A DNA stretch of 64,000 nucleotides, taken from an uncultured Lachnospiraceae bacterium (GTDB lineage Bacteria > Bacillota > Clostridia > Lachnospirales > Lachnospiraceae). Shown here piece after piece: positions 1-64,000 of the stretch. The stretch covers positions 105,126 through 169,125 of the forward strand of contig CACYMQ010000005.1 of the NCBI GenBank assembly GCA_902775555.1, written 5' to 3'. Made by a program: the position numbers and the translations under genes. The stretch's first letter is position 1, and each line of letters opens with the position of its first letter. Below the pieces are notes generated by a model. The model saw nothing but the letters and a program-made list of their open reading frames with translations. It searched no databases and was not told the DNA's origin.

Positions 1-88
1 GCGATACCGGACGCGATGAGAATAAAGAGTTGAACGAAATAAACTGAATGAACGGAAAAAGGCTTATGACAGGGAGGAAAAAAGGACG
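1..88. other. Window edge and leader of alr
   Basis: No identifiable gene. A short open frame in frame 3 ends with TGA at 45-47 and could be the last residues of an upstream gene, but 14 codons are too few to name it. A strong ribosome binding site AGGGAGG at 71-77 serves the alr start at 89. Confidence 0.5.
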
Positions 89-1255
89 ATGAACACGGTA
101 CGACCGTATCACAGAATTGAGGCCAGGGTGGATCTGGATGCCATCCGTTATAATATCGAAACCGTAAAGGCACTGAATCCGCCGGAGGAGAAGGTGCTGC
201 TTGTGATCAAAGCAGATGCCTACGGCCATGGAGCCGCAGTGATCGCGGAGAAGCTGGGGGATCTTGCGGATTATTTCGGTGTGGCGGAGATCGATGAGGC
301 GGTGGAGCTTAGGAAGAGCGGAGTCACAAAGCCGATCCTGATCCTCGGATATACGGACGAGACGGAATATGAAGATCTTCTCAACTATGACATCACACAG
401 GCAGTCTATGATGTGGAGAAATGCAGGAGCCTCTCGCTTCTGGCAGAGAAGACGGGGAAGAAGGCTAGGGTTCATATCAAGGTGGATTCGGGGATGCACC
501 GGATCGGATTCCGGGCGGATGCGGAGGGCATCGCGGAAGCGGAGGAGCTCTTCTCCATGCCGGGATTATCCGTAGAAGGGATCTTTACACATTTTGCAAA
601 GGCCGACGAGAAGGATAAGACCTCTGCCCTGGAGCAGTACAGGGTCTTCTCGGAGTTTGTACATGCGCTGGAGGCAAAGGGACACCATCTGGGGATCCGG
701 CATATCGATAACAGTGCAGGGGCCATGGAGCTTCACTCAAAAGGATTTGACATGATGCGTCTCGGCATAGTAATATATGGCCTGTATCCATCGGAAGAGG
801 TGGATAAAAGTGTTGTGATCCGGCCTGCCATGCAGCTGGTCACGCATATCACACATATCAAGACGCTTCCGGCGGGCTGCGGCATCAGTTACGGGCATAC
901 CTATGTGACGGAGGGTGAGACCAGGGTGGCGACCGTGTCCGCAGGCTATGCGGATGGGTATCCGAGAGCTCAGTCGGGGATCGGCCGGGTGCTGATCCGC
1001 GGAGAGTATGCTCCGATCCTCGGAAGGGTCTGCATGGATCAGTTCATGGTGGACGTAAGCCATATCCCGGAGGCGGAAGTGGGAGATGAGGTTGTTCTCT
1101 TCGGAACGGAGGGCGGGAAGACCATTTCCGTTGAAGAGGTGGCAGAGCCTGCAGTCAGCTTTAACTACGAACTGGTCTGCAACATAGCCCGTCGTGTGCC
1201 GCGCATTTACGTGCAGGATCAGGAAGCCGTCGGCGAGATCAATTATCTCAGGTAA
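89..1255 (+). CDS. alr: Alanine racemase (PLP-dependent)
   Basis: Interconverts L- and D-alanine in the cytoplasm, supplying D-Ala for peptidoglycan. The 388-residue length is normal for the family. The PLP lysine is visible as Lys41 in VIKADAYGHGA, and the second catalytic base as Tyr268 in GISYGHTY. The C-terminal beta domain contains GRVCMDQFMVD. The start at 89 follows AGGGAGG with good spacing. A CBS-domain gene follows 31 bases downstream in the same direction, so they may be co-transcribed. Identification is firm; only whether it is biosynthetic or catabolic is inferred from the cell-wall genes nearby. Confidence 0.97.
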   Translation: MNTVRPYHRIEARVDLDAIRYNIETVKALNPPEEKVLLVIKADAYGHGAAVIAEKLGDLADYFGVAEIDEAVELRKSGVTKPILILGYTDETEYEDLLNYDITQAVYDVEKCRSLSLLAEKTGKKARVHIKVDSGMHRIGFRADAEGIAEAEELFSMPGLSVEGIFTHFAKADEKDKTSALEQYRVFSEFVHALEAKGHHLGIRHIDNSAGAMELHSKGFDMMRLGIVIYGLYPSEEVDKSVVIRPAMQLVTHITHIKTLPAGCGISYGHTYVTEGETRVATVSAGYADGYPRAQSGIGRVLIRGEYAPILGRVCMDQFMVDVSHIPEAEVGDEVVLFGTEGGKTISVEEVAEPAVSFNYELVCNIARRVPRIYVQDQEAVGEINYLR

Positions 1256-1286
1256 GCCGGGGATATGACAGATATAAGGGAGATAT

Positions 1287-2090
1287 ATGTTTAAAAAGAA
1301 AGGTGAAGAACAGGTCGAGGAAGAGATACTTTCCATGGTGGAGGAGGGGCAGGATCAGGGCTTTATCCATGAGGAGGAAGCGGAGCTGATCTCCAACATC
1401 TTTGATTTTGATGATAAGGATGCCCACGATATCATGACTGCCAGGAACAGGATCTTTGCCCTGGAGAAGGGAACCACCATCAGGGATGCCCTGACCAGGG
1501 GGCTGGAGAGCAGTTACTCCAGATATCCGGTATATGAGGGTGAGATCGATAATATCCTGGGTGTGCTTCATTTGAAGGATCTGATGGCGGCGTATCTGGA
1601 CGGAAGAGGGGAAGAACCCTGTGAGTCGGAACTGGAGGATCCCATCTTCATCCATCCGACCTATGATATCTCGAAACTGCTTCGGAAGATGCAGAAGGAG
1701 AAGATCCATATCGCCATCGTCGTGGACGAGTACGGCCAGACGGACGGCATCGTAACCCTGGAGGATATCATAGAGGAGATCGTGGGAAATATCCAGGATG
1801 AGCATGATGAGGAGGAAGAGGAAGCCCGCCGGACAGCAGATGCCGGTTATGTGGTGGATGGTCTGATCTCCCTGAATGATCTGGAGGAGATCCTTCCGGA
1901 CATAGAGCTTCCGGATACGGAGATCGAGACCCTGAACGGATTTCTTCTGTATAAGCTCGGGAGGCTTCCGAGAGAAGGAGAACAGATCCGGATCGAATAC
2001 GGGGGATATCAGTTCCAGCCGCTGGTCATCCGGGATCAGGTGATCCAGAAGGTGAAGATCCTTCCCACAGGAGAAAAGAAGCAAGTATAA
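1287..2090 (+). CDS. CBS-pair / CorC-HlyC domain protein
   Basis: A 267-residue soluble protein of the CorC/HlyC (hemolysin-like) group. Residues about 45-165 form a CBS pair, with the typical [22 protein letters not shown] and [23 protein letters not shown] signatures. Residues about 180-262 match the transporter-associated C-terminal domain ([18 protein letters not shown]). There is no DUF21 membrane domain, so this is the short YbeX/CorC form, not a full CNNM transporter. The family is linked to divalent-metal homeostasis and, for YbeX, to ribosome-related phenotypes; the role here is inferred. The ribosome site AGGGAG precedes the ATG. Confidence 0.88.
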
Positions 2091-2117
2091 ATCTAAAATA
2101 AAGAAAGAGGTACAGAG

Positions 2118-2846
2118 ATGTCAGGACATTCAAAATTTGCAAACATCAAGCACAAGAAGGAAAAAAATGATGCGGCAAAGGGTAAGATCTTTACCATCAT
2201 CGGCCGTGAGATCGCGGTGGCCGTAAAGGAAGGCGGACCGGATCCGGCCAATAACTCCAAGCTTCGAGATGTCATCGCAAAGGCAAAGGCAAACAACATG
2301 CCCAACGATACCATCGATCGCGGTATCAAGAAGGCTGCCGGTGATGCAAACAGCGTAAACTATGTGGCAAATATCTATGAAGGCTATGGCCCCTCAGGAA
2401 CCGCCATCATTGTTAACTGCCTTACCGATAATAAGAACCGTACGGCATCCAACGTGCGTAATGCCTTCACAAAGGGTGGCGGAAATGTAGGGACCACAGG
2501 CTGCGTTTCCTATATGTTTGACGAGAAGGGTCAGATCATCGTGGCAAAGGAAGACTACGAGACCACGGCAGATGATCTGATGATGATGGCACTGGATGCA
2601 GGAGCAGAGGATTTCTCCGAGGAGGAAGACAGCTACGAGATCATCACCACACCGGATGATTTCTCCGCAGTCCGTGAAGCCCTGGAAGCTGCAGGTGTCC
2701 CCATGGCATCAGCGGAAGTGACCATGATCCCGCAGAACTATGTGACACTGACAGACGAAGAAGACATCAAGAAGATCACCCGCATTCTGGACATGCTGGA
2801 TGAAGACGACGATGTCCAGGCCGTATATCATAACTGGGACGAATAA
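2118..2846 (+). CDS. yebC: YebC/TACO1 family protein
   Basis: A 242-residue member of the YebC/TACO1 family, recognised from the N-terminal [22 protein letters not shown] and the internal [24 protein letters not shown]. Members are described either as DNA-binding regulators or as factors that help ribosomes through proline-rich stretches; the sequence does not decide between them. The ATG at 2118 follows AAAGAGGTACAG. It is the last rightward gene before a strong bidirectional terminator. Confidence 0.95.
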
Positions 2847-2849
2847 AGC

Positions 2850-3033
2850 CCCTATTTACAGATCAGCCAACGGAAAAGAGCCCGTGCAAGCTTGCTTGCA
2901 AACGGGCTCTTTTCCGTTGGCTGTAACCCTGCGAAGCAGGGGCCGAACGAACCGCCGCAGTTAGGGCTGCGAAGCAGCCGGATGCACGAAGTGCAGCCGA
3001 ACTGCGGTCGGGAGTTTGGATCTGTAAACAGGG
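2850..3033. repeat. Multibranched intergenic palindromic element
   Basis: Bases 2850-2864 pair with 3019-3033 (14 of 15 positions), closing a domain of about 184 bases. Inside are the 22-bp terminator stem and three short hairpins, each with a GAA loop: CCCTGC/GCAGGG at 2927-2941, GGCTGC/GCAGCC at 2965-2979 and TGCAC/GTGCA at 2983-2995. CCGCAGTT (about 2955-2962) can also pair with AACTGCGG near 3000-3007. GC-GAA-GC is known to form unusually stable mini-hairpins in DNA. Its function is unknown; it could be a folded 3' UTR or a palindromic repeat. Confidence 0.6.
2864..2923. terminator. Bidirectional intrinsic terminator
   Basis: A perfect 22-base-pair inverted repeat (arms 2864-2885 and 2902-2923) separated by 16 bases. 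The inner stem is AAAAGAGCCCGT / ACGGGCTCTTTT, so the hairpin is followed by a T run when read in either direction. It lies between the convergent yebC and murE-like genes and fits as the terminator of both. Confidence 0.85.
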
Positions 3034-3178
3034 AAAGATCCTTCGGCCGTGGGGCCTCAGGATGACAGGGAAAGATCCTTCGGCCGTGGGGCCTCAGGAT
3101 GACAGGGAAAGATCCTTCGGCCGTGTGGCCTCAGGATGACAGGGAAAGATCCTTCGGCCGTGCGGCCTCAGGATGACA
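3031..3178 (-). repeat. Four 37-bp tandem repeats (GTCATCCTGAG...GAAGGATCTT family)
   Basis: Four near-identical units start at 3031, 3068, 3105 and 3142. Each reads AAGATCCTTCGGCCGT then GGCCTCAGGATGAC on the plus strand. On the minus strand this is GTCATCCTGAG...CGAAGGATCTT, the sense direction of the murE-like gene whose stop lies 18 bases away. Each unit can fold (ATCCT with AGGAT, GGCC with GGCC). There are no unique spacers between units, so it is not CRISPR. Related repeats lie at about 27590, 28291, 29210 and 40744. Confidence 0.85.
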
Positions 3179-3196
3179 CGAAGGTTCCTGCGGGTT

Positions 3197-4693
3197 CTAT
3201 GCCTCGTCGTAGGCTGCGATGGCTTCCTTCGTCAGCTCGATATCGGATTTGCAGTCCACATAGGTCCTTCCGTATTTCTGTCTGGTCTCATCCCCCTTGC
3301 CGGTGATCAGCAGGATCGTGGGCTCGTCAACCGCTGCTATGGCAGCGCGGATCGCTTCTCCACGGTCTTCGATCATTTCCACGGGGCAGGTGATATACTG
3401 CGCGATGTCCCGAGAGATCTCATCTACCGGTTCCTCGCCGGGATCCTCTGCACAGAGATAGACCTTACTGCTGTACTGACCAGCGATGGTCCCCAGATCC
3501 TTTCTTCGTACCAGGGCCTTCTTTCCCGGGCATCCGAAGACCGATACGATGGCACGGTCCGGATATTCCTCCTTCATGGAGGAGAAGAGAGTCTCGAAGG
3601 ACAGCTTGTTGTGAGCGTAGTCAACGATGGCGACGATCTTTCCGTCCTTTGAGGTGAAGCACTCCATACGTCCCTTGGATCTGGCACGGAGCAGGCCGGA
3701 GTGGATGTATTCCACGGGGATCCCGTAGACATTTGCGGCAGCGATGGCAGCCAGTGCATTCTGTACATTGAAGAGTCCGGGTACCGTCAGGACGAATTCT
3801 TCATCGAACCGGTCGCATCGAACGGAGAAATGTGTCTCTGTTCCGACCTTCTTTATATCATATCCGTAGACATCACTGCCTTCCTTTGTACCGAAGGTGA
3901 TGACACGCTGGGATTCTCCGGCAGCCTCCATCACATCCTCAAACCGGTCGGTATCACTGCATACCAGCGCCGTATGGGTCTGGGTGAAGAGCCGCAGCTT
4001 GGATGCAAAATAATCCTCCATGGTGGGATGCTCGATGGGACTGATATGATCTTCGGAGATGTTCATGAAGATCCCCACGTCAAATGTGATCTCATCCACC
4101 CGGTTATACTTCAGGGCCTGGGAGGAGACCTCCATGGTAAGGAAGTCGATATGACTGTCTACCGCATTCCGGAAATGCCGCATCAGCTCTACGGATTCCG
4201 GTGTGGTGATGTGGGATTCCTTCAGGGACACGCCGTCATAGGTATCGATGGAGGAGATGACCGCACTTTCCGGTTCCTGCCGGGAAGCCAGATAATCGTC
4301 CAGGATCGCCTTCAGATAATATGTCGTGGTGGACTTGCCCTTGGTTCCGGTGATACCCGTCAGGTGAAGCTGGGTCGCGGGAGAACCGAAATACAGATCT
4401 GCCAGGAACGGCATGGATCTCCGGATGTCCGACACCAGGATGGCAGGGATCGACACATTGTGATAGAGGGTCTCGCTGACATAGCAGACAGCACCGCGGG
4501 CCTCCGCATCCGCCAGATATTCCTCACGGAAAGCGGCTCCCTTGCAGATGAACAGCGTTCCGGGGGTGACATCCTTGGAGTTGAAGGTGAGTCCGGTGAT
4601 GATGGTATCCTTGATCTCGGGGAACTGTCCCTTGACCAGAAGGTGTGCTTCCCGAAGACACCGTGCATAGGTTTCCAGCGTGTATTTTTTCAT
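3197..4693 (-). CDS. MurE-like Mur ligase (UDP-MurNAc-peptide synthetase family)
   Basis: A 498-residue Mur ligase with the three-domain layout of MurE. The N-terminal UDP-binding domain includes TGLTFNSKDVTPGTLFICKG, the ATP site is TGTKGKST at residues 115-122, and the C-terminal domain contains DYAHNKLSFE. The diaminopimelate-recognition motif of classical MurE (DNPR) is replaced by EDPG near residues 416-419, so the acceptor amino acid is uncertain and may not be meso-DAP. It lies 95 bases downstream of the broken ATP-grasp gene on the same strand and close to an Asp/Glu racemase, which suggests a special peptidoglycan branch. It may be a second Mur ligase rather than the housekeeping murE; the rest of the genome is not visible. 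TAGGAG precedes the start. Confidence 0.85.
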   Translation of the reverse strand: MKKYTLETYARCLREAHLLVKGQFPEIKDTIITGLTFNSKDVTPGTLFICKGAAFREEYLADAEARGAVCYVSETLYHNVSIPAILVSDIRRSMPFLADLYFGSPATQLHLTGITGTKGKSTTTYYLKAILDDYLASRQEPESAVISSIDTYDGVSLKESHITTPESVELMRHFRNAVDSHIDFLTMEVSSQALKYNRVDEITFDVGIFMNISEDHISPIEHPTMEDYFASKLRLFTQTHTALVCSDTDRFEDVMEAAGESQRVITFGTKEGSDVYGYDIKKVGTETHFSVRCDRFDEEFVLTVPGLFNVQNALAAIAAANVYGIPVEYIHSGLLRARSKGRMECFTSKDGKIVAIVDYAHNKLSFETLFSSMKEEYPDRAIVSVFGCPGKKALVRRKDLGTIAGQYSSKVYLCAEDPGEEPVDEISRDIAQYITCPVEMIEDRGEAIRAAIAAVDEPTILLITGKGDETRQKYGRTYVDCKSDIELTKEAIAAYDEA

Positions 4694-4788
4694 GGGTCGC
4701 TCCTAACTGTAATAGCGTTTAAAATTCCTGTACTGATTGAAGTGATTCTTCCACATCCGGAGCATACGGTTGAGACCGTTGTCGCCCT

Positions 4789-5834
4789 TCAGTTTTTAAG
4801 AAGCTGATGAAGCTTTGCGGAATTCTCCTCTTCAAAGACGTATTTCCTGGCTACGCCCTTCGGAACCGTGAGCCAGAGTCTTTCTTCCTTCGGAGTGATG
4901 AATTCCAGGGGGTGGTTTAAGATGTATTCCTCTACAAGAAGCCTGGCGATATTGATGCCGGAGCCGGTCACGTAGAAATTGGAACGCCCCTGTCTGGTAT
5001 TGATCTCAAAGAACTTATATTTCCCGTCACGACGGTCATACTTGATATCGAAGTTGGAGAAGCCGATATATCCGAGATCCTCCAGCAGAGCCTTCACGCG
5101 GTCATAGAGATCGCTCCGGGGTTCCGTGATGATCACTGCATGATTTCCTTTTCCGTGGGGAGTATGCTCCTCCAGAAGGACATGGCCGAGGCACATCATC
5201 TTCACATGGCCGTGATGATTGGAGTAGCAGGTGAGGACACGCATGTACTCATCATTTCCGGGGATCATATCCTGCGCTGCTCCCTGCTCCGGATGGTATA
5301 GACCTTCTCCTGTGTATCGAAGGGATGCTCCCAATAGGCGATCCCGTTGGAAGGCTTCAGAATGATGGGATATTTAAAGGGCAGTTCCATATTCGGATCC
5401 ATGCCCTTACGGAAGATGACGGTGGCGGGATGATCGATCCCGTGCTTGTCACAGAGTTCGTAAAAACGTTCCTTCTGCTGCAGACTGTCCATCAGCTCGA
5501 AGGGGATGTAAGGCGCGATCACATTTTCGGGCAGCTGATCCTTCAGTTGGGAAAGCGTTGCCACATAGGAGTCACCGCAGCCGATGGCAAGAATCTTTTT
5601 CTTCTTATGCTTTGCTGCCAGATCCTTCAGGATGGGAAGCATGACTTCCGGCTGATCCATTCTCGTATCATCCTGATAGATTGTGATCTTGCTGTTATAA
5701 CTGGGGCCGGTGGGGTACTTTCCATAGACCCTCGTTTTTACATGATAAGCCTCGTAAAATGCCCGCGCGACGCTGTAGGTATTGATGTCGCCGCCGAAGG
5801 CAACCGGCAGAAAGGACTGAGATTGAAATTCCAT
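4789..5834 (-). pseudogene. Disrupted ATP-grasp ligase, D-aspartate-ligase-like
   Basis: Two overlapping open frames encode the two halves of one ATP-grasp carboxylate-amine ligase. The N-terminal half (5265-5834) starts MEFQSQSFLPVAFGGDINTY and ends in frame at TGA near 5265 after VYTIRSREQ. The C-terminal half (4789 to about 5300) resumes in another frame at AAQDMIPGNDEYMRVL and carries the metal-binding FFEINTRQGRSN. Between SRE and QDMIPGND the family normally has some 20-25 residues, so the lesion looks like a small out-of-frame deletion, not a slippery frameshift. The DINxYxxARxFxEAY start resembles D-aspartate ligases that add D-Asp to the peptidoglycan stem. A sequencing error cannot be excluded. 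Confidence 0.75.
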
Positions 5835-5877
5835 CCGAGTCTCCTCCTCATAGATAATATGGTCAAAGGTACAACTA

Positions 5878-5906
5878 AGTATATCACTTCGTTACAAAAA
5901 CTGAAA
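5878..5906 (-). promoter_or_regulatory. Possible promoter of the ATP-grasp / murE-like operon
   Basis: On the minus strand TTTCAG (5901-5906) and TATACT (5878-5883) are separated by 17 bases, upstream of the start at 5834. The -10 box is good and the -35 box weak. It lies in the 189-base divergent intergenic region. Confidence 0.4.
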
Positions 5907-5952
5907 GATAAAAAGATAGGAATTGGAACGCATTTATGATAGAATGAGAATG

Positions 5953-5984
5953 CGGGACTGCGAGCCCGAAAGGGCAGATTCCCG
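5953..5984 (+). promoter_or_regulatory. Leader hairpin of the racemase gene
   Basis: CGGGA (5953-5957) pairs with TCCCG (5980-5984) around an inner GCCC-GAAA-GGGC hairpin (5964-5975) with a GNRA-type tetraloop. It is 40 bases upstream of the racemase start and would lie in its 5' leader. No known riboswitch class was recognised. Confidence 0.35.
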
Positions 5985-6023
5985 AATGCGAAAAAAGGTT
6001 TTTCAGGGAGTTGGTTTTTTAGG

Positions 6024-6734
6024 ATGGACAAAGAGAAACATACACTTGGGATCCTGGGCGGGATGGGACCGGAGGCAACCAGCGTCCTTTATAAGAGGAT
6101 CACGGACCGGACCGTGGTATCCCGGGATCAGGATCATATCAATATCCTGATCTATTCCCATGCGGAGCTGCCGGACAGGACCGGTTGTATCCTGTGCGGT
6201 GAGGGGGAACGGCTCTGGGGGGAGCTGTCCCACGATGTACAGCTGCTGAGACAGGCAGGCTGTGAATATCTGGCGATACCCTGTAATACCTGCCATTTCT
6301 TCGCGGAACGTTTCGACCGGGAGATGGACGGGCATTTTATCAATATGATCGAGGAAACCGCAAAGTATGTGAAGGATAGACGGTTTCACAGGGTAGGGGT
6401 CCTTGCGACAGACGGAACACTGAAAGCGGACCTGTACCGAAAGGCACTGGAAGCAAGGGATATAGAGACGGTTTATCCGGATGAATACAGTCAGAAAAAT
6501 GTTATGACCCTGATCTATGACCAGATCAAAAGGGGTGAGAAGGGAGATAAGCATCTCTTCCAGGGGATCGCGCAGCATATGCACGGACGGGGCTGTGAGG
6601 CGGTGATCCTGGCATGTACGGAGCTTTCGGTCTTTGCGGTGAATCATGAACTGGACGGAGGTTTCTATATCGATGCCATGGAGGTGCTGGCGAAGAGCTG
6701 TATAGAAACCTGTGGGGGGATATATTCCTATTAG
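6024..6734 (+). CDS. Aspartate/glutamate racemase family protein
   Basis: A 236-residue cofactor-independent amino-acid racemase. The two catalytic cysteines are Cys87 in IPCNTCH and Cys198 in LACTELS, and the N-terminal LGILGGMGPEAT is typical of aspartate racemases (RacD/YgeA group). It probably makes D-Asp from L-Asp in the cytoplasm. It diverges from the broken D-Asp-ligase-like gene; in bacteria with D-Asp cross-bridges, racemase and ligase genes are commonly neighbours. Substrate assignment is inferred from this context. The ribosome site is weak (AGG directly before the ATG, CAGGGAG further upstream). Confidence 0.88.
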   Translation: MDKEKHTLGILGGMGPEATSVLYKRITDRTVVSRDQDHINILIYSHAELPDRTGCILCGEGERLWGELSHDVQLLRQAGCEYLAIPCNTCHFFAERFDREMDGHFINMIEETAKYVKDRRFHRVGVLATDGTLKADLYRKALEARDIETVYPDEYSQKNVMTLIYDQIKRGEKGDKHLFQGIAQHMHGRGCEAVILACTELSVFAVNHELDGGFYIDAMEVLAKSCIETCGGIYSY

Positions 6735-6768
6735 TTCGAAGCGGGAGATCCGGAAGGAGGGGGAAGGT

Positions 6769-7392
6769 ATGGAGAAGAAGATCGTAGTTACTCTGGCAAG
6801 ACAACATTATACCGGCGGCCTGAAGGTGGGAAAGTATCTCGCCGAGGCATTGGGCGTCAACTGCTATGACAGTGAGATGCTGCGCCTTGTTTCGGATGAT
6901 CAGGCCATGCATGACAGTTATGTGGCACATGATTCCAGGATCAAGGGAACCTCACTTTTCGACGTGGCAACCATCGCCTACAGGGAGCGAGAGGAGGGTG
7001 AATTCTCCGATCCCGAAACGATGATGAAGAATATCTTTGATTACCAGTCGGACATCATCCGGAAGCTGGCGGATAAGGAATCCTGTGTCATCGTGGGGCG
7101 CTGTGCCAATTATATCCTGAGGGACAGAGAGGATACGGTCAGTGTATTTATTCATGCGCCCATGGAATTCCGGAAACGCCGGGCCTCCTCGGTTCACGAC
7201 CTTTCGGATGCGGAGCTGGAAGCCCATATCCGGAGTACGGACGAAAGAAGGTCGGATTATTATCACCGCTATACAGGCGGGGAGTGGATGGATGTGTCTT
7301 CTTACGAACTGTCGGTAAATGCAGGTAAGTACGGGATCCGGGGGTCGGCCGATTTCATAAGGGAGTACCTCGGAGTCCGTTTCGGAGGATGA
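6769..7392 (+). CDS. Cytidylate kinase-like family protein
   Basis: A protein of about 207 residues beginning MEKKIVVTLARQHYTGG, an ATP-binding start typical of the cytidylate-kinase-like family common in Clostridia. FDYQSDIIRKLADKESCVIVGRCANYIL and a later basic lid-like segment FRKRRASS fit a nucleoside-monophosphate-kinase fold. The substrate is unknown. The start at 6769 was chosen because AAGGAGG sits at 6754-6760; an upstream ATG at 6712 overlaps the racemase gene and lacks such a site. It is probably co-transcribed with the racemase gene, whose stop lies 34 bases upstream. Confidence 0.8.
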   Translation: MEKKIVVTLARQHYTGGLKVGKYLAEALGVNCYDSEMLRLVSDDQAMHDSYVAHDSRIKGTSLFDVATIAYREREEGEFSDPETMMKNIFDYQSDIIRKLADKESCVIVGRCANYILRDREDTVSVFIHAPMEFRKRRASSVHDLSDAELEAHIRSTDERRSDYYHRYTGGEWMDVSSYELSVNAGKYGIRGSADFIREYLGVRFGG

Positions 7393-7422
7393 GATACCAT
7401 CGTTTTTTCGTGAGTTTTTTGT

Positions 7423-7451
7423 TTGGAAATGCAGTGTTTTTGTGTTAGAAT
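7423..7451 (+). promoter_or_regulatory. Sigma-A type promoter of glgA
   Basis: TTGGAA (7423-7428) and TAGAAT (7446-7451) are separated by exactly 17 bases and lie 38 bases upstream of the glgA start. Confidence 0.65.
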
Positions 7452-7489
7452 GAAACCAGGTGACGATCGTTTAACAAAGGAGAAGCGGC

Positions 7490-8926
7490 ATGAAGAAAGT
7501 AGCATATATTGCATCCGAGTGTGTTCCTTTTATTAAGACCGGAGGACTTGCAGATGTAGTGGGGACACTTCCGCAGAAGTTTAATCGGGACGAATTTGAT
7601 GTTCGTGTGATCATTCCGAAGTACATGTGCCTTCCGGAAAAGTACAGGAACAACATGAAGTACATCACCCATTTCCATATGGATATCGGCTGGAAGCAGC
7701 AGTATGTGGGTGTCATGTATCTGGAGTATGAGGGAGTTCCCGTATACTTCATCGACAATGAGTATTATTTCAACGGCTTCAATATTTACGGTGATGTGAA
7801 ATGGGATATCGAGAAGTTCTGCTATTTCTCCAAGGCAGCCCTCTCCATCCTTCCCAGTATCGGATTCCAGCCGGACATCATCCACTGCCATGACTGGCAG
7901 GCAGGTCTGGTGCCGGTCTATCTGAAGACGCTTTTTGCAAATAATCCCTTCTACAGCGGAATGAAGTCCATTATGACCATTCATAATCTGCAGTTCCAGG
8001 GCAATTGGGATATCAATACCATCAAGGAGTATTCCGGACTTCCGGATTATGTATTTACTCCCGATAAGCTGGAGCTGAACAAGGATGCTTCCATGCTGAA
8101 GGGCGGTCTGGTCTATGCGGACAAGATCACCACGGTTTCCAACACCTATGCACGGGAGATCCAGACCCCGTATTTCGGTGAAGGACTGGACGGTCTGCTC
8201 CGTGCCCGCTGGCAGTCTCTGTGGGGTATCGTCAACGGCATCGATTATTCCGTATATGATCCTTCCAAGGATAAGAAGATCCCCTATCGTTACAACATAA
8301 AGAATTTCCGGAAGGAAAAGGTGAAGAACAAGGTGGCTCTCCAGAAGGAGCTGCATCTTCCCGAGGATCCGAACGTATACATGATCGGTATCGTGTCCCG
8401 GCTGACGGATCAGAAGGGTCTGGATCTGATCGACCGTGCGATGAATGATATCATGACAGACGGAACCCAGTTCGTGGTACTGGGAACCGGCGACCGTCGT
8501 TACGAGGATATGTTCCGGTACTATCAGGGCTTCCATCCGGCGAAGATCTCGGCAAATATCTATTTCAGCGACGAGCTGTCCCATAAGATCTATGCCGCCT
8601 GTGATTCCATCCTGGTTCCGTCACGTTTCGAGCCCTGCGGTCTGACACAGCTGATGGCTCTCCGTTACGGCGCGCTGCCCATCGTCCGCGAGACCGGCGG
8701 CTTAAAGGATACGGTAGAACCCTACAATGAGTTTGAAGGAACCGGTACAGGCTTCTCCTTCGCAAACTATGACCCGAGAGAACTGCTGAATACCATTAAC
8801 TATTCGAAGCGGATCTTCTTTGATGACAAGGATGCATGGGCAGGCATGCAGAAGCGTGCGATGCAGCAGAACTTCAGCTGGGATAATTCGGCGAAGATCT
8901 ATGAGGAACTGTATAACCAGATCTGA
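7490..8926 (+). CDS. glgA: Glycogen synthase (ADP-glucose, GT5)
   Basis: Elongates alpha-1,4-glucan from ADP-glucose in the cytoplasm. The 478 residues match the family length. The N-terminal SECVPFIKTGGLADVVGTLP carries the ADP-glucose-binding KTGGL motif. The C-terminal GT-B half has VSRLTDQKGLDL and the PSRFEPCGLTQLMALRYGALPIVRETGGLKDTV donor-site block. GGAGAAG precedes the ATG. No other glycogen gene is adjacent, so it may be a stand-alone unit with its own promoter, although rqcH follows after 21 bases. Confidence 0.95.
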   Translation: MKKVAYIASECVPFIKTGGLADVVGTLPQKFNRDEFDVRVIIPKYMCLPEKYRNNMKYITHFHMDIGWKQQYVGVMYLEYEGVPVYFIDNEYYFNGFNIYGDVKWDIEKFCYFSKAALSILPSIGFQPDIIHCHDWQAGLVPVYLKTLFANNPFYSGMKSIMTIHNLQFQGNWDINTIKEYSGLPDYVFTPDKLELNKDASMLKGGLVYADKITTVSNTYAREIQTPYFGEGLDGLLRARWQSLWGIVNGIDYSVYDPSKDKKIPYRYNIKNFRKEKVKNKVALQKELHLPEDPNVYMIGIVSRLTDQKGLDLIDRAMNDIMTDGTQFVVLGTGDRRYEDMFRYYQGFHPAKISANIYFSDELSHKIYAACDSILVPSRFEPCGLTQLMALRYGALPIVRETGGLKDTVEPYNEFEGTGTGFSFANYDPRELLNTINYSKRIFFDDKDAWAGMQKRAMQQNFSWDNSAKIYEELYNQI

Positions 8927-8947
8927 TACGGCTGAGAAAGGAACTGT

Positions 8948-10699
8948 ATGGCATACAATGGTATCACCGTGAGTGCGGTGGCGGAGGAGATCCGCCGCCG
9001 CGCTGTGGGTGGAAGAGTCGTAAAGCTGCAGCAGCCGGAACGGGACGAGCTGCAGATCACAATTAAAAAGGAAAAGGATACGGTAAGGCTTCTTTTATCC
9101 GCAGATGCCGGACTTGCAAGAGTTTGCATCACGGACAAAACGAAGCCTTCTCCTATGACCGCCCCGGCTTTTCTGATGCTGCTTCGAAAGCATATCGGAA
9201 GCGGGAGACTGGTCTCCGTGGAGCAGCCGGATTTCGAGCGTGTTCTGGTCTTTACCTTTGAGCATCTGGATGAGATGGGAGATCCGTCGGAGAAGAAGCT
9301 TGTGGTGGAAATGATGGGAAGATACAGCAACCTGATCTTCCTGGACAGAGATGGGAAGGTTCTGGACAGTGCCAGAAGGGTCACTCCGGATATCAGTTCC
9401 CTCCGCACCGTACTCCCGGGAGTTGCTTATGAGGCTCCTCCGTCCCAGGGAAGAAGCGATCCGCTGAAAGAGACGAGAGAGGGCTTTCTGTCAAAACTGA
9501 AAGAGGGGAAGGGTCAGATCGCAAAGGTGATCCCGTCTCTCTATACAGGCTTCAGCAGGATCACGGGTGAAGAGATCGCTCACCGGAGCGGCATTTCCGG
9601 GGATACCCATACGGAGGCGCTGACAGAGGAAGACCGGGAGCGGCTTGCGGATACATTTACGGAGCTGACCGGCTGTATAAGGAAGGGAGAATTCTCTCCC
9701 TGCCTCGTGATCGTTGACGGAGAACCGAAGGAATTCAGTGCATTTCCCCTGACGGTCTACCGGGAGGAGGACCGGAAAGGGATGGACTCCGTGTCGGAGG
9801 CACTGGAACAGTTCTATGATCTTCGGAGCAGGAATGCCAGGATCCGTCAGAGATCCCAGGATCTTCGTCAGGTCCTGAAGACCGCCACGGAGAGGGCGGC
9901 AAAGAAGCTGGATCTCCAGGAAGCACAGTTCCGGGATACGGAGGACCGGGAACAGTACCGGATCTACGGGGAACTCTTAAATACCTACGGGTACGGACTT
10001 CAGCCGGGGGCAAAGGAGCTTTGCTGCACCAACTATTATGACGGACAGGAGATCCGGATCCCGCTGGACCCCACCCTTACGGCAGGAGAGAACAGCAAGC
10101 GGTATTTCGATAAATACAACAAGAAGAAAAGAACCCATGCGGCACTTCAGGAGCAGATCGAAGCTACCCGGCAGGCGCTGGCCTATCTGCAGAGCGTGTC
10201 CCATTCCCTGTCCATTGCGGAGGATGAATCGGATCTTGCGGAGATACGGAGAGAGCTTCAGGAAAGCGGGTACATCCGTTCCACAGGCGGAAAGAAGGGA
10301 AAGAGAAAGGAACCGGCCGCGAAGCCCCTGCATTTTATGACGGAGGACGGGTACCATATCTATGTAGGTAAGAATAATATCCAGAATGAAGCGCTGACCT
10401 TTGAGTTCGCAACGGGAAATGACATGTGGTTTCATGCAAAGCAGCGGCCGGGCTCCCATGTGATCGTGAAACGGCAGGGACGGGAAGAGCTGCCGGATCA
10501 CATCTATGAGATCGCGGCGGGACTGGCGGCCTACTATTCTTCCGGACAGGACGCACCGAAGGTGGAGGTGGATTACACCGAACGAAAGAACCTTCATAAA
10601 TCCCCCGGCCAGCCAAAGGGGTTTGTGATCTATCATACGAATTATTCCATGCTGGCCGCGCCGGACCGTACCGGAGTGACGGAGGTGAAGGGTGAGTGA
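8948..10699 (+). CDS. rqcH: RqcH / NFACT family ribosome quality-control factor
   Basis: A 583-residue NFACT protein, formerly annotated as fibronectin-binding FbpA. RqcH binds stalled 50S subunits with peptidyl-tRNA and recruits tRNA-Ala to add alanine tails. NFACT-N spans about residues 1-200, the coiled coil is centred about 290-420 and NFACT-R about 455-560 (LHFMTEDGYHIYVGKNNIQNE, DMWFHAKQRPGSHVIV). The family's FDG start is YNG here (Asn4), and the catalytic-set D-R pair is Glu97-Arg98. AAAGGAAC precedes the ATG. Confidence 0.93.
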   Translation: MAYNGITVSAVAEEIRRRAVGGRVVKLQQPERDELQITIKKEKDTVRLLLSADAGLARVCITDKTKPSPMTAPAFLMLLRKHIGSGRLVSVEQPDFERVLVFTFEHLDEMGDPSEKKLVVEMMGRYSNLIFLDRDGKVLDSARRVTPDISSLRTVLPGVAYEAPPSQGRSDPLKETREGFLSKLKEGKGQIAKVIPSLYTGFSRITGEEIAHRSGISGDTHTEALTEEDRERLADTFTELTGCIRKGEFSPCLVIVDGEPKEFSAFPLTVYREEDRKGMDSVSEALEQFYDLRSRNARIRQRSQDLRQVLKTATERAAKKLDLQEAQFRDTEDREQYRIYGELLNTYGYGLQPGAKELCCTNYYDGQEIRIPLDPTLTAGENSKRYFDKYNKKKRTHAALQEQIEATRQALAYLQSVSHSLSIAEDESDLAEIRRELQESGYIRSTGGKKGKRKEPAAKPLHFMTEDGYHIYVGKNNIQNEALTFEFATGNDMWFHAKQRPGSHVIVKRQGREELPDHIYEIAAGLAAYYSSGQDAPKVEVDYTERKNLHKSPGQPKGFVIYHTNYSMLAAPDRTGVTEVKGE

Positions 10700-10714
10700 C
10701 GGACCAGCTGACGG

Positions 10715-10743
10715 TTGAATTATCAGAGGTTTTGCGATATAAT
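10715..10743 (+). promoter_or_regulatory. Sigma-A promoter of yicC-gmk-rpoZ
   Basis: TTGAAT (10715-10720), a 17-base spacer and a consensus TATAAT (10738-10743), 63 bases upstream of the yicC start. It is the best promoter match in the first half of the window. Confidence 0.75.
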
Positions 10744-10805
10744 ATTTATCTATGGATTTCGGGACATTTCAGGTCCCGTAGAATGACAGGATACGGAGAG
10801 AAGGT

Positions 10806-11687
10806 ATGATTCAGAGTATGACCGGCTTCGGCCGTGCAGAGATGATCGACGACAAAAGAAAGTTGGTCGTTGAGATGAAATCCGTCAATCACAGATACGC
10901 GGATATCACCATTAAGATGCCGAGAAGGCTGAACCGTTTTGAAGCCGGGATCCGGAACATTTTGAAGGACTATGTCTCCCGGGGGAAGGTGGATGTGTTC
11001 ATTACCTACGAGAACCTGGCAGAAGCGGATGTAGTCGTACGTTATAACCGGAATGTGGCGGAAGAGTATGTGAATTATTTCCGGCAGATGCAGGAGGAGT
11101 TCGGTATACAGGAGGAGCTGACGCCCACGGCGGTGGGAAGATTTCCGGAGGTATTCTCCCTCGGAGAGGCGGTATCCGAAAATGATGATGAGCTTTTTGC
11201 CTGTCTGGAACAGGTCCTCCGACAGGCCGGAGAAAGCTTTGTTTCGGCCCGTGCCGCGGAGGGAGAGAATCTGAAGAAGGATCTTCTGGCAAAGGTATCC
11301 GAGATGCAGATACTTGTGGAGAAGATCGAGGAGCTTTCACCCGAGATCATTGAGGTGTATAAGAGCCGCCTCAGGGAGAAGCTGGATGAATTTCTTCAGA
11401 GGAATGACATCGACGAAAGCAGGATCGCCGCAGAGGTGACCATTTTCGCCGACAAGATCTGCGTGGATGAGGAAATGGTACGGCTGAAGAGTCATGTGGA
11501 CGGAGTACGGGGCATCCTTGAGGAAGGCGGAGCCGTCGGACGGAAACTGGACTTTATCGTACAGGAGATGAACAGGGAAGCCAATACCACCCTGTCAAAG
11601 GCGGGAAGCCTCGCCGTCACGGATATCGGGATCGAACTGAAGACGCTGATCGAGAAGATCAGGGAGCAGATACAGAATTTGGAGTAA
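10806..11687 (+). CDS. yicC: YicC family endoribonuclease
   Basis: A 293-residue protein with the family-defining start MIQSMTGFGRAEM and the C-terminal EMNREANTTLSKAG. YicC proteins are described as endoribonucleases affecting RNA turnover. The family usually lies just upstream of gmk, as here (17-base gap). GGAGAGAAGGT precedes the start and a strong promoter lies upstream. Confidence 0.94.
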   Translation: MIQSMTGFGRAEMIDDKRKLVVEMKSVNHRYADITIKMPRRLNRFEAGIRNILKDYVSRGKVDVFITYENLAEADVVVRYNRNVAEEYVNYFRQMQEEFGIQEELTPTAVGRFPEVFSLGEAVSENDDELFACLEQVLRQAGESFVSARAAEGENLKKDLLAKVSEMQILVEKIEELSPEIIEVYKSRLREKLDEFLQRNDIDESRIAAEVTIFADKICVDEEMVRLKSHVDGVRGILEEGGAVGRKLDFIVQEMNREANTTLSKAGSLAVTDIGIELKTLIEKIREQIQNLE

Positions 11688-11704
11688 AGGGGAAGAAGAG
11701 AAGT

Positions 11705-12325
11705 ATGAATGAAAAGGGTCAACTGATCGTCATTTCCGGATTCTCCGGAGCGGGCAAGGGAACAGTAGTTAAGGAGCTGGTCGGAAGGTACGGATACAGT
11801 CTGTCCATATCCGCCACCACCCGTGCGCCGAGACCGGGGGAGGTGGACGGAAAGGATTATTACTTCAAGACGGAGGCAGAGTTCCGGAACCTCATCGATT
11901 ACAACGGACTGATCGAATGGGCGCAGTATGTGGACAATTACTACGGCACTCCGAAGAAGTTTGTGGAGGATGAGATCGCGGCAGGAAGGGATGTGATCCT
12001 GGAGATCGAGGTACAGGGGGCTTCCATCGTAAGAAAGCAGTACCCGGATGCCATGCTGCTCTTTATCACCACCAAGGATGTGGAGACCTTAAGAGAACGT
12101 CTGACCGGGCGTGGATCCGAGACGGAGGAGCAGGTGGCAAAAAGGATCCGGAGAGCTGCGGAAGAAGCCGAAATGATCGGGAATTACGATTATATCATCG
12201 TAAATGATGATTTAAATACTTGCATTGACACCGTATATTCGGTTATACTAGGCGGTAAATGCAAGAGAGAAAGAAATGAAAGCTTCATACAGAAACTGCA
12301 GGAGGATTTCCGGGCAGCAAAATGA
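11705..12325 (+). CDS. gmk: Guanylate kinase
   Basis: Phosphorylates GMP to GDP. The 206-residue protein has the P-loop SGFSGAGKGTVV, the GMP-binding SATTRAPRPGEVDGKDYYF and the lid region RLTGRGSETEEQVAKRI. It sits in the conserved order yicC-gmk-rpoZ. GGGGAAGAGAAGT precedes the ATG. Confidence 0.97.
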   Translation: MNEKGQLIVISGFSGAGKGTVVKELVGRYGYSLSISATTRAPRPGEVDGKDYYFKTEAEFRNLIDYNGLIEWAQYVDNYYGTPKKFVEDEIAAGRDVILEIEVQGASIVRKQYPDAMLLFITTKDVETLRERLTGRGSETEEQVAKRIRRAAEEAEMIGNYDYIIVNDDLNTCIDTVYSVILGGKCKRERNESFIQKLQEDFRAAK

Positions 12326-12351
12326 GGCATACAGAAAGGAGATAGAGAGAT

Positions 12352-12591
12352 ATGATTCATCCGTCATATTCAGACCTGATGGAAGTGGTAAATAAGGAAG
12401 TTGAGCCGGGCGAGCAGCCGGTGGTTCAGAGCCGTTATTCCATCGTACTTGCAACCGCCAAGAGAGCGAGACAGCTGGTGGCAGGACAGGATTTCCCGCT
12501 GGTAGACCATGCAGAGGGAAGAAAACCGCTTTCCATTGCAGTTGATGAACTGTATCAGGGCAAGGTAAAGATCGTCGGAGATGACGAATAA
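12352..12591 (+). CDS. rpoZ: RNA polymerase omega subunit
   Basis: A 79-residue protein with SRYSIVLATAKRARQLVAG, the omega signature that clamps the beta-prime C-terminus. It lies 26 bases after gmk. GGAGATAGAG precedes the ATG. An intrinsic terminator follows 9 bases after its stop. Confidence 0.93.
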   Translation: MIHPSYSDLMEVVNKEVEPGEQPVVQSRYSIVLATAKRARQLVAGQDFPLVDHAEGRKPLSIAVDELYQGKVKIVGDDE

Positions 12592-12600
12592 AGACAAGAA

Positions 12601-12630
12601 AGCAGGTGACGCTGTCACCTGCTTCTTTTG
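12601..12630 (+). terminator. Intrinsic terminator between rpoZ and priA
   Basis: AGCAGGTGAC / GTCACCTGCT form a perfect 10-bp stem with a GCT loop, followed by TCTTTT. It ends 13 bases before the priA start, so the priA ribosome site begins immediately at the end of the T run. Confidence 0.8.
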
Positions 12631-12642
12631 GGAAAGGGCGCT

Positions 12643-14646
12643 ATGTACGCAGACGTGATCATAGATATCTCCCATAAGGCAGTGGACAGGACCTTCTCTT
12701 ACCGGATCCCGGAGGAAATGGAGCAGGAGGTCTCTGTCGGCACGCCCGTAATGGTGCCCTTCGGACAGGGTACCCGGCTCAGAAAGGGATATGTGATCGC
12801 CGTCAGTGAGACCACACCCTGGGAGGAAAGCAGGGTCAAATCCATCGGACGTGTCGCCGAGGGGCGCCTGCCGGTGGAGAGCAGGATGATCCGTCTGGCC
12901 GCATGGATCAGGGACAGATACGGCTGTACCATGATCAACGCCATCAACACGGTAATGCCCGTGAAAGAGAGGGTGCGAAGCGCCAGGCAGAGGGTGGATG
13001 TCCGACAGTTTGAACCGGAGTTCCTGCCGGTGGATTCCCTGAATGAGGATCAGAGACGGGTCTACGGCACATTTGCAAAGGACTGGGACGAGGGAGACAG
13101 GAAGACCTATCTGCTGCACGGAGTCACGGGAAGCGGAAAGACCGAGGTCTATCTCCGTATGGCCAAAAAGGTCATAGAGAGCGGACAGAGTGTCATCGTG
13201 CTGGTGCCGGAGATCGCTCTTACGTATCAGACAGTTGCCAGATTCCGGACCGCCTTCGCAGAGAGGATCGCCATTCTTCACTCGGGTCTCAGCAGAGGGG
13301 AGAAGTATCGGGAACTGTCTCAGGTCCGCGACGGTGAAGTGGATATCATGATCGGACCGAGATCCGCACTCTTTGCTCCCTTCTCCGATCTGGGGCTCAT
13401 CATCATCGATGAGGAGCATGACGGAGCCTATAAAAGTGATTCCACACCGAAATATCATGCCAGGGAAGTGGCTGTGGAACGTGCCCGGCTGGAGGGCGCA
13501 GCGGTGGTCCTGGGATCCGCAACACCGGCGGTGGAGAGCTACCGGGCTGCGGAAGAAGGAACGTATCAGCTTCTGACACTTCCGAAACGTGCAGAGGGAC
13601 AGGCACTGGCAGAAACGGATGTGGTGGATCTTCGGGAAGAACTCCGGGAAGGAAACCGGAGCATCCTTTCCAGAAAGCTGTATACGGAAATGAAGGAAGC
13701 CTTCGAACGGAAGGAGCAGGTGATGCTCTTTCTGAACCGAAGAGGCATGAGCAGCTTTGTATCCTGCAGAAGCTGCGGAGAAGCCATCCGGTGCCCGAAC
13801 TGCGATGTGTCGCTGGCACTTCACGGGAAGGATACACTGCTCTGTCATTACTGCGGACATACGGAAAAGATGAAGACGGCCTGCCCGTCCTGCGGGTCCC
13901 GGCTGATCGGAGGATATGGGATCGGAACCGAACGGGTGGAACAGGAGGTTCAAAAACTCTTCCCGGAAATCCGTACGATCCGGATGGACAGGGACACCAC
14001 CATGAAGAAGGGAGCCCACGGGATGCTCCTGCAGGCCTTCCATGATGAGAAGGCCCAGTGCCTCATCGGTACACAGATGATCGTGAAGGGGCATGATTTC
14101 CCGAAGGTTACGGTGGTGGGGATCCTGCTGGCGGATCTGGGATTCTTTGACAGTGATTTTCGTTCCGCCGAACGCTGTTATGATCTGCTGACCCAGGCTG
14201 CGGGAAGAGCCGGACGGGGAGACCGGCCGGGACACGTGGTGATCCAGACCTATAAGCCGGAGCATTATGTGATACAGACGGCAAAGGAACAAAACTATAT
14301 CCGATTCTACAGTTATGAAATGGCTTACAGACGGCTGCTGGGTTATCCGCCGGTCACACATATGCTGGGACTGTTGGTCACGGCAAGGGAAGAGGATGCA
14401 GCGGACCGCGCGGCCGGAGAGATCGCGGGATCGCTGAAGGATGAGGAGAAGGTGGTGCTGACGGGACCGGGACCTGCCTTTATCCCGCGGCTGAATGATG
14501 TATACCGAAGGGTGATCTATCTTCGTTCGGCTGAGGAAGGAATCCTGAGCGGGATCCCGAAGAAACTGGAGCCCATGGTAAATGACCTGTATGAAACCTG
14601 CGGAGTAGAGGTGACGTATGATCTCGATCCGCTCCACATCATATAA
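12643..14646 (+). CDS. priA: Primosomal protein N' (PriA), short form
   Basis: Replication-restart helicase of 667 residues. The 3'-DNA-binding domain occupies about residues 1-110. Walker A is GVTGSGKTE with Lys166, the Walker B-type box is IIIDEEHDGAYKSD, and eight zinc-binding cysteines follow (CRSCGEAIRCPNC, CHYCGH, CPSCGS). The helicase core begins about 64 residues earlier than in E. coli PriA, where the Lys is near 230. The winged-helix domain normally between the 3'-binding domain and helicase lobe 1 is therefore missing or very reduced. The ATG at 12643 with GGGAAAGGG upstream is preferred over a TTG at 12628. It heads the long operon to thiN. Confidence 0.93.
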   Translation: MYADVIIDISHKAVDRTFSYRIPEEMEQEVSVGTPVMVPFGQGTRLRKGYVIAVSETTPWEESRVKSIGRVAEGRLPVESRMIRLAAWIRDRYGCTMINAINTVMPVKERVRSARQRVDVRQFEPEFLPVDSLNEDQRRVYGTFAKDWDEGDRKTYLLHGVTGSGKTEVYLRMAKKVIESGQSVIVLVPEIALTYQTVARFRTAFAERIAILHSGLSRGEKYRELSQVRDGEVDIMIGPRSALFAPFSDLGLIIIDEEHDGAYKSDSTPKYHAREVAVERARLEGAAVVLGSATPAVESYRAAEEGTYQLLTLPKRAEGQALAETDVVDLREELREGNRSILSRKLYTEMKEAFERKEQVMLFLNRRGMSSFVSCRSCGEAIRCPNCDVSLALHGKDTLLCHYCGHTEKMKTACPSCGSRLIGGYGIGTERVEQEVQKLFPEIRTIRMDRDTTMKKGAHGMLLQAFHDEKAQCLIGTQMIVKGHDFPKVTVVGILLADLGFFDSDFRSAERCYDLLTQAAGRAGRGDRPGHVVIQTYKPEHYVIQTAKEQNYIRFYSYEMAYRRLLGYPPVTHMLGLLVTAREEDAADRAAGEIAGSLKDEEKVVLTGPGPAFIPRLNDVYRRVIYLRSAEEGILSGIPKKLEPMVNDLYETCGVEVTYDLDPLHII

Positions 14647-14668
14647 AGATGAAAAGAAGGAGATACGT

Positions 14669-15175
14669 ATGGCAATTCGGAATATCAGAGTGGACGGAGA
14701 TGATATCCTCCGTAAGAAATGTAAACCGGTGAAGGAGATCACGCCGAGGATCAATGAGCTGATCGACGATATGTTTGAGACCATGTATGAAGCCGGCGGA
14801 GTCGGGCTTGCCGCTCCTCAGGTGGGGATCCTGAAACGGATCGTGGTGATCGACGTGATGGACGATAATCCGCTGGTACTCATCAATCCCGAGATCGTGG
14901 AATCCGATGGGGAGCAGGTGGGTGAAGAGGGATGCCTCTCTCTTCCGGGACTGGCAGGAGAGGTGTCCAGACCGGAGCACGTGGTATGCAAAGCATTTGA
15001 CAGGGAGATGCAGCCCATTACCGTGGAGGGAACGGAGCTTTTGGCAAGATGTATCTGCCATGAACTGGATCATCTGGACGGGGTACTGTATAAGGACCTT
15101 GCCATCGACGGACTCCACAGAGTGGATCTTCCGCCGGAGGAAGAGGAAGCTGACGAAGAAGAACCCGGGGAGTAA
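14669..15175 (+). CDS. def: Peptide deformylase
   Basis: Removes the N-formyl group from nascent proteins. The 168-residue metalloenzyme has all three motifs: GVGLAAPQVG, EGCLSLPG and CHELDHLDG (metal ligands Cys and two His). The C-terminal tail is very acidic (EEEEADEEEPGE). The start at 14669 follows AGAAGGAGAT; an upstream in-frame ATG inside priA has no ribosome site. It is paired with fmt as usual. Confidence 0.97.
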   Translation: MAIRNIRVDGDDILRKKCKPVKEITPRINELIDDMFETMYEAGGVGLAAPQVGILKRIVVIDVMDDNPLVLINPEIVESDGEQVGEEGCLSLPGLAGEVSRPEHVVCKAFDREMQPITVEGTELLARCICHELDHLDGVLYKDLAIDGLHRVDLPPEEEEADEEEPGE

Positions 15176-15235
15176 TCTTCCGGAAGATGGAAGCTGACGA
15201 AGCAAGATCACGGAATACAGGAAGGAGAATCGGTC

Positions 15236-16162
15236 ATGCGTGTTATATTTATGGGAACACCGGAATTCGCGGTTGCGGCACTGAATAAGATCCATGAAGC
15301 AGGGCATGAGGTGGCAGCGGTCTATACGCAGCCGGATAAAGCCAAAGGCCGCTCCGGAAAGCTGCAGCCCCCGCCGGTAAAGGTGCGTGCCATGGAGCTG
15401 GGCCTGCCGGTCTTCCAGCCCGAACGGCTTCGGGAGGAGGAAAATGTGACGGCGATCCGGGCACTGGAACCGGAGATCATCATCGTTGCGGCTTACGGGC
15501 AGATCCTTCCGGAAAGCATCCTTGCCATACCGCCTCTCGGCTGTATCAATATCCATGCTTCCCTGCTCCCGAAATACCGGGGTGCGGCACCGATCGAGCG
15601 CAGTATCCTGGACGGAGAAGAGAAGACGGGAGTCACTACCATGTATATGGCAAAGGGCCTTGATACGGGAGACATGATCGAGCAGGCCGAGACGGAGATC
15701 CTGCCGGAGGATACCGGAGAGACCCTGACGGAACGGCTTGCCGGGATGGGAGGGGAACTGATCCTCTCGACCATGGAGAAATTAAAGAAGGGTACCGCAG
15801 TAAGGACTCCGCAGAAGGAAGAAGAATCCTCCTATGCGAAGATGCTGGATAAGGCCATGGGGGAAATGGATTTCTCCCGTACGGCAGCGGAGCTGGAGCG
15901 GAGCATACGTGCCCTGATCCCCTGGCCCTGTGCATCCACGGTGATCGACGGAAAGCGGGTAAAGATCTACAGGGCAGAGGTGACGGAACAGTCCGGAACT
16001 CCGGGAGAGATCCTGGAGGTTACAAAGAAGTATTTTACGATAGCCTGCGGCAGCGGTGCGCTCCGGATCCGGAACCTCCAGCCGGAGGGTAAGAAACCCA
16101 TGGATACGGCGGCGTATCTGAACGGAAAGAAGCTGGAAGCGGGAATGCAGGCAGGAGTGTAG
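15236..16162 (+). CDS. fmt: Methionyl-tRNA formyltransferase
   Basis: Formylates initiator Met-tRNA using 10-formyl-THF. The 308-residue protein begins MRVIFMGTPEFAV and has the active-site segment INIHASLLPKYRGAAPI and the hinge to a C-terminal OB domain from about residue 205. GAAGGAGAATCGGTC precedes the ATG. The 60-base def-fmt gap holds a 14-bp perfect palindrome ATCTTCCGGAAGAT at 15175-15188 and a short repeat (GGAAGCTGACGAAG) of the def 3' end. Confidence 0.97.
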   Translation: MRVIFMGTPEFAVAALNKIHEAGHEVAAVYTQPDKAKGRSGKLQPPPVKVRAMELGLPVFQPERLREEENVTAIRALEPEIIIVAAYGQILPESILAIPPLGCINIHASLLPKYRGAAPIERSILDGEEKTGVTTMYMAKGLDTGDMIEQAETEILPEDTGETLTERLAGMGGELILSTMEKLKKGTAVRTPQKEEESSYAKMLDKAMGEMDFSRTAAELERSIRALIPWPCASTVIDGKRVKIYRAEVTEQSGTPGEILEVTKKYFTIACGSGALRIRNLQPEGKKPMDTAAYLNGKKLEAGMQAGV

Positions 16163-16165
16163 CCT

Positions 16166-17470
16166 ATGGCCGGAGAAGGAAAGAAAGAACGCAGGGATTC
16201 GGCGAGAGATGTGGCATTGGAGATCCTGCTGGATATGGACAGAAACGGAAGGTTCTCCTCCATCGCCCTGGAGGAGGGGCTGCGTAAGATCCAGTTTCAG
16301 GAGAAGGAGAAACGGGCATTTGTCACCCGTCTTGTGGAGGGCACCACGGAATACCGGCTTCAGCTGGATATGCTGCTTGATCTATATGCGGCACGGCCCG
16401 TGGAGAAACAGAAACCGAAGGTACGCTCGATCCTTCGGATGAGTGTCTATCAGATGCTTTATATGGACAGCGTACCGGACAGAGCGGTGCTGTCGGAAGC
16501 AGCTGCCCTGATGAAGAAAAATCATATGGAAGGACTTCTGGGAGTCGTGAACGGAATCCTTCGAAGTGTCCAGAGGGGTGTGGAATCCGGTGTGGTACGG
16601 GAGCTTTCGGAGAAGTCCCTGTCCTTTCGATACTCTGCACCGGATTGGCTGATCCGGAGACTGACGGAGGATCATGGGCAGGAGAAGACGGAGAAACTGC
16701 TGGAGGCCTCCTTTACGGACCGGCCCCTGACGGTCCGCTGCAACCGAAGGAAGCAGGAGACTGCGGATCTGCTCAGACTCTTTACCGAAGGAGAGGTCGT
16801 GGCGGAAGCCGGAAAGGAGAGCCTGGCAGCGGTCCGGGTGAAGGATGTGGATTTCGTCCGCCGTCTTCCGGGGTACCGGGACGGATGCTTCTCCGTGCAG
16901 GATGAAAGCTCCATGCTGGCGGTGGAAGCGCTGGAGCTGAAGCAGGGAGAAAGCGTCCTTGATATGTGTTCCTCTCCGGGAGGAAAGGCCTGCTATGCTG
17001 CAGAGCTGGGTGCGGATGTGACCGCGAGGGATCTGACGGAGGATAAAACGGAGAGGATCCGGGAGAATGCGGAACGTCTGGGACTATCTCTCAGGATCGA
17101 GGTGCAGGATGCGCTCCTTCCCGTACCGGAGGACCGGGAGCGGTATGACGCGGTCATGGCGGATGTTCCCTGTTCGGGCCTGGGCGTTATGGGCAGGAAG
17201 AATGACATTAAATATCATGTGACACCGGAGGGGATCCGGGAACTGGCACTTCAGGGAAGAGAGATCCTGGATGTGGCGGCCGGTTATGTACGGCCGGGAG
17301 GAAGACTCCTTTTTTCTACCTGCACGATCCTGAACGAAGAGGACCGGGAGACGGCGGAAGCCTTTCTGAAGAAGCATCCGGAATTTACGAAGAGGAAGGA
17401 ACGGCTCTTCCTGCAGGGGATCGATCCCTGTGACGGATTTTACTATTGTATCATGGAGAAGCATGCATGA
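16166..17470 (+). CDS. rsmB: 16S rRNA (cytosine-967-C5)-methyltransferase
   Basis: A 434-residue RsmB/Sun protein. An N-terminal NusB-like RNA-binding domain (about 1-140) is followed by a Rossmann SAM-methyltransferase domain with LDMCSSPGGKACYAAEL (SAM site), DVPCSGLGVMGRKNDIKY and FSTCTI carrying the two catalytic cysteines. The start is 3 bases after the fmt stop, with AGGAG inside the fmt end. The stop overlaps the rlmN start as ATGA, implying translational coupling. Confidence 0.96.
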   Translation: MAGEGKKERRDSARDVALEILLDMDRNGRFSSIALEEGLRKIQFQEKEKRAFVTRLVEGTTEYRLQLDMLLDLYAARPVEKQKPKVRSILRMSVYQMLYMDSVPDRAVLSEAAALMKKNHMEGLLGVVNGILRSVQRGVESGVVRELSEKSLSFRYSAPDWLIRRLTEDHGQEKTEKLLEASFTDRPLTVRCNRRKQETADLLRLFTEGEVVAEAGKESLAAVRVKDVDFVRRLPGYRDGCFSVQDESSMLAVEALELKQGESVLDMCSSPGGKACYAAELGADVTARDLTEDKTERIRENAERLGLSLRIEVQDALLPVPEDRERYDAVMADVPCSGLGVMGRKNDIKYHVTPEGIRELALQGREILDVAAGYVRPGGRLLFSTCTILNEEDRETAEAFLKKHPEFTKRKERLFLQGIDPCDGFYYCIMEKHA

Positions 17471-18513
17471 CGGAACTAAGAGATCCGGCTTCCATGACGG
17501 AAGCGGAACTAACCGCATATGTAAAGGAGCATGGCTGGCCGGGCTTTCGGGCGGACCAGATCTTCGGGTGGATCCATGCGAAGCAGACCGGGGATCCGGA
17601 AGAGATGAAGAATCTCCCAAAAGACATTCGGAAGGTCCTCGCGGAGGACATGCGTACGGTCCGGGAATGGAAACGGCTGATCTCGAAGGAGGACGGGACG
17701 GAGAAGTTCCTGTTCATGCTTTCGGACGGACAGATCATCGAGACGGTCTTTATGCCGTACCATCACGGAAATTCCCTCTGCATCTCCTCCCAGGCAGGCT
17801 GCAGGATGGGCTGCCGGTTCTGCGCATCAACCATCGGGGGACTGGTCAGGAATCTCACACCCTCGGAAATGCTGGGACAGGTTTATCAGGTAGTATCCCT
17901 TACCGGGAAAAGGGTGGACAGCATCGTTGTCATGGGGACGGGAGAACCGCTGGACAATTATGAGAATCTGCTTCGTTTCTTAAGGCTGATCTCGGATCCC
18001 AAGGGCTACGGACTCAGTCTTCGTTCCATTACGGTATCCAGCTGCGGGCTGGTTCCGAAGATCCGTCAGCTGGCCGGAGAGGGTGTGCCGATCACATTTG
18101 CACTGTCCCTTCATGCGACGACGGACGAAGAGAGAAAGGCGTTAATGCCCATAGCAAACCGTTATACTCTGGCAGAAACGCTGGATGCATGCAGATATTA
18201 TTTCGAGAAGACCCACAGGAGGGTCACCTTCGAGTACAGTCTGGTGAAGGGCGTCAATGATACCGCGGAGCATGCGAAGCGGCTGGCGGCACTGCTGGGC
18301 TCCCTTCACGGCCATGTGAATCTGATCCCCGTAAATCCCATAGATGAGCGGGATTATCGGAAGAGCGACCCGGAATCTGTACAACTTTTTAAAAATATAC
18401 TTGAAAGAAATCGAATAAATGTTACAATTAGAAGAAGTATGGGCAGAGATATCGATGCCGCCTGCGGGCAGTTGAGAAGAAGGGCCATGCAGGAACAGGA
18501 CGAGAAGGAGTAG
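17467..18513 (+). CDS. rlmN: 23S rRNA (adenine-2503-C2)-methyltransferase
   Basis: Radical-SAM methyltransferase acting on 23S A2503 and some tRNAs. The cluster-binding CRMGCRFCAS (CxxxCxxC) is clear, and MGTGEPLDNYENL is the SAM-binding GEP motif. The 348-residue length is normal. The start at 17467 overlaps the rsmB stop by ATGA; an upstream ATG at 17446 inside rsmB is less likely. The PP2C gene follows after 5 bases. Confidence 0.96.
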   Translation: MTELRDPASMTEAELTAYVKEHGWPGFRADQIFGWIHAKQTGDPEEMKNLPKDIRKVLAEDMRTVREWKRLISKEDGTEKFLFMLSDGQIIETVFMPYHHGNSLCISSQAGCRMGCRFCASTIGGLVRNLTPSEMLGQVYQVVSLTGKRVDSIVVMGTGEPLDNYENLLRFLRLISDPKGYGLSLRSITVSSCGLVPKIRQLAGEGVPITFALSLHATTDEERKALMPIANRYTLAETLDACRYYFEKTHRRVTFEYSLVKGVNDTAEHAKRLAALLGSLHGHVNLIPVNPIDERDYRKSDPESVQLFKNILERNRINVTIRRSMGRDIDAACGQLRRRAMQEQDEKE

Positions 18514-18518
18514 TCGGT

Positions 18519-19238
18519 TTGCAATCAATCGGAAGAACGGACACGGGGAAGAGACGGGATAATAATCAGGACAACATCTTTGTCAGTGACAGTCCGGTCG
18601 GACCCCTTCCAAATCTTTATATTGTAGCCGATGGTATGGGAGGCCATGCTGCCGGCGATTTTGCATCCAGATACGCGATTCAGATCGTTGTGGATTTTAT
18701 CAAAAAATCCACGATCAAGAATCCGATATCTGTTCTTCGTCGTGCTATGATCTTTGCCAACAATGAAGTATATAAGGAAGCTGAGAAGGATACAGCCAAG
18801 GGTGGTATGGGAACCACCATGGTTGCCTGCGTGATCGATAAGAAGGAACTGTACTGTGGAAATATCGGAGACAGCAGACTCTATCTGATCAATGATGAGA
18901 TCCGTCAGATCACGATGGATCACTCCCTGGTGGAAGAACTGATCCGTAACGGACAGCTCGAACGGAACAAGGGAAGGAATCATCCGGAAAAGAATATCAT
19001 CACACGGGCTATGGGATCACGCAACGAGGCAGTGCCGGATTTCTTTGAGATCTCGCTTTCCGAGGGGGATCGGATCCTCATGTGTTCGGACGGATTGTCC
19101 AACATGGTGGAGAATGATGAGCTTCGGGACATCGTGAGGGAGAATGAAGATCTGGACACGGTTGCGGATGCCCTGATCGAAAGAGCAAATTACTATGGAG
19201 GAAATGATAATATTTCCGCAGTTGTAATAGCAGTTTAG
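18519..19238 (+). CDS. stp: PP2C-type Ser/Thr protein phosphatase
   Basis: A 239-residue PPM/PP2C phosphatase that reverses PrkC phosphorylation. Metal-binding motifs are visible: RRDNNQDN, VADGMGGHAAGD, CGNIGDSRLYL and MCSDGLSNMV. It starts with TTG 5 bases after rlmN and is followed 12 bases later by the kinase, the standard Firmicute pair. Confidence 0.95.
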   Translation: MQSIGRTDTGKRRDNNQDNIFVSDSPVGPLPNLYIVADGMGGHAAGDFASRYAIQIVVDFIKKSTIKNPISVLRRAMIFANNEVYKEAEKDTAKGGMGTTMVACVIDKKELYCGNIGDSRLYLINDEIRQITMDHSLVEELIRNGQLERNKGRNHPEKNIITRAMGSRNEAVPDFFEISLSEGDRILMCSDGLSNMVENDELRDIVRENEDLDTVADALIERANYYGGNDNISAVVIAV

Positions 19239-19250
19239 GGAGAGAAAGAA

Positions 19251-21470
19251 ATGTTGAAGACAGGAACCATTCTGGATGAGAGGTATGAGATCCTTGACGT
19301 GGTGGGTGCCGGTGGTATGTCTACCGTGTATCGTGCGGTGGATCACAGACTGAAGCGGCATGTGGCCGTGAAGGTACTGAAGACGGAGTATTCAAATGAT
19401 GCGAATTTTGTATCGAAATTCCGTGTGGAAGCACAGGCATCGGCAGGTCTTACACATCCGAACATCGTAAGTGTTTTCGATGTATGTGAGGATAACGGAA
19501 GATATTTTATTGTTATGGAGCTGGTGGAAGGTATCACTCTGAAGGAGTATATCAACCTGAACGGACGACTGACCATGGACCAGGCTCTGGATTTCTCGAT
19601 CCAGATCGCATCGGGTCTTGAAGCTGCACACGAGCACCATGTGATCCACAGGGATATCAAGCCCCAGAATATCATTGTATCCAAGAACGGGAATCTGAAG
19701 GTGACGGATTTCGGTATCGCAAAGGCTGCCACATCCAATACCATGTCCACGGCGGGAATGGGATCGGTGCATTACATTTCCCCGGAACAGGCGCGCGGCG
19801 GATACAGTGATGAGAGAAGTGATATCTATTCTCTGGGTATCACCATGTACGAGATGGTTACCGGACGTGTGCCCTTTGAGGGAGATACAAATGTTGCCAT
19901 CGCGCTGATGCATATCCAAAATGAGATCATCCCGCCCTGCGAGATGTATCCGGATATCTACTCCAGTTTCGAGAAGATCATCATGAAGGCGACCCAGAAG
20001 AAACCGGAGCGCCGGTATCTTACCGCAGCGGCACTGATCGCCGATCTGAAGAGGGTCAAGGCAAACCCGAATATAGATATCATCGTGGCACCGGCGGGAG
20101 CGCCTACCGGTCCTACGCAGCAGTTCTCGACCAGTGATTTCCAGAAGATCAAAACGGGAGCGGAGCTGCCGCCTGTCCGTCCGGGTGTGACCTCTGCAGC
20201 CACACCGGACCGTGAACGTCTGAATCAGCTGATCAACGAAGCAGAGGATGACGATTACGGCTATGGATATGAAGAGGAGGTGCAGACTCCTCCGGTACGT
20301 CGTCAGAGCATCAAGAAGGTTTCTGATGATGACGATGATTATTATGATTACAATGAGCCTCCCAAGGAAGAGGAGGAGGATGTGGATCCGAAGCTGGCAA
20401 AGGCGGTAATGATCGGCGGTATCGCAGCCGCAGTGATCATAGCGGTCATCGTGCTCATCGTGATCGGTAACATCATGGGCTGGTTTAAGTTCGGAAAGAG
20501 CGATGAAACCACGGCAACCACGGAGAAAATGTCAACGATAGCCACGACAGAGACCCAGGAGGTTGTCCGGGAGATGATCGATGTAGTGGGCCTTACACAG
20601 CGTGCTGCAGAGAAGTCCCTGAAGGATGCAGGTTTCAGCAATATCAAGGTTGAAACGAAGAATGATGATAAGGTCATGGTGGAATATGTCATTTCCCAGA
20701 ACTATAAAAAGGGCGACAAGCTGCCGGAGTCTACCGAGATCGTGATCACGGTTTCTCTCGGGGCGGAGGAAGCCACTGTACCGGATGTATCCACTTATAC
20801 GGATGAACAGGCGACGAAGGTCCTGAATGAAGCAGGCTTCGAGGTCCTTCATTCCTATGAGTACAATGAGGATGTGGAGAAAGATAAGATCATCCGCACC
20901 CAGCCTGAGAAGGGCAGCAAGGCAGCAAAGGGAAGCAAGGTCACACTTGTGGTCAGTAACGGTAAGGAGACAAAGACCGTTAAGGTTCCGAAGGTTACGG
21001 GAATCAGTGAGTCCGCAGCCCGGAGCAGTCTTGAGGCAGTTAAGCTGTCTGTAGGAAATGTAACGCATCAGAATGACGATGCCGAGGCAGGACTTGTTAT
21101 CAGTCAGAGTAAGTCCGAGGGTACCGAGGTTGAAGAGGGTTCCCAGATCGATATCGTGATCAGTGACGGACCGAAGGTAGTGACCTACACCGGAAGTATA
21201 TCCGGCAGTGTTACCACTTCGGCAAGTGAGGTTATGGATACACCGGAGGGTGTTACCATTATCGCCTATATCTCCGACAGTGACGGGGATCATCAGGTGG
21301 CGTCCACATCTGTGGATGCATCCGGAAAGGGAAGCATCAGTCTGACAGGAAGCGTGAGCGGACTAAGCTCTTCCGACGGATCCGTACGGATCGTAGCCAC
21401 CACCTCCGGCGGTGAGGATGTGACAGGATATTACCAGAATTCGCTGAAACTGACCATTACACCGGAATAA
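19251..21470 (+). CDS. prkC: PASTA-domain Ser/Thr protein kinase
   Basis: A 739-residue membrane sensor kinase for cell-wall fragments or lipid II. The cytoplasmic kinase spans residues about 8-275: AVKVLK lysine, catalytic HRDIKPQN with Asp134, and DFGIAKA. An acidic linker follows, then one transmembrane helix near 383-405. Three extracellular PASTA repeats lie at about 440-508, 508-573 and 574-640. A final 100-residue, Ser/Thr/Gly-rich beta-type domain (TYTGSISGSVTTS...) is not a PASTA repeat and was not recognised. It is coupled to stp. Confidence 0.95.
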   Translation: MLKTGTILDERYEILDVVGAGGMSTVYRAVDHRLKRHVAVKVLKTEYSNDANFVSKFRVEAQASAGLTHPNIVSVFDVCEDNGRYFIVMELVEGITLKEYINLNGRLTMDQALDFSIQIASGLEAAHEHHVIHRDIKPQNIIVSKNGNLKVTDFGIAKAATSNTMSTAGMGSVHYISPEQARGGYSDERSDIYSLGITMYEMVTGRVPFEGDTNVAIALMHIQNEIIPPCEMYPDIYSSFEKIIMKATQKKPERRYLTAAALIADLKRVKANPNIDIIVAPAGAPTGPTQQFSTSDFQKIKTGAELPPVRPGVTSAATPDRERLNQLINEAEDDDYGYGYEEEVQTPPVRRQSIKKVSDDDDDYYDYNEPPKEEEEDVDPKLAKAVMIGGIAAAVIIAVIVLIVIGNIMGWFKFGKSDETTATTEKMSTIATTETQEVVREMIDVVGLTQRAAEKSLKDAGFSNIKVETKNDDKVMVEYVISQNYKKGDKLPESTEIVITVSLGAEEATVPDVSTYTDEQATKVLNEAGFEVLHSYEYNEDVEKDKIIRTQPEKGSKAAKGSKVTLVVSNGKETKTVKVPKVTGISESAARSSLEAVKLSVGNVTHQNDDAEAGLVISQSKSEGTEVEEGSQIDIVISDGPKVVTYTGSISGSVTTSASEVMDTPEGVTIIAYISDSDGDHQVASTSVDASGKGSISLTGSVSGLSSSDGSVRIVATTSGGEDVTGYYQNSLKLTITPE

Positions 21471-21483
21471 GAGGTTCGATTCA

Positions 21484-22371
21484 TTGATCGGAAAGATAAT
21501 TAAAGGAATCGGCGGCTTCTACTATGTGGCCGCCGAGGATGGAATTGTATATGAATGTAAGGCCAGGGGCGTATTCCGTAAGATAGGAATGCGCCCGTTG
21601 GTTGGAGACGACTGCATGATCGAGATCCTGGATGCCGCGGAACATATCGGCAATGTGGAGGAGGTTTTGCCCCGTCGCAATGCTTTGATTCGCCCGGCAG
21701 TTGCAAATACTGACCAGGCGATTGTCATTTTTGCGGTCTCCACACCGGAACCCAGCTTCGGTCTGATCGACCGTTACCTGGTACAGATGTCCTACGCGGA
21801 TATGCCGGTGCAGATCGTGCTGAACAAGCTGGACCAGAACCGGGAACGGGCGGAAGATCTGAAGAAGATCTATGAAAATGCGGGTTATCCGGTTTTCCTT
21901 ACCTCCGCCAGGACAGGGGAGGGCGTAGAGGCCCTGCATGACAGTCTGGCAGGACGGACCTCCGTATTCTCGGGCCCGTCCGGTGTGGGAAAATCCTCAC
22001 TCATGAACCGGCTCTTTCCTGACTTTGACGCAAAGACCGGGGAGGTCAGTGAGAAGATCGGGAGAGGAAAGCATACGACCCGGCACTCGGAACTGACCAT
22101 GGTGGAGCCGGGAACCTATCTCTGTGATACTCCGGGTTTCTCGTCGGTGGAGCTTCCGGAACGGGTGGATGAAGAGTCGCTGCCGCTCTGCTTCCCGGAA
22201 TTTGAACCTTATCTGGGAAAATGCAGATTTGCATCCTGCAGACATCTGGCGGAGCCGGACTGTGCAGTGAAAGAGGCGGTGGAAGAAGGGAAGATCGGCG
22301 AAACACGTTATGCCAGTTACAGGGCATTTCAGGAACTGCTGAAGGACAGGAGGAAGACGGAATGGAAATGA
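21484..22371 (+). CDS. rsgA: Ribosome small-subunit GTPase RsgA
   Basis: A circularly permuted GTPase of 295 residues that matures the 30S subunit. After an N-terminal OB domain comes NKLDQN (G4), then GPSGVGKSS (P-loop, Lys170) and DTPGFSS (G3), followed by the zinc-binding C-terminus CRFASCRHLAEPDC. It starts with TTG behind AGAGGTT, 13 bases after prkC. Confidence 0.96.
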   Translation: MIGKIIKGIGGFYYVAAEDGIVYECKARGVFRKIGMRPLVGDDCMIEILDAAEHIGNVEEVLPRRNALIRPAVANTDQAIVIFAVSTPEPSFGLIDRYLVQMSYADMPVQIVLNKLDQNRERAEDLKKIYENAGYPVFLTSARTGEGVEALHDSLAGRTSVFSGPSGVGKSSLMNRLFPDFDAKTGEVSEKIGRGKHTTRHSELTMVEPGTYLCDTPGFSSVELPERVDEESLPLCFPEFEPYLGKCRFASCRHLAEPDCAVKEAVEEGKIGETRYASYRAFQELLKDRRKTEWK

Positions 22372-23033
22372 TACTTTCGCCCTCGATGCTGAGTGCGGAT
22401 TTTGCACATCTGGCAGAGGATCTGCAGAAAGCAACAGGAAAGGGAGTACCATATCTACATGTGGATGTTATGGACGGGACATTTGTTCCCAATATATCCT
22501 TCGGACCTCCGGTGATCGAATGTGTCAGAAGGATCCTGCCGGATAAGGTCCTGGATGTGCATATGATGGTACAGGAACCGATCCGGTTTATAGACGATTA
22601 TAAGGCGTGTGGTGCCGATATCCTGACGGTACATGCCGAGGCTGCGGAGGATCTTCCGGCCACACTTCGGGCAATATCTGCCGCAGGTATGAAATGCGGG
22701 GCAGCGGTGAGCCCGGCAACCCCGGTCTCCGTACTGCTCCCGGTACTTCCGATCTGTGATATGGTCCTGGTCATGAGTGTGGTCCCGGGCTATGGCGGAC
22801 AGAGCCTGATGCCGGAGACCCTGGATAAGATCCGGGAACTGACAAGGATCCGGGAAAGGGAAGGACTCGGCTTTGATATCGAGATCGACGGAGGAGTCAA
22901 GCTGTCGAATCTGGATGAGGTACTGGACAGCGGAGTCAATGTGATCGTGGCAGGCTCAGCCGTATTCGGCGGGGGGACGATCGAAGAGAATGTAAAGGCA
23001 TTTCTTGAACGGATGGAGGCAAGATGCAGCTGA
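22362..23033 (+). CDS. rpe: Ribulose-phosphate 3-epimerase
   Basis: Interconverts ribulose-5-P and xylulose-5-P. A TIM-barrel protein of 223 residues with LSPSMLSADFAHL, HVDVMDGTFVPN, DVHMMV, VMSVVPGYGGQS and EIDGGVK. The ATG at 22362 is 8 bases after AGGAGG (22348-22353) and overlaps the rsgA end; a second ATG at 22368 is possible. A longer frame reaching back to 22221 runs inside rsgA and is rejected. The stop overlaps thiN. Confidence 0.96.
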   Translation: MEMILSPSMLSADFAHLAEDLQKATGKGVPYLHVDVMDGTFVPNISFGPPVIECVRRILPDKVLDVHMMVQEPIRFIDDYKACGADILTVHAEAAEDLPATLRAISAAGMKCGAAVSPATPVSVLLPVLPICDMVLVMSVVPGYGGQSLMPETLDKIRELTRIREREGLGFDIEIDGGVKLSNLDEVLDSGVNVIVAGSAVFGGGTIEENVKAFLERMEARCS

Positions 23034-23677
23034 TCCTGGTGGCAGGCGGAGCACAGGATGCTTCGTTCATGAAAAATCAGATAGAGGCGATGATGACGGA
23101 AGATCTCTGCCTGGTGGGGATCGATGCGGGAGTGAAGGCAATCGAGGATGCAGGCTTCCGGCCGGATGTCGTGATCGGGGATTTTGATTCCGTTTCCGCG
23201 GAAGAAAGAAGCAGGATGCTGGACCGGTATCCCGAACAGATCGCTTTGGATCCTGTAAAGGATGATACGGATCTGGAAGCGGCGATCCGGTGGTCGCTCC
23301 GGCAGAAACCAAAGAGGGTTGTCCTCCTCGGGGTTTTGGGAAAACGGATGGATCATTCCCTGACAAATCTTCGCCTTCTCATGCTCTATCGGGAGGCAGG
23401 GATCGAAGCGGTGATCCTGGACCGGTGGAACCGGATCCGGATCATAGGGGGTTCGGTGCGGCTCAGGAGAGAGGAACTCTACGGACCTTATATTTCGCTG
23501 ATCCCGGTAACGGTTCCCGTTCACGGTATCAGCCTTTACGGATTTAAATATCCTTTGGAGGATGCGGTTCTGGAACCCTTCAGCAGCCTGGGAGTCAGCA
23601 ATGAGCTGACAGGGGAAGAAGGGGAGATCCGGTTCCGGGATGGATTTTTATATCTTATGGAGACGAAAGACAGATGA
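23024..23677 (+). CDS. thiN: Thiamine pyrophosphokinase
   Basis: Transfers pyrophosphate from ATP to thiamine. The 217-residue protein has the family motifs GIDAGVKAIEDAGFRPDVVIGDFDS, KDDTDLEAAI and LGVLGKRMDHSLTNL. It overlaps rpe by 10 bases and the following transporter gene by 4, so all three are translationally coupled. No TPP riboswitch is present upstream. Confidence 0.95.
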   Translation: MQLILVAGGAQDASFMKNQIEAMMTEDLCLVGIDAGVKAIEDAGFRPDVVIGDFDSVSAEERSRMLDRYPEQIALDPVKDDTDLEAAIRWSLRQKPKRVVLLGVLGKRMDHSLTNLRLLMLYREAGIEAVILDRWNRIRIIGGSVRLRREELYGPYISLIPVTVPVHGISLYGFKYPLEDAVLEPFSSLGVSNELTGEEGEIRFRDGFLYLMETKDR

Positions 23678-25170
23678 AGAGGAAGGGAACAAAGATTGAA
23701 GACGGATTGCGGCAGAACCGGGGTACCGGCAGTTCTGTGAGTCTTTTTTCCATTGGGATCCTTCTGATGTTTCTGTTACCATGGATGGTTTACCAGAAGG
23801 GGGCCGGCGTCGGATGGATCGCCATCGGAAGCTTCGCCGGTGTTCTTATGGTCTGGCAGGTGGCATCCTACCGGTTGATGCGCTTCTCCCTGCAGCATGA
23901 GGACCGGGTTACCATTCCGGGCTTTCTGGACAAACGTTTCATGGAGAAACAACCGGTCCTCAGGATCTTCTTCGCCGTACCGATCCTGGCAGCACTGATC
24001 CTGGGGGGAGCGATGCTGATGTACGGCATCGGAGAATTTGCGGAACAGCTCTTTGGGATCTCTAAGCTGTACAGCACCATCGGAGCCTTCTGTATCTCCG
24101 CCGGACTTTTTCTCCTGTTTGGAAGAACCGGTCTTCGGCTTGCGGAACGGTGGATCTCCGTGCTGGTGCTGGCTTCCCTTGTCCTGTTGGATTTTTCCAT
24201 CATACGTGTTCTGGGAACCCGTCGGATCCTTGAAAATATCTTCCACAGCTGGGCGGCCGGTTCTGTTACGGAATATGTAAATGTGGGATATATGGAAGGC
24301 CGGGCTCTTTCCATCGCAGAGATCCTGACTCTGTTCAGCTTCGGACTGCTGATCCTCGGAAATCCTCTGGTACTGCAGAGATTCCAGTTTGCCGACCGTG
24401 CCAGAACGATCCATAAGTCCAGACGATGGGGCGTCATTTTCAGTATCCTGTCGTTGTTCCTCGCAACCCTGACGGGGGGACTGCTTCGTGCCTCCCTGTA
24501 TCCTGCAAGGATCAGCAATATCAAAACGCTTTTCAAGACGATACTGACGGAGGATAAGGGAAGAGGCTTTCTGTTTCAGATGACGGGCCTTATGTTCGTG
24601 GTGACAGCCGCGATCCTGGTGGTCCAGCTGCTGCACTCCTGTATCCTGTCCGCTTCGGAGATCATTCATGATGACCTGATGCCGGCCCGTTATAAGAGAG
24701 AGCGAAAGCTCGGACGTAACAGACGGTCCATGATCATGGTGGTGATGCTGGTGGAGACCATCGTGGCAGCATTTGCCCTTTGCTCCGGAAGCTGGATCTA
24801 CGGTATATCCCTGGATGTGTATATGATCCTTGCCTGCGGACTGGCTCCGGTTATGTATTTCGCACTGCGGTCCCAAAAAACCACAGCGAAGGGATGCATC
24901 GTCGGCTTTCTGGTAGGGGCCATGTTTCTCGGTGTCTGGGAGTTCTCCGGCTTTGTTCCGCAGGGATATGGTTTTGTTACCCTGCATGAGCTGACCGGGC
25001 TTGGGGGGATCCTTCCCGCGCAGCTGGCGGGTTTCCTGTTTACGATTTTGGGGACCATGGCTTCGAAGGAACCTTCCCGGGAGGTGGTTGCTGCTTTTGA
25101 AGAGGTGCAGTACCGGCTGGTTTCCTCCAAGGATCGTAAGAAGATGGCAGAAAAAAAGAATAGAAGATAA
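23674..25170 (+). CDS. Sodium:solute symporter family-like membrane protein
   Basis: A 498-residue polytopic membrane protein with about 12-13 hydrophobic segments. The segment LMRFSLQHEDRVTIPGFLDKRF resembles the conserved loop of the SSS/PutP family, and NPLVLQRFQFADRARTIHKSRRWG matches the family's later loop. The substrate cannot be told; a proline/PutP-like or orphan SSS member is possible. It overlaps thiN by 4 bases and ends the operon at a strong terminator. The position after thiN does not by itself show a thiamine role. Confidence 0.75.
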   Translation: MKRKGTKIEDGLRQNRGTGSSVSLFSIGILLMFLLPWMVYQKGAGVGWIAIGSFAGVLMVWQVASYRLMRFSLQHEDRVTIPGFLDKRFMEKQPVLRIFFAVPILAALILGGAMLMYGIGEFAEQLFGISKLYSTIGAFCISAGLFLLFGRTGLRLAERWISVLVLASLVLLDFSIIRVLGTRRILENIFHSWAAGSVTEYVNVGYMEGRALSIAEILTLFSFGLLILGNPLVLQRFQFADRARTIHKSRRWGVIFSILSLFLATLTGGLLRASLYPARISNIKTLFKTILTEDKGRGFLFQMTGLMFVVTAAILVVQLLHSCILSASEIIHDDLMPARYKRERKLGRNRRSMIMVVMLVETIVAAFALCSGSWIYGISLDVYMILACGLAPVMYFALRSQKTTAKGCIVGFLVGAMFLGVWEFSGFVPQGYGFVTLHELTGLGGILPAQLAGFLFTILGTMASKEPSREVVAAFEEVQYRLVSSKDRKKMAEKKNRR

Positions 25171-25174
25171 AAGA

Positions 25175-25208
25175 ATAAAGCACCCAGTTCCGAACCTGGG
25201 TGCTTTAT
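25175..25208 (+). terminator. Intrinsic terminator of the priA-thiN-symporter operon
   Basis: ATAAAGCACCCAG / CTGGGTGCTTTAT, a perfect 13-bp stem with an 8-base loop, five bases after the stop. The T-containing 3' arm supports terminator function. Confidence 0.85.
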
Positions 25209-25334
25209 TGATATACATTATCAAATAAGGTGAGAGAGTTATGAAAAAACTATGGTTTAAATATAAACTACAAATATGAACAAAGTATTAACACAAGTGA
25301 AACGTTTTGTAAAAAGTGAAACCTGATATTTTGG

Positions 25335-25363
25335 TTTTCATACATCCCTTGTTGTGGTATACT
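25335..25363 (+). promoter_or_regulatory. Extended -10 promoter upstream of the bactofilin gene
   Basis: TGGTATACT (TG at 25355-25356, TATACT at 25358-25363) forms an extended -10 element, with a weak TTTTCA at 25335-25340 17 bases upstream. It lies 31 bases before the ATG and would drive the bactofilin-pyrH-frr block. Confidence 0.55.
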
Positions 25364-25393
25364 GTAGAGTGTTAGTGTAAAGGAGAACTGCGT

Positions 25394-26854
25394 ATGGGTT
25401 TTATCAAGAATTTCAGGCGGGATTTCGCTCAGGCAGTCAATGAACTGCTTCCGGAAACGGACGAAAAACCTGCAAAAAAGAAGAAGGATCTGAAGAAAGA
25501 GCAGGAGGTCTTTTCACAGGAAGAATCTACGGAAAAAGGACCCGAGAACCGGGAACCGGTGGCGGAGGCCAGTGTGCAGGATGCCGTATCGGAGGCAATC
25601 TTAAGAGAAGAAGCAGACCGGCTCAGGGAAGAAATCCTTCAAAATACAGAGGAACGTGTGGAACAGATGAACCGGGAGATGGACGAAGAGATCGATCGTC
25701 TGCCGGATTTAGCTGAGGCTGCGGAAGACAGAGAGGAAACCGGGGAGTCGGATGAGGAAGAGGTAACCGGTGTGGCCGGACCGGCGGAAGAAACCGGTAC
25801 GGAGGCATCCTTGCAGGCTGATGATGAGGAACCGCAGGATTCCGGGGAGACAGCCCGGGATACGGCCGGAGAGGGATTGCCGGATGCGGCACCGGAACCG
25901 GTGGAGGAGTTGTTCGCGGATCCGTCGGAATCGGAAGTGCCGGGGACGACAGAGGATTCTGTGAGTCCGGCAGATGGCGGACCGGCGGAGGATCCTGAGC
26001 CTTCGGCTGAGGATCAAATACAGGAAACAGAAGCAATCCCGGCGGATGAAGGATCGGAGGAACGGTCCGAAGCCCCGGCTGAGGAAGAAGCGTCAGGGAC
26101 AGAACCGGCACAGACAGCGGATGAAGTCCCGGAGACGACGGGGACGACAGATGGTTCCCAAACGGAGGAACTGTATTCGGAAAGTGAGGTGGAACGCTTG
26201 GCGGAACTGGAAGCACAGGCAGGAGTTGATGAGCCGTTAGCCGGACTGGCAGCGGATTGTACCTATATCACAGCAAAGACAAAGATCAAAGGAGATATCG
26301 AAACAGAAGGCGATATCGATCTGATCGGAACCATAACGGGAAATGTCACCTGTCCGGGGAAGCTGATCGTGGGCGGACACATTTTCGGAAATGTGGAAGC
26401 CGGAGAGCTCTATGCCAACCAGGCGAAGATCGAAGGCCCCATCCATGTGACCGACAGCGTTAAGATCGGTGTAGGGTCCGTGATCATCGGAAATATCACG
26501 GGGAACTCTGCAGTCATAGCCGGAGCGGTTCAGGGCGATATCGATATCCAGGGCCCTGTGATCGTGGATTCCTCAGCTGTTATCGTAGGAAATATCAAAT
26601 CCAGATCCGTGCAGATCAATAACGGAGCCATCATTGAGGGCTTCTGCTCACAGAGTTACATGGATGTGGATGTGAAGAAATATTTTGAACAGGAAAGCGA
26701 AGCCAAAGGGGATACGGATTCCAAAGTTGAGGAGCTGATGCCCGAGAACACCGGCGATGAGAAAGCAGAAGATGTAAAGAGTGAGCAGGCGGGCAGAGTC
26801 AGCGGCTCCGGCACGGGCGGAAACAAGAATCAAAACCGAAAGGGTAAGAGATAA
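25394..26854 (+). CDS. Bactofilin-domain protein with long acidic N-terminal region
   Basis: A 486-residue protein. Residues 1-20 (MGFIKNFRRDFAQAVNELL) could form an amphipathic helix. Residues about 35-285 are low complexity and strongly acidic, rich in Glu, Asp, Ala, Pro and Thr. Residues about 288-425 form a bactofilin (polymer-forming cytoskeletal, DUF583) domain made of short beta-helix repeats such as IKGDIETEGDIDLIGTITGN and VIIGNITGNSAVIAGAVQGD. The tail is again polar and ends basic. Bactofilins polymerise and often position cell-wall enzymes. It sits directly upstream of pyrH, where rpsB-tsf is usual. AAAGGAGAACTGCGT precedes the start. Confidence 0.88.
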   Translation: MGFIKNFRRDFAQAVNELLPETDEKPAKKKKDLKKEQEVFSQEESTEKGPENREPVAEASVQDAVSEAILREEADRLREEILQNTEERVEQMNREMDEEIDRLPDLAEAAEDREETGESDEEEVTGVAGPAEETGTEASLQADDEEPQDSGETARDTAGEGLPDAAPEPVEELFADPSESEVPGTTEDSVSPADGGPAEDPEPSAEDQIQETEAIPADEGSEERSEAPAEEEASGTEPAQTADEVPETTGTTDGSQTEELYSESEVERLAELEAQAGVDEPLAGLAADCTYITAKTKIKGDIETEGDIDLIGTITGNVTCPGKLIVGGHIFGNVEAGELYANQAKIEGPIHVTDSVKIGVGSVIIGNITGNSAVIAGAVQGDIDIQGPVIVDSSAVIVGNIKSRSVQINNGAIIEGFCSQSYMDVDVKKYFEQESEAKGDTDSKVEELMPENTGDEKAEDVKSEQAGRVSGSGTGGNKNQNRKGKR

Positions 26855-26870
26855 CAAGGAAGGACAGAAT

Positions 26871-27575
26871 ATGGAATTAAAGAAGGTAGTACTCAAGCTT
26901 TCCGGAGAGGCTCTGGCCGGGGATAAGAAGACCGGCTTCTCCGAAGAGGTGGTTAAGGATGTGGCTGCACAGGTACACAAGGTTCTGGATCAGGGGATCC
27001 GGGTCGGGATCGTGATCGGCGGAGGGAATTTCTGGAGAGGAAGGACCTCGGAAGGCATGGACCGCGTAAAGGCGGACCAGATCGGGATGCTTGCCACGAT
27101 CATGAACTGTATCTATACAGCGGACTTCTTCCGTCAGGAGGGCATAACCTGTCATGTCATGACACCGTTTGTCATGGGAAATGTTACAGAGCAGTTTGTA
27201 CGCGACAAGGCGGTTGAATATATGGAGCAGGGACATGTGGTCTTCTTCGCGGGAGGAACCGGTCATCCCTACTTCTCAACGGATATGGCAGTCGTACTCC
27301 GGGCAGTGGAGATCGGCGCGGATGCCATCCTGGCAGGAAAGGCCATCGATGGTGTATATACCGCCGATCCGAAGGTGGACCCGGAAGCAAAGAAGATCGA
27401 TCGGATGTCCATGCAGGAGATCGTGGACAAGAAGCTCGGTGTGATCGATCTTGCATCTGCGGTCTTGGCCATGGAGAACAAGATGCCCATGCTGCTCTTC
27501 GGACTTTCCGGAGAGGACAGCATCGTACGCGCGATCAGCGGACCCTTCACGGGAACCGAGATCACGGCAGAGTAA
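26871..27575 (+). CDS. pyrH: UMP kinase
   Basis: Phosphorylates UMP to UDP. An amino-acid-kinase-fold protein of 234 residues with VVLKLSGEALAG, GIVIGGGNFWRG, FFAGGTGHPYFSTD and AKAIDGVYTADP-like motifs. The start at 26871 follows AAGGAAGGACAG; an in-frame ATG at 26781 lies inside the bactofilin gene and is rejected. It is followed by a repeat tract and frr. Confidence 0.97.
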   Translation: MELKKVVLKLSGEALAGDKKTGFSEEVVKDVAAQVHKVLDQGIRVGIVIGGGNFWRGRTSEGMDRVKADQIGMLATIMNCIYTADFFRQEGITCHVMTPFVMGNVTEQFVRDKAVEYMEQGHVVFFAGGTGHPYFSTDMAVVLRAVEIGADAILAGKAIDGVYTADPKVDPEAKKIDRMSMQEIVDKKLGVIDLASAVLAMENKMPMLLFGLSGEDSIVRAISGPFTGTEITAE

Positions 27576-27589
27576 TAGTATCACATTCC

Positions 27590-27674
27590 ATGTCATCCTG
27601 AGGGCGCAGCCCCGTATGTCATCCTGAGGACGCAGTCCCGTATGTCATCCTGAGGACGCAGTCCGAAGGATCTT
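27590..27674 (+). repeat. Three 26-bp tandem repeats plus GAAGGATCTTA tail
   Basis: Units ATGTCATCCTGAGG(G/A)CGCAG start at 27590, 27616 and 27642; the last continues into GAAGGATCTTA. The tract begins 14 bases after the pyrH stop, in sense orientation. It is the same family as at 3031-3178 but with a different repeat length. Confidence 0.85.
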
Positions 27675-27741
27675 ATCATCGGGTATATCAAGAGACAATA
27701 ATGACAGGTGATCATTATAAAGATTTAGGAGGAGAAGAGTT

Positions 27742-28284
27742 ATGGCAGATTATGAGGAGAAGATGCAAAAGGCACTGGACAATCTTGAGTCAGAGTACGG
27801 TACGATCCGTGCAGGGCGTGCAAATCCGCACATTTTAGACAAGATCAAGGTGGATTATTACGGAACCCCGACAGGTATGCAGGGCGTTGCCAATGTTTCG
27901 GTACCCGAGGCGCAGACACTGATGATCACACCTTGGGAGGCTAAGATGATCAAGGAGATCGAAAAGGCGATCATGGCTTCGGATCTGGGCCTTAATCCCA
28001 GCAATGACGGGAAGAGCGTGATCCTTCATTTCCCCAAGCTGACGGAGGATCGTCGTAAAGAGCTTGCAAAGGATATCAAGAAGAAGGGAGAGGCTGCAAA
28101 GGTAGCCGTAAGAAATATCCGCCGTGATGCCAATGAAGCTGTGAAGAAGCAGGAGAAGGCAGGTGAGATCTCTGAGGACGATCGTAAGGACGAAGAGGAG
28201 AAGATCCAGAAGAAGACCGATAAATTCACGGCTGAGATCGATAAGATGGTAGAAAGCAAGACGAAAGAGATCATGACGGTATAA
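27742..28284 (+). CDS. frr: Ribosome recycling factor
   Basis: Splits post-termination 70S complexes with EF-G. The 180-residue protein has the classic start EEKMQKALDNLESEYGTIRAGRANPHILDKIKVDYYGTPT (quoted here as the family signature region, residues 5-44), and the helical C-terminus KAEIDKMVESKTKEIMTV-like end. AGGAGGAGAAG precedes the ATG. Confidence 0.97.
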   Translation: MADYEEKMQKALDNLESEYGTIRAGRANPHILDKIKVDYYGTPTGMQGVANVSVPEAQTLMITPWEAKMIKEIEKAIMASDLGLNPSNDGKSVILHFPKLTEDRRKELAKDIKKKGEAAKVAVRNIRRDANEAVKKQEKAGEISEDDRKDEEEKIQKKTDKFTAEIDKMVESKTKEIMTV

Positions 28285-28290
28285 CCGTTT

Positions 28291-28392
28291 GACGTCCATG
28301 TCATCCTGAGGGCGAAGCCCGAAGGATCTTTCGGAGACAGTGCAAGGTGACGTCCATGTCATCCTGAGGGCGAAGCCCGAAGGATCTTTCGA
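28291..28392 (+). repeat. Two 58-bp tandem repeats of the GTCATCCTGAG family
   Basis: Units start at 28291 and 28349 (GACGTCCATGTCATCCTGAG, then GGCGAAGCCCGAAGGATCTTTCG). Each contains GGGC-GAA-GCCC, a tight hairpin. It begins 6 bases after the frr stop, in sense orientation. Confidence 0.85.
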
Positions 28393-28438
28393 TAACAGTA
28401 CAGGACGACAGGAAAAGGATAAGAATAAGGGGAGAAAC

Positions 28439-29179
28439 ATGCAGGGAGTGATCGACGGAGTAACCTATGAGATTCCCAACCATGTTGCGGTGATCATGGA
28501 CGGGAACGGACGCTGGGCTAAGAAACGGCTGATGCCCAGAGGCTTCGGGCACAGACAGGGCGGAAAAGCGCTGGAGCAGGCCTGTGAGGATATCTGGCAT
28601 CTGGGTGTGAAATACTTCACGGTCTATGCCTTTTCCACCGAGAACTGGAAGCGTTCCGTGGAGGAAGTAACGGGGATCATGAATATTCTCCGGAATTATC
28701 TGAAGACAGCGGCCGAACGATGCAACCGTGAAAATATGCGGATGCGTGTGATCGGTGACCGGCATGTGCTGGATGCGGATATCCAGAGTGAGATCCACAG
28801 GGTGGAGGAAGCCACGAAACAGAATACGGGGCTTCAGTTTACGGTTGCCATCAATTACGGCGGAAGAGACGAGATCCGCCGGGCCGTAACGAAGATCGCT
28901 GATGAGGTGAAGGCAGGAACGCTTTCTCCCGAAGAGGTCAGTGATGAAGTGATCGCGGCACATCTGGACACCTGGGAACTTCCGGATCCGGACCTTCTGA
29001 TCCGTACCAGCGGAGAAGAGAGGATCTCAAATTTCCTCCTCTGGCAGCTGGCATATGCGGAGTTTTATTTTACGGATGTACTATGGCCGGATTTTGACCG
29101 GAAATGTTTCATCGAAGCAATCAAGTATTACAATTCCAGAGACCGGAGATACGGGGGCGTAAAGGGTGAGAAGAAATAA
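28439..29179 (+). CDS. uppS: Isoprenyl transferase (undecaprenyl diphosphate synthase)
   Basis: Cis-prenyltransferase making the C55 lipid carrier for cell-wall and surface glycans. The 246-residue protein has HVAVIMDGNGRWAKKR (catalytic Asp), TVYAFSTENWKR, NYGGRDEI and DLLIRTSGEERISNFLLWQ. The start at 28439 follows GGGGAGAAAC; a longer frame from 28340 would include repeat DNA and is rejected. It supplies the carrier used by the glycan locus on the right. Confidence 0.96.
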   Translation: MQGVIDGVTYEIPNHVAVIMDGNGRWAKKRLMPRGFGHRQGGKALEQACEDIWHLGVKYFTVYAFSTENWKRSVEEVTGIMNILRNYLKTAAERCNRENMRMRVIGDRHVLDADIQSEIHRVEEATKQNTGLQFTVAINYGGRDEIRRAVTKIADEVKAGTLSPEEVSDEVIAAHLDTWELPDPDLLIRTSGEERISNFLLWQLAYAEFYFTDVLWPDFDRKCFIEAIKYYNSRDRRYGGVKGEKK

Positions 29180-29182
29180 GAT

Positions 29183-29315
29183 TCTTCGCCTTCGGCTCAG
29201 AATGACATATCGGGTGTTATCCTGAAGCCGGATGCCGTCCTGAAGTCGGGTGTTATCCTGAAGCCGGATGCCGCCCTGAAGTCGGGTGTCATCCTGAGCG
29301 CAGCGAAGGATCTTA
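29183..29315 (+). repeat. Degenerate and 36-bp tandem repeats of the same family
   Basis: An inverted copy (AGATTCTTCGCCTTCGGCTC, then AGAATGACAT) opens the tract just after the uppS stop. Two 36-bp units start at 29210 and 29246 (TCGGGTGTTATCCTGAAGCC), and a final sense copy GTGTCATCCTGAGCGCAGCG, then AAGGATCTTA, ends at 29315. Confidence 0.8.
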
Positions 29316-29374
29316 GGGAAGAAAAGAAAGGGATTTCGGAACCGTTCCGCGGTTCCGGAGGTAAGTGAGATCAT

Positions 29375-30187
29375 ATGTTTTGGACAAGACTGGCAAGCGG
29401 AATCGTACTGGTGATATTGGCGATCGGAACCCTTTGGGTCGGCGGATGGCTGACCTGCGGGGTCATGTGTTTACTCTCCCTGGTGGGATGCTTTGAACTC
29501 CTCCGGGTCTACGGCCTTGAAAAAAGGGCCATGGGGATCGCATGTTATCTCACCACGATCCTTTATTATCTGGCTCTTTACTTTGAGGCGGACTACCTGC
29601 TCATGCCCATCATGGTGATCTATCTGCTGATCATCCTTGCGATCTACGTACTCTGTTTTTCAAAGTACAAGGACAAGGATACGATGGCGGCCTTTCTGGC
29701 ATTTTACTACGTGAGCGTCTGCCTCTCCTATGTGTTCCGTCTCCGGGATATCAAGGACGGCGGATATCTGATCATCCTGGTATTCATCTGCTCCTGGGGA
29801 AATGATACCCTGGCTTATTGTGCGGGCCGTCTCTTCGGTAAGCACAAGATGAGTCCGGTGCTTTCACCGAAGAAGAGCGTGGAGGGCTTGATCGGCGGGA
29901 TCATCGGAGCCGGGATCCTGGGTATGCTCTTCGGGTTCTATTTCAATGCAAATGTTCATCCGATCCCGAATGCGCCGCTCTGGTTCGCACTGGTGGGAGC
30001 TGTGGGTGCTCTCCCGGCCGTGATCGGAGATCTTGCGGCATCGGCGATCAAGAGAAATAATGACGTGAAGGATTACGGCAAGCTGATCCCGGGACACGGA
30101 GGTGTGCTGGACCGCTTTGACAGTATGATCTTCACGGCGCCTATCATTTACTATGCGGTACTTTTTGTACTCGGAAATGCGAGATAG
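29375..30187 (+). CDS. cdsA: Phosphatidate cytidylyltransferase
   Basis: Makes CDP-diacylglycerol in the membrane. The 270-residue protein has about 7-8 transmembrane segments and the family signature near the C-terminus, KDYGKLIPGHGGVLDRFDSM, plus LSPKKSVEGLIGG. It stands in the standard order uppS-cdsA-dxr. Confidence 0.95.
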   Translation: MFWTRLASGIVLVILAIGTLWVGGWLTCGVMCLLSLVGCFELLRVYGLEKRAMGIACYLTTILYYLALYFEADYLLMPIMVIYLLIILAIYVLCFSKYKDKDTMAAFLAFYYVSVCLSYVFRLRDIKDGGYLIILVFICSWGNDTLAYCAGRLFGKHKMSPVLSPKKSVEGLIGGIIGAGILGMLFGFYFNANVHPIPNAPLWFALVGAVGALPAVIGDLAASAIKRNNDVKDYGKLIPGHGGVLDRFDSMIFTAPIIYYAVLFVLGNAR

Positions 30188-30190
30188 CTT

Positions 30191-31339
30191 ATGAAGAAAA
30201 TAGCGCTTATCGGGTCGACGGGTTCCATAGGAACCCAGACCCTGGAAATCGTCCGGAACCATCCGGAAGAATACAAAGTGGTGGCACTTGCCTGCGGAAG
30301 AAACCTCGAACTGCTCGAGGCTGAGATGCGGGAGTTCCACCCTTCTTTCGTTTCTGTGGGGGATGAGGAAGGGGCCGCTTCCCTTCGGGCTTCCACCCGG
30401 GATCTCGGTATCCCCGTGGGTTTTGGGATGTCGGGACTCTGTGAGGCTGCGGCTTATCCGGATGCGGATGTGACCGTGACCGCCATCGTGGGAATGGTGG
30501 GCATACAGCCCACTCTGGCTGCCATCGAAGCAGGGAAGACCATCGCCCTTGCCAACAAGGAAACGCTGGTCACTGCAGGACATCTGGTGACAAAGGCGGC
30601 GAAGGAAAGAGGAGTTAAGATCCTTCCGGTGGACAGCGAGCATTCGGCGATCTTCCAGAGCCTGCAGGGAAATACGGGAAATCGTATCGCACGGATCCTG
30701 CTTACCGCTTCCGGCGGCCCCTTCCGCGGAAGGACCAGGGAAGAACTGAAGCAGGTAAAGCTGGCGGATGCATTAAAGCATCCCAACTGGTCCATGGGAC
30801 AAAAAATTACCATAGACAGTGCTACAATGGTCAATAAGGGATTGGAAGTGATCGAGGCCACCTGGCTCTTTGATGTGGAGCCGGAGAGGATCGAGGTACT
30901 TGTCCAGCCGCAGAGCATCATCCATTCGGCCGTGGAATACGAGGACGGAGCGGTGATCGCACAGCTGGGAACACCGGATATGAAGCTTCCCATCCAGTAT
31001 GCCCTGACCTGGCCGGCGCGTGTATATCTGCCGGGTGACCGGTTGGATTTCACAAAGCTTTCCGCCATCGAACTGGCGCAGCCGGACAGGAAGACATTCC
31101 TGGGTCTCGACTTCGCTTATCGTGCGGCAAAGGAAGGCGGGATCCTTCCGACTGCCATGAATGCTGCAAATGAATATGCGGTAGCACATTTTCTGAGAGA
31201 AGAGATCTCCTTCCTGGATATCTATGACTGGATCGAATATGCAATGGATACGGCATCGGGATCAAAGGAGCCGTCCCTGGAGGAGATCCTTGCGGAAGAG
31301 AAGGCAGTGGAAGAGCGCCTGAAGGCGAGATTTCGCTAA
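30191..31339 (+). CDS. dxr: 1-deoxy-D-xylulose 5-phosphate reductoisomerase
   Basis: Second step of the MEP isoprenoid pathway (NADPH). The 382-residue protein has IGSTGSIGTQTLEIV, ALANKETLVTAG, PVDSEHSAIFQSL and LTASGGPFRG (substrate and metal residues), then KITIDSATMVNKGLEVIEA. It starts 3 bases after the cdsA stop. ispG lies two genes downstream. Confidence 0.97.
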   Translation: MKKIALIGSTGSIGTQTLEIVRNHPEEYKVVALACGRNLELLEAEMREFHPSFVSVGDEEGAASLRASTRDLGIPVGFGMSGLCEAAAYPDADVTVTAIVGMVGIQPTLAAIEAGKTIALANKETLVTAGHLVTKAAKERGVKILPVDSEHSAIFQSLQGNTGNRIARILLTASGGPFRGRTREELKQVKLADALKHPNWSMGQKITIDSATMVNKGLEVIEATWLFDVEPERIEVLVQPQSIIHSAVEYEDGAVIAQLGTPDMKLPIQYALTWPARVYLPGDRLDFTKLSAIELAQPDRKTFLGLDFAYRAAKEGGILPTAMNAANEYAVAHFLREEISFLDIYDWIEYAMDTASGSKEPSLEEILAEEKAVEERLKARFR

Positions 31340-31380
31340 AGTGTAGCAATTGAAGGGACACTGGAAGGGACAACGGAATC

Positions 31381-32415
31381 ATGTTAAAGATCATTGCAAT
31401 CATTCTGATGTTCGGCGTGATCGTATTCGTACACGAATTTGGACATTTTCTTTTTGCAAAACTGAATCATGTCAGGGTAAATGAGTTTGCCATCGGTATG
31501 GGACCGGCCATCATGAAATTTGGGAAGAAGGAGACGCAGTATTCCGTAAGGCTCCTCCCCATCGGAGGATACTGTCTTATGGCGGGACAGGACGGAGAGG
31601 ATACGGAACTGGAAGGGTCCTTCCAGAGTAAGTCTGTTCCGGCGAGGCTGTCCATCATGCTGGCAGGGCCGTTCTTCAATTTCCTGTTGGCGCTGGTGCT
31701 GTCCATAGCAACGGCACATTTCTATCTGCTGGATCCCCCGGTGATCGCCGAGGTGTCCAAGGGAAGCGCCGCTGAGGTGGCAGGGATCCGGCCGGGAGAC
31801 GAGATCACGGAGCTGAACGGACACAGTATCAGTCTCTTCCGGGAGATCACGCTGTTCCGTCAGGTGGAGGATCTCACCAAACCGGTGGACGTGACCTATC
31901 TTCGGGATGGAAAGTCCTACGATACAACGCTGCACCTGTCCAAGGAGCAGAATTATATGTTCGGGATCACGGTCCAGCCCAGAGAATCCAGAAACTTCGG
32001 GGAGGAACTGTACTATTCCCTGCTGGAGGTGAAATTCCAGATAACGACGGCGGTCACCTCCGTGAAAATGCTGTTCACGGGGAAAGCTTCGGTGAATGAC
32101 CTGTCCGGACCGGTGGGCATCGGAAATATGATGAGCAATGTGATCGACCAGGCGGAACAGGAGGGAGGAACGAAGAATGCGATCCTCAGCATCATCAGCT
32201 TCATGGTGCTGGTATCCGCCAACCTCGGTATCATGAACCTTCTGCCGATCCCGGCTTTGGACGGGGGACGGATCCTGTTCCTTGTGATCGAGGCGGTGAC
32301 CCGGAAGAAGGTGCCGAAGGACAAGGAAATGATCGTGAACTTCATCGGCTTTGTGCTGCTGATGCTGCTGATGGTATTTGTATTCTTCAATGACATAAGA
32401 AAACTGTTTATGTGA
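31381..32415 (+). CDS. rseP: Site-2 protease RseP/RasP
   Basis: An intramembrane zinc metalloprotease of 344 residues. HEFGH at residues 18-22 and the C-terminal LLPIPALDGGRILF (LDG motif) form the active site. A single PDZ domain lies at about residues 115-195 (AGIRPGDEITELNGHSI). It cleaves membrane-bound anti-sigma factors or signal-peptide remnants; the targets here are unknown. Confidence 0.95.
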   Translation: MLKIIAIILMFGVIVFVHEFGHFLFAKLNHVRVNEFAIGMGPAIMKFGKKETQYSVRLLPIGGYCLMAGQDGEDTELEGSFQSKSVPARLSIMLAGPFFNFLLALVLSIATAHFYLLDPPVIAEVSKGSAAEVAGIRPGDEITELNGHSISLFREITLFRQVEDLTKPVDVTYLRDGKSYDTTLHLSKEQNYMFGITVQPRESRNFGEELYYSLLEVKFQITTAVTSVKMLFTGKASVNDLSGPVGIGNMMSNVIDQAEQEGGTKNAILSIISFMVLVSANLGIMNLLPIPALDGGRILFLVIEAVTRKKVPKDKEMIVNFIGFVLLMLLMVFVFFNDIRKLFM

Positions 32416-32522
32416 AATGACTGACGCGCAAACTGTCCGGAACAGTGAACGGTCCTGTCCGACCCATGTTAACGGAGGTCCGCGCTCATGGAAAACGGGG
32501 ATCACAGTAGGAGAGGTAACGT

Positions 32523-33596
32523 ATGGTGGAACGACATAAGACCAGAGTGGTTAAGATTGGGGACGTTGCGATTGGAGGAGAAAATCCCATCGCGATCCAG
32601 TCCATGACAAATACGGAAACGAGTGACGTGGAGGCTACGGTGGCCCAGATCCTTGCGCTGGAGAAGGCGGGATGTGAGATCATCCGGAGCACGGCGAATA
32701 CGGAAGCGGCAGCGGATGCTTTCGATAAGATCAGGGAACGGATCCATATCCCGATCGTTGCGGATATCCATTTTGATCACAAACTTGCCATCCGTGCCAT
32801 GGAGCATGGGGCGGACAAGATCCGGATCAACCCCGGAAATATCGGCGGTCCTGAGAACCTGAAGAAGGTGGTGGATGCGGCAAAGCATTATCATGTGCCC
32901 ATCCGGGTCGGCGTCAACAGCGGATCGCTGGAGAAGAATCTGGTGGAGAAGTACGGCGGAGTGACTGCGGAAGGCATCGTGGAGAGCGCCATGGACAAGG
33001 TGCGGATGCTGGAGGAGCAGGATTTCCATGACATCGTTATCAGTATCAAGTCTTCGGATGTTCCCATGAGCGTGGAGACCCACCGGCTGGTAAGCCAGCA
33101 GACGGACTATCCTCTGCATGTGGGGATCACGGAATCCGGAACGCTCTGGAGCGGAAATATCAAATCATCGGTGGGCCTGGGGATGATCCTGGGTGCCGGG
33201 ATCGGAGATACCATCCGGGTATCCCTGTCCGGGGATCCGGTGGAGGAAGTACGGACCGCAAAGCTGATCCTTCGGACACTGGGGCTCAGAAAAGAGGGGA
33301 TCACCCTGGTCAGCTGTCCTACCTGCGGGAGAACGAAGATCGATCTGATCGGTCTGGCAAATCAGGTGGAGCGTATGGTGGAGGAGTATCCGGATCTCAC
33401 GGCAAAGGTGGCGGTTATGGGATGTATCGTGAACGGACCCGGGGAAGCAAGAGAGGCAGACCTGGGGGTTGCCGGCGGAGTGGGGGAAGGCCTTCTGTTC
33501 CGTCATGGCGAGATCCTGAGGAAGGTACCGGAGGCGGAGATCCTTCCGGCACTCAGGGCGGAACTGGACAAAATGAGGAAAGAGAATGGAACCTGA
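32523..33596 (+). CDS. ispG: 4-hydroxy-3-methylbut-2-en-1-yl diphosphate synthase
   Basis: An iron-sulfur enzyme of the MEP pathway, 357 residues. The cluster cysteines are Cys265 and Cys268 (SCPTCGRTK) and Cys301 (GCIVNGPGEAREAD). The N-terminal TIM barrel begins with the family's VKIGDVAIGGENPIAIQSMT. GGAGAGGTAACGT precedes the ATG. Confidence 0.97.
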   Translation: MVERHKTRVVKIGDVAIGGENPIAIQSMTNTETSDVEATVAQILALEKAGCEIIRSTANTEAAADAFDKIRERIHIPIVADIHFDHKLAIRAMEHGADKIRINPGNIGGPENLKKVVDAAKHYHVPIRVGVNSGSLEKNLVEKYGGVTAEGIVESAMDKVRMLEEQDFHDIVISIKSSDVPMSVETHRLVSQQTDYPLHVGITESGTLWSGNIKSSVGLGMILGAGIGDTIRVSLSGDPVEEVRTAKLILRTLGLRKEGITLVSCPTCGRTKIDLIGLANQVERMVEEYPDLTAKVAVMGCIVNGPGEAREADLGVAGGVGEGLLFRHGEILRKVPEAEILPALRAELDKMRKENGT

Positions 33597-33662
33597 AAAG
33601 CCATGCCCGAAAGATGAACTGCATGGGGAATAAAGGATAATTTGGAGAAGTATAAATAGTTT

Positions 33663-36600
33663 ATGGGTGAAAGAGCATTTGAAGAGGTCTTTCCGGAACT
33701 CAGGCTTTCACCGGCCGTAGAACGGATGATACAGGGCGTTAAGGTCACGCGGATCGCTATGTACAATGAAACGGGCCGGATGGAGGTCTATCTGGAGTCG
33801 ACTCATTTGATAGAAAAAGAGATCATATACAGGCTGGAGGAGGAGCTTCGAAGCTTTCTCTTCGGCCGCAGCCGTATGGTGGTTAAGATCGTGGAGCGGT
33901 ATCTGCTCTCGGAAGCATATACGGCGGATAAACTGCTGAAACTGTATATGCCGAGTCTCCTTTTGGAACTGTCCAAAGAGAATCATGTGTCCTACCGGCT
34001 GATCAAAAAGGGAGGATACCGGATCGAGGATCAGGTGTTATTCCTCTCTATGGCTGAAAATGAACTGGCAAAAAGCAGGGAGCAGGGGATACGGAAGTTT
34101 TTTGAGAATATCATGGTGACACGCTTTGGAATGTCGATCGGCGTGTCTTTTTCCTATGTTCCGCAGGAGGTACGGAAGGCAGATGCGATCGGGGCGGGTG
34201 TGACGGCGATGGCAGCCGGCTCCGAATATGTCGCGGACGGAGGAGCCCCTGAAGCATATGCCGGGGGAGGGTTCTCTGCCGGAATCCAGGATACCATCGG
34301 CAGCAGTGTGGCGGAAGAGGAAGCGTACCATACTGCGGGAGGTAATGTGTCCGATGCTGTGGAAGACGGTGTGTCCGGGGCTGCGGAAGGAAGTGCGGCC
34401 GGGGCTGCGGGAGGAAGTGCGGCCGGGGCAGCGGAAGGAAGTGCGGCAAAGGGAAGTACATCCGGGGCTGCGGGAAAGACAGCGGGAAGCAAAAAAGGCT
34501 TCTACAACGGAGACGGAAGGCGGAAGAAACCCATGGGACGCAACACGGATCCGGATGTGATCTACGGAAGAGGTGGAAATGTCGAGGGCGACTGTGTATT
34601 CATCTCTTCCCTGAAGGAACCCTCCCTGGGCGATGTCTGCGTGCTTGGAGAACTTCTGTCCATTGAGGAGAGAGAGCTGCGCAGCGGGAATTTCCTGCTT
34701 CTCTGTGAGATCACGGACGATACGGATACGATAGGCTTCAAGGTCTTTGCAAAACCGGAGGATAAGGACCCTCTGCTGGAGGATCTTGAGGTTGGTAAAT
34801 GCTATAAACTGAAGGGGACCGTGGATTATGATTCCTATGCGAGGGAGCTTGCCTTCGCATCCATATCCGGGATCAAGCCGGTTCCGGACTTCCGGACGAA
34901 GAGAGAGGATGATTCCGAAGACAAGCGCGTGGAGCTCCATCTTCATACCGGTTTCTCCGAGAGCGATAGTGTTGTTGATGTGGAGAAGGCCATCGCACGT
35001 GCAAAGCAATGGGGTATGAAGGCGCTTGCCATAACGGACACAGCGGTGGTTCAGGCATTTCCCGTGGCCAATCATGCTCTGAAAAAGGGTGATGATTTCA
35101 AGGTGATCTACGGCGTGGAGGGCAATTTTGTCGATGACCTGAAACCTCTGGTACTGAACAGCCAGGACAGGGAGCTGTTCGGGGATCAGGAATATGTGGT
35201 CTTCGATATCGAAACCACGGGTCTTTACAGGAAGAAGTGTAAGATCATTGAGATCGGTGCCGTGCGTGTAAATTCTGCGGGGAAGGAACTGGGAAGGTTC
35301 TCCGAATTTATCAACCCGGAGGAGCCGATCCCTTATGAGATCGTGAAACTGACCTCCATTACGGATGAAATGGTCATTCATGCGCCGACCATTGAGGTGA
35401 TCTTACCGAAATTCCTGGAATTTGCAAAGGGTGCGATCCTGGTTGCGCACAATGCCACATTTGATACCGGGTTCATACAGGAATTCTGCCAGCGACTGGG
35501 ATATCCCTATCCCTTCCCGGCACTGGATACCATGACGATGTCTTATGTGCTTCTTCCCCAGCTGGGAAGATACAATCTGGACAGACTCTGCAAGCATTTC
35601 GGAGTCGTAAATGCACATCACCACAGAGCATGTGATGATGCGGATGTAACGGCGAAGATCTTCGTCCGTCTTCTGGAAATGCTGAAGGAAAAGGGAGTCA
35701 CGGATACCGCGGCATTAAACCGTATCGGACACGAGTCGGTGGATGCGGCAAAAAAGGCGTATTCCCATAAGGGAACCATTCTGGTGAAGAATGAGACCGG
35801 CCGTGTCAATCTGTACCGGCTCATATCCGAATCCCATCTGACCTACTTTAACAGGGTGCCCAAGATCCCGCTCAGCCGGATCATGAAATACAGGGAAGGA
35901 CTGCTGCTGGGAACGGCGGATGCCACAGGGCAGCTCTATCAGGCGCTTATGGAGGGCGACAGCGATGAGGAGATCGCCCGGATCGTAAGCTTCTATGATT
36001 ATCTGGAGGTGCAGCCGGTTTCCCAGAACCGGCATCTGATCGAGGATCCGGATGTAGTCGTGATCCAGTCCGAGGAGGATCTCCGGGATCTGAACAGGAG
36101 GATCATCCGGCTCGGAAAGGAATTCAATAAGCCGGTGGTTGCAACCGGAGATGTACATTTTCTGGATCCCGGGGATGCGGCATATCTTACCGTTATCCAG
36201 GAGGGAAGCAGTATCAAGGCGTCCAGTAAGGATAAGACGAAGCAGATCCCCATCGCGGAGGGACAGACAGTCCTTTCCAATGAAATGCTGCGGCAGCCGC
36301 CCAGGTATTTTCATACCACGACGGAAATGCTGAAGGAGTTCGATTATCTGGATTCGGATACCGCACATGAGATCGTCATTGAGAATACGCAGAAGATCGC
36401 GGATATGATCGAGAAGATCTCTCCCGTACGTCCGGACAAGTGTCCGCCGGTCATCCCGGATTCGGATAAAACCCTGAGGGATATCTGTGAGACCAGGGCG
36501 CACGAGATCTATGGCCCGGATCTTCCGGAGCAGGTATCGAGCCGCCTGGACCGGGAGCTGAATTCCATCATTTCCAACGGATATTCCGTTATGTATATCA

Positions 36601-38354
36601 TTGCGCAGAAACTGGTATGGAAGTCAAATGCCGACGGATATCTGGTAGGTTCCCGGGGATCCGTGGGTTCTTCCTTCGCGGCTACCATGGCGGGGATCAC
36701 GGAGGTGAATCCGCTGTCGCCGCATTATATCTGTCCGGAGTGTCATTTTGTGGACTTTGATTCGGAAGAGGTGCTGTCCTATTCGGGTATGTCCGGCTGC
36801 GATATGCCGGATCGGGACTGCCCGAAGTGTGGTCATAAGCTGATCAAGGAGGGGCATGATATTCCGTTTGAGACCTTCCTGGGCTTCAAGGGGGACAAGG
36901 AACCGGATATCGATCTGAATTTCTCCGGTGACTACCAGGCGAAGGCACATGCCTATATCGGAGAGATCTTCGGTTCGGACCATGCGTTCCGTGCGGGAAC
37001 CATCACAACCTATGCGGAGAAGACCGTATTCGGTTATATCAAGGGGTTCTGCGAGCGAAGGGGCGTCACCATGCGAAATGCGGAGATGAACCGGATCGTG
37101 CAGCATTGTCTGGGGGTTAAGAGATCTACGGGTCAGCATCCGGGAGGGATCATCGTTATGCCGGACACGGAGGAGATCTACAGCTTTACTCCGATCCAGA
37201 AGCCGGCAAATGATATGACGTCCGACCAGATCACGACACATTTTGAATATCATTCCATCGATCATAATCTTCTGAAGTTCGATATTCTGGGCCATGATGA
37301 TCCTACCATGATCCGTCGCCTGGAGGACCTGACAGGACTGGATGCAAAAACGATCCCTCTGGATGATAAGAAGGTCATGTCGCTGTTCCACGGTACGGAG
37401 GCGCTGGGGATCACACCGAAGGATATCGGCGGGACCAGGCTGGGCTGCCTCGGTATCCCGGAGTTCGGAACCGATTTCGCCATGCAGATGGTGATCGATG
37501 CGGATCCGCAGAATTTCTCGGATCTGGTCAGGATCTCCGGTCTGTCGCACGGTACGGATGTATGGCTGGGAAATGCACAGGATCTGATCCAGTCCGGGAT
37601 CTGTAAGCTGTCATCGGCCATCTGCTGCCGTGACGATATCATGGTTTATCTGATGCATATGGGAGTGCCCTCCGGCGATGCATTTGACATCATGGAGAAG
37701 GTGCGTAAGGGCATCGTGGCAAAAGGAAAATGTGATAAATGGGATGAGTGGAAGCAGCTGATGGCGGAGCATGATGTGCCGGACTGGTATATGGGAAGCT
37801 GTGAGAAGATCAAGTACATGTTCCCGAAGGCACATGCGGTGGCGTATGTTATGATGGGCTGGCGTGTGGCTTACTTCAAGGTTTATCATCCGCTGGCTTA
37901 CTATGCGGCTTTCTTCAGCATCCGGGCAAAGGCCTTCTCCTATGAGACCATGTGTCAGGGGCGGGAACGGCTGGACCGTGAACTGGAAAAACTGTGTAAG
38001 CTGGAGAAATTCGAAAAGACGGCGAAGGATGACGATTCCATCCGGGATATGCGGATCGTGCAGGAAATGTATGCAAGGGGACTGGAATTTATGCCCATTG
38101 ATGTCTATCGGGCGGATGACCGGTATTTCCAGGTGATCGACGGAAAGATCATGCCCAGCTTCTCCTCCATCGACGGGATGGGAGATACGGCTGCGGCACA
38201 GCTGAAGGAGGCTGCGAAGGACGGCATCTTCCTGTCACAGGAAGAACTGAAGAACAGAGCCAAGTTGTCCGGTTCCGTGGTCGATAAGATGGCAGAGCTT
38301 GGGATCCTGGGAGATATGCCGAAGACCGGACAGCTGCAGTTTGAATTCCTGTAA
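33663..38354 (+). CDS. polC: DNA polymerase III PolC-type alpha subunit
   Basis: Main replicative polymerase of low-GC Firmicutes, 1563 residues. The order is N-terminal domains, a low-complexity Ala/Gly/Ser/Glu insert (about 190-285), OB fold (about 298-400), PHP domain split by the DEDD 3'-5' exonuclease (FDIETTG near 515, HRACDDAD), the family-C palm with DIDLNFSGDYQ, and a C-terminal helix-hairpin end. The insert is encoded partly by 24-bp repeats (34380-34460). The PHP motif HLHT is kept near residue 426, but the usual TDH is TDT (near 458), so PHP metal binding is probably lost. The upstream site is GGAGAAG. Confidence 0.96.
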   Translation: MGERAFEEVFPELRLSPAVERMIQGVKVTRIAMYNETGRMEVYLESTHLIEKEIIYRLEEELRSFLFGRSRMVVKIVERYLLSEAYTADKLLKLYMPSLLLELSKENHVSYRLIKKGGYRIEDQVLFLSMAENELAKSREQGIRKFFENIMVTRFGMSIGVSFSYVPQEVRKADAIGAGVTAMAAGSEYVADGGAPEAYAGGGFSAGIQDTIGSSVAEEEAYHTAGGNVSDAVEDGVSGAAEGSAAGAAGGSAAGAAEGSAAKGSTSGAAGKTAGSKKGFYNGDGRRKKPMGRNTDPDVIYGRGGNVEGDCVFISSLKEPSLGDVCVLGELLSIEERELRSGNFLLLCEITDDTDTIGFKVFAKPEDKDPLLEDLEVGKCYKLKGTVDYDSYARELAFASISGIKPVPDFRTKREDDSEDKRVELHLHTGFSESDSVVDVEKAIARAKQWGMKALAITDTAVVQAFPVANHALKKGDDFKVIYGVEGNFVDDLKPLVLNSQDRELFGDQEYVVFDIETTGLYRKKCKIIEIGAVRVNSAGKELGRFSEFINPEEPIPYEIVKLTSITDEMVIHAPTIEVILPKFLEFAKGAILVAHNATFDTGFIQEFCQRLGYPYPFPALDTMTMSYVLLPQLGRYNLDRLCKHFGVVNAHHHRACDDADVTAKIFVRLLEMLKEKGVTDTAALNRIGHESVDAAKKAYSHKGTILVKNETGRVNLYRLISESHLTYFNRVPKIPLSRIMKYREGLLLGTADATGQLYQALMEGDSDEEIARIVSFYDYLEVQPVSQNRHLIEDPDVVVIQSEEDLRDLNRRIIRLGKEFNKPVVATGDVHFLDPGDAAYLTVIQEGSSIKASSKDKTKQIPIAEGQTVLSNEMLRQPPRYFHTTTEMLKEFDYLDSDTAHEIVIENTQKIADMIEKISPVRPDKCPPVIPDSDKTLRDICETRAHEIYGPDLPEQVSSRLDRELNSIISNGYSVMYIIAQKLVWKSNADGYLVGSRGSVGSSFAATMAGITEVNPLSPHYICPECHFVDFDSEEVLSYSGMSGCDMPDRDCPKCGHKLIKEGHDIPFETFLGFKGDKEPDIDLNFSGDYQAKAHAYIGEIFGSDHAFRAGTITTYAEKTVFGYIKGFCERRGVTMRNAEMNRIVQHCLGVKRSTGQHPGGIIVMPDTEEIYSFTPIQKPANDMTSDQITTHFEYHSIDHNLLKFDILGHDDPTMIRRLEDLTGLDAKTIPLDDKKVMSLFHGTEALGITPKDIGGTRLGCLGIPEFGTDFAMQMVIDADPQNFSDLVRISGLSHGTDVWLGNAQDLIQSGICKLSSAICCRDDIMVYLMHMGVPSGDAFDIMEKVRKGIVAKGKCDKWDEWKQLMAEHDVPDWYMGSCEKIKYMFPKAHAVAYVMMGWRVAYFKVYHPLAYYAAFFSIRAKAFSYETMCQGRERLDRELEKLCKLEKFEKTAKDDDSIRDMRIVQEMYARGLEFMPIDVYRADDRYFQVIDGKIMPSFSSIDGMGDTAAAQLKEAAKDGIFLSQEELKNRAKLSGSVVDKMAELGILGDMPKTGQLQFEFL
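34376..34460 (+). repeat. 24-bp coding repeats inside polC
   Basis: Three to four copies of GGGGCTGCGGAAGGAAGTGC (then GGCC), with slight variation, encode repeats of SAAGAAEG. They expand the flexible linker between the N-terminal and OB domains and are the sort of tract that changes copy number between strains. Confidence 0.75.
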
Positions 38355-38381
38355 ACTTTATTATGGCAGGATGCATGATTT

Positions 38382-38404
38382 AGTACAAGCGAAGTTGTAC
38401 TTTG
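38382..38404 (+). terminator. Weak hairpin after polC
   Basis: AGTACAA (38382-38388) and TTGTACT (38395-38401) form a 7-bp stem with a GCGAAG loop, followed by TTG. A weak terminator at best; it marks the border between the core operon and the glycan locus. Confidence 0.4.
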
Positions 38405-38423
38405 ATGGGAGATCAGACTGAGA

Positions 38424-39089
38424 ATGAAAAATATACGAGCGGTTATTTTCGATTTGGACGGAACGCTACTGGATACCAGTGAGGGGGTTATACGTTCGCT
38501 AAAATATATGATTGCAAAACTGGGGTATGATCCAATTCCGGAAGAGATGTGTCGAACGTTTATTGGACCTCCCATCCATCAGCGGATGAAGGAGGTCTAT
38601 GGAATCTCAGATGCCGAGGCGGAGGTGGCCATGCACACCTTTCGGAACCATTATCTTGAGAAGGATATCTTTTATGCTTCCCATTATAACGGGATGAAGG
38701 AACTGCTGCAGTCGCTTCGGGAAGAAGGATATCTGCTTGGGGTTTGTACTTATAAACGGGAGGATCAGGCTCAGGTTCTTTTGGAAGAAAAAGGCCTGGC
38801 GGAACATTTTCATGTGATCCACGGACAGGATCGGGAAGGAAAGCTGTCCAAGGCAGAGGTACTGCAACTGACCATGAAGGACCTGGGAGTTATGCCTGCA
38901 GAAACCGTCATGGTGGGAGATGCCTACACGGATGCGGTTGGAGCGGAAGGAGCAGGTGCACATTTTCTCGGAGTGACCTTCGGTTTCGGTTTCGATACGG
39001 ATGAGGATGTGCAGGCTTTCCGGAATATCGGAGTGGCACATGAACCGAGAGAAATAAGTAAAGTACTGGAAATGGTGACGGGATCATAG
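38424..39089 (+). CDS. HAD-family phosphatase (phosphoglycolate phosphatase-like)
   Basis: A 221-residue HAD hydrolase. Motif I is FDLDGTLLDTSE with the nucleophile Asp, a helical cap follows (about 18-85), and motif IV is VMVGDAYTDAVGAEGAGAHFLGVTFGFG. It resembles Gph/YqaB-type small-molecule phosphatases; the substrate is unknown. It is the first gene of the rightward glycan block, 30-odd bases ahead of the aldolase gene, and could serve sugar-phosphate metabolism there or be unrelated housekeeping. Confidence 0.85.
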   Translation: MKNIRAVIFDLDGTLLDTSEGVIRSLKYMIAKLGYDPIPEEMCRTFIGPPIHQRMKEVYGISDAEAEVAMHTFRNHYLEKDIFYASHYNGMKELLQSLREEGYLLGVCTYKREDQAQVLLEEKGLAEHFHVIHGQDREGKLSKAEVLQLTMKDLGVMPAETVMVGDAYTDAVGAEGAGAHFLGVTFGFGFDTDEDVQAFRNIGVAHEPREISKVLEMVTGS

Positions 39090-39124
39090 GTGACCCCGGG
39101 AGTGATCGGGAGAAAGGATTGCTT

Positions 39125-40732
39125 ATGAGTGGAAATCGGTATTTGCTGGACTGTACCCTACGGGATGGCGGGTATTTGAATGACTGGGAGTTTGGTCATG
39201 ATAACATGGTGAATATCTTTGATCGTGTGGTCAGCTCGGGGACAGATGTGATTGAGATCGGATTTCTGGATGATCGACGGGCTTTTGATATGAACCGGAG
39301 CATCATGCCTTCGACGGACTGCGTGGAGAAGATCTATGGACGTTTGGACCGGAAGGATACCATGGTAGTCGGAATGATCGATTTCGGGACCTGTGATATC
39401 CGTAATGTTCAGCCCTGCAGCGAGTCTTATCTGGATGGGATCCGGGTGATCTTTAAGAAAGGAAAAAGGGTTCCGGCGATTGATTTCTGCAGGCAGTTGG
39501 TGGAACTGGGGTATAAAGTATTTGTTCAGCTGGTTTCCGTATCCAGTTATACGGATGATGAGCTAAGGGATGTGGCATCTCTCGCCAATACGATCCATCC
39601 TTATGCGGTTTCCATGGTGGACACCTACGGACTGTTGAATCCGACGGAACTGACGCATATTCTGGAAATACTGGATCGGGAGCTTTCTTCGGAAATCATT
39701 CTGGGGTTCCATGCACATAATAATTTCCAGCTGGGCTATATCAACGCCACAACCGTGCTGGACTATCCGACGGAGAGGGATCTTCTGGTGGACGGGACCC
39801 TTTACGGCATGGGAAAGAGTGCGGGAAATGCGCCGTTGGAGTTGATCGCCATGTACATGAATGAGCATTTCGGCAAGTCCTATGTGGTTACGGAAATGCA
39901 GGAGGCCATCACATCAAGTATCCTGGATTTTCAGCAGAAATCACCCTGGGGATATCAGCTGTTTTATTACATTGCAGCATCCAACAAGGTTCATCCGAAT
40001 TACGTGTCACATCTGATGAACAAGCGGACATTGTCCATCACGGCGGTGAATGAGATCCTTCAGAAGATCCCGGAGGATCAGAAACTGGAAAAGAATATGA
40101 AACTGATCGAGGAACTCTATCTGGAGTATCAGAAGGAGGAGTGCGATGATTCGGCGGATCTGGCCCGGTTGAAGGAGGCCCTGGGAGGACAGGAGATCCT
40201 GATCATCGGTCCGGGAGCGACCATCAGTTCACATGCGGAAAGGATTCGTGAGTATATCGCGGAGAAGAAGCCCGTGGTGATCTCCATCAATTACATCCCT
40301 GGAAACTTCCATCCGCACTATATGTTCATCACGAATGCTTCCAGATATCTGCAGTCTGCAACCCAGATGCATGCTGAAGAGAATACGGACATACAGCTGA
40401 TCGCGTCCTCAAATCTGAAGCGGGGAACAAGAGATTTTGATTATGTTGTGAACTACTCACGGCTCATCGATGAATCGGCGGTCTTTCCGGACAACTCCAT
40501 GTGCATGTTGATTCGTACCTTGCTGCTGTGCGGGATTGACAGGATCACACTGGCCGGACTGGACGGGTACTCACCGGATAATGTGAATTACTTTGATGTG
40601 GCAAAGGCTTACAGTTTCCTGAAGGAAAAGGCCGAAGCACTGAACCGGTATGCCATCGGATTCTTTGCATCCATAAAGGATAAGGCAGAGATAAACTTCC
40701 TGACGCCGTCGGCATATGAAATCACTTCTTAA
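39125..40732 (+). CDS. DRE-TIM aldolase with C-terminal Rossmann-like domain
   Basis: A 535-residue two-domain protein. Residues about 3-265 form an HMGL-like (DRE-TIM) barrel: LDCTLRDGGYLNDWEFG is the metal- and substrate-binding start and GFHAHNNFQLGY the later metal-His motif, as in 4-hydroxy-2-oxovalerate aldolase. Residues about 350-535 form a second domain beginning ILIIGPGATISSHAERI, with no recognised catalytic motif. The ATG at 39125 follows AAAGGA; TTG at 39119 is an alternative. The next two genes encode a ThDP enzyme and an SDR, and the three probably act on a common 2-keto-acid or keto-sugar intermediate. Function is inferred from fold only. Confidence 0.8.
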   Translation: MSGNRYLLDCTLRDGGYLNDWEFGHDNMVNIFDRVVSSGTDVIEIGFLDDRRAFDMNRSIMPSTDCVEKIYGRLDRKDTMVVGMIDFGTCDIRNVQPCSESYLDGIRVIFKKGKRVPAIDFCRQLVELGYKVFVQLVSVSSYTDDELRDVASLANTIHPYAVSMVDTYGLLNPTELTHILEILDRELSSEIILGFHAHNNFQLGYINATTVLDYPTERDLLVDGTLYGMGKSAGNAPLELIAMYMNEHFGKSYVVTEMQEAITSSILDFQQKSPWGYQLFYYIAASNKVHPNYVSHLMNKRTLSITAVNEILQKIPEDQKLEKNMKLIEELYLEYQKEECDDSADLARLKEALGGQEILIIGPGATISSHAERIREYIAEKKPVVISINYIPGNFHPHYMFITNASRYLQSATQMHAEENTDIQLIASSNLKRGTRDFDYVVNYSRLIDESAVFPDNSMCMLIRTLLLCGIDRITLAGLDGYSPDNVNYFDVAKAYSFLKEKAEALNRYAIGFFASIKDKAEINFLTPSAYEITS

Positions 40733-40743
40733 ATGATGCGCCC

Positions 40744-40770
40744 GACGTCCTGAATGGGACGAAGGATCCT
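40744..40770 (+). repeat. Degenerate GTCATCCTGAG-family copy
   Basis: GACGTCCTGAATGGGACGAA followed by GGATCCT, 11 bases after the aldolase stop and in sense orientation. It is the most degenerate copy and the only one inside the glycan locus. Confidence 0.5.
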
Positions 40771-40793
40771 ATAAATGTACGAAGGTAAAATGC

Positions 40794-42677
40794 ATGAAGA
40801 GTAAAGTTGCAAAATATATATCTGAATTCATGGTCTCTCATGGGGTGACAGATTGTTTCATGGTTACCGGCGGCGGGGCCATGCATCTGGATGATGCCCT
40901 GGGACATCAGGAGGGACTGAGATGTATCTTTGATCACCACGAACAGGCATGCGCCATCGCGGCGGAGGGCTATACCCGGATGACGGGGAAGCTTGCTCTG
41001 GTCTGTGTGACCAGCGGGCCCGGAGGCACAAATGCCATCACCGGAGTAATGGGGGGATGGGTGGATTCGATCCCCATGTTCGTTATATCCGGACAGGTGA
41101 AGCGGGAAACCACAACCTGGTCATGCCCGGAACTGGGACTTCGCCAGCTGGGAGATCAGGAGTTTCAGATCATTGATTCCGTGCGGAATATGACGAAATA
41201 CGCCGTTATGGTGACAGAGCCCACGGAGATAGCGTATCATCTTGAAAAAGCCTGGTATATGGCGCAGGAAGGTCGTGGAGGACCGGTCTGGCTGGATATA
41301 CCCCTGGATGTACAGGGTGCGTACGTGGAGACGGAGGAACTGAAGCATTTCAGTGCAGAAGATGACATTAAGACCGGCGAAGAAGGGGGAGCCGCTTCGT
41401 CGAAGGATGTAACAGACACAGATATGATCCGTGATGTACTGGAACGGATCCGCCAGGCAAAGGCACCTCTGATCCTGGCGGGAACAGGCATCCGTTTGGG
41501 GGACGCTGAGGAAGAATTCCTGCAATTTGTCCGGAAATATGGAATTCCGGTAGTGACTGCATGGAACGCAAATGATACGATAGCCTATGACAACCCTTAC
41601 TATGTGGGGATGCCGGGAACCGTAGGAATCAGGTCGGGTAATTTTGCGGTTCAGAACGCAGATCTGCTGATCTCCCTGGGGTGCAGGATGAACATCCGGA
41701 TGGTGGGCTACAATCATTTTGATTTTGCGAAAAATGCATTTAAGATCGTAGTTGATATTGACAAGAAAGAATTATGTAAACCGACCGTCAAGGCGGATCT
41801 TCCGGTGCATGCGGATGTAAAGGCTTTTCTTTCATCCATGCTGGAGCAGGATTACACACCGGAACCGGCACATGAAAACTGGCGGAAATGGTGCAGGGAG
41901 CTTCTGGAGCGATTCCCTGCAACAAGATGGGAGTATGACCGGAAGACAGGCGGTATCACTGACAGTGTGGAAGCGGTGACGGAATCCCGTAAGCCGGAAC
42001 GGGGGAAGGATATAAATCCATATGTGTTTATAGATTCCTTCTTTGAGAAACTGAAACCGGAAGACAGGATCCTATGCGGAAACGGAAGTGCCTGTGTAGT
42101 CACCTTTCAGGCGGCTAAGATCAAGCAGGGGCAGAGGATGTTCACAAATTCCGGATGTGCGGCCATGGGATACGGATTCCCGGCGGCTGTGGGTGTGGCA
42201 GTTTCTGATAACAGCCGGAGGACCATTTGCATCGATGGGGACGGCAGTATTATGATGAATCTGCAGGAACTGGCAACAGTTGCCCATAACAGGCTGAATC
42301 TGAAGATCTTCATCCTGAATAATAATGGTTATCTGTCTATCCGACAGACACAGAGAAATCTCTTCCAGCCCCCATTTATCGGAATTGACGGGGAGAGCGG
42401 AGTCGGATTTCCGGATTTTGGGATTTTGGCAAAGGCATTCGGGCTGGATTACTTCCGCCTGGAGCAGGGAGAATCCTATGAGAATACATTGGATGCGGCG
42501 TTGAACGGAGAAACACCATGTATCTGTGAGGTCATGCTGGACCCGGATCAGAACTTTGAACCCAAGTCATCTTCACGGATCCTGCCGGACGGAAGGATCG
42601 TATCACCGTCGCTGGATGATATGGCGCCCTTCCTGTCCAGGGCGGAATATGAAGGAATACATTATTTTGAAAAATGA
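40794..42677 (+). CDS. ThDP-dependent enzyme, acetolactate synthase-like
   Basis: A 627-residue thiamine-diphosphate enzyme. The catalytic glutamate is Glu50 in DHHEQACAIAAEGY, the central domain lies about 205-345, and the cofactor motif GDGSIMMNLQELATVAHN...NNNGY is near 482-512. It resembles the acetolactate-synthase/IolD group, but in a sugar locus. Such enzymes can move a pyruvate-derived acyl group to a keto-sugar, as in branched-sugar (yersiniose) synthesis, so a branching or decarboxylase role is plausible. It probably forms an operon with the flanking aldolase and SDR genes. Confidence 0.82.
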   Translation: MKSKVAKYISEFMVSHGVTDCFMVTGGGAMHLDDALGHQEGLRCIFDHHEQACAIAAEGYTRMTGKLALVCVTSGPGGTNAITGVMGGWVDSIPMFVISGQVKRETTTWSCPELGLRQLGDQEFQIIDSVRNMTKYAVMVTEPTEIAYHLEKAWYMAQEGRGGPVWLDIPLDVQGAYVETEELKHFSAEDDIKTGEEGGAASSKDVTDTDMIRDVLERIRQAKAPLILAGTGIRLGDAEEEFLQFVRKYGIPVVTAWNANDTIAYDNPYYVGMPGTVGIRSGNFAVQNADLLISLGCRMNIRMVGYNHFDFAKNAFKIVVDIDKKELCKPTVKADLPVHADVKAFLSSMLEQDYTPEPAHENWRKWCRELLERFPATRWEYDRKTGGITDSVEAVTESRKPERGKDINPYVFIDSFFEKLKPEDRILCGNGSACVVTFQAAKIKQGQRMFTNSGCAAMGYGFPAAVGVAVSDNSRRTICIDGDGSIMMNLQELATVAHNRLNLKIFILNNNGYLSIRQTQRNLFQPPFIGIDGESGVGFPDFGILAKAFGLDYFRLEQGESYENTLDAALNGETPCICEVMLDPDQNFEPKSSSRILPDGRIVSPSLDDMAPFLSRAEYEGIHYFEK

Positions 42678-42734
42678 GACCGGAGGGTTAGTTCTCCGCA
42701 GGGATTTGGAATCAGGGAAGAAAGGGAGTAGCAT

Positions 42735-43733
42735 ATGAGAAGAGTTGTAATTACGGGGCCCACCGGCGCTATCGGCCGGGCACTGATCAATGAAGCGCTG
42801 AGTAAGGATTATGAGGTTCTGGCGATTGTTCACCGGGAGTCCAAACGGGCAGATGAACTTGGCGGGATACCACGATGTCAGGTGCTCAAGATGGACCTTT
42901 CAGAATATCATAATGCAATGGAGATCATGAAAGAGCAGGGCATCCGCTGGGAGTTCCCTGAGAACTCCGAACAGGGATTTGATCCCGATAGCTATTTCTT
43001 CCATCTGGCCTGGGATGCACCTTTTGGGGAAGGAAGAAACGATATTCATCGTCAGATGCAGAATGTAAGTGCTGCATTGGAGGCAGTAACATTTGCTAAA
43101 AATCTGGGCTGCGGTTCTTTTGTGGGCGCCGGCTCCCAGGCAGAATACGGACGGATCGAACAGGTTGCAGGAGCGGAACTCCGGGAACTTCGGCTTCGTC
43201 CCAATACGCCCACCAATCCGGAGACAGGCTATGGAAATGCGAAGCTCTGTGCAGGACACCTCACCCGGTACTTTGCGGAGCAGAACGGAATGCGCCACAT
43301 TTGGGCCCGGGTACTCAGCGTATATGGACCGTATGATCGGGACGAAACTCTGGTCAGCACGGCAGTTCGGAATATGGTTCAGAATGAAGAGACCGAGTTT
43401 TCGCCCTGCGAGCAGATCTGGGATTATCTCTACTCAGAGGATGCGGCAAAGGCGCTTCTTCTGGCGGGAGAGAAGGGTATCGACGGGAAAACCTATGTGG
43501 TAGGAAGTGGTGAGGCACACTCCCTTCGCTGGTATGTGGAGCAGGTGGCTGAGGCTACAGAGTATACGAAAGAAATCGGATTTGGAAAGAGACCCTATAA
43601 TGAGAATCAGGTAATGTACCTGGTGGCGGACATTTCCGAACTGACAAAAGATACCGGATTTGTTCCCGAGGTCACCTTTGATCAGGGCATCCGGCGGTAT
43701 ATAGAAAGATTCAGGATAAATACCACATTTTAA
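42735..43733 (+). CDS. NAD(P)-dependent extended SDR (epimerase/dehydratase/reductase)
   Basis: A 332-residue extended short-chain dehydrogenase. The Gly motif is TGPTGAIG at residues 7-14 and the catalytic pair is Tyr166/Lys170 in YGNAK. FHLAWDAPFGEGR and VLSVYGPYDRDE are typical of nucleotide-sugar SDRs. It may reduce or epimerise the product of the ThDP enzyme. A terminator follows, so it ends this sub-operon. The reaction cannot be settled from sequence. Confidence 0.83.
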   Translation: MRRVVITGPTGAIGRALINEALSKDYEVLAIVHRESKRADELGGIPRCQVLKMDLSEYHNAMEIMKEQGIRWEFPENSEQGFDPDSYFFHLAWDAPFGEGRNDIHRQMQNVSAALEAVTFAKNLGCGSFVGAGSQAEYGRIEQVAGAELRELRLRPNTPTNPETGYGNAKLCAGHLTRYFAEQNGMRHIWARVLSVYGPYDRDETLVSTAVRNMVQNEETEFSPCEQIWDYLYSEDAAKALLLAGEKGIDGKTYVVGSGEAHSLRWYVEQVAEATEYTKEIGFGKRPYNENQVMYLVADISELTKDTGFVPEVTFDQGIRRYIERFRINTTF

Positions 43734-43741
43734 GGAGGTAC

Positions 43742-43766
43742 GGGCCAAAAGTTATTTTGGCCCTTT
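43742..43766 (+). terminator. Intrinsic terminator after the SDR gene
   Basis: GGGCCAAAA / TTTTGGCCC with a GTTA loop, followed by TTT, nine bases after the SDR stop. TATAAT at 43803-43808 just downstream may be the -10 of the next unit, but no good -35 is seen. Confidence 0.75.
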
Positions 43767-43870
43767 CGCCATTTATATGGTGCAGAAACAGGCGTTTTGG
43801 TGTATAATATTAGTTTAGGATGATGGGCCTATTTTGGGGCCGCAAATGTATTTTTGACAGGGGTTTACCG

Positions 43871-44857
43871 ATGGAACAGAAAAAGAAGGTCAGTATACTG
43901 ATACCGTGTTTTAATGAAGAGGAAAATGTTGTTCCCATGGCGAATGCTGTAGTGGATCTGTTCGTGAAGCAGCTTCCGCAGTATGACTATGAGCTTCTTT
44001 TTATCGACAATGATTCCAAGGATAATACGCGTCCGTTACTTCGCCAGATCTGCAAACAGAATCCAAAAGTAAAAGCGATCTTTAATGCAAAGAATTTCGG
44101 TCAGTTTAATTCTCCGTATTACGGAATGCTGCAGACCACAGGTGACTGCGTCATCAGTATGGTATGTGATTTTCAGGATCCGCTGGAACTGATCCCTCAG
44201 TATCTGGAGGCCTGGGAGGAAGGCTACAAGATCGTGATCGGCGTTAAGGCCAAGACTAAAGAAGGCATCATCATGCGGAGCTGCCGGAAGTTGTATTATA
44301 AAATGCTCCACAAGATGTCTCAGGTGGATATAATCGAACACTTTACCGGATCGGGTCTGTATGACAGGGATTTCGTAGAGGTGCTTCGTGATCTGAAAGA
44401 TCCGACACCGTTCCTTCGCGGGATTGTAGCGGAACTGGGTTACAAAAGAAAAGAAATCCCTTATGAGCAGCCGAAACGTCGTGCGGGAAAGACACACAAC
44501 AACTTCTTCACCTTGTATGATGCAGCGATGCTTTCCTTCACATCTTACACAAAGACAGGACTTCGTCTGGCAACCTTTATGGGAATGCTGCTGGCATTCG
44601 GAAGTTTCATGGTAGGCATGGTTTACCTCATTCTGAAACTCTGTTACTGGGATCGGTTTGATGCAGGAACCGCACCCCTGCTGATCGGTATCTTCTTCAT
44701 CGGATCAATCCTGCTTTTCTTCATGGGACTCATGGGAGAGTATATCATGAGCATAAATCAGAGAGTTATGAACCGGCCACTGGTGATTGAAGAAGAGAGA
44801 TTGAATTTTGATTCCGGATCTGATGGTATAAATAAAGAATCTATCAATGGAGAGTAG
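43871..44857 (+). CDS. GT2 polyprenyl-phosphate glycosyltransferase (GtrB/DPM1-like)
   Basis: A 328-residue GT2 enzyme. The N-terminal SILIPCFNEEENVV and FIDNDSKDNTRPLL plus SMVCDFQDP (DxD-like) form the GT-A domain. The C-terminus has two transmembrane helices at about 231-257 and 264-292. This layout fits transfer of a sugar from a nucleotide donor to undecaprenyl phosphate. The start at 43871 was chosen for the conserved N-terminus; an upstream ATG at 43820 adds 17 atypical residues. It is the last moderate-GC gene before the AT-rich part. Confidence 0.88.
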   Translation: MEQKKKVSILIPCFNEEENVVPMANAVVDLFVKQLPQYDYELLFIDNDSKDNTRPLLRQICKQNPKVKAIFNAKNFGQFNSPYYGMLQTTGDCVISMVCDFQDPLELIPQYLEAWEEGYKIVIGVKAKTKEGIIMRSCRKLYYKMLHKMSQVDIIEHFTGSGLYDRDFVEVLRDLKDPTPFLRGIVAELGYKRKEIPYEQPKRRAGKTHNNFFTLYDAAMLSFTSYTKTGLRLATFMGMLLAFGSFMVGMVYLILKLCYWDRFDAGTAPLLIGIFFIGSILLFFMGLMGEYIMSINQRVMNRPLVIEEERLNFDSGSDGINKESINGE

Positions 44858-44864
44858 TGGCACT

Positions 44865-45845
44865 ATGGAGGATTTTAGTAATCAGATATGTATAATAGTA
44901 CCCTGCTACAATGTACAGCAAGTCATGCGGAGGTGTATAGATAGTCTTCTTGACCAATCTGTGAAAGTCAGTATTCTGATCGTGAATGATGGGAGCACAG
45001 ATGAAACAGAAAAAATCGCATTGGAATACGCAGGATGTCATGATAATGTTCGGGTGATCTCAAAAAAGAATGAAGGCCTTCCGCAGGCCAGGAAAACGGG
45101 AATTATTAACACCGATTGCAAGTATATAGGGTTTGTTGATGCGGATGATTGGGTTGATGCTTCCATGTATCAGCAGCTTTTTGAAGGGGCTGAAGAATCC
45201 GGATCGGAAATTGCATGTTGCAATATGAAGATCTGTGATGAAGAAGGAAGAGGGACATCCTTATTCAAAATGAAGAACTGTGAGGAGGTTCTTTCTACAT
45301 TGGACGCTTTGCATGAGATTCATTTGAGGCGAGGCATAGGTGCGTCGATGTGTAATAAGTTGTTCCTTCGGACAGCATTACTTGAGGGACGATTTCCAAA
45401 AGGGAATTTTATCGGTGAAGACTATGAGACCCTGATTACGGTTATATCCAATTGTAAGAGTGTTTTTTATACTGACAAGGCGTTGTACTTCTACTTACAG
45501 TCTGTTGGGAGCATGTCTAAAAACGGATTTTCAAAAACACATATGATTTCGTTTGCACATTACAGACGTATAGAAAAGCAGTTTTCCTCGGAAAAGTGGT
45601 ATGCAGATGTTGTAAGATATGTCAGTGTTGAATATATGTCCTTTATCGTGGCGATGGATCGGAACAAGGCATATGATCCTCATCTTGTGGAGTTTATTAA
45701 AAAGTATATAAGACGAAACCTGGGTGTGATTATGATTTCAGGTTTAGGTATGAAATATAAGGCTGCGGCCGTTCTTTGTGCGGTAAGTGAAAAGTTTTTG
45801 AATAAAGCATATAGTTTGATGATAGAACAAAGGGTTAATATGTAG
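44865..45845 (+). CDS. GT2 family glycosyltransferase
   Basis: A protein of about 326 residues with IIVPCYNVQQVMRRCIDSLLDQ, IVNDGSTDETE and VDADDWVD (metal-binding), i.e. an inverting GT-A glycosyltransferase of the WcaA/EpsJ kind. The start at 44865 has GGAGAG 10 bases upstream; ATG at 44847 overlapping the previous gene is the alternative. AT-rich codon use differs clearly from the genes before it, suggesting acquisition. Donor and acceptor are unknown. Confidence 0.85.
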   Translation: MEDFSNQICIIVPCYNVQQVMRRCIDSLLDQSVKVSILIVNDGSTDETEKIALEYAGCHDNVRVISKKNEGLPQARKTGIINTDCKYIGFVDADDWVDASMYQQLFEGAEESGSEIACCNMKICDEEGRGTSLFKMKNCEEVLSTLDALHEIHLRRGIGASMCNKLFLRTALLEGRFPKGNFIGEDYETLITVISNCKSVFYTDKALYFYLQSVGSMSKNGFSKTHMISFAHYRRIEKQFSSEKWYADVVRYVSVEYMSFIVAMDRNKAYDPHLVEFIKKYIRRNLGVIMISGLGMKYKAAAVLCAVSEKFLNKAYSLMIEQRVNM

Positions 45846-45854
45846 GTTGGCTAA

Positions 45855-47159
45855 ATGAAGGATTTTATTATTTTTTATGAACATAAATCCAGAGAATTGG
45901 AGAATGCTGTCCTTTTGTCATTGTATCTTGAAAATAAAGGATATACAGTAGATATTCTCCATGTGGATTCATGGAAGATGTTATATAAAAGGACAAAAGC
46001 AGTTATTACTCCATATGCTTACAGCGATTTGGATGTGTTTTCCTTTACTTTTTTTCCGTTCTGCAAAGTAAAAAAATGCATTAATATGCAGTATGAACAA
46101 CTATTCACTCAAGAAGATGAGGAATCAGGCGCGTTCTATCCTAAGGGAAGTGCCAAATGTTGTGATATTATTTGTTGGGGGGCTGAATCAAGTAAAGCTT
46201 TGAGCCTGCATGGTGTTCCTCGAAGGAGGATTCATGAAGTGGGGCAGGTGGCTATGGATTTTAATTGTAAAAGCTTCTCCAGCTATTTACTGAGTCGTAA
46301 CTACATTTCAAAAAAGTATGGAATTCCATATCAAATGAAATGGAACCTTTTCATCTCGAGTTTTTCATATTCTAATCTATATGAGGCGCAGAAAAAAAAC
46401 ATTCAGAGCATGGTTGGAAGTATAGATGAAATGATAAAACTGAGTGTTGATTCACAGATGAGAGTTTTGGAGTGGTTTAAAAAGTATTTAAGTAACCACA
46501 AAAATGATTGTATTATATATCGACCGCATCCCAGCGAACAATTGATTAAACCCATCGTTGAGCTTACGAACAAATACAGTAATTTTTATGTGATTGATGA
46601 TTATTCAATCAGACAGTGGATTGGGGTCTGTGATTCAATTAGTACTTGGTATAGTACTAGTGTTGCGGATGTGTATTTTGCCGGAAAGAAGTGCGCAATT
46701 TTAAGGCCAATTCCAATTCCTGTAAAAAAAGAGCTTTGCATTATGCGAGAGGCTGAACTAATAACAGATTATGGACGCTTTTCAGAATACATGGAGGATG
46801 AGTGTAAGCAGTCATTTCCAATTTCAGAGGATGTTATGAGGAGATACTATTCCAATAGTATTAGTGGTGGTTGCGGACGAAAACTGGCAGATGAGTGTAT
46901 TTCTATTCTGAAAGATAAGCGCAATCATGTTAATTATGTAAAAAAATCAAAGATGAAATGGAAAAACAAGATACTTCGAGTGATCTGGATTGGTTTGATG
47001 TGTGTTGGAGAAAAGATTGATCTTTCACATATCTTGCCCGAAAAATACAAAGCGCAGGCTCATTATGTATTTAAGGAATCGAGGGGAGCAAAAGGTGATA
47101 TTCTTTCGTATAGGAAACGAATTGAAAGATTAGTCAAATCGGAATTGTGTGATAGTTAA
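45855..47159 (+). CDS. Surface carbohydrate biosynthesis protein, GT-B-like
   Basis: A 434-residue soluble protein resembling the surface-carbohydrate biosynthesis / capsule-polysaccharide group with a GT-B-like fold. IIYRPHPSEQLIKPI in the C-terminal half and DSISTWYSTSVADVYFAGKKCAIL are typical of this group and of CDP-glycerol or polysialyl transferases. The exact transferase activity is not known. It lies 9 bases after the GT2 gene and overlaps the flippase start by one base. Confidence 0.65.
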   Translation: MKDFIIFYEHKSRELENAVLLSLYLENKGYTVDILHVDSWKMLYKRTKAVITPYAYSDLDVFSFTFFPFCKVKKCINMQYEQLFTQEDEESGAFYPKGSAKCCDIICWGAESSKALSLHGVPRRRIHEVGQVAMDFNCKSFSSYLLSRNYISKKYGIPYQMKWNLFISSFSYSNLYEAQKKNIQSMVGSIDEMIKLSVDSQMRVLEWFKKYLSNHKNDCIIYRPHPSEQLIKPIVELTNKYSNFYVIDDYSIRQWIGVCDSISTWYSTSVADVYFAGKKCAILRPIPIPVKKELCIMREAELITDYGRFSEYMEDECKQSFPISEDVMRRYYSNSISGGCGRKLADECISILKDKRNHVNYVKKSKMKWKNKILRVIWIGLMCVGEKIDLSHILPEKYKAQAHYVFKESRGAKGDILSYRKRIERLVKSELCDS

Positions 47160-48574
47160 TGAATGATAACTTAAAGAAAATATTTCATTATTCTACCGCG
47201 TCGATTATAAATGCGGTATTATCCTTTGCTTCGACAATGATATTAACAAGATTGTTGGACAAAGGTTCTTTTGGATATCTAAATCTTTTTAATTCTGCAA
47301 GTAATGTTTTGATGGGGATAGTATGTGTGGGGTTAGATAGTGCATACATTAGATTCTTTTATGCACCACCGTCTAAACATGATCATAAACAGCTTGCGGC
47401 TCATTGTGTTGCCACACCAAGTGTTCTGAGTTTACTTGCTCTTATTCTCTTTTCTTTTGACAGCGTTTCTTCATGTGTGGCAGGTATAACGGGACTGGAG
47501 AGTAAAAAGGTTGTTCTGTTCTTAGTAATAAACGCGTATGCCCTTTCGATTCTCCGGTTTTTGAACATTAACTACAGGATGAGAGAAAAGACCGGGTTAT
47601 TCGTCATTCAAAGTATCATAATTACATGTGTAACTAAATTTGGGTATATTGCAATTGCGTTGTTTGAAGACAGTATTATAGATGTCATGATTGTTGGAAC
47701 CATTCTATGTTCTATTGTTGCTGTTATTTTTGCCTTTATACAAAAGAGGCAGTTTTTATCGTTTAAGGATTATTTTGGCACACGGTATGGTAAAGTATAT
47801 AAATTCGCATTATTTGATGCGCCTCTGTATAACCTGCTATACCTGAATAGCTTTATTCCTCAATTAATAACCAAACAGGAAATCAATGAAGATGCTTTGG
47901 GGATTTATAGTGGAATGATGGTTTTTGTGTATGCAATTCAGGTGATTAGTTCCGGATTTGCTACATTTTGGGCTCCGTATGTATATAAAAACTATCGCGA
48001 AAAGCAAGAGGCAATTAAGGATGTTCATGAGATCGTCATGTATTCGCTAATGGTGCTTTTAGTAATGATGTTATGCTTTGGAAAAGTCCTATTTTTGTTT
48101 TTAGGAAAGGATTTTAGAGAAAGCCAAAGCATAATGGGATTTTTTTTAATAGCACCTATGGGCAATATTATTTTGGAGACAACATCATATGGGATTTCTA
48201 TTGAGAGAAAAAATTATATTTCTTTGGTGTTTCACTGCATAAGTTTTGGAATAAATATACTTCTTGGAGTATTGTTGGCACCCTATTGGGGATTAGCCGG
48301 GATAGCTATAGCATCCATGGTTTCAGCATTGATTATGCTAATTGGACAGAGTTTTGTTGGGCAAAAGTACTATAGATCGATGAGATCGTTTTATCGCTTT
48401 TTTTCACAGATAGTGATAATGGTGTTATTGGTGAGCGTGTATTATTTGTTATATGATTACCAGTTATATTACACAATGATTTCTATAGCATTGTTATTAA
48501 TAATCACTGTATTAGAAAGAAAGACATTGTCACGACTGATAAGGTCGTATATATTCAAAAAAACACAAGATTAG
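47159..48574 (+). CDS. Wzx-type oligosaccharide flippase
   Basis: A 471-residue MOP-superfamily membrane protein with 12-14 predicted transmembrane segments. It starts with the typical IFHYSTASIINAVLSFASTMILTRLLDKGSFGYLNLFNSA-like region and ends in a basic cytosolic tail. It moves the lipid-linked repeat unit to the outer leaflet. The start overlaps the previous stop (TAATG). A remnant of a different flippase occurs at 54152-54601. Confidence 0.88.
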   Translation: MNDNLKKIFHYSTASIINAVLSFASTMILTRLLDKGSFGYLNLFNSASNVLMGIVCVGLDSAYIRFFYAPPSKHDHKQLAAHCVATPSVLSLLALILFSFDSVSSCVAGITGLESKKVVLFLVINAYALSILRFLNINYRMREKTGLFVIQSIIITCVTKFGYIAIALFEDSIIDVMIVGTILCSIVAVIFAFIQKRQFLSFKDYFGTRYGKVYKFALFDAPLYNLLYLNSFIPQLITKQEINEDALGIYSGMMVFVYAIQVISSGFATFWAPYVYKNYREKQEAIKDVHEIVMYSLMVLLVMMLCFGKVLFLFLGKDFRESQSIMGFFLIAPMGNIILETTSYGISIERKNYISLVFHCISFGINILLGVLLAPYWGLAGIAIASMVSALIMLIGQSFVGQKYYRSMRSFYRFFSQIVIMVLLVSVYYLLYDYQLYYTMISIALLLIITVLERKTLSRLIRSYIFKKTQD

Positions 48575-48738
48575 TACGTGTTTGTAATCCGGAGCTCTCC
48601 AACGAAGATTGTGAGGCTGTCGAGTTGATATATTTGGCGATCCTGATTTAGTGCTAATGGAAAGCGTGGATGGCTTTCAGTAAATGCAAGATGGTTTTCT
48701 TTGTTGGCATTCACTAAAAGAATTAGAGGGGATATGAA
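48575..48738 (+). other. Intergenic gap with possible gene remnant
   Basis: A 164-base gap in an otherwise tight operon. A short frame reading VDIFGDPDLVLMESVDGFQ and then a stop suggests decayed coding sequence, but it is too short to identify. AGAGGGGATAT before the next ATG is that gene's ribosome site. Confidence 0.35.
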
Positions 48739-49710
48739 ATGAGAGTATTAATTGTCGGATACGGATCCATGGGAAGACGGAGGATTCGGCAAATGAAACT
48801 ATTGTCACCGGAAAGTACTTATATTTGTGTGGATAATAATCCTGATAGGATAAAGCAGATATCGGAGGATGGTCTGTATGGATGTGATTCTTTGCAATCA
48901 GCTCTTGGTCTGAAACCTGATGTGGCATTTGTATGTACTTCACCAGGACATCATGCTGAGATAATTCTTACACTAATTGAAGCAGGCATCCACGTTTTCA
49001 CTGAATTAAATCTGGTTTCCGATCGATATGAAGAAATAATAGAACGAGCAAAAGAAAAGAATACAAAGGTGTTTATGTCAAGTACGATGCTTTATGATAA
49101 GCAGATCGTATCAGTGTTTAATACAGTTGGAAGGACACCAAAAAACCTATCCTATTTCTACCATGTAGGTCAATACCTTCCGGATTGGCATCCTTGGGAG
49201 AGTTATAAGGATTTCTTTATCGGTAGAAGGGAAACAAACGGTTGCAGAGAGATACTGGCGATTCAACTTCCGTGGCTCGTAAAATTGTTTGGCAAGGTGG
49301 TGAATGTTTCGGTTGTAAGAAAAAAGAATACAAATTTGGAGATAGACTTTGATGATACGTATTTTATCACACTGGAGCATGATCGGGAGAATACTGGTGT
49401 ATTTGTATGTGATGTGGTTTCTCGAAAAGCGGTAAATTACTTGGAAATATTAGGTGAGAAAACACACATTATCTGGGAAGGAACACCGGATTCTTTGTTT
49501 TCCTTTGATGATCAGGATAAATGCATGAGGCGATTGCCTTCGTATGAAGATACTAAACAGGTGGAGGGATACTCGGATATAATAATTGAGGATCAATACC
49601 TTGACGAAACAAAAGCATTTCTGGAAATGATATACGAGAATAAGACGCCCATGTATTCACTGGAAGATGACCGCGAAATTCTTGAATTGATAGATACTAT
49701 AGAACACTAA
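48739..49710 (+). CDS. Gfo/Idh/MocA family oxidoreductase
   Basis: A 323-residue NAD(P)-dependent oxidoreductase. The Rossmann motif is VLIVGYGSMGRRRI, followed by VAFVCTSPGHHAEIILTLIEAGIHVFTELNL, where the family usually has EKP-type residues and this protein has ELN. Paired Gfo/Idh genes are common in nonulosonate loci (PtmF-like position), possibly preparing an amino-sugar precursor. The reaction is unknown. Confidence 0.8.
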   Translation: MRVLIVGYGSMGRRRIRQMKLLSPESTYICVDNNPDRIKQISEDGLYGCDSLQSALGLKPDVAFVCTSPGHHAEIILTLIEAGIHVFTELNLVSDRYEEIIERAKEKNTKVFMSSTMLYDKQIVSVFNTVGRTPKNLSYFYHVGQYLPDWHPWESYKDFFIGRRETNGCREILAIQLPWLVKLFGKVVNVSVVRKKNTNLEIDFDDTYFITLEHDRENTGVFVCDVVSRKAVNYLEILGEKTHIIWEGTPDSLFSFDDQDKCMRRLPSYEDTKQVEGYSDIIIEDQYLDETKAFLEMIYENKTPMYSLEDDREILELIDTIEH

Positions 49711-49726
49711 TAGAGGGATGAATTAT

Positions 49727-50644
49727 ATGAAAGCTTTGTTTGTTGGAGTGGGTTCTATTGGCAGAAGACATATACGCGATTTTTATGAGGAGTGTTTATC
49801 ACATCAGGTGATTCCGGAGATACATGTGCTTAGAAGGTGTATTGACAATCTTGGAGAGATCGAGGCATATATTACAGAGCAGATTACAGAACTTGAGGAT
49901 GCGGATTACGATGTTGTTTTTATTACAAATCCAACAAATTTACACTATGATGCATTGAAAAGATGTAAAAATAGGGCAAGATGGTATTTTATTGAGAAAC
50001 CAATATTTGAAAGCCTGGAAAAAAAAATAGAGGACTTAGGAATTGATGATTTCAATACGTATGTAGCTGCCCCGATGCGTCATACATTATTGTATGGGAA
50101 ACTAAAAGAGATAATCAAGTCAAGAAAAGTGTTTTCCGTTCGGGTAATATGTTCAAGTTATCTCCCGGAGTGGCGTAAGGGTGTGGATTATAGGGAGGTT
50201 TATTCAGCTAAAAAAGAAATGGGTGGAGGAGTTAATCTGGATTTAATTCATGAAATAGACTATGTGTATGATTTGTTTGGGCAACCAGAGAGAATACATA
50301 GTATTTCTGGAAAGTATTCGGATTTGGAAATATCAAGCAACGACCTCAGTACGTTTCTTTTAGGGTATAAACAATTGATTTGTGAGATCCATTTGGATTA
50401 CTTTGGGAGAGAGTGTGTACGTGCTTGCGAGGTATATACGTCAGAAGGAACATATATTGCTGATTTTATTAAAGAAACTATGAGATTTCCCGACAATTCG
50501 GTTGTAGATTGTCATGTTATGCAAAATGAAGAATTTGTGAATGAGATGAAGTATTTTTATGATTTCATTTCGGGTAAGCATGCATCGATTAATCCGCCAA
50601 GTCGAGCGTTAAAAACTTTGGAGATAGCTTTAGAAGGGGATTAA
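49727..50644 (+). CDS. Gfo/Idh/MocA family oxidoreductase (second)
   Basis: A protein of about 305 residues with MKALFVGVGSIGRRHIRDFY, VVFITNPTNLHYDAL and WYFIEKPIFE (conserved EKP), plus GGGVNLDLIHEIDYVYDLFG with the catalytic His region. The start at 49727 has AGAGGG 9 bases upstream; ATG at 49718 would sit on the ribosome site itself. It stands between the first oxidoreductase and legF, with 2 bases to legF, so one operon is likely. Confidence 0.82.
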   Translation: MKALFVGVGSIGRRHIRDFYEECLSHQVIPEIHVLRRCIDNLGEIEAYITEQITELEDADYDVVFITNPTNLHYDALKRCKNRARWYFIEKPIFESLEKKIEDLGIDDFNTYVAAPMRHTLLYGKLKEIIKSRKVFSVRVICSSYLPEWRKGVDYREVYSAKKEMGGGVNLDLIHEIDYVYDLFGQPERIHSISGKYSDLEISSNDLSTFLLGYKQLICEIHLDYFGRECVRACEVYTSEGTYIADFIKETMRFPDNSVVDCHVMQNEEFVNEMKYFYDFISGKHASINPPSRALKTLEIALEGD

Positions 50645-50646
50645 CT

Positions 50647-51408
50647 ATGTCATATAAAGTATTAATAACAGTCTGTGGTAGAGCAGGTAGTTCGGGATTT
50701 AAAAATAAAAATTTAAAAACATTTTTGAACCATCCACTGGTTTATTACACGCTTTCTGCTGCTGAATTATTTCAAAGAAAAATGGGTAGTGATGTTAGTG
50801 TAGATGTATGCTTGAATACAGATAGTGAGGATTTAGCAGAAATAGTAGAAAAAAAATACCCTGAAGTCTATTTTATTAAACGGGATACGTCGTTAAGCGG
50901 AGGAAACGTACCTAAACCGGCGGTATGGAAAAACTGCATGGAAGTAATGCAAAGAATGAAAGACATTCAGTATGATTACATGATCGATTTAGATATTACA
51001 AGTCCGCTTAGACAGGAAGATGATGTGTACAGGGCGTTCCAAATGAAGTTAAAACGACCAGATGCTGATATGGTTGAGTCCATGTGCCCGGCAAGGCGTA
51101 ATCCATATTTTAACATGATGAAAGAAAACGGCGAGTTTGTTTCCACGGTGATTGAAAAAGGTTATGTTGCAAGGCAGCAAGCACCGAAGGTATACGATGA
51201 GAATGCATCAATTTACGTATTGAGAGGGGATTATTTTAATGAACATGGAGCTGAAATGGATGCGTTGAAAATTGTTCCGTACATTATGCGTGATACGGCG
51301 GTCCTGGATATAGATAGCGAGGAAGACTTTCTGATGATGAGTGTAATTGGGCGCTATTTATTTGAGAATGAAGAATCCTATTCAATGGTGAGAGATAATA
51401 TCAGATGA
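50647..51408 (+). CDS. legF: Acylneuraminate cytidylyltransferase (LegF/NeuA family)
   Basis: A 253-residue CMP-nonulosonate synthetase. The N-terminal CTP loop VCGRAGSSGFKNKNLKTF, the central DLDITSPLRQEDDV and the late NASIYVLRGDYF are family motifs. It activates a nonulosonic acid with CTP. The neighbours LegI, LegB and LegC/PtmE point to legionaminic acid rather than plain sialic acid, but the sequence alone does not fix the substrate. It is the only intact member here; a second one is truncated at 63062. Confidence 0.85.
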   Translation: MSYKVLITVCGRAGSSGFKNKNLKTFLNHPLVYYTLSAAELFQRKMGSDVSVDVCLNTDSEDLAEIVEKKYPEVYFIKRDTSLSGGNVPKPAVWKNCMEVMQRMKDIQYDYMIDLDITSPLRQEDDVYRAFQMKLKRPDADMVESMCPARRNPYFNMMKENGEFVSTVIEKGYVARQQAPKVYDENASIYVLRGDYFNEHGAEMDALKIVPYIMRDTAVLDIDSEEDFLMMSVIGRYLFENEESYSMVRDNIR

Positions 51409-51440
51409 TGTTGTTTAATACTTTATATGGAGGATGATCT

Positions 51441-52454
51441 GTGTCAGTTCGTGATAAAAAAAGATGTTTGGTTATTGCAGAAGCTGGAGTAAACCATAAT
51501 GGTAGTATAGACCTTGCGTTACGTCTATGTGATTCGGCAAAAAAAGCAAAGGCTGATATAATCAAGTTTCAAACTTGGAATACGGAGTTGCTACTTACAA
51601 AAAACGTGGGCCAAGCGGAATATCAGGCTTCAAATACAGGAGTTACTGAATCACAGTATGAAATGTTAAAGCGGTTGGAACTCTCTTATGATGATTTTCG
51701 GATGATAAAACAATACTGTGATAAGATTGGATTAACGTTTGCTTCGACTGCTGATGAGCCAAAAAGCTTGGATTTTTTGATAGAACTGGGAATTCCGTTT
51801 ATAAAGGTTGGGTCGAGTGACATAGGAAATGTATCATTTCTTCGTTATATTGGTTCCAAAGGACTCCCTGTCATTCTCAGTACGGGGATGAGTGCAATGG
51901 AAGATGTTGCGTTATCGGTTCAAGCTCTTCAAGAAGGGGGAGCGAAAGAAATTACGCTCCTACATTGCACTACATCATATCCCTGCCCTTATCGAGACGT
52001 GAATTTAAAAGCGATGATTTCCCTTAGGGAGTATTTTGGATTACCGGTTGGATACTCGGATCATACCATAGGGAATGAAATAGCTGTTGCTGCCGTAGCA
52101 CTCGGTGCGTCCATTATTGAGAAGCATTTTACACTAGATTGCGGAATGGATGGGCCAGATCATGCTGCAAGCACGGAACCACCGGTTTTTCATAAAATGG
52201 TAAAGGAAATCAGAAATGTCGAAAATTGTCTTGGGGATGGGGTAAAAAAACCGACTGAAATGGAGATAGACATTTCAAAAGTTGTTATGAAAAGAATCGT
52301 GGCGAATTCCTCGATACATATCGGGGATACTTTTACTGTTGATAACATATGTGTAAAGAGACATGATCAGGGCGTGTTAGCAAAAGAATGGGATGCTGTA
52401 ATCGGAAAAAAATCCACTAGGAACTATTCTCCGGATGAAGGGATTGAAATGTGA
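51441..52454 (+). CDS. legI: Nonulosonate synthase (NeuB/LegI family), copy 1
   Basis: Condenses phosphoenolpyruvate with a 6-carbon amino-sugar to form the 9-carbon acid. The 337-residue protein begins VIAEAGVNHNGSIDLAL and has KFQTW, KVGSSDIGN, LSTGM, LLHCTTSYPCPY, GYSDHT and EKHFTLD, then a C-terminal SAF (antifreeze-like) domain from about residue 285. It starts with GTG behind GGAGGATGATCT. A paralogue at 60883 is clearly related along its whole length. Confidence 0.9.
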   Translation: MSVRDKKRCLVIAEAGVNHNGSIDLALRLCDSAKKAKADIIKFQTWNTELLLTKNVGQAEYQASNTGVTESQYEMLKRLELSYDDFRMIKQYCDKIGLTFASTADEPKSLDFLIELGIPFIKVGSSDIGNVSFLRYIGSKGLPVILSTGMSAMEDVALSVQALQEGGAKEITLLHCTTSYPCPYRDVNLKAMISLREYFGLPVGYSDHTIGNEIAVAAVALGASIIEKHFTLDCGMDGPDHAASTEPPVFHKMVKEIRNVENCLGDGVKKPTEMEIDISKVVMKRIVANSSIHIGDTFTVDNICVKRHDQGVLAKEWDAVIGKKSTRNYSPDEGIEM

Positions 52455-53677
52455 TGAAACAAGATAACAAACTGTTGGACAGAATGCTTCCGTTGATTGG
52501 GAGAAAGGAGCCTCTTTTTACTCGGGATATGGAAAAGTGGGAGGAGGATATTTATTCTATGATCCATGACTCCAGATTTCTTGTAATAGGAGGGGCTGGA
52601 ACTATAGGTTCTTCTATCTGTAGAGAGATCTATGCGAGAGATCCGAAGTTACTACATGTAGTTGATATAAGTGAGAATAATCTGGTCGAGCTTGTTCGGG
52701 ATATTCGATCTTCCATCGGTTATGGGACTGGTGAGTTTGCTACTTATGCTTTGGATTGTGGGTCTTATATTTTTGATTGCTTCCTTAAAGAAACAATTGA
52801 CAGGATTGGTGGATATGATTATGTGTTTAACACTTCAGCCTTGAAACATGTTCGTTCGGAAAAAGACCCATATACGCTGATGAGGATGATTGATACGAAT
52901 ATTTTCTATACAGAGAAAACTATGAAACAGGCGGCGGACTTTGGGGCGAAGAAGTATTTCTGTGTATCTACTGACAAGGCGGCAAATCCTGTTAATATGA
53001 TGGGAGCCAGTAAACGGATTATGGAGTATTTTTTAAACCGCATGAGCTTGAGTTTGCCTGTTTCTACAGCGAGATTTGCAAATGTTGCTTTCTCTGATGG
53101 TTCTTTATTATATGGTTTTAATCGACGCCTTGAAAAAGGACAACCGTTAGCGGCGCCAAGTGATGTGCGTCGGTATTTTGTGACGCCAAAGGAGGCGGGG
53201 CTTCTTTGTATTTTCTCTTGTATGACGGGCGGGAATAGAGATATATATTTTCCCAAAATGGATGAGAGAATTAATATGGTCACATTTAGCAGCATTGCTG
53301 AGAAGTATTTGGAAAGTCTCGGATATGAACCGGTAAGATGCAACACGGAACAGGAAGCTCGGGAAAGGGTGGATGAGTTAAAAGACCAAATGAAGTATCC
53401 GGTATACTTTTTCACCAGTGATACCACAGGCGAGAAGGATTTTGAAGAGTTTTATACGGATAATGAGACGTTGGATTTGGAGCGCTTTGACAGCATCGGA
53501 ATAGTGAAGAAGGAAGTTGACTATGAAGAGGAAAAACTAAATCGTTTTACTGTGAAAATTGATGAAATAAAAAAAAGAGGAAGATGGACAAGAAGAGATT
53601 TAATTGAACTATTTAATTGGATGATTCCGGAATTTCATCACAAAGAAACAGGACGGTTCCTGGATGGGAGAATGTGA
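52454..53677 (+). CDS. legB: Nucleotide-sugar 4,6-dehydratase (LegB/CapD family)
   Basis: A protein of about 407 residues of the polysaccharide-biosynthesis SDR group. FLVIGGAGTIGSSICREIY is the NAD site and STDKAANPVNMMGASKR the active site, with Met in place of the usual Tyr as in several dehydratases of this group. Together with LegC and PtmE it fits the GDP-GlcNAc 4,6-dehydratase step of legionaminic synthesis. The ATG at 52454 overlaps the legI stop (TGATG). It is followed by a 290-base decayed gap and a truncated legC. Confidence 0.85.
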   Translation: MKQDNKLLDRMLPLIGRKEPLFTRDMEKWEEDIYSMIHDSRFLVIGGAGTIGSSICREIYARDPKLLHVVDISENNLVELVRDIRSSIGYGTGEFATYALDCGSYIFDCFLKETIDRIGGYDYVFNTSALKHVRSEKDPYTLMRMIDTNIFYTEKTMKQAADFGAKKYFCVSTDKAANPVNMMGASKRIMEYFLNRMSLSLPVSTARFANVAFSDGSLLYGFNRRLEKGQPLAAPSDVRRYFVTPKEAGLLCIFSCMTGGNRDIYFPKMDERINMVTFSSIAEKYLESLGYEPVRCNTEQEARERVDELKDQMKYPVYFFTSDTTGEKDFEEFYTDNETLDLERFDSIGIVKKEVDYEEEKLNRFTVKIDEIKKRGRWTRRDLIELFNWMIPEFHHKETGRFLDGRM

Positions 53678-53967
53678 TAGTAATCTAAGATAAAACAGAG
53701 ATAATCATATGGAGTACTCATTAGAAGGCTTAGAATAACGTGCGAAAGTGGAGAATAAAAAGAAGAACAAAGGCAAACTTTTTTATGAACCGAGGTTGAA
53801 TACGTAGGGGCTTAGAGCAAGTTTCCAGGTTTCGGATGTCGTGAAAATCGATTATCCTGATGAGTTTTTTATACATTGATTGAATCAAGCAGCTGGATTA
53901 TGGATAGTTCCTTTGTATACTGATTGCGACAACTGTCAAATAATTAAAAGAATGAGAGAAAGTACAG
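53678..53967 (+). other. AT-rich gap with possible promoter
   Basis: No gene seen in 290 bases. It holds a small inverted repeat TTGATT-G-AATCAA at 53876-53888 and a possible promoter, TGGATT (53894-53899) with a 16-base spacer to TATACT (53916-53921), upstream of the truncated legC. The rest looks like decayed or spacer DNA. Confidence 0.4.
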
Positions 53968-54151
53968 ATGATACATTTAGCCATACCTAATCTGGAAGGA
54001 AAAGAAAGAGATTATTTGAATCGATGTATAGATACAACATTTGTTTCTTCCGTAGGTGAATATGTTGATCAGTTTGAGGAACTTGTGGCTGAGGCAACAG
54101 GAAGCCGGTATGCAGTTGCTACCTCTTCGGGAACAACAGGAATTCATGCGG
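53968..54151 (+). pseudogene. legC 5' fragment (aminotransferase remnant)
   Basis: The first 61 codons closely match the start of the intact legC at 55280 (NLEGKERDYLNRCIDTTFVSSVGEYV, quoted as the region of residues 8-33), ending TSSGTTGIHA. The match stops abruptly at about 54150, where sequence of a flippase gene begins. The open frame runs on to 54225 with unrelated residues. The PLP lysine and all later motifs are absent, so it is not functional. Confidence 0.88.
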
Positions 54152-54601
54152 GTGATGCCGCCGGTTGCCGCAGGCTGTTTTCTTCAATTCATTTATTCTT
54201 TGTACGTAAATGTGGAGCAGTTTGAGAAGAAGACGGTCGGTATGGCGATAGCCAGTTGTGTGGCGGTTCTGATCAATTATGCACTGAATGCAGTTTTCAT
54301 TCGGTTGTATGGATATGTGGCTGCTGCGTATACTACTTACGTATGTTATTTTTTGCTCATGATATTCCATATGCTTTTGGTGGCCAGGATCGGAAAAGCA
54401 GAGGTCTACCCTAACGGAAAAGTTCTTGTGATTGCAATCATTTTTTCAGCAATGATCTTTTCCGTAACATTCCTGTTGGAGATGACAGTTTTGCGATGGA
54501 TTATCATTATGGCATATGGAGTGGGACTCCTGATTCTTGCGATAAAATACAGAGAACCTATAAAGAATTTGCTCAAGCGAAAGGAAACTGAATCTATATG
54601 A
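54152..54601 (+). pseudogene. Flippase 3' fragment (Wzx remnant)
   Basis: About 149 codons of the C-terminal part of an MOP/Wzx flippase, beginning VMPPVAAGCFLQFIYSLYVNVE and holding about 4 transmembrane segments. The 5' two-thirds are missing. It is not a piece of the flippase at 47159, since the sequence differs. An ATG at 54056 opens the frame upstream, but those codons are out-of-frame legC DNA. Its stop overlaps the next gene as ATGA, so the original order flippase-methyltransferase is preserved. Confidence 0.82.
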
Positions 54602-55259
54602 AACAGACGATAGATCCTATCTGGGAGAAAATACATAGCACACAGGCCTGGGGCGGTATCCTTCCGAACAGCTGATACGTTTTGTTGCCAGAAACTATTA
54701 CGGGAAAGAAAGATCGAAAGTGCGAATCCTGGATTTTGGTTGTGGGCAGGGGGCATCCACTTGGTTCCTTGCAAGAGAAGGGTTTAATACCTACGCCTTT
54801 GACGGATCTGAGAGTGCTATACGAAAGGCGAAGGAACGTCTAGAGTCTGAAGGGCTGTATGCTTCATTTCAGGTTGCTGACGCAGCAGCTGTCGAATATC
54901 CGGATGAATTCTTTGATGCGGTTATCGACAATGTGTGTATTTATGCAAATCGCATAGATGATATTTTCAGGATGTATCAGATTGTTTATCGTATGTTGAA
55001 AAAGGGAGGAAAGCTTTTCTCTTCATGCTTTGGAGATGAACTCTATGGATATGATACGGGCGTTGAAATTGAAAAAGGCACATTTACCGATATCCAGGTC
55101 GGACCATTGAAAGATCGGGGAGTTACGCATATTTTTCGTCAGAAAGAACTAGAGGAACTGTTATCTGCAACAGGATTCAAGGATGTTCAGGTGGATTGGA
55201 ATCGGTATACGGATCATGGGGAACCGGTGCATCTGTTGATTGCTATTGCTGAAAAATGA
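54598..55259 (+). pseudogene. Class I SAM methyltransferase with frameshift
   Basis: The N-terminal frame MKQTIDPIWEKIHSTQAWGG runs into a stop at about 54675. The adjacent frame supplies the expected RYPSEQLIRFVARNYYGKE and continues to 55259 through ILDFGCGQGASTWFLA (SAM motif I). Restoring one base in the run TGGGGCGG near 54650 would give W-G-R-Y-P and a 220-residue protein. A GTG at 54720 could start a shortened form lacking 40 residues. It is either a pseudogene or a sequencing error in a G run. The target is unknown; N- or O-methylation of the nonulosonate is conceivable. Confidence 0.78.
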
Positions 55260-55279
55260 CCGACTGAAAGGTAGGAAAA

Positions 55280-56425
55280 ATGATAAACCTGGCAATTCCG
55301 AATCTGGAGGGAAAGGAAAGAGAATATCTGAACAAATGCATAGATACCACATTCGTTTCGTCCGTGGGTGAATATGTGAACCGTTTTGAGGATCAGGTCG
55401 CTAAGGTTACCGGAAGCAGGTATGCTGTTGCTACATCATCGGGGACTACAGGGCTTCATGCAGCGCTTACGGCTGTCGGTGTCAAGAGAGATGATCTGGT
55501 TATTATTCCGTCGTTTACTTTTATAGCAACGGCTAATGCGATAGCGCACTGTGGTGCAATGCCATGGTTGATGGATATCAGGGAAGAAGACTGGTGTTTG
55601 GACCCGGAAATCGTTGAAGCCGAGATTCGTTATACCTGTGTGTTGAAGGATGGAGCGCTTATTCACAGGGAGATGGGAAAAAGAGTGGCTGCATTGATGC
55701 CGGTTTACACTATTGGAAATCTTCCGGATATGAAAAGATTCCGGAGAATCGCAGATATGTATGGTATTCCACTCGTAGCGGATGCTGCATGTGCTATCGG
55801 TGCGAAGTGGCAGGGAGAGGACTTTGGAAGTTTTGCGGATCTGTCGGTGCTTTCATTTAACGGGAATAAGACAGTTACCTGCGGCGGCGGCGGCGCTGTG
55901 ATCGGAAATGACGAGAATCTACTGAAACTTGTAAAGCATCTGACAACCACCGCACGTGTCAGCAAAGAATATGACTTTGACATGGTGGGGTTCAATTATC
56001 GGATGACGAATCTGCAGGCAGCAGTCGGTTGTGCTCAATTGGAGCGATTGGACACTTTTCTTTCGAGAAAACGTTTTGTCCGGTCATATTATGAATCAAC
56101 CTTCAGTGATTTCGGAGTTAGTTCGTTTCCGGCAACGGATATGGCCTCATGCTGGTTCTCCGGGGTTATTCTTCCGGAAGGGAAAGGCGAGGAGGATGTG
56201 CGCGATATCTGTAAGAAACTTGCTGATGCAGGTGTAGAGGCTAGAGCTTTCTGGAAACCTGTACATCTCCAAAAACCATATCAAAGTGCGCGTATAAGTG
56301 CTATGAGGAACACAGAGGCTGTTTGGAACAGGATCATCACGCTTCCCTGCAGTACTGGAATAACAGAGGAAGAGCTGAAGATTGTTTGTGATATGGTAAG
56401 AATCATTTTGAAAGAACATCTATAG
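55280..56425 (+). CDS. legC: DegT/DnrJ/EryC1 aminotransferase (LegC family)
   Basis: A 381-residue PLP sugar aminotransferase, normal for the family. The PLP lysine is Lys197 in SFNGNKTVTCGGGG, with VADAACAIGAKW and GFNYRMTNLQAAVGCAQLERLD as supporting motifs. It would aminate the 4-keto-sugar made by LegB to a 4-amino-4,6-dideoxy sugar. A good site AAAGGTAGG precedes the ATG. A 5' fragment of a second copy lies at 53968. ptmE follows after 18 bases. Confidence 0.92.
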   Translation: MINLAIPNLEGKEREYLNKCIDTTFVSSVGEYVNRFEDQVAKVTGSRYAVATSSGTTGLHAALTAVGVKRDDLVIIPSFTFIATANAIAHCGAMPWLMDIREEDWCLDPEIVEAEIRYTCVLKDGALIHREMGKRVAALMPVYTIGNLPDMKRFRRIADMYGIPLVADAACAIGAKWQGEDFGSFADLSVLSFNGNKTVTCGGGGAVIGNDENLLKLVKHLTTTARVSKEYDFDMVGFNYRMTNLQAAVGCAQLERLDTFLSRKRFVRSYYESTFSDFGVSSFPATDMASCWFSGVILPEGKGEEDVRDICKKLADAGVEARAFWKPVHLQKPYQSARISAMRNTEAVWNRIITLPCSTGITEEELKIVCDMVRIILKEHL

Positions 56426-56443
56426 TGATGGGGGACGTAGTAT

Positions 56444-57496
56444 ATGGATCAGGTTGAAATTGGTAAGTATATAGGTGATCAGGGGATAACACTTTCTGAG
56501 GCCATGCGGGCTATTGATGAGAACGGAAACGGAGTTCTCTTCTTGGTGGACGTTGAGAAGAGACTTCGATTCAGTATATCGGACGGAGATGTCCGACGAT
56601 TTCTCCTGAAGGGGGGCAGAATGGAGGCTCCTGCCAAAGAGGCTGCGAATGCTAAACCTAAGTATGCTTATTCTTATGAGGAAGCAATATCGTTGTATCA
56701 TAAGAAAAACTGGGTGATCATCCCGGTCCTTGACATGAACGGCTGCATTACCGACCTTTATACAGGGGATGGAGTAAAGGAAAAAGACAGGGCAGTACTT
56801 CGGATTCCGGTCGTAATCAATGCAGGAGGAAAGGGAACACGCCTGGATCCCTTTACCAAGGTGCTTCCGAAACCTCTGATTCCGGTGGGAGAACTCCCGA
56901 TCATTGAGCATATCATGAAAGAATTCTCATCCTATCAGTGCAATGATTTTCACATGATCGTGAATTATAAAAAAGAGCTTATAAAAGCCTATTTTGAGTC
57001 GGGAAATGAGAAGCCATATCAGCTCACCTGGTATGATGAGGAAAAACCTCTGGGGACCGGAGGCGGATTATGCATGTTGAAAGGGAAGATGGACAGCACA
57101 TTTTTCTTCTCAAATTGCGATAATCTTCTGACAGCCAACTACGAGAGGATCCTGGCTTTCCATAAAGAAAATCAAAATGTGATTACAATGGTCTGCGCAT
57201 ACAAGAATCTTTCGATTCCATATGGTGTCGTTGAGATCGGAGTGAACGGGAGTATTGAGAAGATGAAGGAGAAACCTGTTTTTTCGTTTTTGACGAACAC
57301 GGGTATCTATGTTGTGGAACCTGAGGTCCTTGAAGATATTGAGGATCAGGTGCCGATCGGTTTCCCGGATGTGATTGAAAAGGAAAGAATGAAAGGCAGG
57401 AGGGTTGCTGTTTTTCCGGTCGGTGAAAGCGATTGGATGGATATGGGGCAAATGTCCGAATTGGAGAAGATGAGAATCAGATTGTATGGGGAATAG
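56444..57496 (+). CDS. ptmE: CBS-domain sugar-1-phosphate nucleotidyltransferase (PtmE-like)
   Basis: A 350-residue protein with an N-terminal CBS pair (about 1-120: LSEAMRAIDENGNGVLFLVD, WVIIPVLDMNGCITDLY) fused to a nucleotidyltransferase domain starting VVINAGGKGTRLDPFTKVLPKPLIPVG. This is the layout of PtmE, the glucosamine-1-P guanylyltransferase of the legionaminic pathway. WYDEEKPLGTGGGL and WMDMGQ are conserved. It lies between legC and a decayed FemAB-like gene. A 3' fragment of a second copy is at 58442. Confidence 0.87.
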   Translation: MDQVEIGKYIGDQGITLSEAMRAIDENGNGVLFLVDVEKRLRFSISDGDVRRFLLKGGRMEAPAKEAANAKPKYAYSYEEAISLYHKKNWVIIPVLDMNGCITDLYTGDGVKEKDRAVLRIPVVINAGGKGTRLDPFTKVLPKPLIPVGELPIIEHIMKEFSSYQCNDFHMIVNYKKELIKAYFESGNEKPYQLTWYDEEKPLGTGGGLCMLKGKMDSTFFFSNCDNLLTANYERILAFHKENQNVITMVCAYKNLSIPYGVVEIGVNGSIEKMKEKPVFSFLTNTGIYVVEPEVLEDIEDQVPIGFPDVIEKERMKGRRVAVFPVGESDWMDMGQMSELEKMRIRLYGE

Positions 57497-57544
57497 AAGA
57501 ACAGATCTTAGAAGTTGAGTGAATAAACGTGGAGGAAAAGTCAC

Positions 57545-58447
57545 ATTTTAAGGGTTTATACAAAAAAGAATGAGGAAGAGTGGAATCCCCTGGTAAAAAG
57601 CTTTTCCAACTGGGATATCTATTATCTTTATGAATACGTCAGAACGTTTATGCTTCACGGGGATGGTGAGCCGTTGCTTATCGAGTATCAGGATGAGGAG
57701 TCGCATTTCGGTTATGTTGCCATGAAACGTGATATTTCGGAGGATCCTCGCTTTTTCATGCTTTCTCCGGGGGCCTGCTTCGATCTGGACGCCCTATGGA
57801 TATGGAGGACCGCTTTCCGATGGAGATGTTCCGGAGGAGTCTCAGAAGCGATTTGCTTCAGAACTGCAGGAGTATTTGTGTGGGAGAGGGTATTGTTGAG
57901 CAGTTTGTCTGTTTTCATCCGTTACTTGGTAATCATGAAACGGTATCTCTGGCTTTTGAACTGCGGTATATGCATGATACTATTTATATCGATGCCTCTT
58001 CCGCGGACATGATCATGGCGAATATGGACAGCAAGAATCGGAATATGGTTCGGAAGGCTGCAAAAAACAGCGTCACAATAGAAAGAAAGCCTATAGACGC
58101 CTATGAAGAGTTTCTTCGAATGTATGAGGAAACCATGATGAAGGATCAGGCGTCTCAGTATTATTTTTTTGAAAAGGACTATTTCGAGGAACAGAGTTCC
58201 CTCAGGGATCATGCCTGTATCTTTTATGCCATGAGGGAAGAAATACCTATTGCAGGTGCTATATTCTATTTCACTGATCGGTTTTTGCATTATCATCTTG
58301 CAGGAACTCATACAGAATACAGAAAATATGCGCCGAGCAATCTGATGCTGTATGAGGAGGCCTGCTGGGCAAGCGAGAAGGGGATTGGCAAGTTCCATCT
58401 TGGAGGTGGAATGGCACCGGATGACAGCTTATTTGGTTTAAAAAAAC
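57545..58447 (+). pseudogene. FemAB/GNAT-like acyltransferase, decayed
   Basis: GGAGG at 57531-57535 is followed by ATT, not ATG, at 57545 and then LRVYTKKNEEEWN, suggesting a mutated start. The frame shifts near 57788 (the family's TPYGYGGP appears only after adding or dropping a base) and again near 57891, before EQFVCFHPLLGNHE. The C-terminal part (57796-58440) has HYHLAGTHTEYRKYAPSNLMLYE, typical of FemAB/GNAT-like proteins. The end is cut and joined to a ptmE fragment. It could have acylated the sugar once; it is unlikely to be active. Confidence 0.78.
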
Positions 58448-58735
58448 ATGAATATTCCTTATGGTGTTGTTGAAATGGGGATTAATGGTTCGATACAGGA
58501 AATGAAAGAATAACCGTTAGTGTCTTTTTTGACTAATACAGGTATATATATTGTTGAACCAGAGGTGATTGATGATATTGAAGATGGAGTATCAATGGGC
58601 TTTCCTGATATAATTGAAATGGAGCGCAAAAAAGGAAAAAAGGTTGCAGTGTTCCCTGTTAGTGAGAATGATTGGATGGATATGGGACAGCTTCCTGAAC
58701 TTGAAAAGATGAGGATAAGATTATATGGTGAATGA
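58442..58735 (+). pseudogene. ptmE 3' fragment
   Basis: The last 95 or so codons of a second ptmE: NIPYGVVEMGINGSIQEMKE, then an in-frame TAA at 58511-58513 where the intact copy has lysine, then SFLTNTGIYIVEPEVIDDIE and WMDMGQLPELEKMRIRLYGE. The nucleotide sequence is more AT-rich than the intact ptmE, so it comes from a different source and not from a recent local duplication. Its end overlaps the following decarboxylase gene. Confidence 0.88.
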
Positions 58736-59906
58736 TAGCATAAACCGAGAATTACAAACACCATGTTATGTTTTTGATGAAGGATTATTTATAAAGAATA
58801 TACAGGATTTTTATTCTGTTCTACATAAATACTTCGTTAATTCTATAATTGGGTATTCTTTTAAAACTAATTCTATTCCGAGAGTGATAAGGTTGGCAAA
58901 AGATAATGGGTGTTTTGCGGAAGTTGTATCTGATGATGAGTATAAGCTTGCAATAGAAATAGGTTTCAATCCAAAGGCAATAATATTTAATGGACCAGTT
59001 AAAGAAAAGGAAACATTCATTTATGCAATAAAAAACGGAAGCTTAATAAATATAGACTCTCAAAGAGAGATGAGTTGGTTGATCGAGAGCGGAATAAAAG
59101 CCGATATTGGAGTTAGGATAAACTTTGATTTAGAAAGACACATGCCAGGTCATACATCTACGGGGGAGCAAGGTGGCCGTTTCGGTTTCTGCTATGAAAA
59201 TGGCGAACTACATAATGTAATTTGTAAACTTAAGGCATACGGAATTAATATTTCAAGATTACATATGCATGTGAGTAATGCGTCGAAGGCGGTTGAGGTA
59301 TATCAATGCCTTGCGGAAAATGCTTGTAAGATTATTGAGGAGGAAAAACTTGGGGTTAACTGTATAGATTTTGGTGGGGGCTATTTTGGTGGTGGAGATA
59401 ACGGAAAACAATATGAGAAGTATGCTTCGGCTATCTATGAAACACTCAAGATATATGGAATGGAGAAGTGCTCTGTCATTGTAGAACCAGGAGCATCAGT
59501 TGTTGCCACCTGTTTTTGTTATTTGACAAGTGTTGTTGATGTAAAGAAAACCAACTATGGAAGTTTTGTAATTACGGATGGAACAAGACTTCATATCGAT
59601 CCTTTTTTTGTCAGGAGTAAATATAACTATTCTATTCTAAAGTGTAAAAGTTTAGCATCGGAAAAAAGTGTTCAGTGTATCTGTGGTTATACTTGCATGG
59701 AAAAAGATAGAATAATGAATACGAGTGATACGGATTTACAGGTGGGTGATAGAATTTGCTATGATATAGTAGGTAGTTACACGATGTGTTTTAACCCACT
59801 TTTTATAACATATCTTCCTAGGGTATATAGTTTGGTAGATAATAGTTATGAACTAATTCGCGAAAAATGGGGTGTGACTGAGTACATTCAGAAATGTAGG
59901 TGGTAA
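58725..59906 (+). CDS. PLP-dependent decarboxylase, Orn/DAP/Arg type III family
   Basis: A 393-residue fold-type III PLP protein related to diaminopimelate and carboxynorspermidine decarboxylases. The PLP lysine is Lys47 in GYSFKTNS. HMHVSN, GGGYFGGG, EPGASVV and the C-terminal CMEKD (about 324-328, the Cys-x-x-x-Asp of the partner active site) are present, so it looks catalytically competent. The substrate is unknown. It overlaps the ptmE fragment and is tightly followed by an ATP-grasp gene, suggesting that its amine product is ligated to something in the nonulosonate pathway. Confidence 0.8.
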   Translation: MVNDSINRELQTPCYVFDEGLFIKNIQDFYSVLHKYFVNSIIGYSFKTNSIPRVIRLAKDNGCFAEVVSDDEYKLAIEIGFNPKAIIFNGPVKEKETFIYAIKNGSLINIDSQREMSWLIESGIKADIGVRINFDLERHMPGHTSTGEQGGRFGFCYENGELHNVICKLKAYGINISRLHMHVSNASKAVEVYQCLAENACKIIEEEKLGVNCIDFGGGYFGGGDNGKQYEKYASAIYETLKIYGMEKCSVIVEPGASVVATCFCYLTSVVDVKKTNYGSFVITDGTRLHIDPFFVRSKYNYSILKCKSLASEKSVQCICGYTCMEKDRIMNTSDTDLQVGDRICYDIVGSYTMCFNPLFITYLPRVYSLVDNSYELIREKWGVTEYIQKCRW

Positions 59907-59908
59907 AT

Positions 59909-60886
59909 TTGAAAAATATACTAATATTAAATGCGGGAACACGAGATACGCTGATTCAAGACTTTCTAAAAACAGTGAATGATCAGTGCTCAATTATCGT
60001 TACAGATAATTATGAGTTGGCTCCGACAGTATATGAGACGCAAAAGCAATATGTTACCAAAAGATGGGATGAGGAAGGATATTGGGACGATATTATAGAT
60101 ATTTGTAAAACCGAAAATGTTGGATTGGTTTTAACACTTGTTGATCCTGAATTGGAACTCTTGGCTGAAAGAAAAAAAATATTCGAAGATATGGGGATTC
60201 TTGTTAATGTTGCCAATGTTGAAACGGTTCGGGATACGTTTGATAAATATAAAACAATATCTTATGTTATGCAACATGGATATAATTATATCAAATCCTA
60301 TATTGATTATGATTCTGCGAAAGAGGCAATTGATAATAAAGAGATAGTATTCCCGTTGATTACAAAACCAAGAAAAGGCAGTGGAAGCGCTGGCATTGAA
60401 CTGGTTAATAATACTATTAGACTTAAGCAAATCTGTGATGAGAATGAAGATGTTCTTATCCAAGAGTTTGTCAAAGGCCAAGAGATAGGCGTTGATGTAT
60501 TTGTTGATTTAATCACTGGAGAAGTTGTTTCGATTTTTGCCAAAAAAAAGCTCAAAATGAGAGCTGGAGAAACAGATAAAAGTGTTTCTTTTAAGGATAA
60601 TTCTTTGTTTTCGCTTATTAGTTCTTTTGCTCGCGAATTTGGATTGAAGGGTGTAAATGATATCGATGTTTTCGAACGAGATGGTAAGTACTATATTTCC
60701 GAAGTGAATCCGAGATTTGGTGGTGGATATGTACATGCGTATGCTGCTGGAGTAGATTTCCCCAAGATGCTATTAAATAACATGAATGGAATCACAAATA
60801 AGAATAGTATTGGAGAATATAGGGAAGATTTGTATATGATGAAATACTTTGCAATAAAGGTGATAGGAAAGGAAGAACTCAAGTGA
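59909..60886 (+). CDS. ATP-grasp ligase, CarB-like
   Basis: A protein of about 325 residues: MKNILILNAGTRDTLIQDFL (pre-ATP-grasp domain), then FPLITKPRKGSGSAGIELV (ATP loop), VLIQEFVKGQEIGVDVF and YYISEVNPRFGGGYVHA (metal site). ATP-grasp enzymes of this type join a carboxylate to an amine through an acyl-phosphate. The TTG at 59909 follows AGGTGG; GTG at 59900 is the alternative. It overlaps the legI2 start (GTGA). The neighbouring decarboxylase suggests the amine donor; this is inference. Confidence 0.82.
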   Translation: MKNILILNAGTRDTLIQDFLKTVNDQCSIIVTDNYELAPTVYETQKQYVTKRWDEEGYWDDIIDICKTENVGLVLTLVDPELELLAERKKIFEDMGILVNVANVETVRDTFDKYKTISYVMQHGYNYIKSYIDYDSAKEAIDNKEIVFPLITKPRKGSGSAGIELVNNTIRLKQICDENEDVLIQEFVKGQEIGVDVFVDLITGEVVSIFAKKKLKMRAGETDKSVSFKDNSLFSLISSFAREFGLKGVNDIDVFERDGKYYISEVNPRFGGGYVHAYAAGVDFPKMLLNNMNGITNKNSIGEYREDLYMMKYFAIKVIGKEELK

Positions 60887-61887
60887 TTTTTGAAAAGACA
60901 CTTATAATAGCTGAAGCAGGTGTTAATCATAATGGAGATATAGAGATTGCAAAAAGTTTGTGCATGGCGGCAAAAAAAAGTGGCGCCGATGTTATAAAAT
61001 TCCAAACTTGGATTACAGATAGGATCATTACGAAAGAAGTAAAACAAGCAGAGTACCAATCAGATAATACAGGTAGCAATCAATCACAGTATGAAATGCT
61101 TAAGTCACTAGAATTAAGTTTTGATAATTTTCGTGAAATTAAGGAGTATTGTGATAGTATCGGTATTTGTTTTGCTTCTACAGCTGATGAAGAAGATAGT
61201 TTGGATTTCTTAATTGAGTTAGGAATCCCTTTTATTAAACTTGGATCTGGTGAACTTAGTAACATCCCATTTTTGAGATATTGTGGAACAAAAGGTCTTC
61301 CTATAATTCTAAGTACGGGCATGGGAAATCTTTCTGATGTCGAAGTAGCAATAAATGCTATAAGACAAGGCGGTTCAAATGATATTACACTTTTACATTG
61401 TACCACCAGTTATCCCTGTCCATTTGATATGGTTAATCTTAAGGCTATGTTGACTTTAAAAAATGCATTTGGTCTTTCTGTGGGCTATTCGGATCATACT
61501 CAGGGGATAGAAGTGCCAATAGCAGCAGTATCATTAGGCGCAAAGGTGATTGAAAAGCACTTTACTTTGAATAAGAATATGTCTGGCCCCGACCATATTG
61601 CGAGTACAGAACCAGAAGAGTTCAAAAAAATGGTTCAATCTATAAGAAACATAGAGATTTCTTTAGGAACAGGTTTTAAAACTCCAACAGAAAAAGAGAG
61701 TGAAATATCGAAAGTAGTGTTAAAACATATTGTAGCGAAACGCTTCATACCTGAAGGAAAGGTGATTTGTTCAGATGATATTTGTGTAAAACGTAGTTCG
61801 TCTGGATTACCAGCTAGTGCATGGGATATTATTGTAGGTACAGTGGCAAGAAAGAGCTACACTATTGATGAAGGAATAACTATATGA
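60883..61887 (+). CDS. legI: Nonulosonate synthase (NeuB/LegI family), copy 2
   Basis: A 334-residue paralogue of the synthase at 51441, with the same motifs: IIAEAGVNHNGDIEIA, KFQTW, KLGSGELSN, LSTGMG, LLHCTTSYPCPF, GYSDHT and EKHFTLN, and a C-terminal SAF domain. It starts with GTG overlapping the ATP-grasp stop and overlaps legG by 4 bases. Its codon use is more AT-rich than copy 1. The two copies may use different 6-carbon precursors or simply be redundant. Confidence 0.9.
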   Translation: MIFEKTLIIAEAGVNHNGDIEIAKSLCMAAKKSGADVIKFQTWITDRIITKEVKQAEYQSDNTGSNQSQYEMLKSLELSFDNFREIKEYCDSIGICFASTADEEDSLDFLIELGIPFIKLGSGELSNIPFLRYCGTKGLPIILSTGMGNLSDVEVAINAIRQGGSNDITLLHCTTSYPCPFDMVNLKAMLTLKNAFGLSVGYSDHTQGIEVPIAAVSLGAKVIEKHFTLNKNMSGPDHIASTEPEEFKKMVQSIRNIEISLGTGFKTPTEKESEISKVVLKHIVAKRFIPEGKVICSDDICVKRSSSGLPASAWDIIVGTVARKSYTIDEGITI

Positions 61888-63065
61888 TGAAGAAAGTTTG
61901 TGTTGTGACTGCGACAAGAGCTGAATATGGATTGCTTCGACCGTTGTTGTTTAGATTAGATCAAAGTAACGAAGTTGATCTTCAACTTGTTGTTACTGGA
62001 ACTCATTTATGTTCTATATTTGGTAATACTCAGAAAGAAATAGAACAGGATGGATTCAGGGATTATTTTAAGGTACTACTTCCTCTTGATGATGATAGTA
62101 AAGAGGCTATGGCTATTTCTACAGGAATATCTACTCAAAAATTCGCGAAGCTTTTTTCGGAGTTGTTACCCGATATAGTTGTGATATTAGGTGATAGATT
62201 TGAAATGCTTGGAGTTGCAACTGCTGCACATTTAATGGGGATTCCAATTGCGCACATTTGTGGCGGGGATGTAACAGAAGGGGCTGTTGATGATGCAATA
62301 CGTCATTGTATTACAAAACTAAGTTTCCTTCATTTTCCAGGATGTGAAGAATCCGCTAATCGTATAATACAAATGGGGGAAAGTCCAGATAGAGTATTTA
62401 ATGTTGGAGAACCAGGAATAGAGAATTGCGTTAATATGAAACTGCTATTGGTTGAAGATTTGGCAAATGAGATTGGCTTTAAAGGGGTATTAACGGATTA
62501 TTGTGTAGTCACCTTTCATCCGGTTACTATGGAAAATAATACAGCTGAGCGGCAAGTTAGAGAATTAATAATGGCGATGGATCAGTTTCCTAATATGTCA
62601 TATATTATTACAAAAGCAAATGCAGATGCCGGGGGAAGGATAATTAATGAGATTTGGGATGAAGAGGCAAAAAATAGGAAAAATTGGTATGTAACATTTT
62701 CTCTTGGTATTCAAAAGTATTTAAGTGCCGTAAAGTCATCAAAATTGGTGATTGGTAATTCTTCGAGTGGTTTGGTAGAGGTTCCAGCATTAAAAGTACC
62801 TACAATTAACATTGGGAACAGACAAAAGGGACGATTGATGGCTAAGAGTGTAATTTGTTGTGAGCCAGAATTAAAGGATATTGTTAAAGCAATGAATAAG
62901 GGTTTATCTCAAGCATTCAAGGAGAGTATTGAGGGTATTGTTCTTCCATATGGAGATGGAAGAACATCTGAAAAAATATTGCGAGAAATAATGCATTATC
63001 TTAATAGTGAGAATAGAATGGCAGCAAAAATATTTTATAATATCGTTTTTCAAAAGGAAAAATAA
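61884..63065 (+). CDS. legG: Hydrolysing UDP/GDP-sugar 2-epimerase (NeuC/LegG family)
   Basis: A 393-residue member of the WecB/NeuC fold. VTATRAEYGLLRPLL, VTGTHLCSIFGNTQKEIEQDGF, ILGDRFEMLGVATAAHLMGIPIAHICGGDVTEG (quoted in parts; residues about 95-130) and VIGNSSSGLVEVPALKVPTINIG are diagnostic. It releases the nucleotide and inverts C2, giving the 6-carbon substrate of LegI. This is the only copy in the window. A truncated legF follows directly. Confidence 0.9.
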   Translation: MMKKVCVVTATRAEYGLLRPLLFRLDQSNEVDLQLVVTGTHLCSIFGNTQKEIEQDGFRDYFKVLLPLDDDSKEAMAISTGISTQKFAKLFSELLPDIVVILGDRFEMLGVATAAHLMGIPIAHICGGDVTEGAVDDAIRHCITKLSFLHFPGCEESANRIIQMGESPDRVFNVGEPGIENCVNMKLLLVEDLANEIGFKGVLTDYCVVTFHPVTMENNTAERQVRELIMAMDQFPNMSYIITKANADAGGRIINEIWDEEAKNRKNWYVTFSLGIQKYLSAVKSSKLVIGNSSSGLVEVPALKVPTINIGNRQKGRLMAKSVICCEPELKDIVKAMNKGLSQAFKESIEGIVLPYGDGRTSEKILREIMHYLNSENRMAAKIFYNIVFQKEK

Positions 63066-63151
63066 AGAGAATACTAACTATAATACCCGCCAGGAGTGGT
63101 TCGAAAGGCTTAATCAATAAAAATATCTGGGATGAAGCAGTAAAGTTTTGA
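63062..63151 (+). pseudogene. legF/neuA 5' fragment
   Basis: The frame from ATA at 63062 reads KRILTIIPARSGSKGLINKN then IWDEAVKF and a stop. IPARSGSKG..NKN is the CTP-binding loop of acylneuraminate cytidylyltransferases. Only about 25 codons remain, and the start codon appears changed (ATA). The break falls at about 63150, where minus-strand sequence of a membrane protein begins. The original order legI-legG-legF is thus visible. Confidence 0.82.
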
Positions 63152-63155
63152 CATG

Positions 63156-63878
63156 CTATATGGACGATATTTTTGGGGACGTGTGTCTCTCGTGAAAAAG
63201 CCGAACACCGCATCCCAGAATAAACAGACCAAAGAAAAGGTAATTCAGACTGTTGATTCCCGCCGGAAGCAGACAGACCAGATATACCAGGAACTCAATC
63301 AGGTTATATCGATTCAGTTTTTCCTCCTCCTGCAGGAATGTCAGGAAGGGAATGATAAAGAAAATCAGATTGTAACCGCCTGCGCCGCCTCCGATCAGCA
63401 GCGAGAGATAGGTGATGAGAAACAGAATCTGAGAATTCTTAAGTGGAATAACAGGTTTCCCGTTTCGGCGAATCATGAGTGCGATCAGTAAGAAAAGCCC
63501 CAGGATCAAAAAGAGAACGAGATACCAGGGAATGCCGGACCCTGAGCCTTCTGCGGCAGAAGATGTTCCTTCGGAACCGCCGATGCCGAATACAAACTTC
63601 AGCCAGGGAAGGATACTGGAGGGACCCTCAAAAACAAAGGTAGGAAGTACTGTGAAAAGAACCGCATAGAGGACACATCTCCCTGCAGCAGAAAACTTCA
63701 GGTCTTTCAGAAGCAGAAGACCGAAGATGCATGGATACAGTTTAAGACCGAAGGTTGCGGCCAGTGCAATAAGCGCCAGCTCTGACTTCAGTTTGTTTTC
63801 ATCGTTATAATGCTTCACGAAATAGAAGGTAAGGACAAAAGCTAGCAGGATCACATTTCCACGCTCGATCGCTGACAT
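63156..63878 (-). CDS. GT87/DUF2029-like membrane protein, N-terminally truncated
   Basis: A 240-residue hydrophobic C-terminal part of a mannosyltransferase-type (GT87, DUF2029) membrane enzyme, with about 6 transmembrane segments and the motifs MSAIERGNVILLAF and FGLKLYPCIFGLLLLKD. Upstream on the minus strand the same frame still reads RLTFSAGT, then meets a stop near 63910, so the N-terminal half is missing. It is probably a broken gene. Its moderate GC matches the core genome, not the AT-rich locus, and it runs opposite to the leg genes. Confidence 0.6.
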   Translation of the reverse strand: MSAIERGNVILLAFVLTFYFVKHYNDENKLKSELALIALAATFGLKLYPCIFGLLLLKDLKFSAAGRCVLYAVLFTVLPTFVFEGPSSILPWLKFVFGIGGSEGTSSAAEGSGSGIPWYLVLFLILGLFLLIALMIRRNGKPVIPLKNSQILFLITYLSLLIGGGAGGYNLIFFIIPFLTFLQEEEKLNRYNLIEFLVYLVCLLPAGINSLNYLFFGLFILGCGVRLFHERHTSPKISSI

Positions 63879-63952
63879 GGTGCCTGCCGAGAAGGTAAGA
63901 CGTAAACGTCAAATCACTCGCCTTCCAGTATAACCCGATTTTTGATAGACTC

Positions 63953-63983
63953 TAAAAAACTCGTAAAACTAGCTAGTTTTTTA
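63953..63983. repeat. AT-rich palindrome at right edge
   Basis: AAAACTAGCTAGTTTT (63965-63980) is a perfect 16-bp palindrome, flanked by TAAAAAACT (near 63954-63962) and AGTTTTTTA (63975-63983), which also pair. It could be a terminator with T run, an operator or the edge of a mobile unit. No gene is seen from 63916 to 64000, and AAAGGAGG at the very end could be a ribosome site of a gene outside the window. Confidence 0.5.
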
Positions 63984-64000
63984 AAGCCGTCAAAGGAGGT

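What the first reader, a model, noticed from the sequence alone, without database searches (positions are those of the whole stretch)
48739..63151. Mosaic legionaminic-acid locus assembled from pieces of at least two operons
The sequence shows intact legF, legI, legB, legC, ptmE, a second legI and legG, plus fragments of legC, a flippase, ptmE and legF located exactly at joints (about 54150, 58445, 63150). Each fragment is the duplicate of an intact gene or the stump of a lost one. Taken together, one complete copy of nearly every step survives. This suggests that successive recombinations swapped operon segments under selection to keep the pathway complete, with more AT-rich DNA to the right of 58445.
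Basis: partly seen in the sequence, partly recalled or inferred. Interest (0 to 1): 0.8.

Follow-up and report, generated by a model that had tools for sequence, protein, structure and literature searches.

The report
Patchwork surface-sugar operon with swapped module
A bacterium carries a surface-sugar operon that looks stitched together from pieces of several related operons; the working genes still cover nearly the whole pathway, and the broken leftovers suggest that one decorating step was exchanged for another, a known style of evolution caught at a readable moment.

Summary
The named genes and fragments are present, and a gene-blind G+C segmentation cuts at 54076, 58429 and 63175, near the three proposed joints. 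Segments: A (AT-rich: gfo1-gfo2-legF-legI-legB-legC stump), B (GC-richer: flippase stump, methyltransferase, legC, ptmE, FemAB), C (AT-rich: ptmE stump, LysA-like, ATP-grasp, legI2, legG, legF stump), D (GT87 stump). Parts of each order occur in relatives. legC' and ptmE' differ from the intact copies mostly at third codon positions, so they diverged as working genes. The rest of legC', ptmE' and legF'' was not found elsewhere in the assembly. New here: in B only legC and ptmE are intact; flippase, methyltransferase, AT_X and FemAB are broken or gone. In relatives FemAB, usually with AT_X, fills the slot after ptmE, where other operons have legH; in C that slot holds a LysA-like/ATP-grasp pair. 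I read this as exchange of the N-acyl-decorating module. The legG tree does not separate C cleanly from B's relatives, and the number of events and the raw reads are untested. Mosaic glycan loci with remnants are known; interest is moderate.

The parts
48739..49710 (+). gfo1, Gfo/Idh/MocA oxidoreductase (segment A)
   Evidence: PF01408; 58% to G003, 56% to G440, both in gfo1-gfo2-legF sets
49718..50644 (+). gfo2, Gfo/Idh/MocA oxidoreductase (A)
   Evidence: PF01408; 60% to G003, 55% to G440
50647..51408 (+). legF, CMP-sugar synthetase of the gfo-linked type (A), intact
   Evidence: PF02348; 59% to G440, 55% to G003
51441..52454 (+). legI1, nonulosonate synthase (A), intact
   Evidence: TIGR03569 above cut-off; tree with G003/G035
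52451..53677 (+). legB, sugar 4,6-dehydratase (A), intact, overlaps legI1 by 4 bp
   Evidence: PF02719; best matches 43-46%
53823..53870 (+). possible decayed methyltransferase scrap between legB and legC'
   Evidence: 48 bp at 66.7% to the methyltransferase of B, E=0.002; weak
53968..54147 (+). legC' 5' fragment (A), 60 codons
   Evidence: 78.7% DNA identity to intact legC; 40 differences in 180 bp, 28 at codon position 3
54147..54150 (.). Joint J1
   Evidence: legC similarity stops, flippase frame begins; G+C cut at 54076
54149..54601 (+). flippase C-terminal fragment (B)
   Evidence: 30-48% to other flippases
54597..55259 (+). SAM methyltransferase (B), frame changes near 54655
   Evidence: PF13649; 50-54% over 170-180 residues to methyltransferases of L035, L102, L103, L104, L106, L112, L116
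55280..56425 (+). legC aminotransferase (B), intact
   Evidence: PF01041; TIGR04181 403.9 bits against cut-off 420; 57-64% in seven other genomes and 38% in an eighth
56444..57496 (+). ptmE nucleotidyltransferase (B), intact
   Evidence: PF00483; best matches 65-69%
57516..57531 (.). site of AT_X loss (gene of 354-356 aa present in G003 and G035)
   Evidence: DNA matches to G035 flank a 1.02 kb gap; alignment
57531..58452 (+). FemAB-type acyltransferase (B), two frameshifts (near 57787 and 57875), C-terminus lost
   Evidence: 86% DNA to G035
58446..58455 (.). Joint J2
   Evidence: FemAB similarity ends, ptmE' begins; G+C cut at 58429
58448..58735 (+). ptmE' 3' fragment (C) with in-frame stops
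   Evidence: 80-85% aa over 71 residues to the six best ptmE
58725..59906 (+). LysA-like PLP decarboxylase (C)
   Evidence: PF02784; nearest solved structure N-citrylornithine decarboxylase
59900..60886 (+). ATP-grasp ligase, carbamoyl-phosphate-synthase-like (C)
   Evidence: NF009406 above cut-off; 2pn1
60883..61887 (+). legI2, second nonulosonate synthase (C), intact
   Evidence: TIGR03569 above cut-off; tree with G070
61884..63065 (+). legG, hydrolysing 2-epimerase (C), intact
   Evidence: PF02350; best matches 58-61%; tree with G035/G003
63060..63127 (+). legF'' 5' fragment (C), about 21-24 codons
   Evidence: 76-78% over 21-23 aa to legF of L034/L038; 73% over 22 residues
63127..63155 (.). 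Joint J3 (about 28 bp unassigned)
   Evidence: G+C cut at 63175
63156..63898 (-). GT87 glycosyltransferase, C-terminal stump (D)
   Evidence: alignment with three full-length GT87 proteins
63902..64000 (.). 99 bp shared with contig C82; contig end

Best explanation
The locus is a recombinant nonulosonic (legionaminic-type) acid operon. Blocks of homologous but diverged operons (A, B, C) were joined, in canonical order, by joints without long homology that left short overlaps (legC', ptmE') and stumps. The working set is legF, legI1, legB (A), legC and ptmE (B), and LysA-like, ATP-grasp, legI2 and legG (C). B's decorating module (methyltransferase, AT_X, FemAB) is dead, and the LysA-like/ATP-grasp pair of C occupies the same slot after ptmE. 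The net effect is most likely a swap of the enzymes that acylate an amino group of the sugar, so that the cell makes a differently N-substituted nonulosonic acid. Shown: fragments, joints, composition, gene orders, dead genes. Inferred: the acylation role of both modules, the direction of the swap, expression and selection.
For: Composition cuts at the joints. Parts of the blocks match real gene orders: legB-legC-ptmE-AT_X-FemAB-legG-legF-legI (L096, L097); legC-ptmE-AT_X-FemAB-legI-legG-legF (L138); ptmE-FemAB-legI-legG-legF without AT_X (L102, L103, L106, L109) and with AT_X (L107), with legI2 at 68-70% and legG at 59-61%; AT_X-FemAB-legI-legG with legI2 at 74% (L099); gfo2-legF-gfo1-legB-legC (L180, L183); legI-legB-legC-ptmE (G070). 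B is 85-86% DNA identical to G035 in the ptmE 3' end and FemAB. legC' and ptmE' diverged as coding DNA: 28 of 40 and 42 of 60 differences at codon position 3. AT_X lies directly upstream of FemAB in 53 of 77 loci; of the 32 of 77 with legI within six ORFs, 26 also have AT_X and 4 a legH-like gene there (the best 80 of 360 FemAB relatives, 3 dropped for lack of a FemAB ORF). No clear legH homologue in the genome: 3 weak hits, best E 3.8e-5. An ATP-grasp gene (33-37%) lies beside legF- and legI-like genes in L103 and L106. Precedent: in C. difficile type B flagellin loci a FemAB-like gene sits beside an ATP-grasp gene, and the ATP-grasp mutant's glycan is not extended past the trisaccharide to the peptidylamido-sugar (PMC5207246, passages).
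Against: No reads and no conspecific strain examined. legG of C groups with G035/G003, the relatives of A's legI1 and of B's FemAB, so C is not cleanly from another source. No other locus fetched shows the LysA-like/ATP-grasp pair in a legI operon: the pair is together in 4 of 112 loci, one of them this window, and neighbours were fetched for only 7 of the 27 other genomes with the ATP-grasp match. Four of the five closest-looking C operons (L102, L103, L106, L109) have FemAB without AT_X in the slot. The A-C relationship is unresolved. NCBIfam does not confirm a legionaminic rather than another nonulosonic product. The survivor pattern in B has a chance level of 1 in 15. In C. difficile the FemAB-like gene could not be knocked out.
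Confidence: 0.62

Rival explanations
1. One event: block B (4.3 kb) was inserted into a single resident operon A-C, replacing the stretch from inside legC' to near the end of ptmE'. The module swap would then predate B's arrival.
For: legB-legC' (A) and ptmE'-lysA (C) are the two sides expected of one operon; A and C are both AT-rich; legC' GC3 0.217 is nearer C genes (0.24-0.28) than B's legC (0.45); J1 and J2 then need one double event.
Against: A-C would hold two legI and two legF; legI1 and legI2 fall in different supported groups; D has B-like composition on the far side of C.
Confidence: 0.3
2. Assembly or binning chimera: blocks from different strains joined by the assembler.
For: Draft of 96 contigs; the window ends in 99 bp shared exactly with another contig, which looks like an assembly-graph branch.
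Against: Within 44000-64000 no long exact repeat at the joints (repeats elsewhere in the genome could not be checked). The rest of ptmE', legC' and legF'' was not found elsewhere in an assembly 99.49% complete (in one search only 4 of 12 first-look candidates were scored). The lost FemAB C-terminus and flippase N-terminus were not searched for in a way that would find them. Genes inside B also carry ordinary decay.
Confidence: 0.08
3. Internal duplication within one operon followed by decay.
For: legC, ptmE, legI and legF each occur twice, whole or in part.
Against: legC' and ptmE' differ from the intact copies by 22% and 28%, 70% of it at third codon positions; legI1 and legI2 are 61% identical; blocks differ in composition.
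Confidence: 0.03
4. The fragments are silent cassettes kept for gene conversion (antigenic variation of legC and ptmE).
For: Partial copies of intact genes lie in direct orientation 1.24-1.31 kb away.
Against: 71-79% identity is low for efficient exchange; one partial copy each; ptmE' has stops in frame. No recombinase was searched for.
Confidence: 0.03

Closest known systems
Salmonella galactose-initiated O-antigen gene clusters (PMC3715488, passages read)
   Same: Clusters formed by recombination between related clusters (D2 from D1 and E), gene remnants, loss of an old gene after gain of a substitute
Clostridium botulinum flagellar glycosylation island (PMC2674064, passages read)
   Same: Divergent, exchanged island with legionaminic acid gene homologues; a derivative carrying an N-methyl-glutamyl group (Leg5Ac7NMeGlu) is reported
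   Different: Enzymes for that group were not assigned in the passages read; no block mosaic described there
C. difficile type B flagellin modification locus (PMC5207246, passages read)
   Same: FemAB-like gene beside an ATP-grasp gene in a locus for an aminoacyl-type sugar decoration
   Different: Not described as a nonulosonic acid operon in the passages read; no LysA-like partner named there
Butirosin BtrJ/BtrK (pairing recalled; BtrK structures 2j66 and 7ru7 matched)
   Same: ATP-grasp ligase paired with a LysA-like decarboxylase (recalled)
   Different: Acts on an acyl carrier protein; ranks N-citrylornithine and several diaminopimelate decarboxylases closer than BtrK

Membership tests
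GDP-linked legionaminic acid biosynthesis locus (features recalled) | LegB, LegC, LegG, LegI, LegF homologues present and full length | tested here: met
   Pfam families met; NCBIfam: LegC 403.9 bits against cut-off 420, LegI above the N-acetylneuraminate synthase cut-off, LegB and LegF below the cut-offs of their best models
GDP-linked legionaminic acid biosynthesis locus (features recalled) | PtmE-type nucleotidyltransferase | tested here: met
   PF00483 plus an N-terminal KpsF-like match; 65-69% to ptmE of operons with legI
GDP-linked legionaminic acid biosynthesis locus (features recalled) | LegH N-acetyltransferase | tested here: not met
   one legH query gave only 3 weak partial hits in the genome, best E 3.8e-5; LysA-like/ATP-grasp in its slot
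GDP-linked legionaminic acid biosynthesis locus (features recalled) | product is a legionaminic acid | not testable with these tools
   needs chemistry
Recombinant (mosaic) glycan gene cluster with remnants | blocks of different composition with remnants at the junctions | tested here: met
Recombinant (mosaic) glycan gene cluster with remnants | blocks have different nearest relatives | tested here: inconclusive
   legI1 with G003/G035, legI2 with G070, but legG of C with G035/G003
Recombinant (mosaic) glycan gene cluster with remnants | parent arrangements found intact elsewhere | tested here: inconclusive
   orders for parts of A, B and C; no relative shows a whole block, and none shows C with LysA-like/ATP-grasp
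Recombinant (mosaic) glycan gene cluster with remnants | joints real in the cell's DNA | not testable with these tools
   no reads held

The most novel reading that the evidence does not exclude
The nonulosonic acid made here carries a new kind of N-substituent installed by an ATP-grasp ligase and trimmed by a LysA-like decarboxylase (for example a glutamyl group turned into an aminobutyryl group). The locus records exchange of this chemistry for FemAB/AT_X/methyltransferase chemistry in a fixed 'acyl slot' after ptmE.
Probability: 0.2. Interest if true: 0.5.

Novelty: new member of a known kind. Interest (0 to 1): 0.35.

Why it matters
Surface nonulosonic acids are seen by hosts and phages (general knowledge). 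A locus where an old and a new decorating module can both be read, one dead and one intact, shows how a bacterium may change this sugar's side group without losing the pathway. It also points to an 'acyl slot' after ptmE where legH, FemAB with or without AT_X, or LysA-like/ATP-grasp can sit, which gives testable assignments for genes of unassigned role.

Tried and rejected
The repeat GTAAACGTCAAATCA at the contig end was checked as a mediator of the other joints: in the window 3 matches at up to 3 mismatches against a mean of 1.68 expected, none at J1-J3, so rejected for those. Internal duplication was rejected on divergence pattern. 'AT-rich only to the right' was rejected. The large proteins near GT87 in G035, G016 and contig C70 were compared with the window's 1563-aa ORF: no match at E 1e-5. 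The methyltransferase scrap in A is weak. A G+C cut at 50881 inside legF is marginal (gain 16.8 against null maximum 16.4) and not used; the cut at 44741 is the island's left edge. One comparison inside (ptmE 3' end against G035) failed and is not used. A search for papers with BtrK and BtrJ found none. No tRNA gene was found in the window. No structure prediction was run.
Full report
What was checked. The window is G000:C5:105126-169125 and its right end is the end of that contig. The genome is a draft of 3,008,555 bases in 96 contigs, 99.49% complete.

Gene content. The four fragments are present: legC' is 78.7% identical in DNA to the intact legC over a 183-column alignment and ptmE' 73.5% to the intact ptmE over 238 columns, with two stops in frame; the flippase piece is a C-terminus 30-48% identical to other flippases; legF'' has best matches of 76-78% over 21-23 residues, others 57-78%. 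The leg names rest partly on context: NCBIfam puts both legI proteins above its N-acetylneuraminate synthase cut-off and leaves LegC, LegB and LegF below the cut-offs of their best models.

Joints. J1 is at about 54147, J2 at 58446-58452 and J3 at 63127-63155. A segmentation that used only G+C content cut at 44741, 50881, 54076, 58429 and 63175; for each accepted cut 0 of 60 block shuffles reached the gain, though 50881 is marginal. Segment G+C is 0.363 (44741-50880), 0.394 (50881-54075), 0.447 (54076-58428), 0.348 (58429-63174) and 0.466 (63175-64000). The middle block B and the right end D are therefore the GC-richer pieces.

In B the methyltransferase changes frame near 54655. Between ptmE and FemAB, relatives G035 and G003 have a further gene of 354-356 aa, here called AT_X, with weak DegT/PLP aminotransferase matches; it is gone in the window, where DNA similarity to G035 jumps across about 1 kb. 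FemAB has two frameshifts and has lost its C-terminus. Of six genes of B (flippase, methyltransferase, legC, ptmE, AT_X, FemAB) only legC and ptmE are intact, and they are the only intact copies of those two functions in the locus. If two of six survived at random, this pair would be drawn once in 15, so selection is suggested, not proven.

Where the blocks come from. An operon of the form legB-legC-ptmE-AT_X-FemAB followed by legI, legG and legF in varying order recurs in the named loci (L093, L096, L097, L100; L138 lacks legB in view). One search kept the best 80 of 360 FemAB relatives; 77 gave a FemAB open frame (L095, L116 and L149 did not). AT_X lies directly upstream in 53 of 77. In 32 of 77 a legI gene lies within six ORFs; of those 32, 26 have AT_X, 21 ptmE, 6 the methyltransferase, 4 a legH-like gene and 2 an ATP-grasp match within the same distance. 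Those two, L103 and L106, have the ATP-grasp gene (33-37%) beside a second set of legF- and legI-like genes. Segment A resembles gfo2-legF-gfo1-legB-legC (L180, L183), the gfo1-gfo2-legF sets of G003 and G440, and legI-legB-legC-ptmE of G070. Segment C resembles ptmE-FemAB-legI-legG-legF of L102, L103, L106 and L109, which lack AT_X there, and ptmE-AT_X-FemAB-legI-legG-legF of L107, with legI2 at 68-70% and legG at 59-61%, but with the LysA-like/ATP-grasp pair in the slot. In L099, legI2 is matched at 74%. In the legI tree of 16 rows legI1 groups with G003 and G035 (99/95) and legI2 with G070 (95/92); in the legG tree of 12 rows legG of C groups with G035 and G003 (100/98), which weakens a clean separation of C from the sources of A and B. 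D is the C-terminal part of a GT87 protein; full GT87 genes lie convergent to a nonulosonate operon in G035 and to an operon with a 29% legI-like gene in G016, so D may mark the old right border.

Why not artefact or duplication. legC' differs from the intact copy by 8, 4 and 28 bases at codon positions 1, 2, 3 in 60 codons, ptmE' by 11, 7, 42 in 72; FemAB against G035 has 30, 23, 76. I infer that the fragments diverged as working genes in separate operons and that FemAB died recently. The rest of ptmE', legC' and legF'' was not found elsewhere in the genome (in one search only 4 of 12 first-look candidates were scored); the lost ends of FemAB and of the flippase were not tested. The repeat search of 44000-64000 found no long exact repeat at the joints. 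Reads were not available, so a chimera is unlikely but not excluded.

How it probably works. LegB, LegC, LegG, LegI, LegF and PtmE homologues are present; LegH has no clear homologue, only three weak hits. The LysA-like protein matches N-citrylornithine and diaminopimelate decarboxylases best and BtrK more weakly; the ATP-grasp protein matches a carbamoyl-phosphate-synthase-like structure. In 392 genomes of the order the ATP-grasp query matched 28 at E 1e-50 or better, the best other at 49%; I fetched the surroundings of 7 of the 27 others. The pair is together in 4 of 112 loci longer than 6 kb, this window included (loci chosen by other queries, not a census); the other three (L078, L080, L083) carry legC-like genes, and L083 also a legB-like gene, with no legI listed. 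I infer that the pair attaches, and perhaps trims, an amino acid on the amino sugar, a job that AT_X, FemAB and the methyltransferase may do in related operons. In C. difficile a FemAB-like and an ATP-grasp gene lie together in a flagellin-decoration locus; [quoted passage not shown] C. botulinum makes an N-methyl-glutamyl legionaminic acid (PMC2674064, passages).

How new it is. Recombinant glycan clusters with gene remnants are known, for example in Salmonella (PMC3715488, passages). In the held library one paper has both 'legionaminic' and 'FemAB' (the C. difficile paper) and one has 'nonulosonic acid' and 'ATP-grasp' (a Shewanella flagellin paper, PMC3765264, passages); a wider search added none that I followed (12 of 131 listed). 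I file the locus as a new member of a known kind, with the acyl-slot exchange as its most useful lesson.

Noticed in passing
window 63902-64000: The 15-mer GTAAACGTCAAATCA occurs three times in the genome, each within 100 bp of a contig end (C5, C70, C82), and the last 99 bp of the window equal the start of contig C82 reversed. Among 60 other genus genomes only G002 has it, once. It may be a site-specific recombination core, an insertion-sequence end or another repeat that broke the assembly.
   Followed up: partly
L043:187-1377: A second, full-length GT87 gene lies near a contig end in the same genome, two genes from a large protein (1267 aa) homologous to large proteins near GT87 in G035 and G016.
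   Followed up: partly
window about 44741: G+C falls from 0.495 to 0.363 here, the apparent left edge of the AT-rich glycan island.
   Followed up: no
L044:14504-18243: Contig C45 holds another NeuB-like synthase (about 32% to the window's legI), a legF-like gene and a flippase near its end, perhaps a second nonulosonate locus.
   Followed up: no
L070:16015-16550: The methyltransferase next to FemAB in G070 is matched in two separate pieces, so loss of this gene may have happened more than once.
   Followed up: no
L183:6938: A 742-aa ORF matches both gfo1 (55%) and legB (42%), a likely fusion of the two.
   Followed up: no
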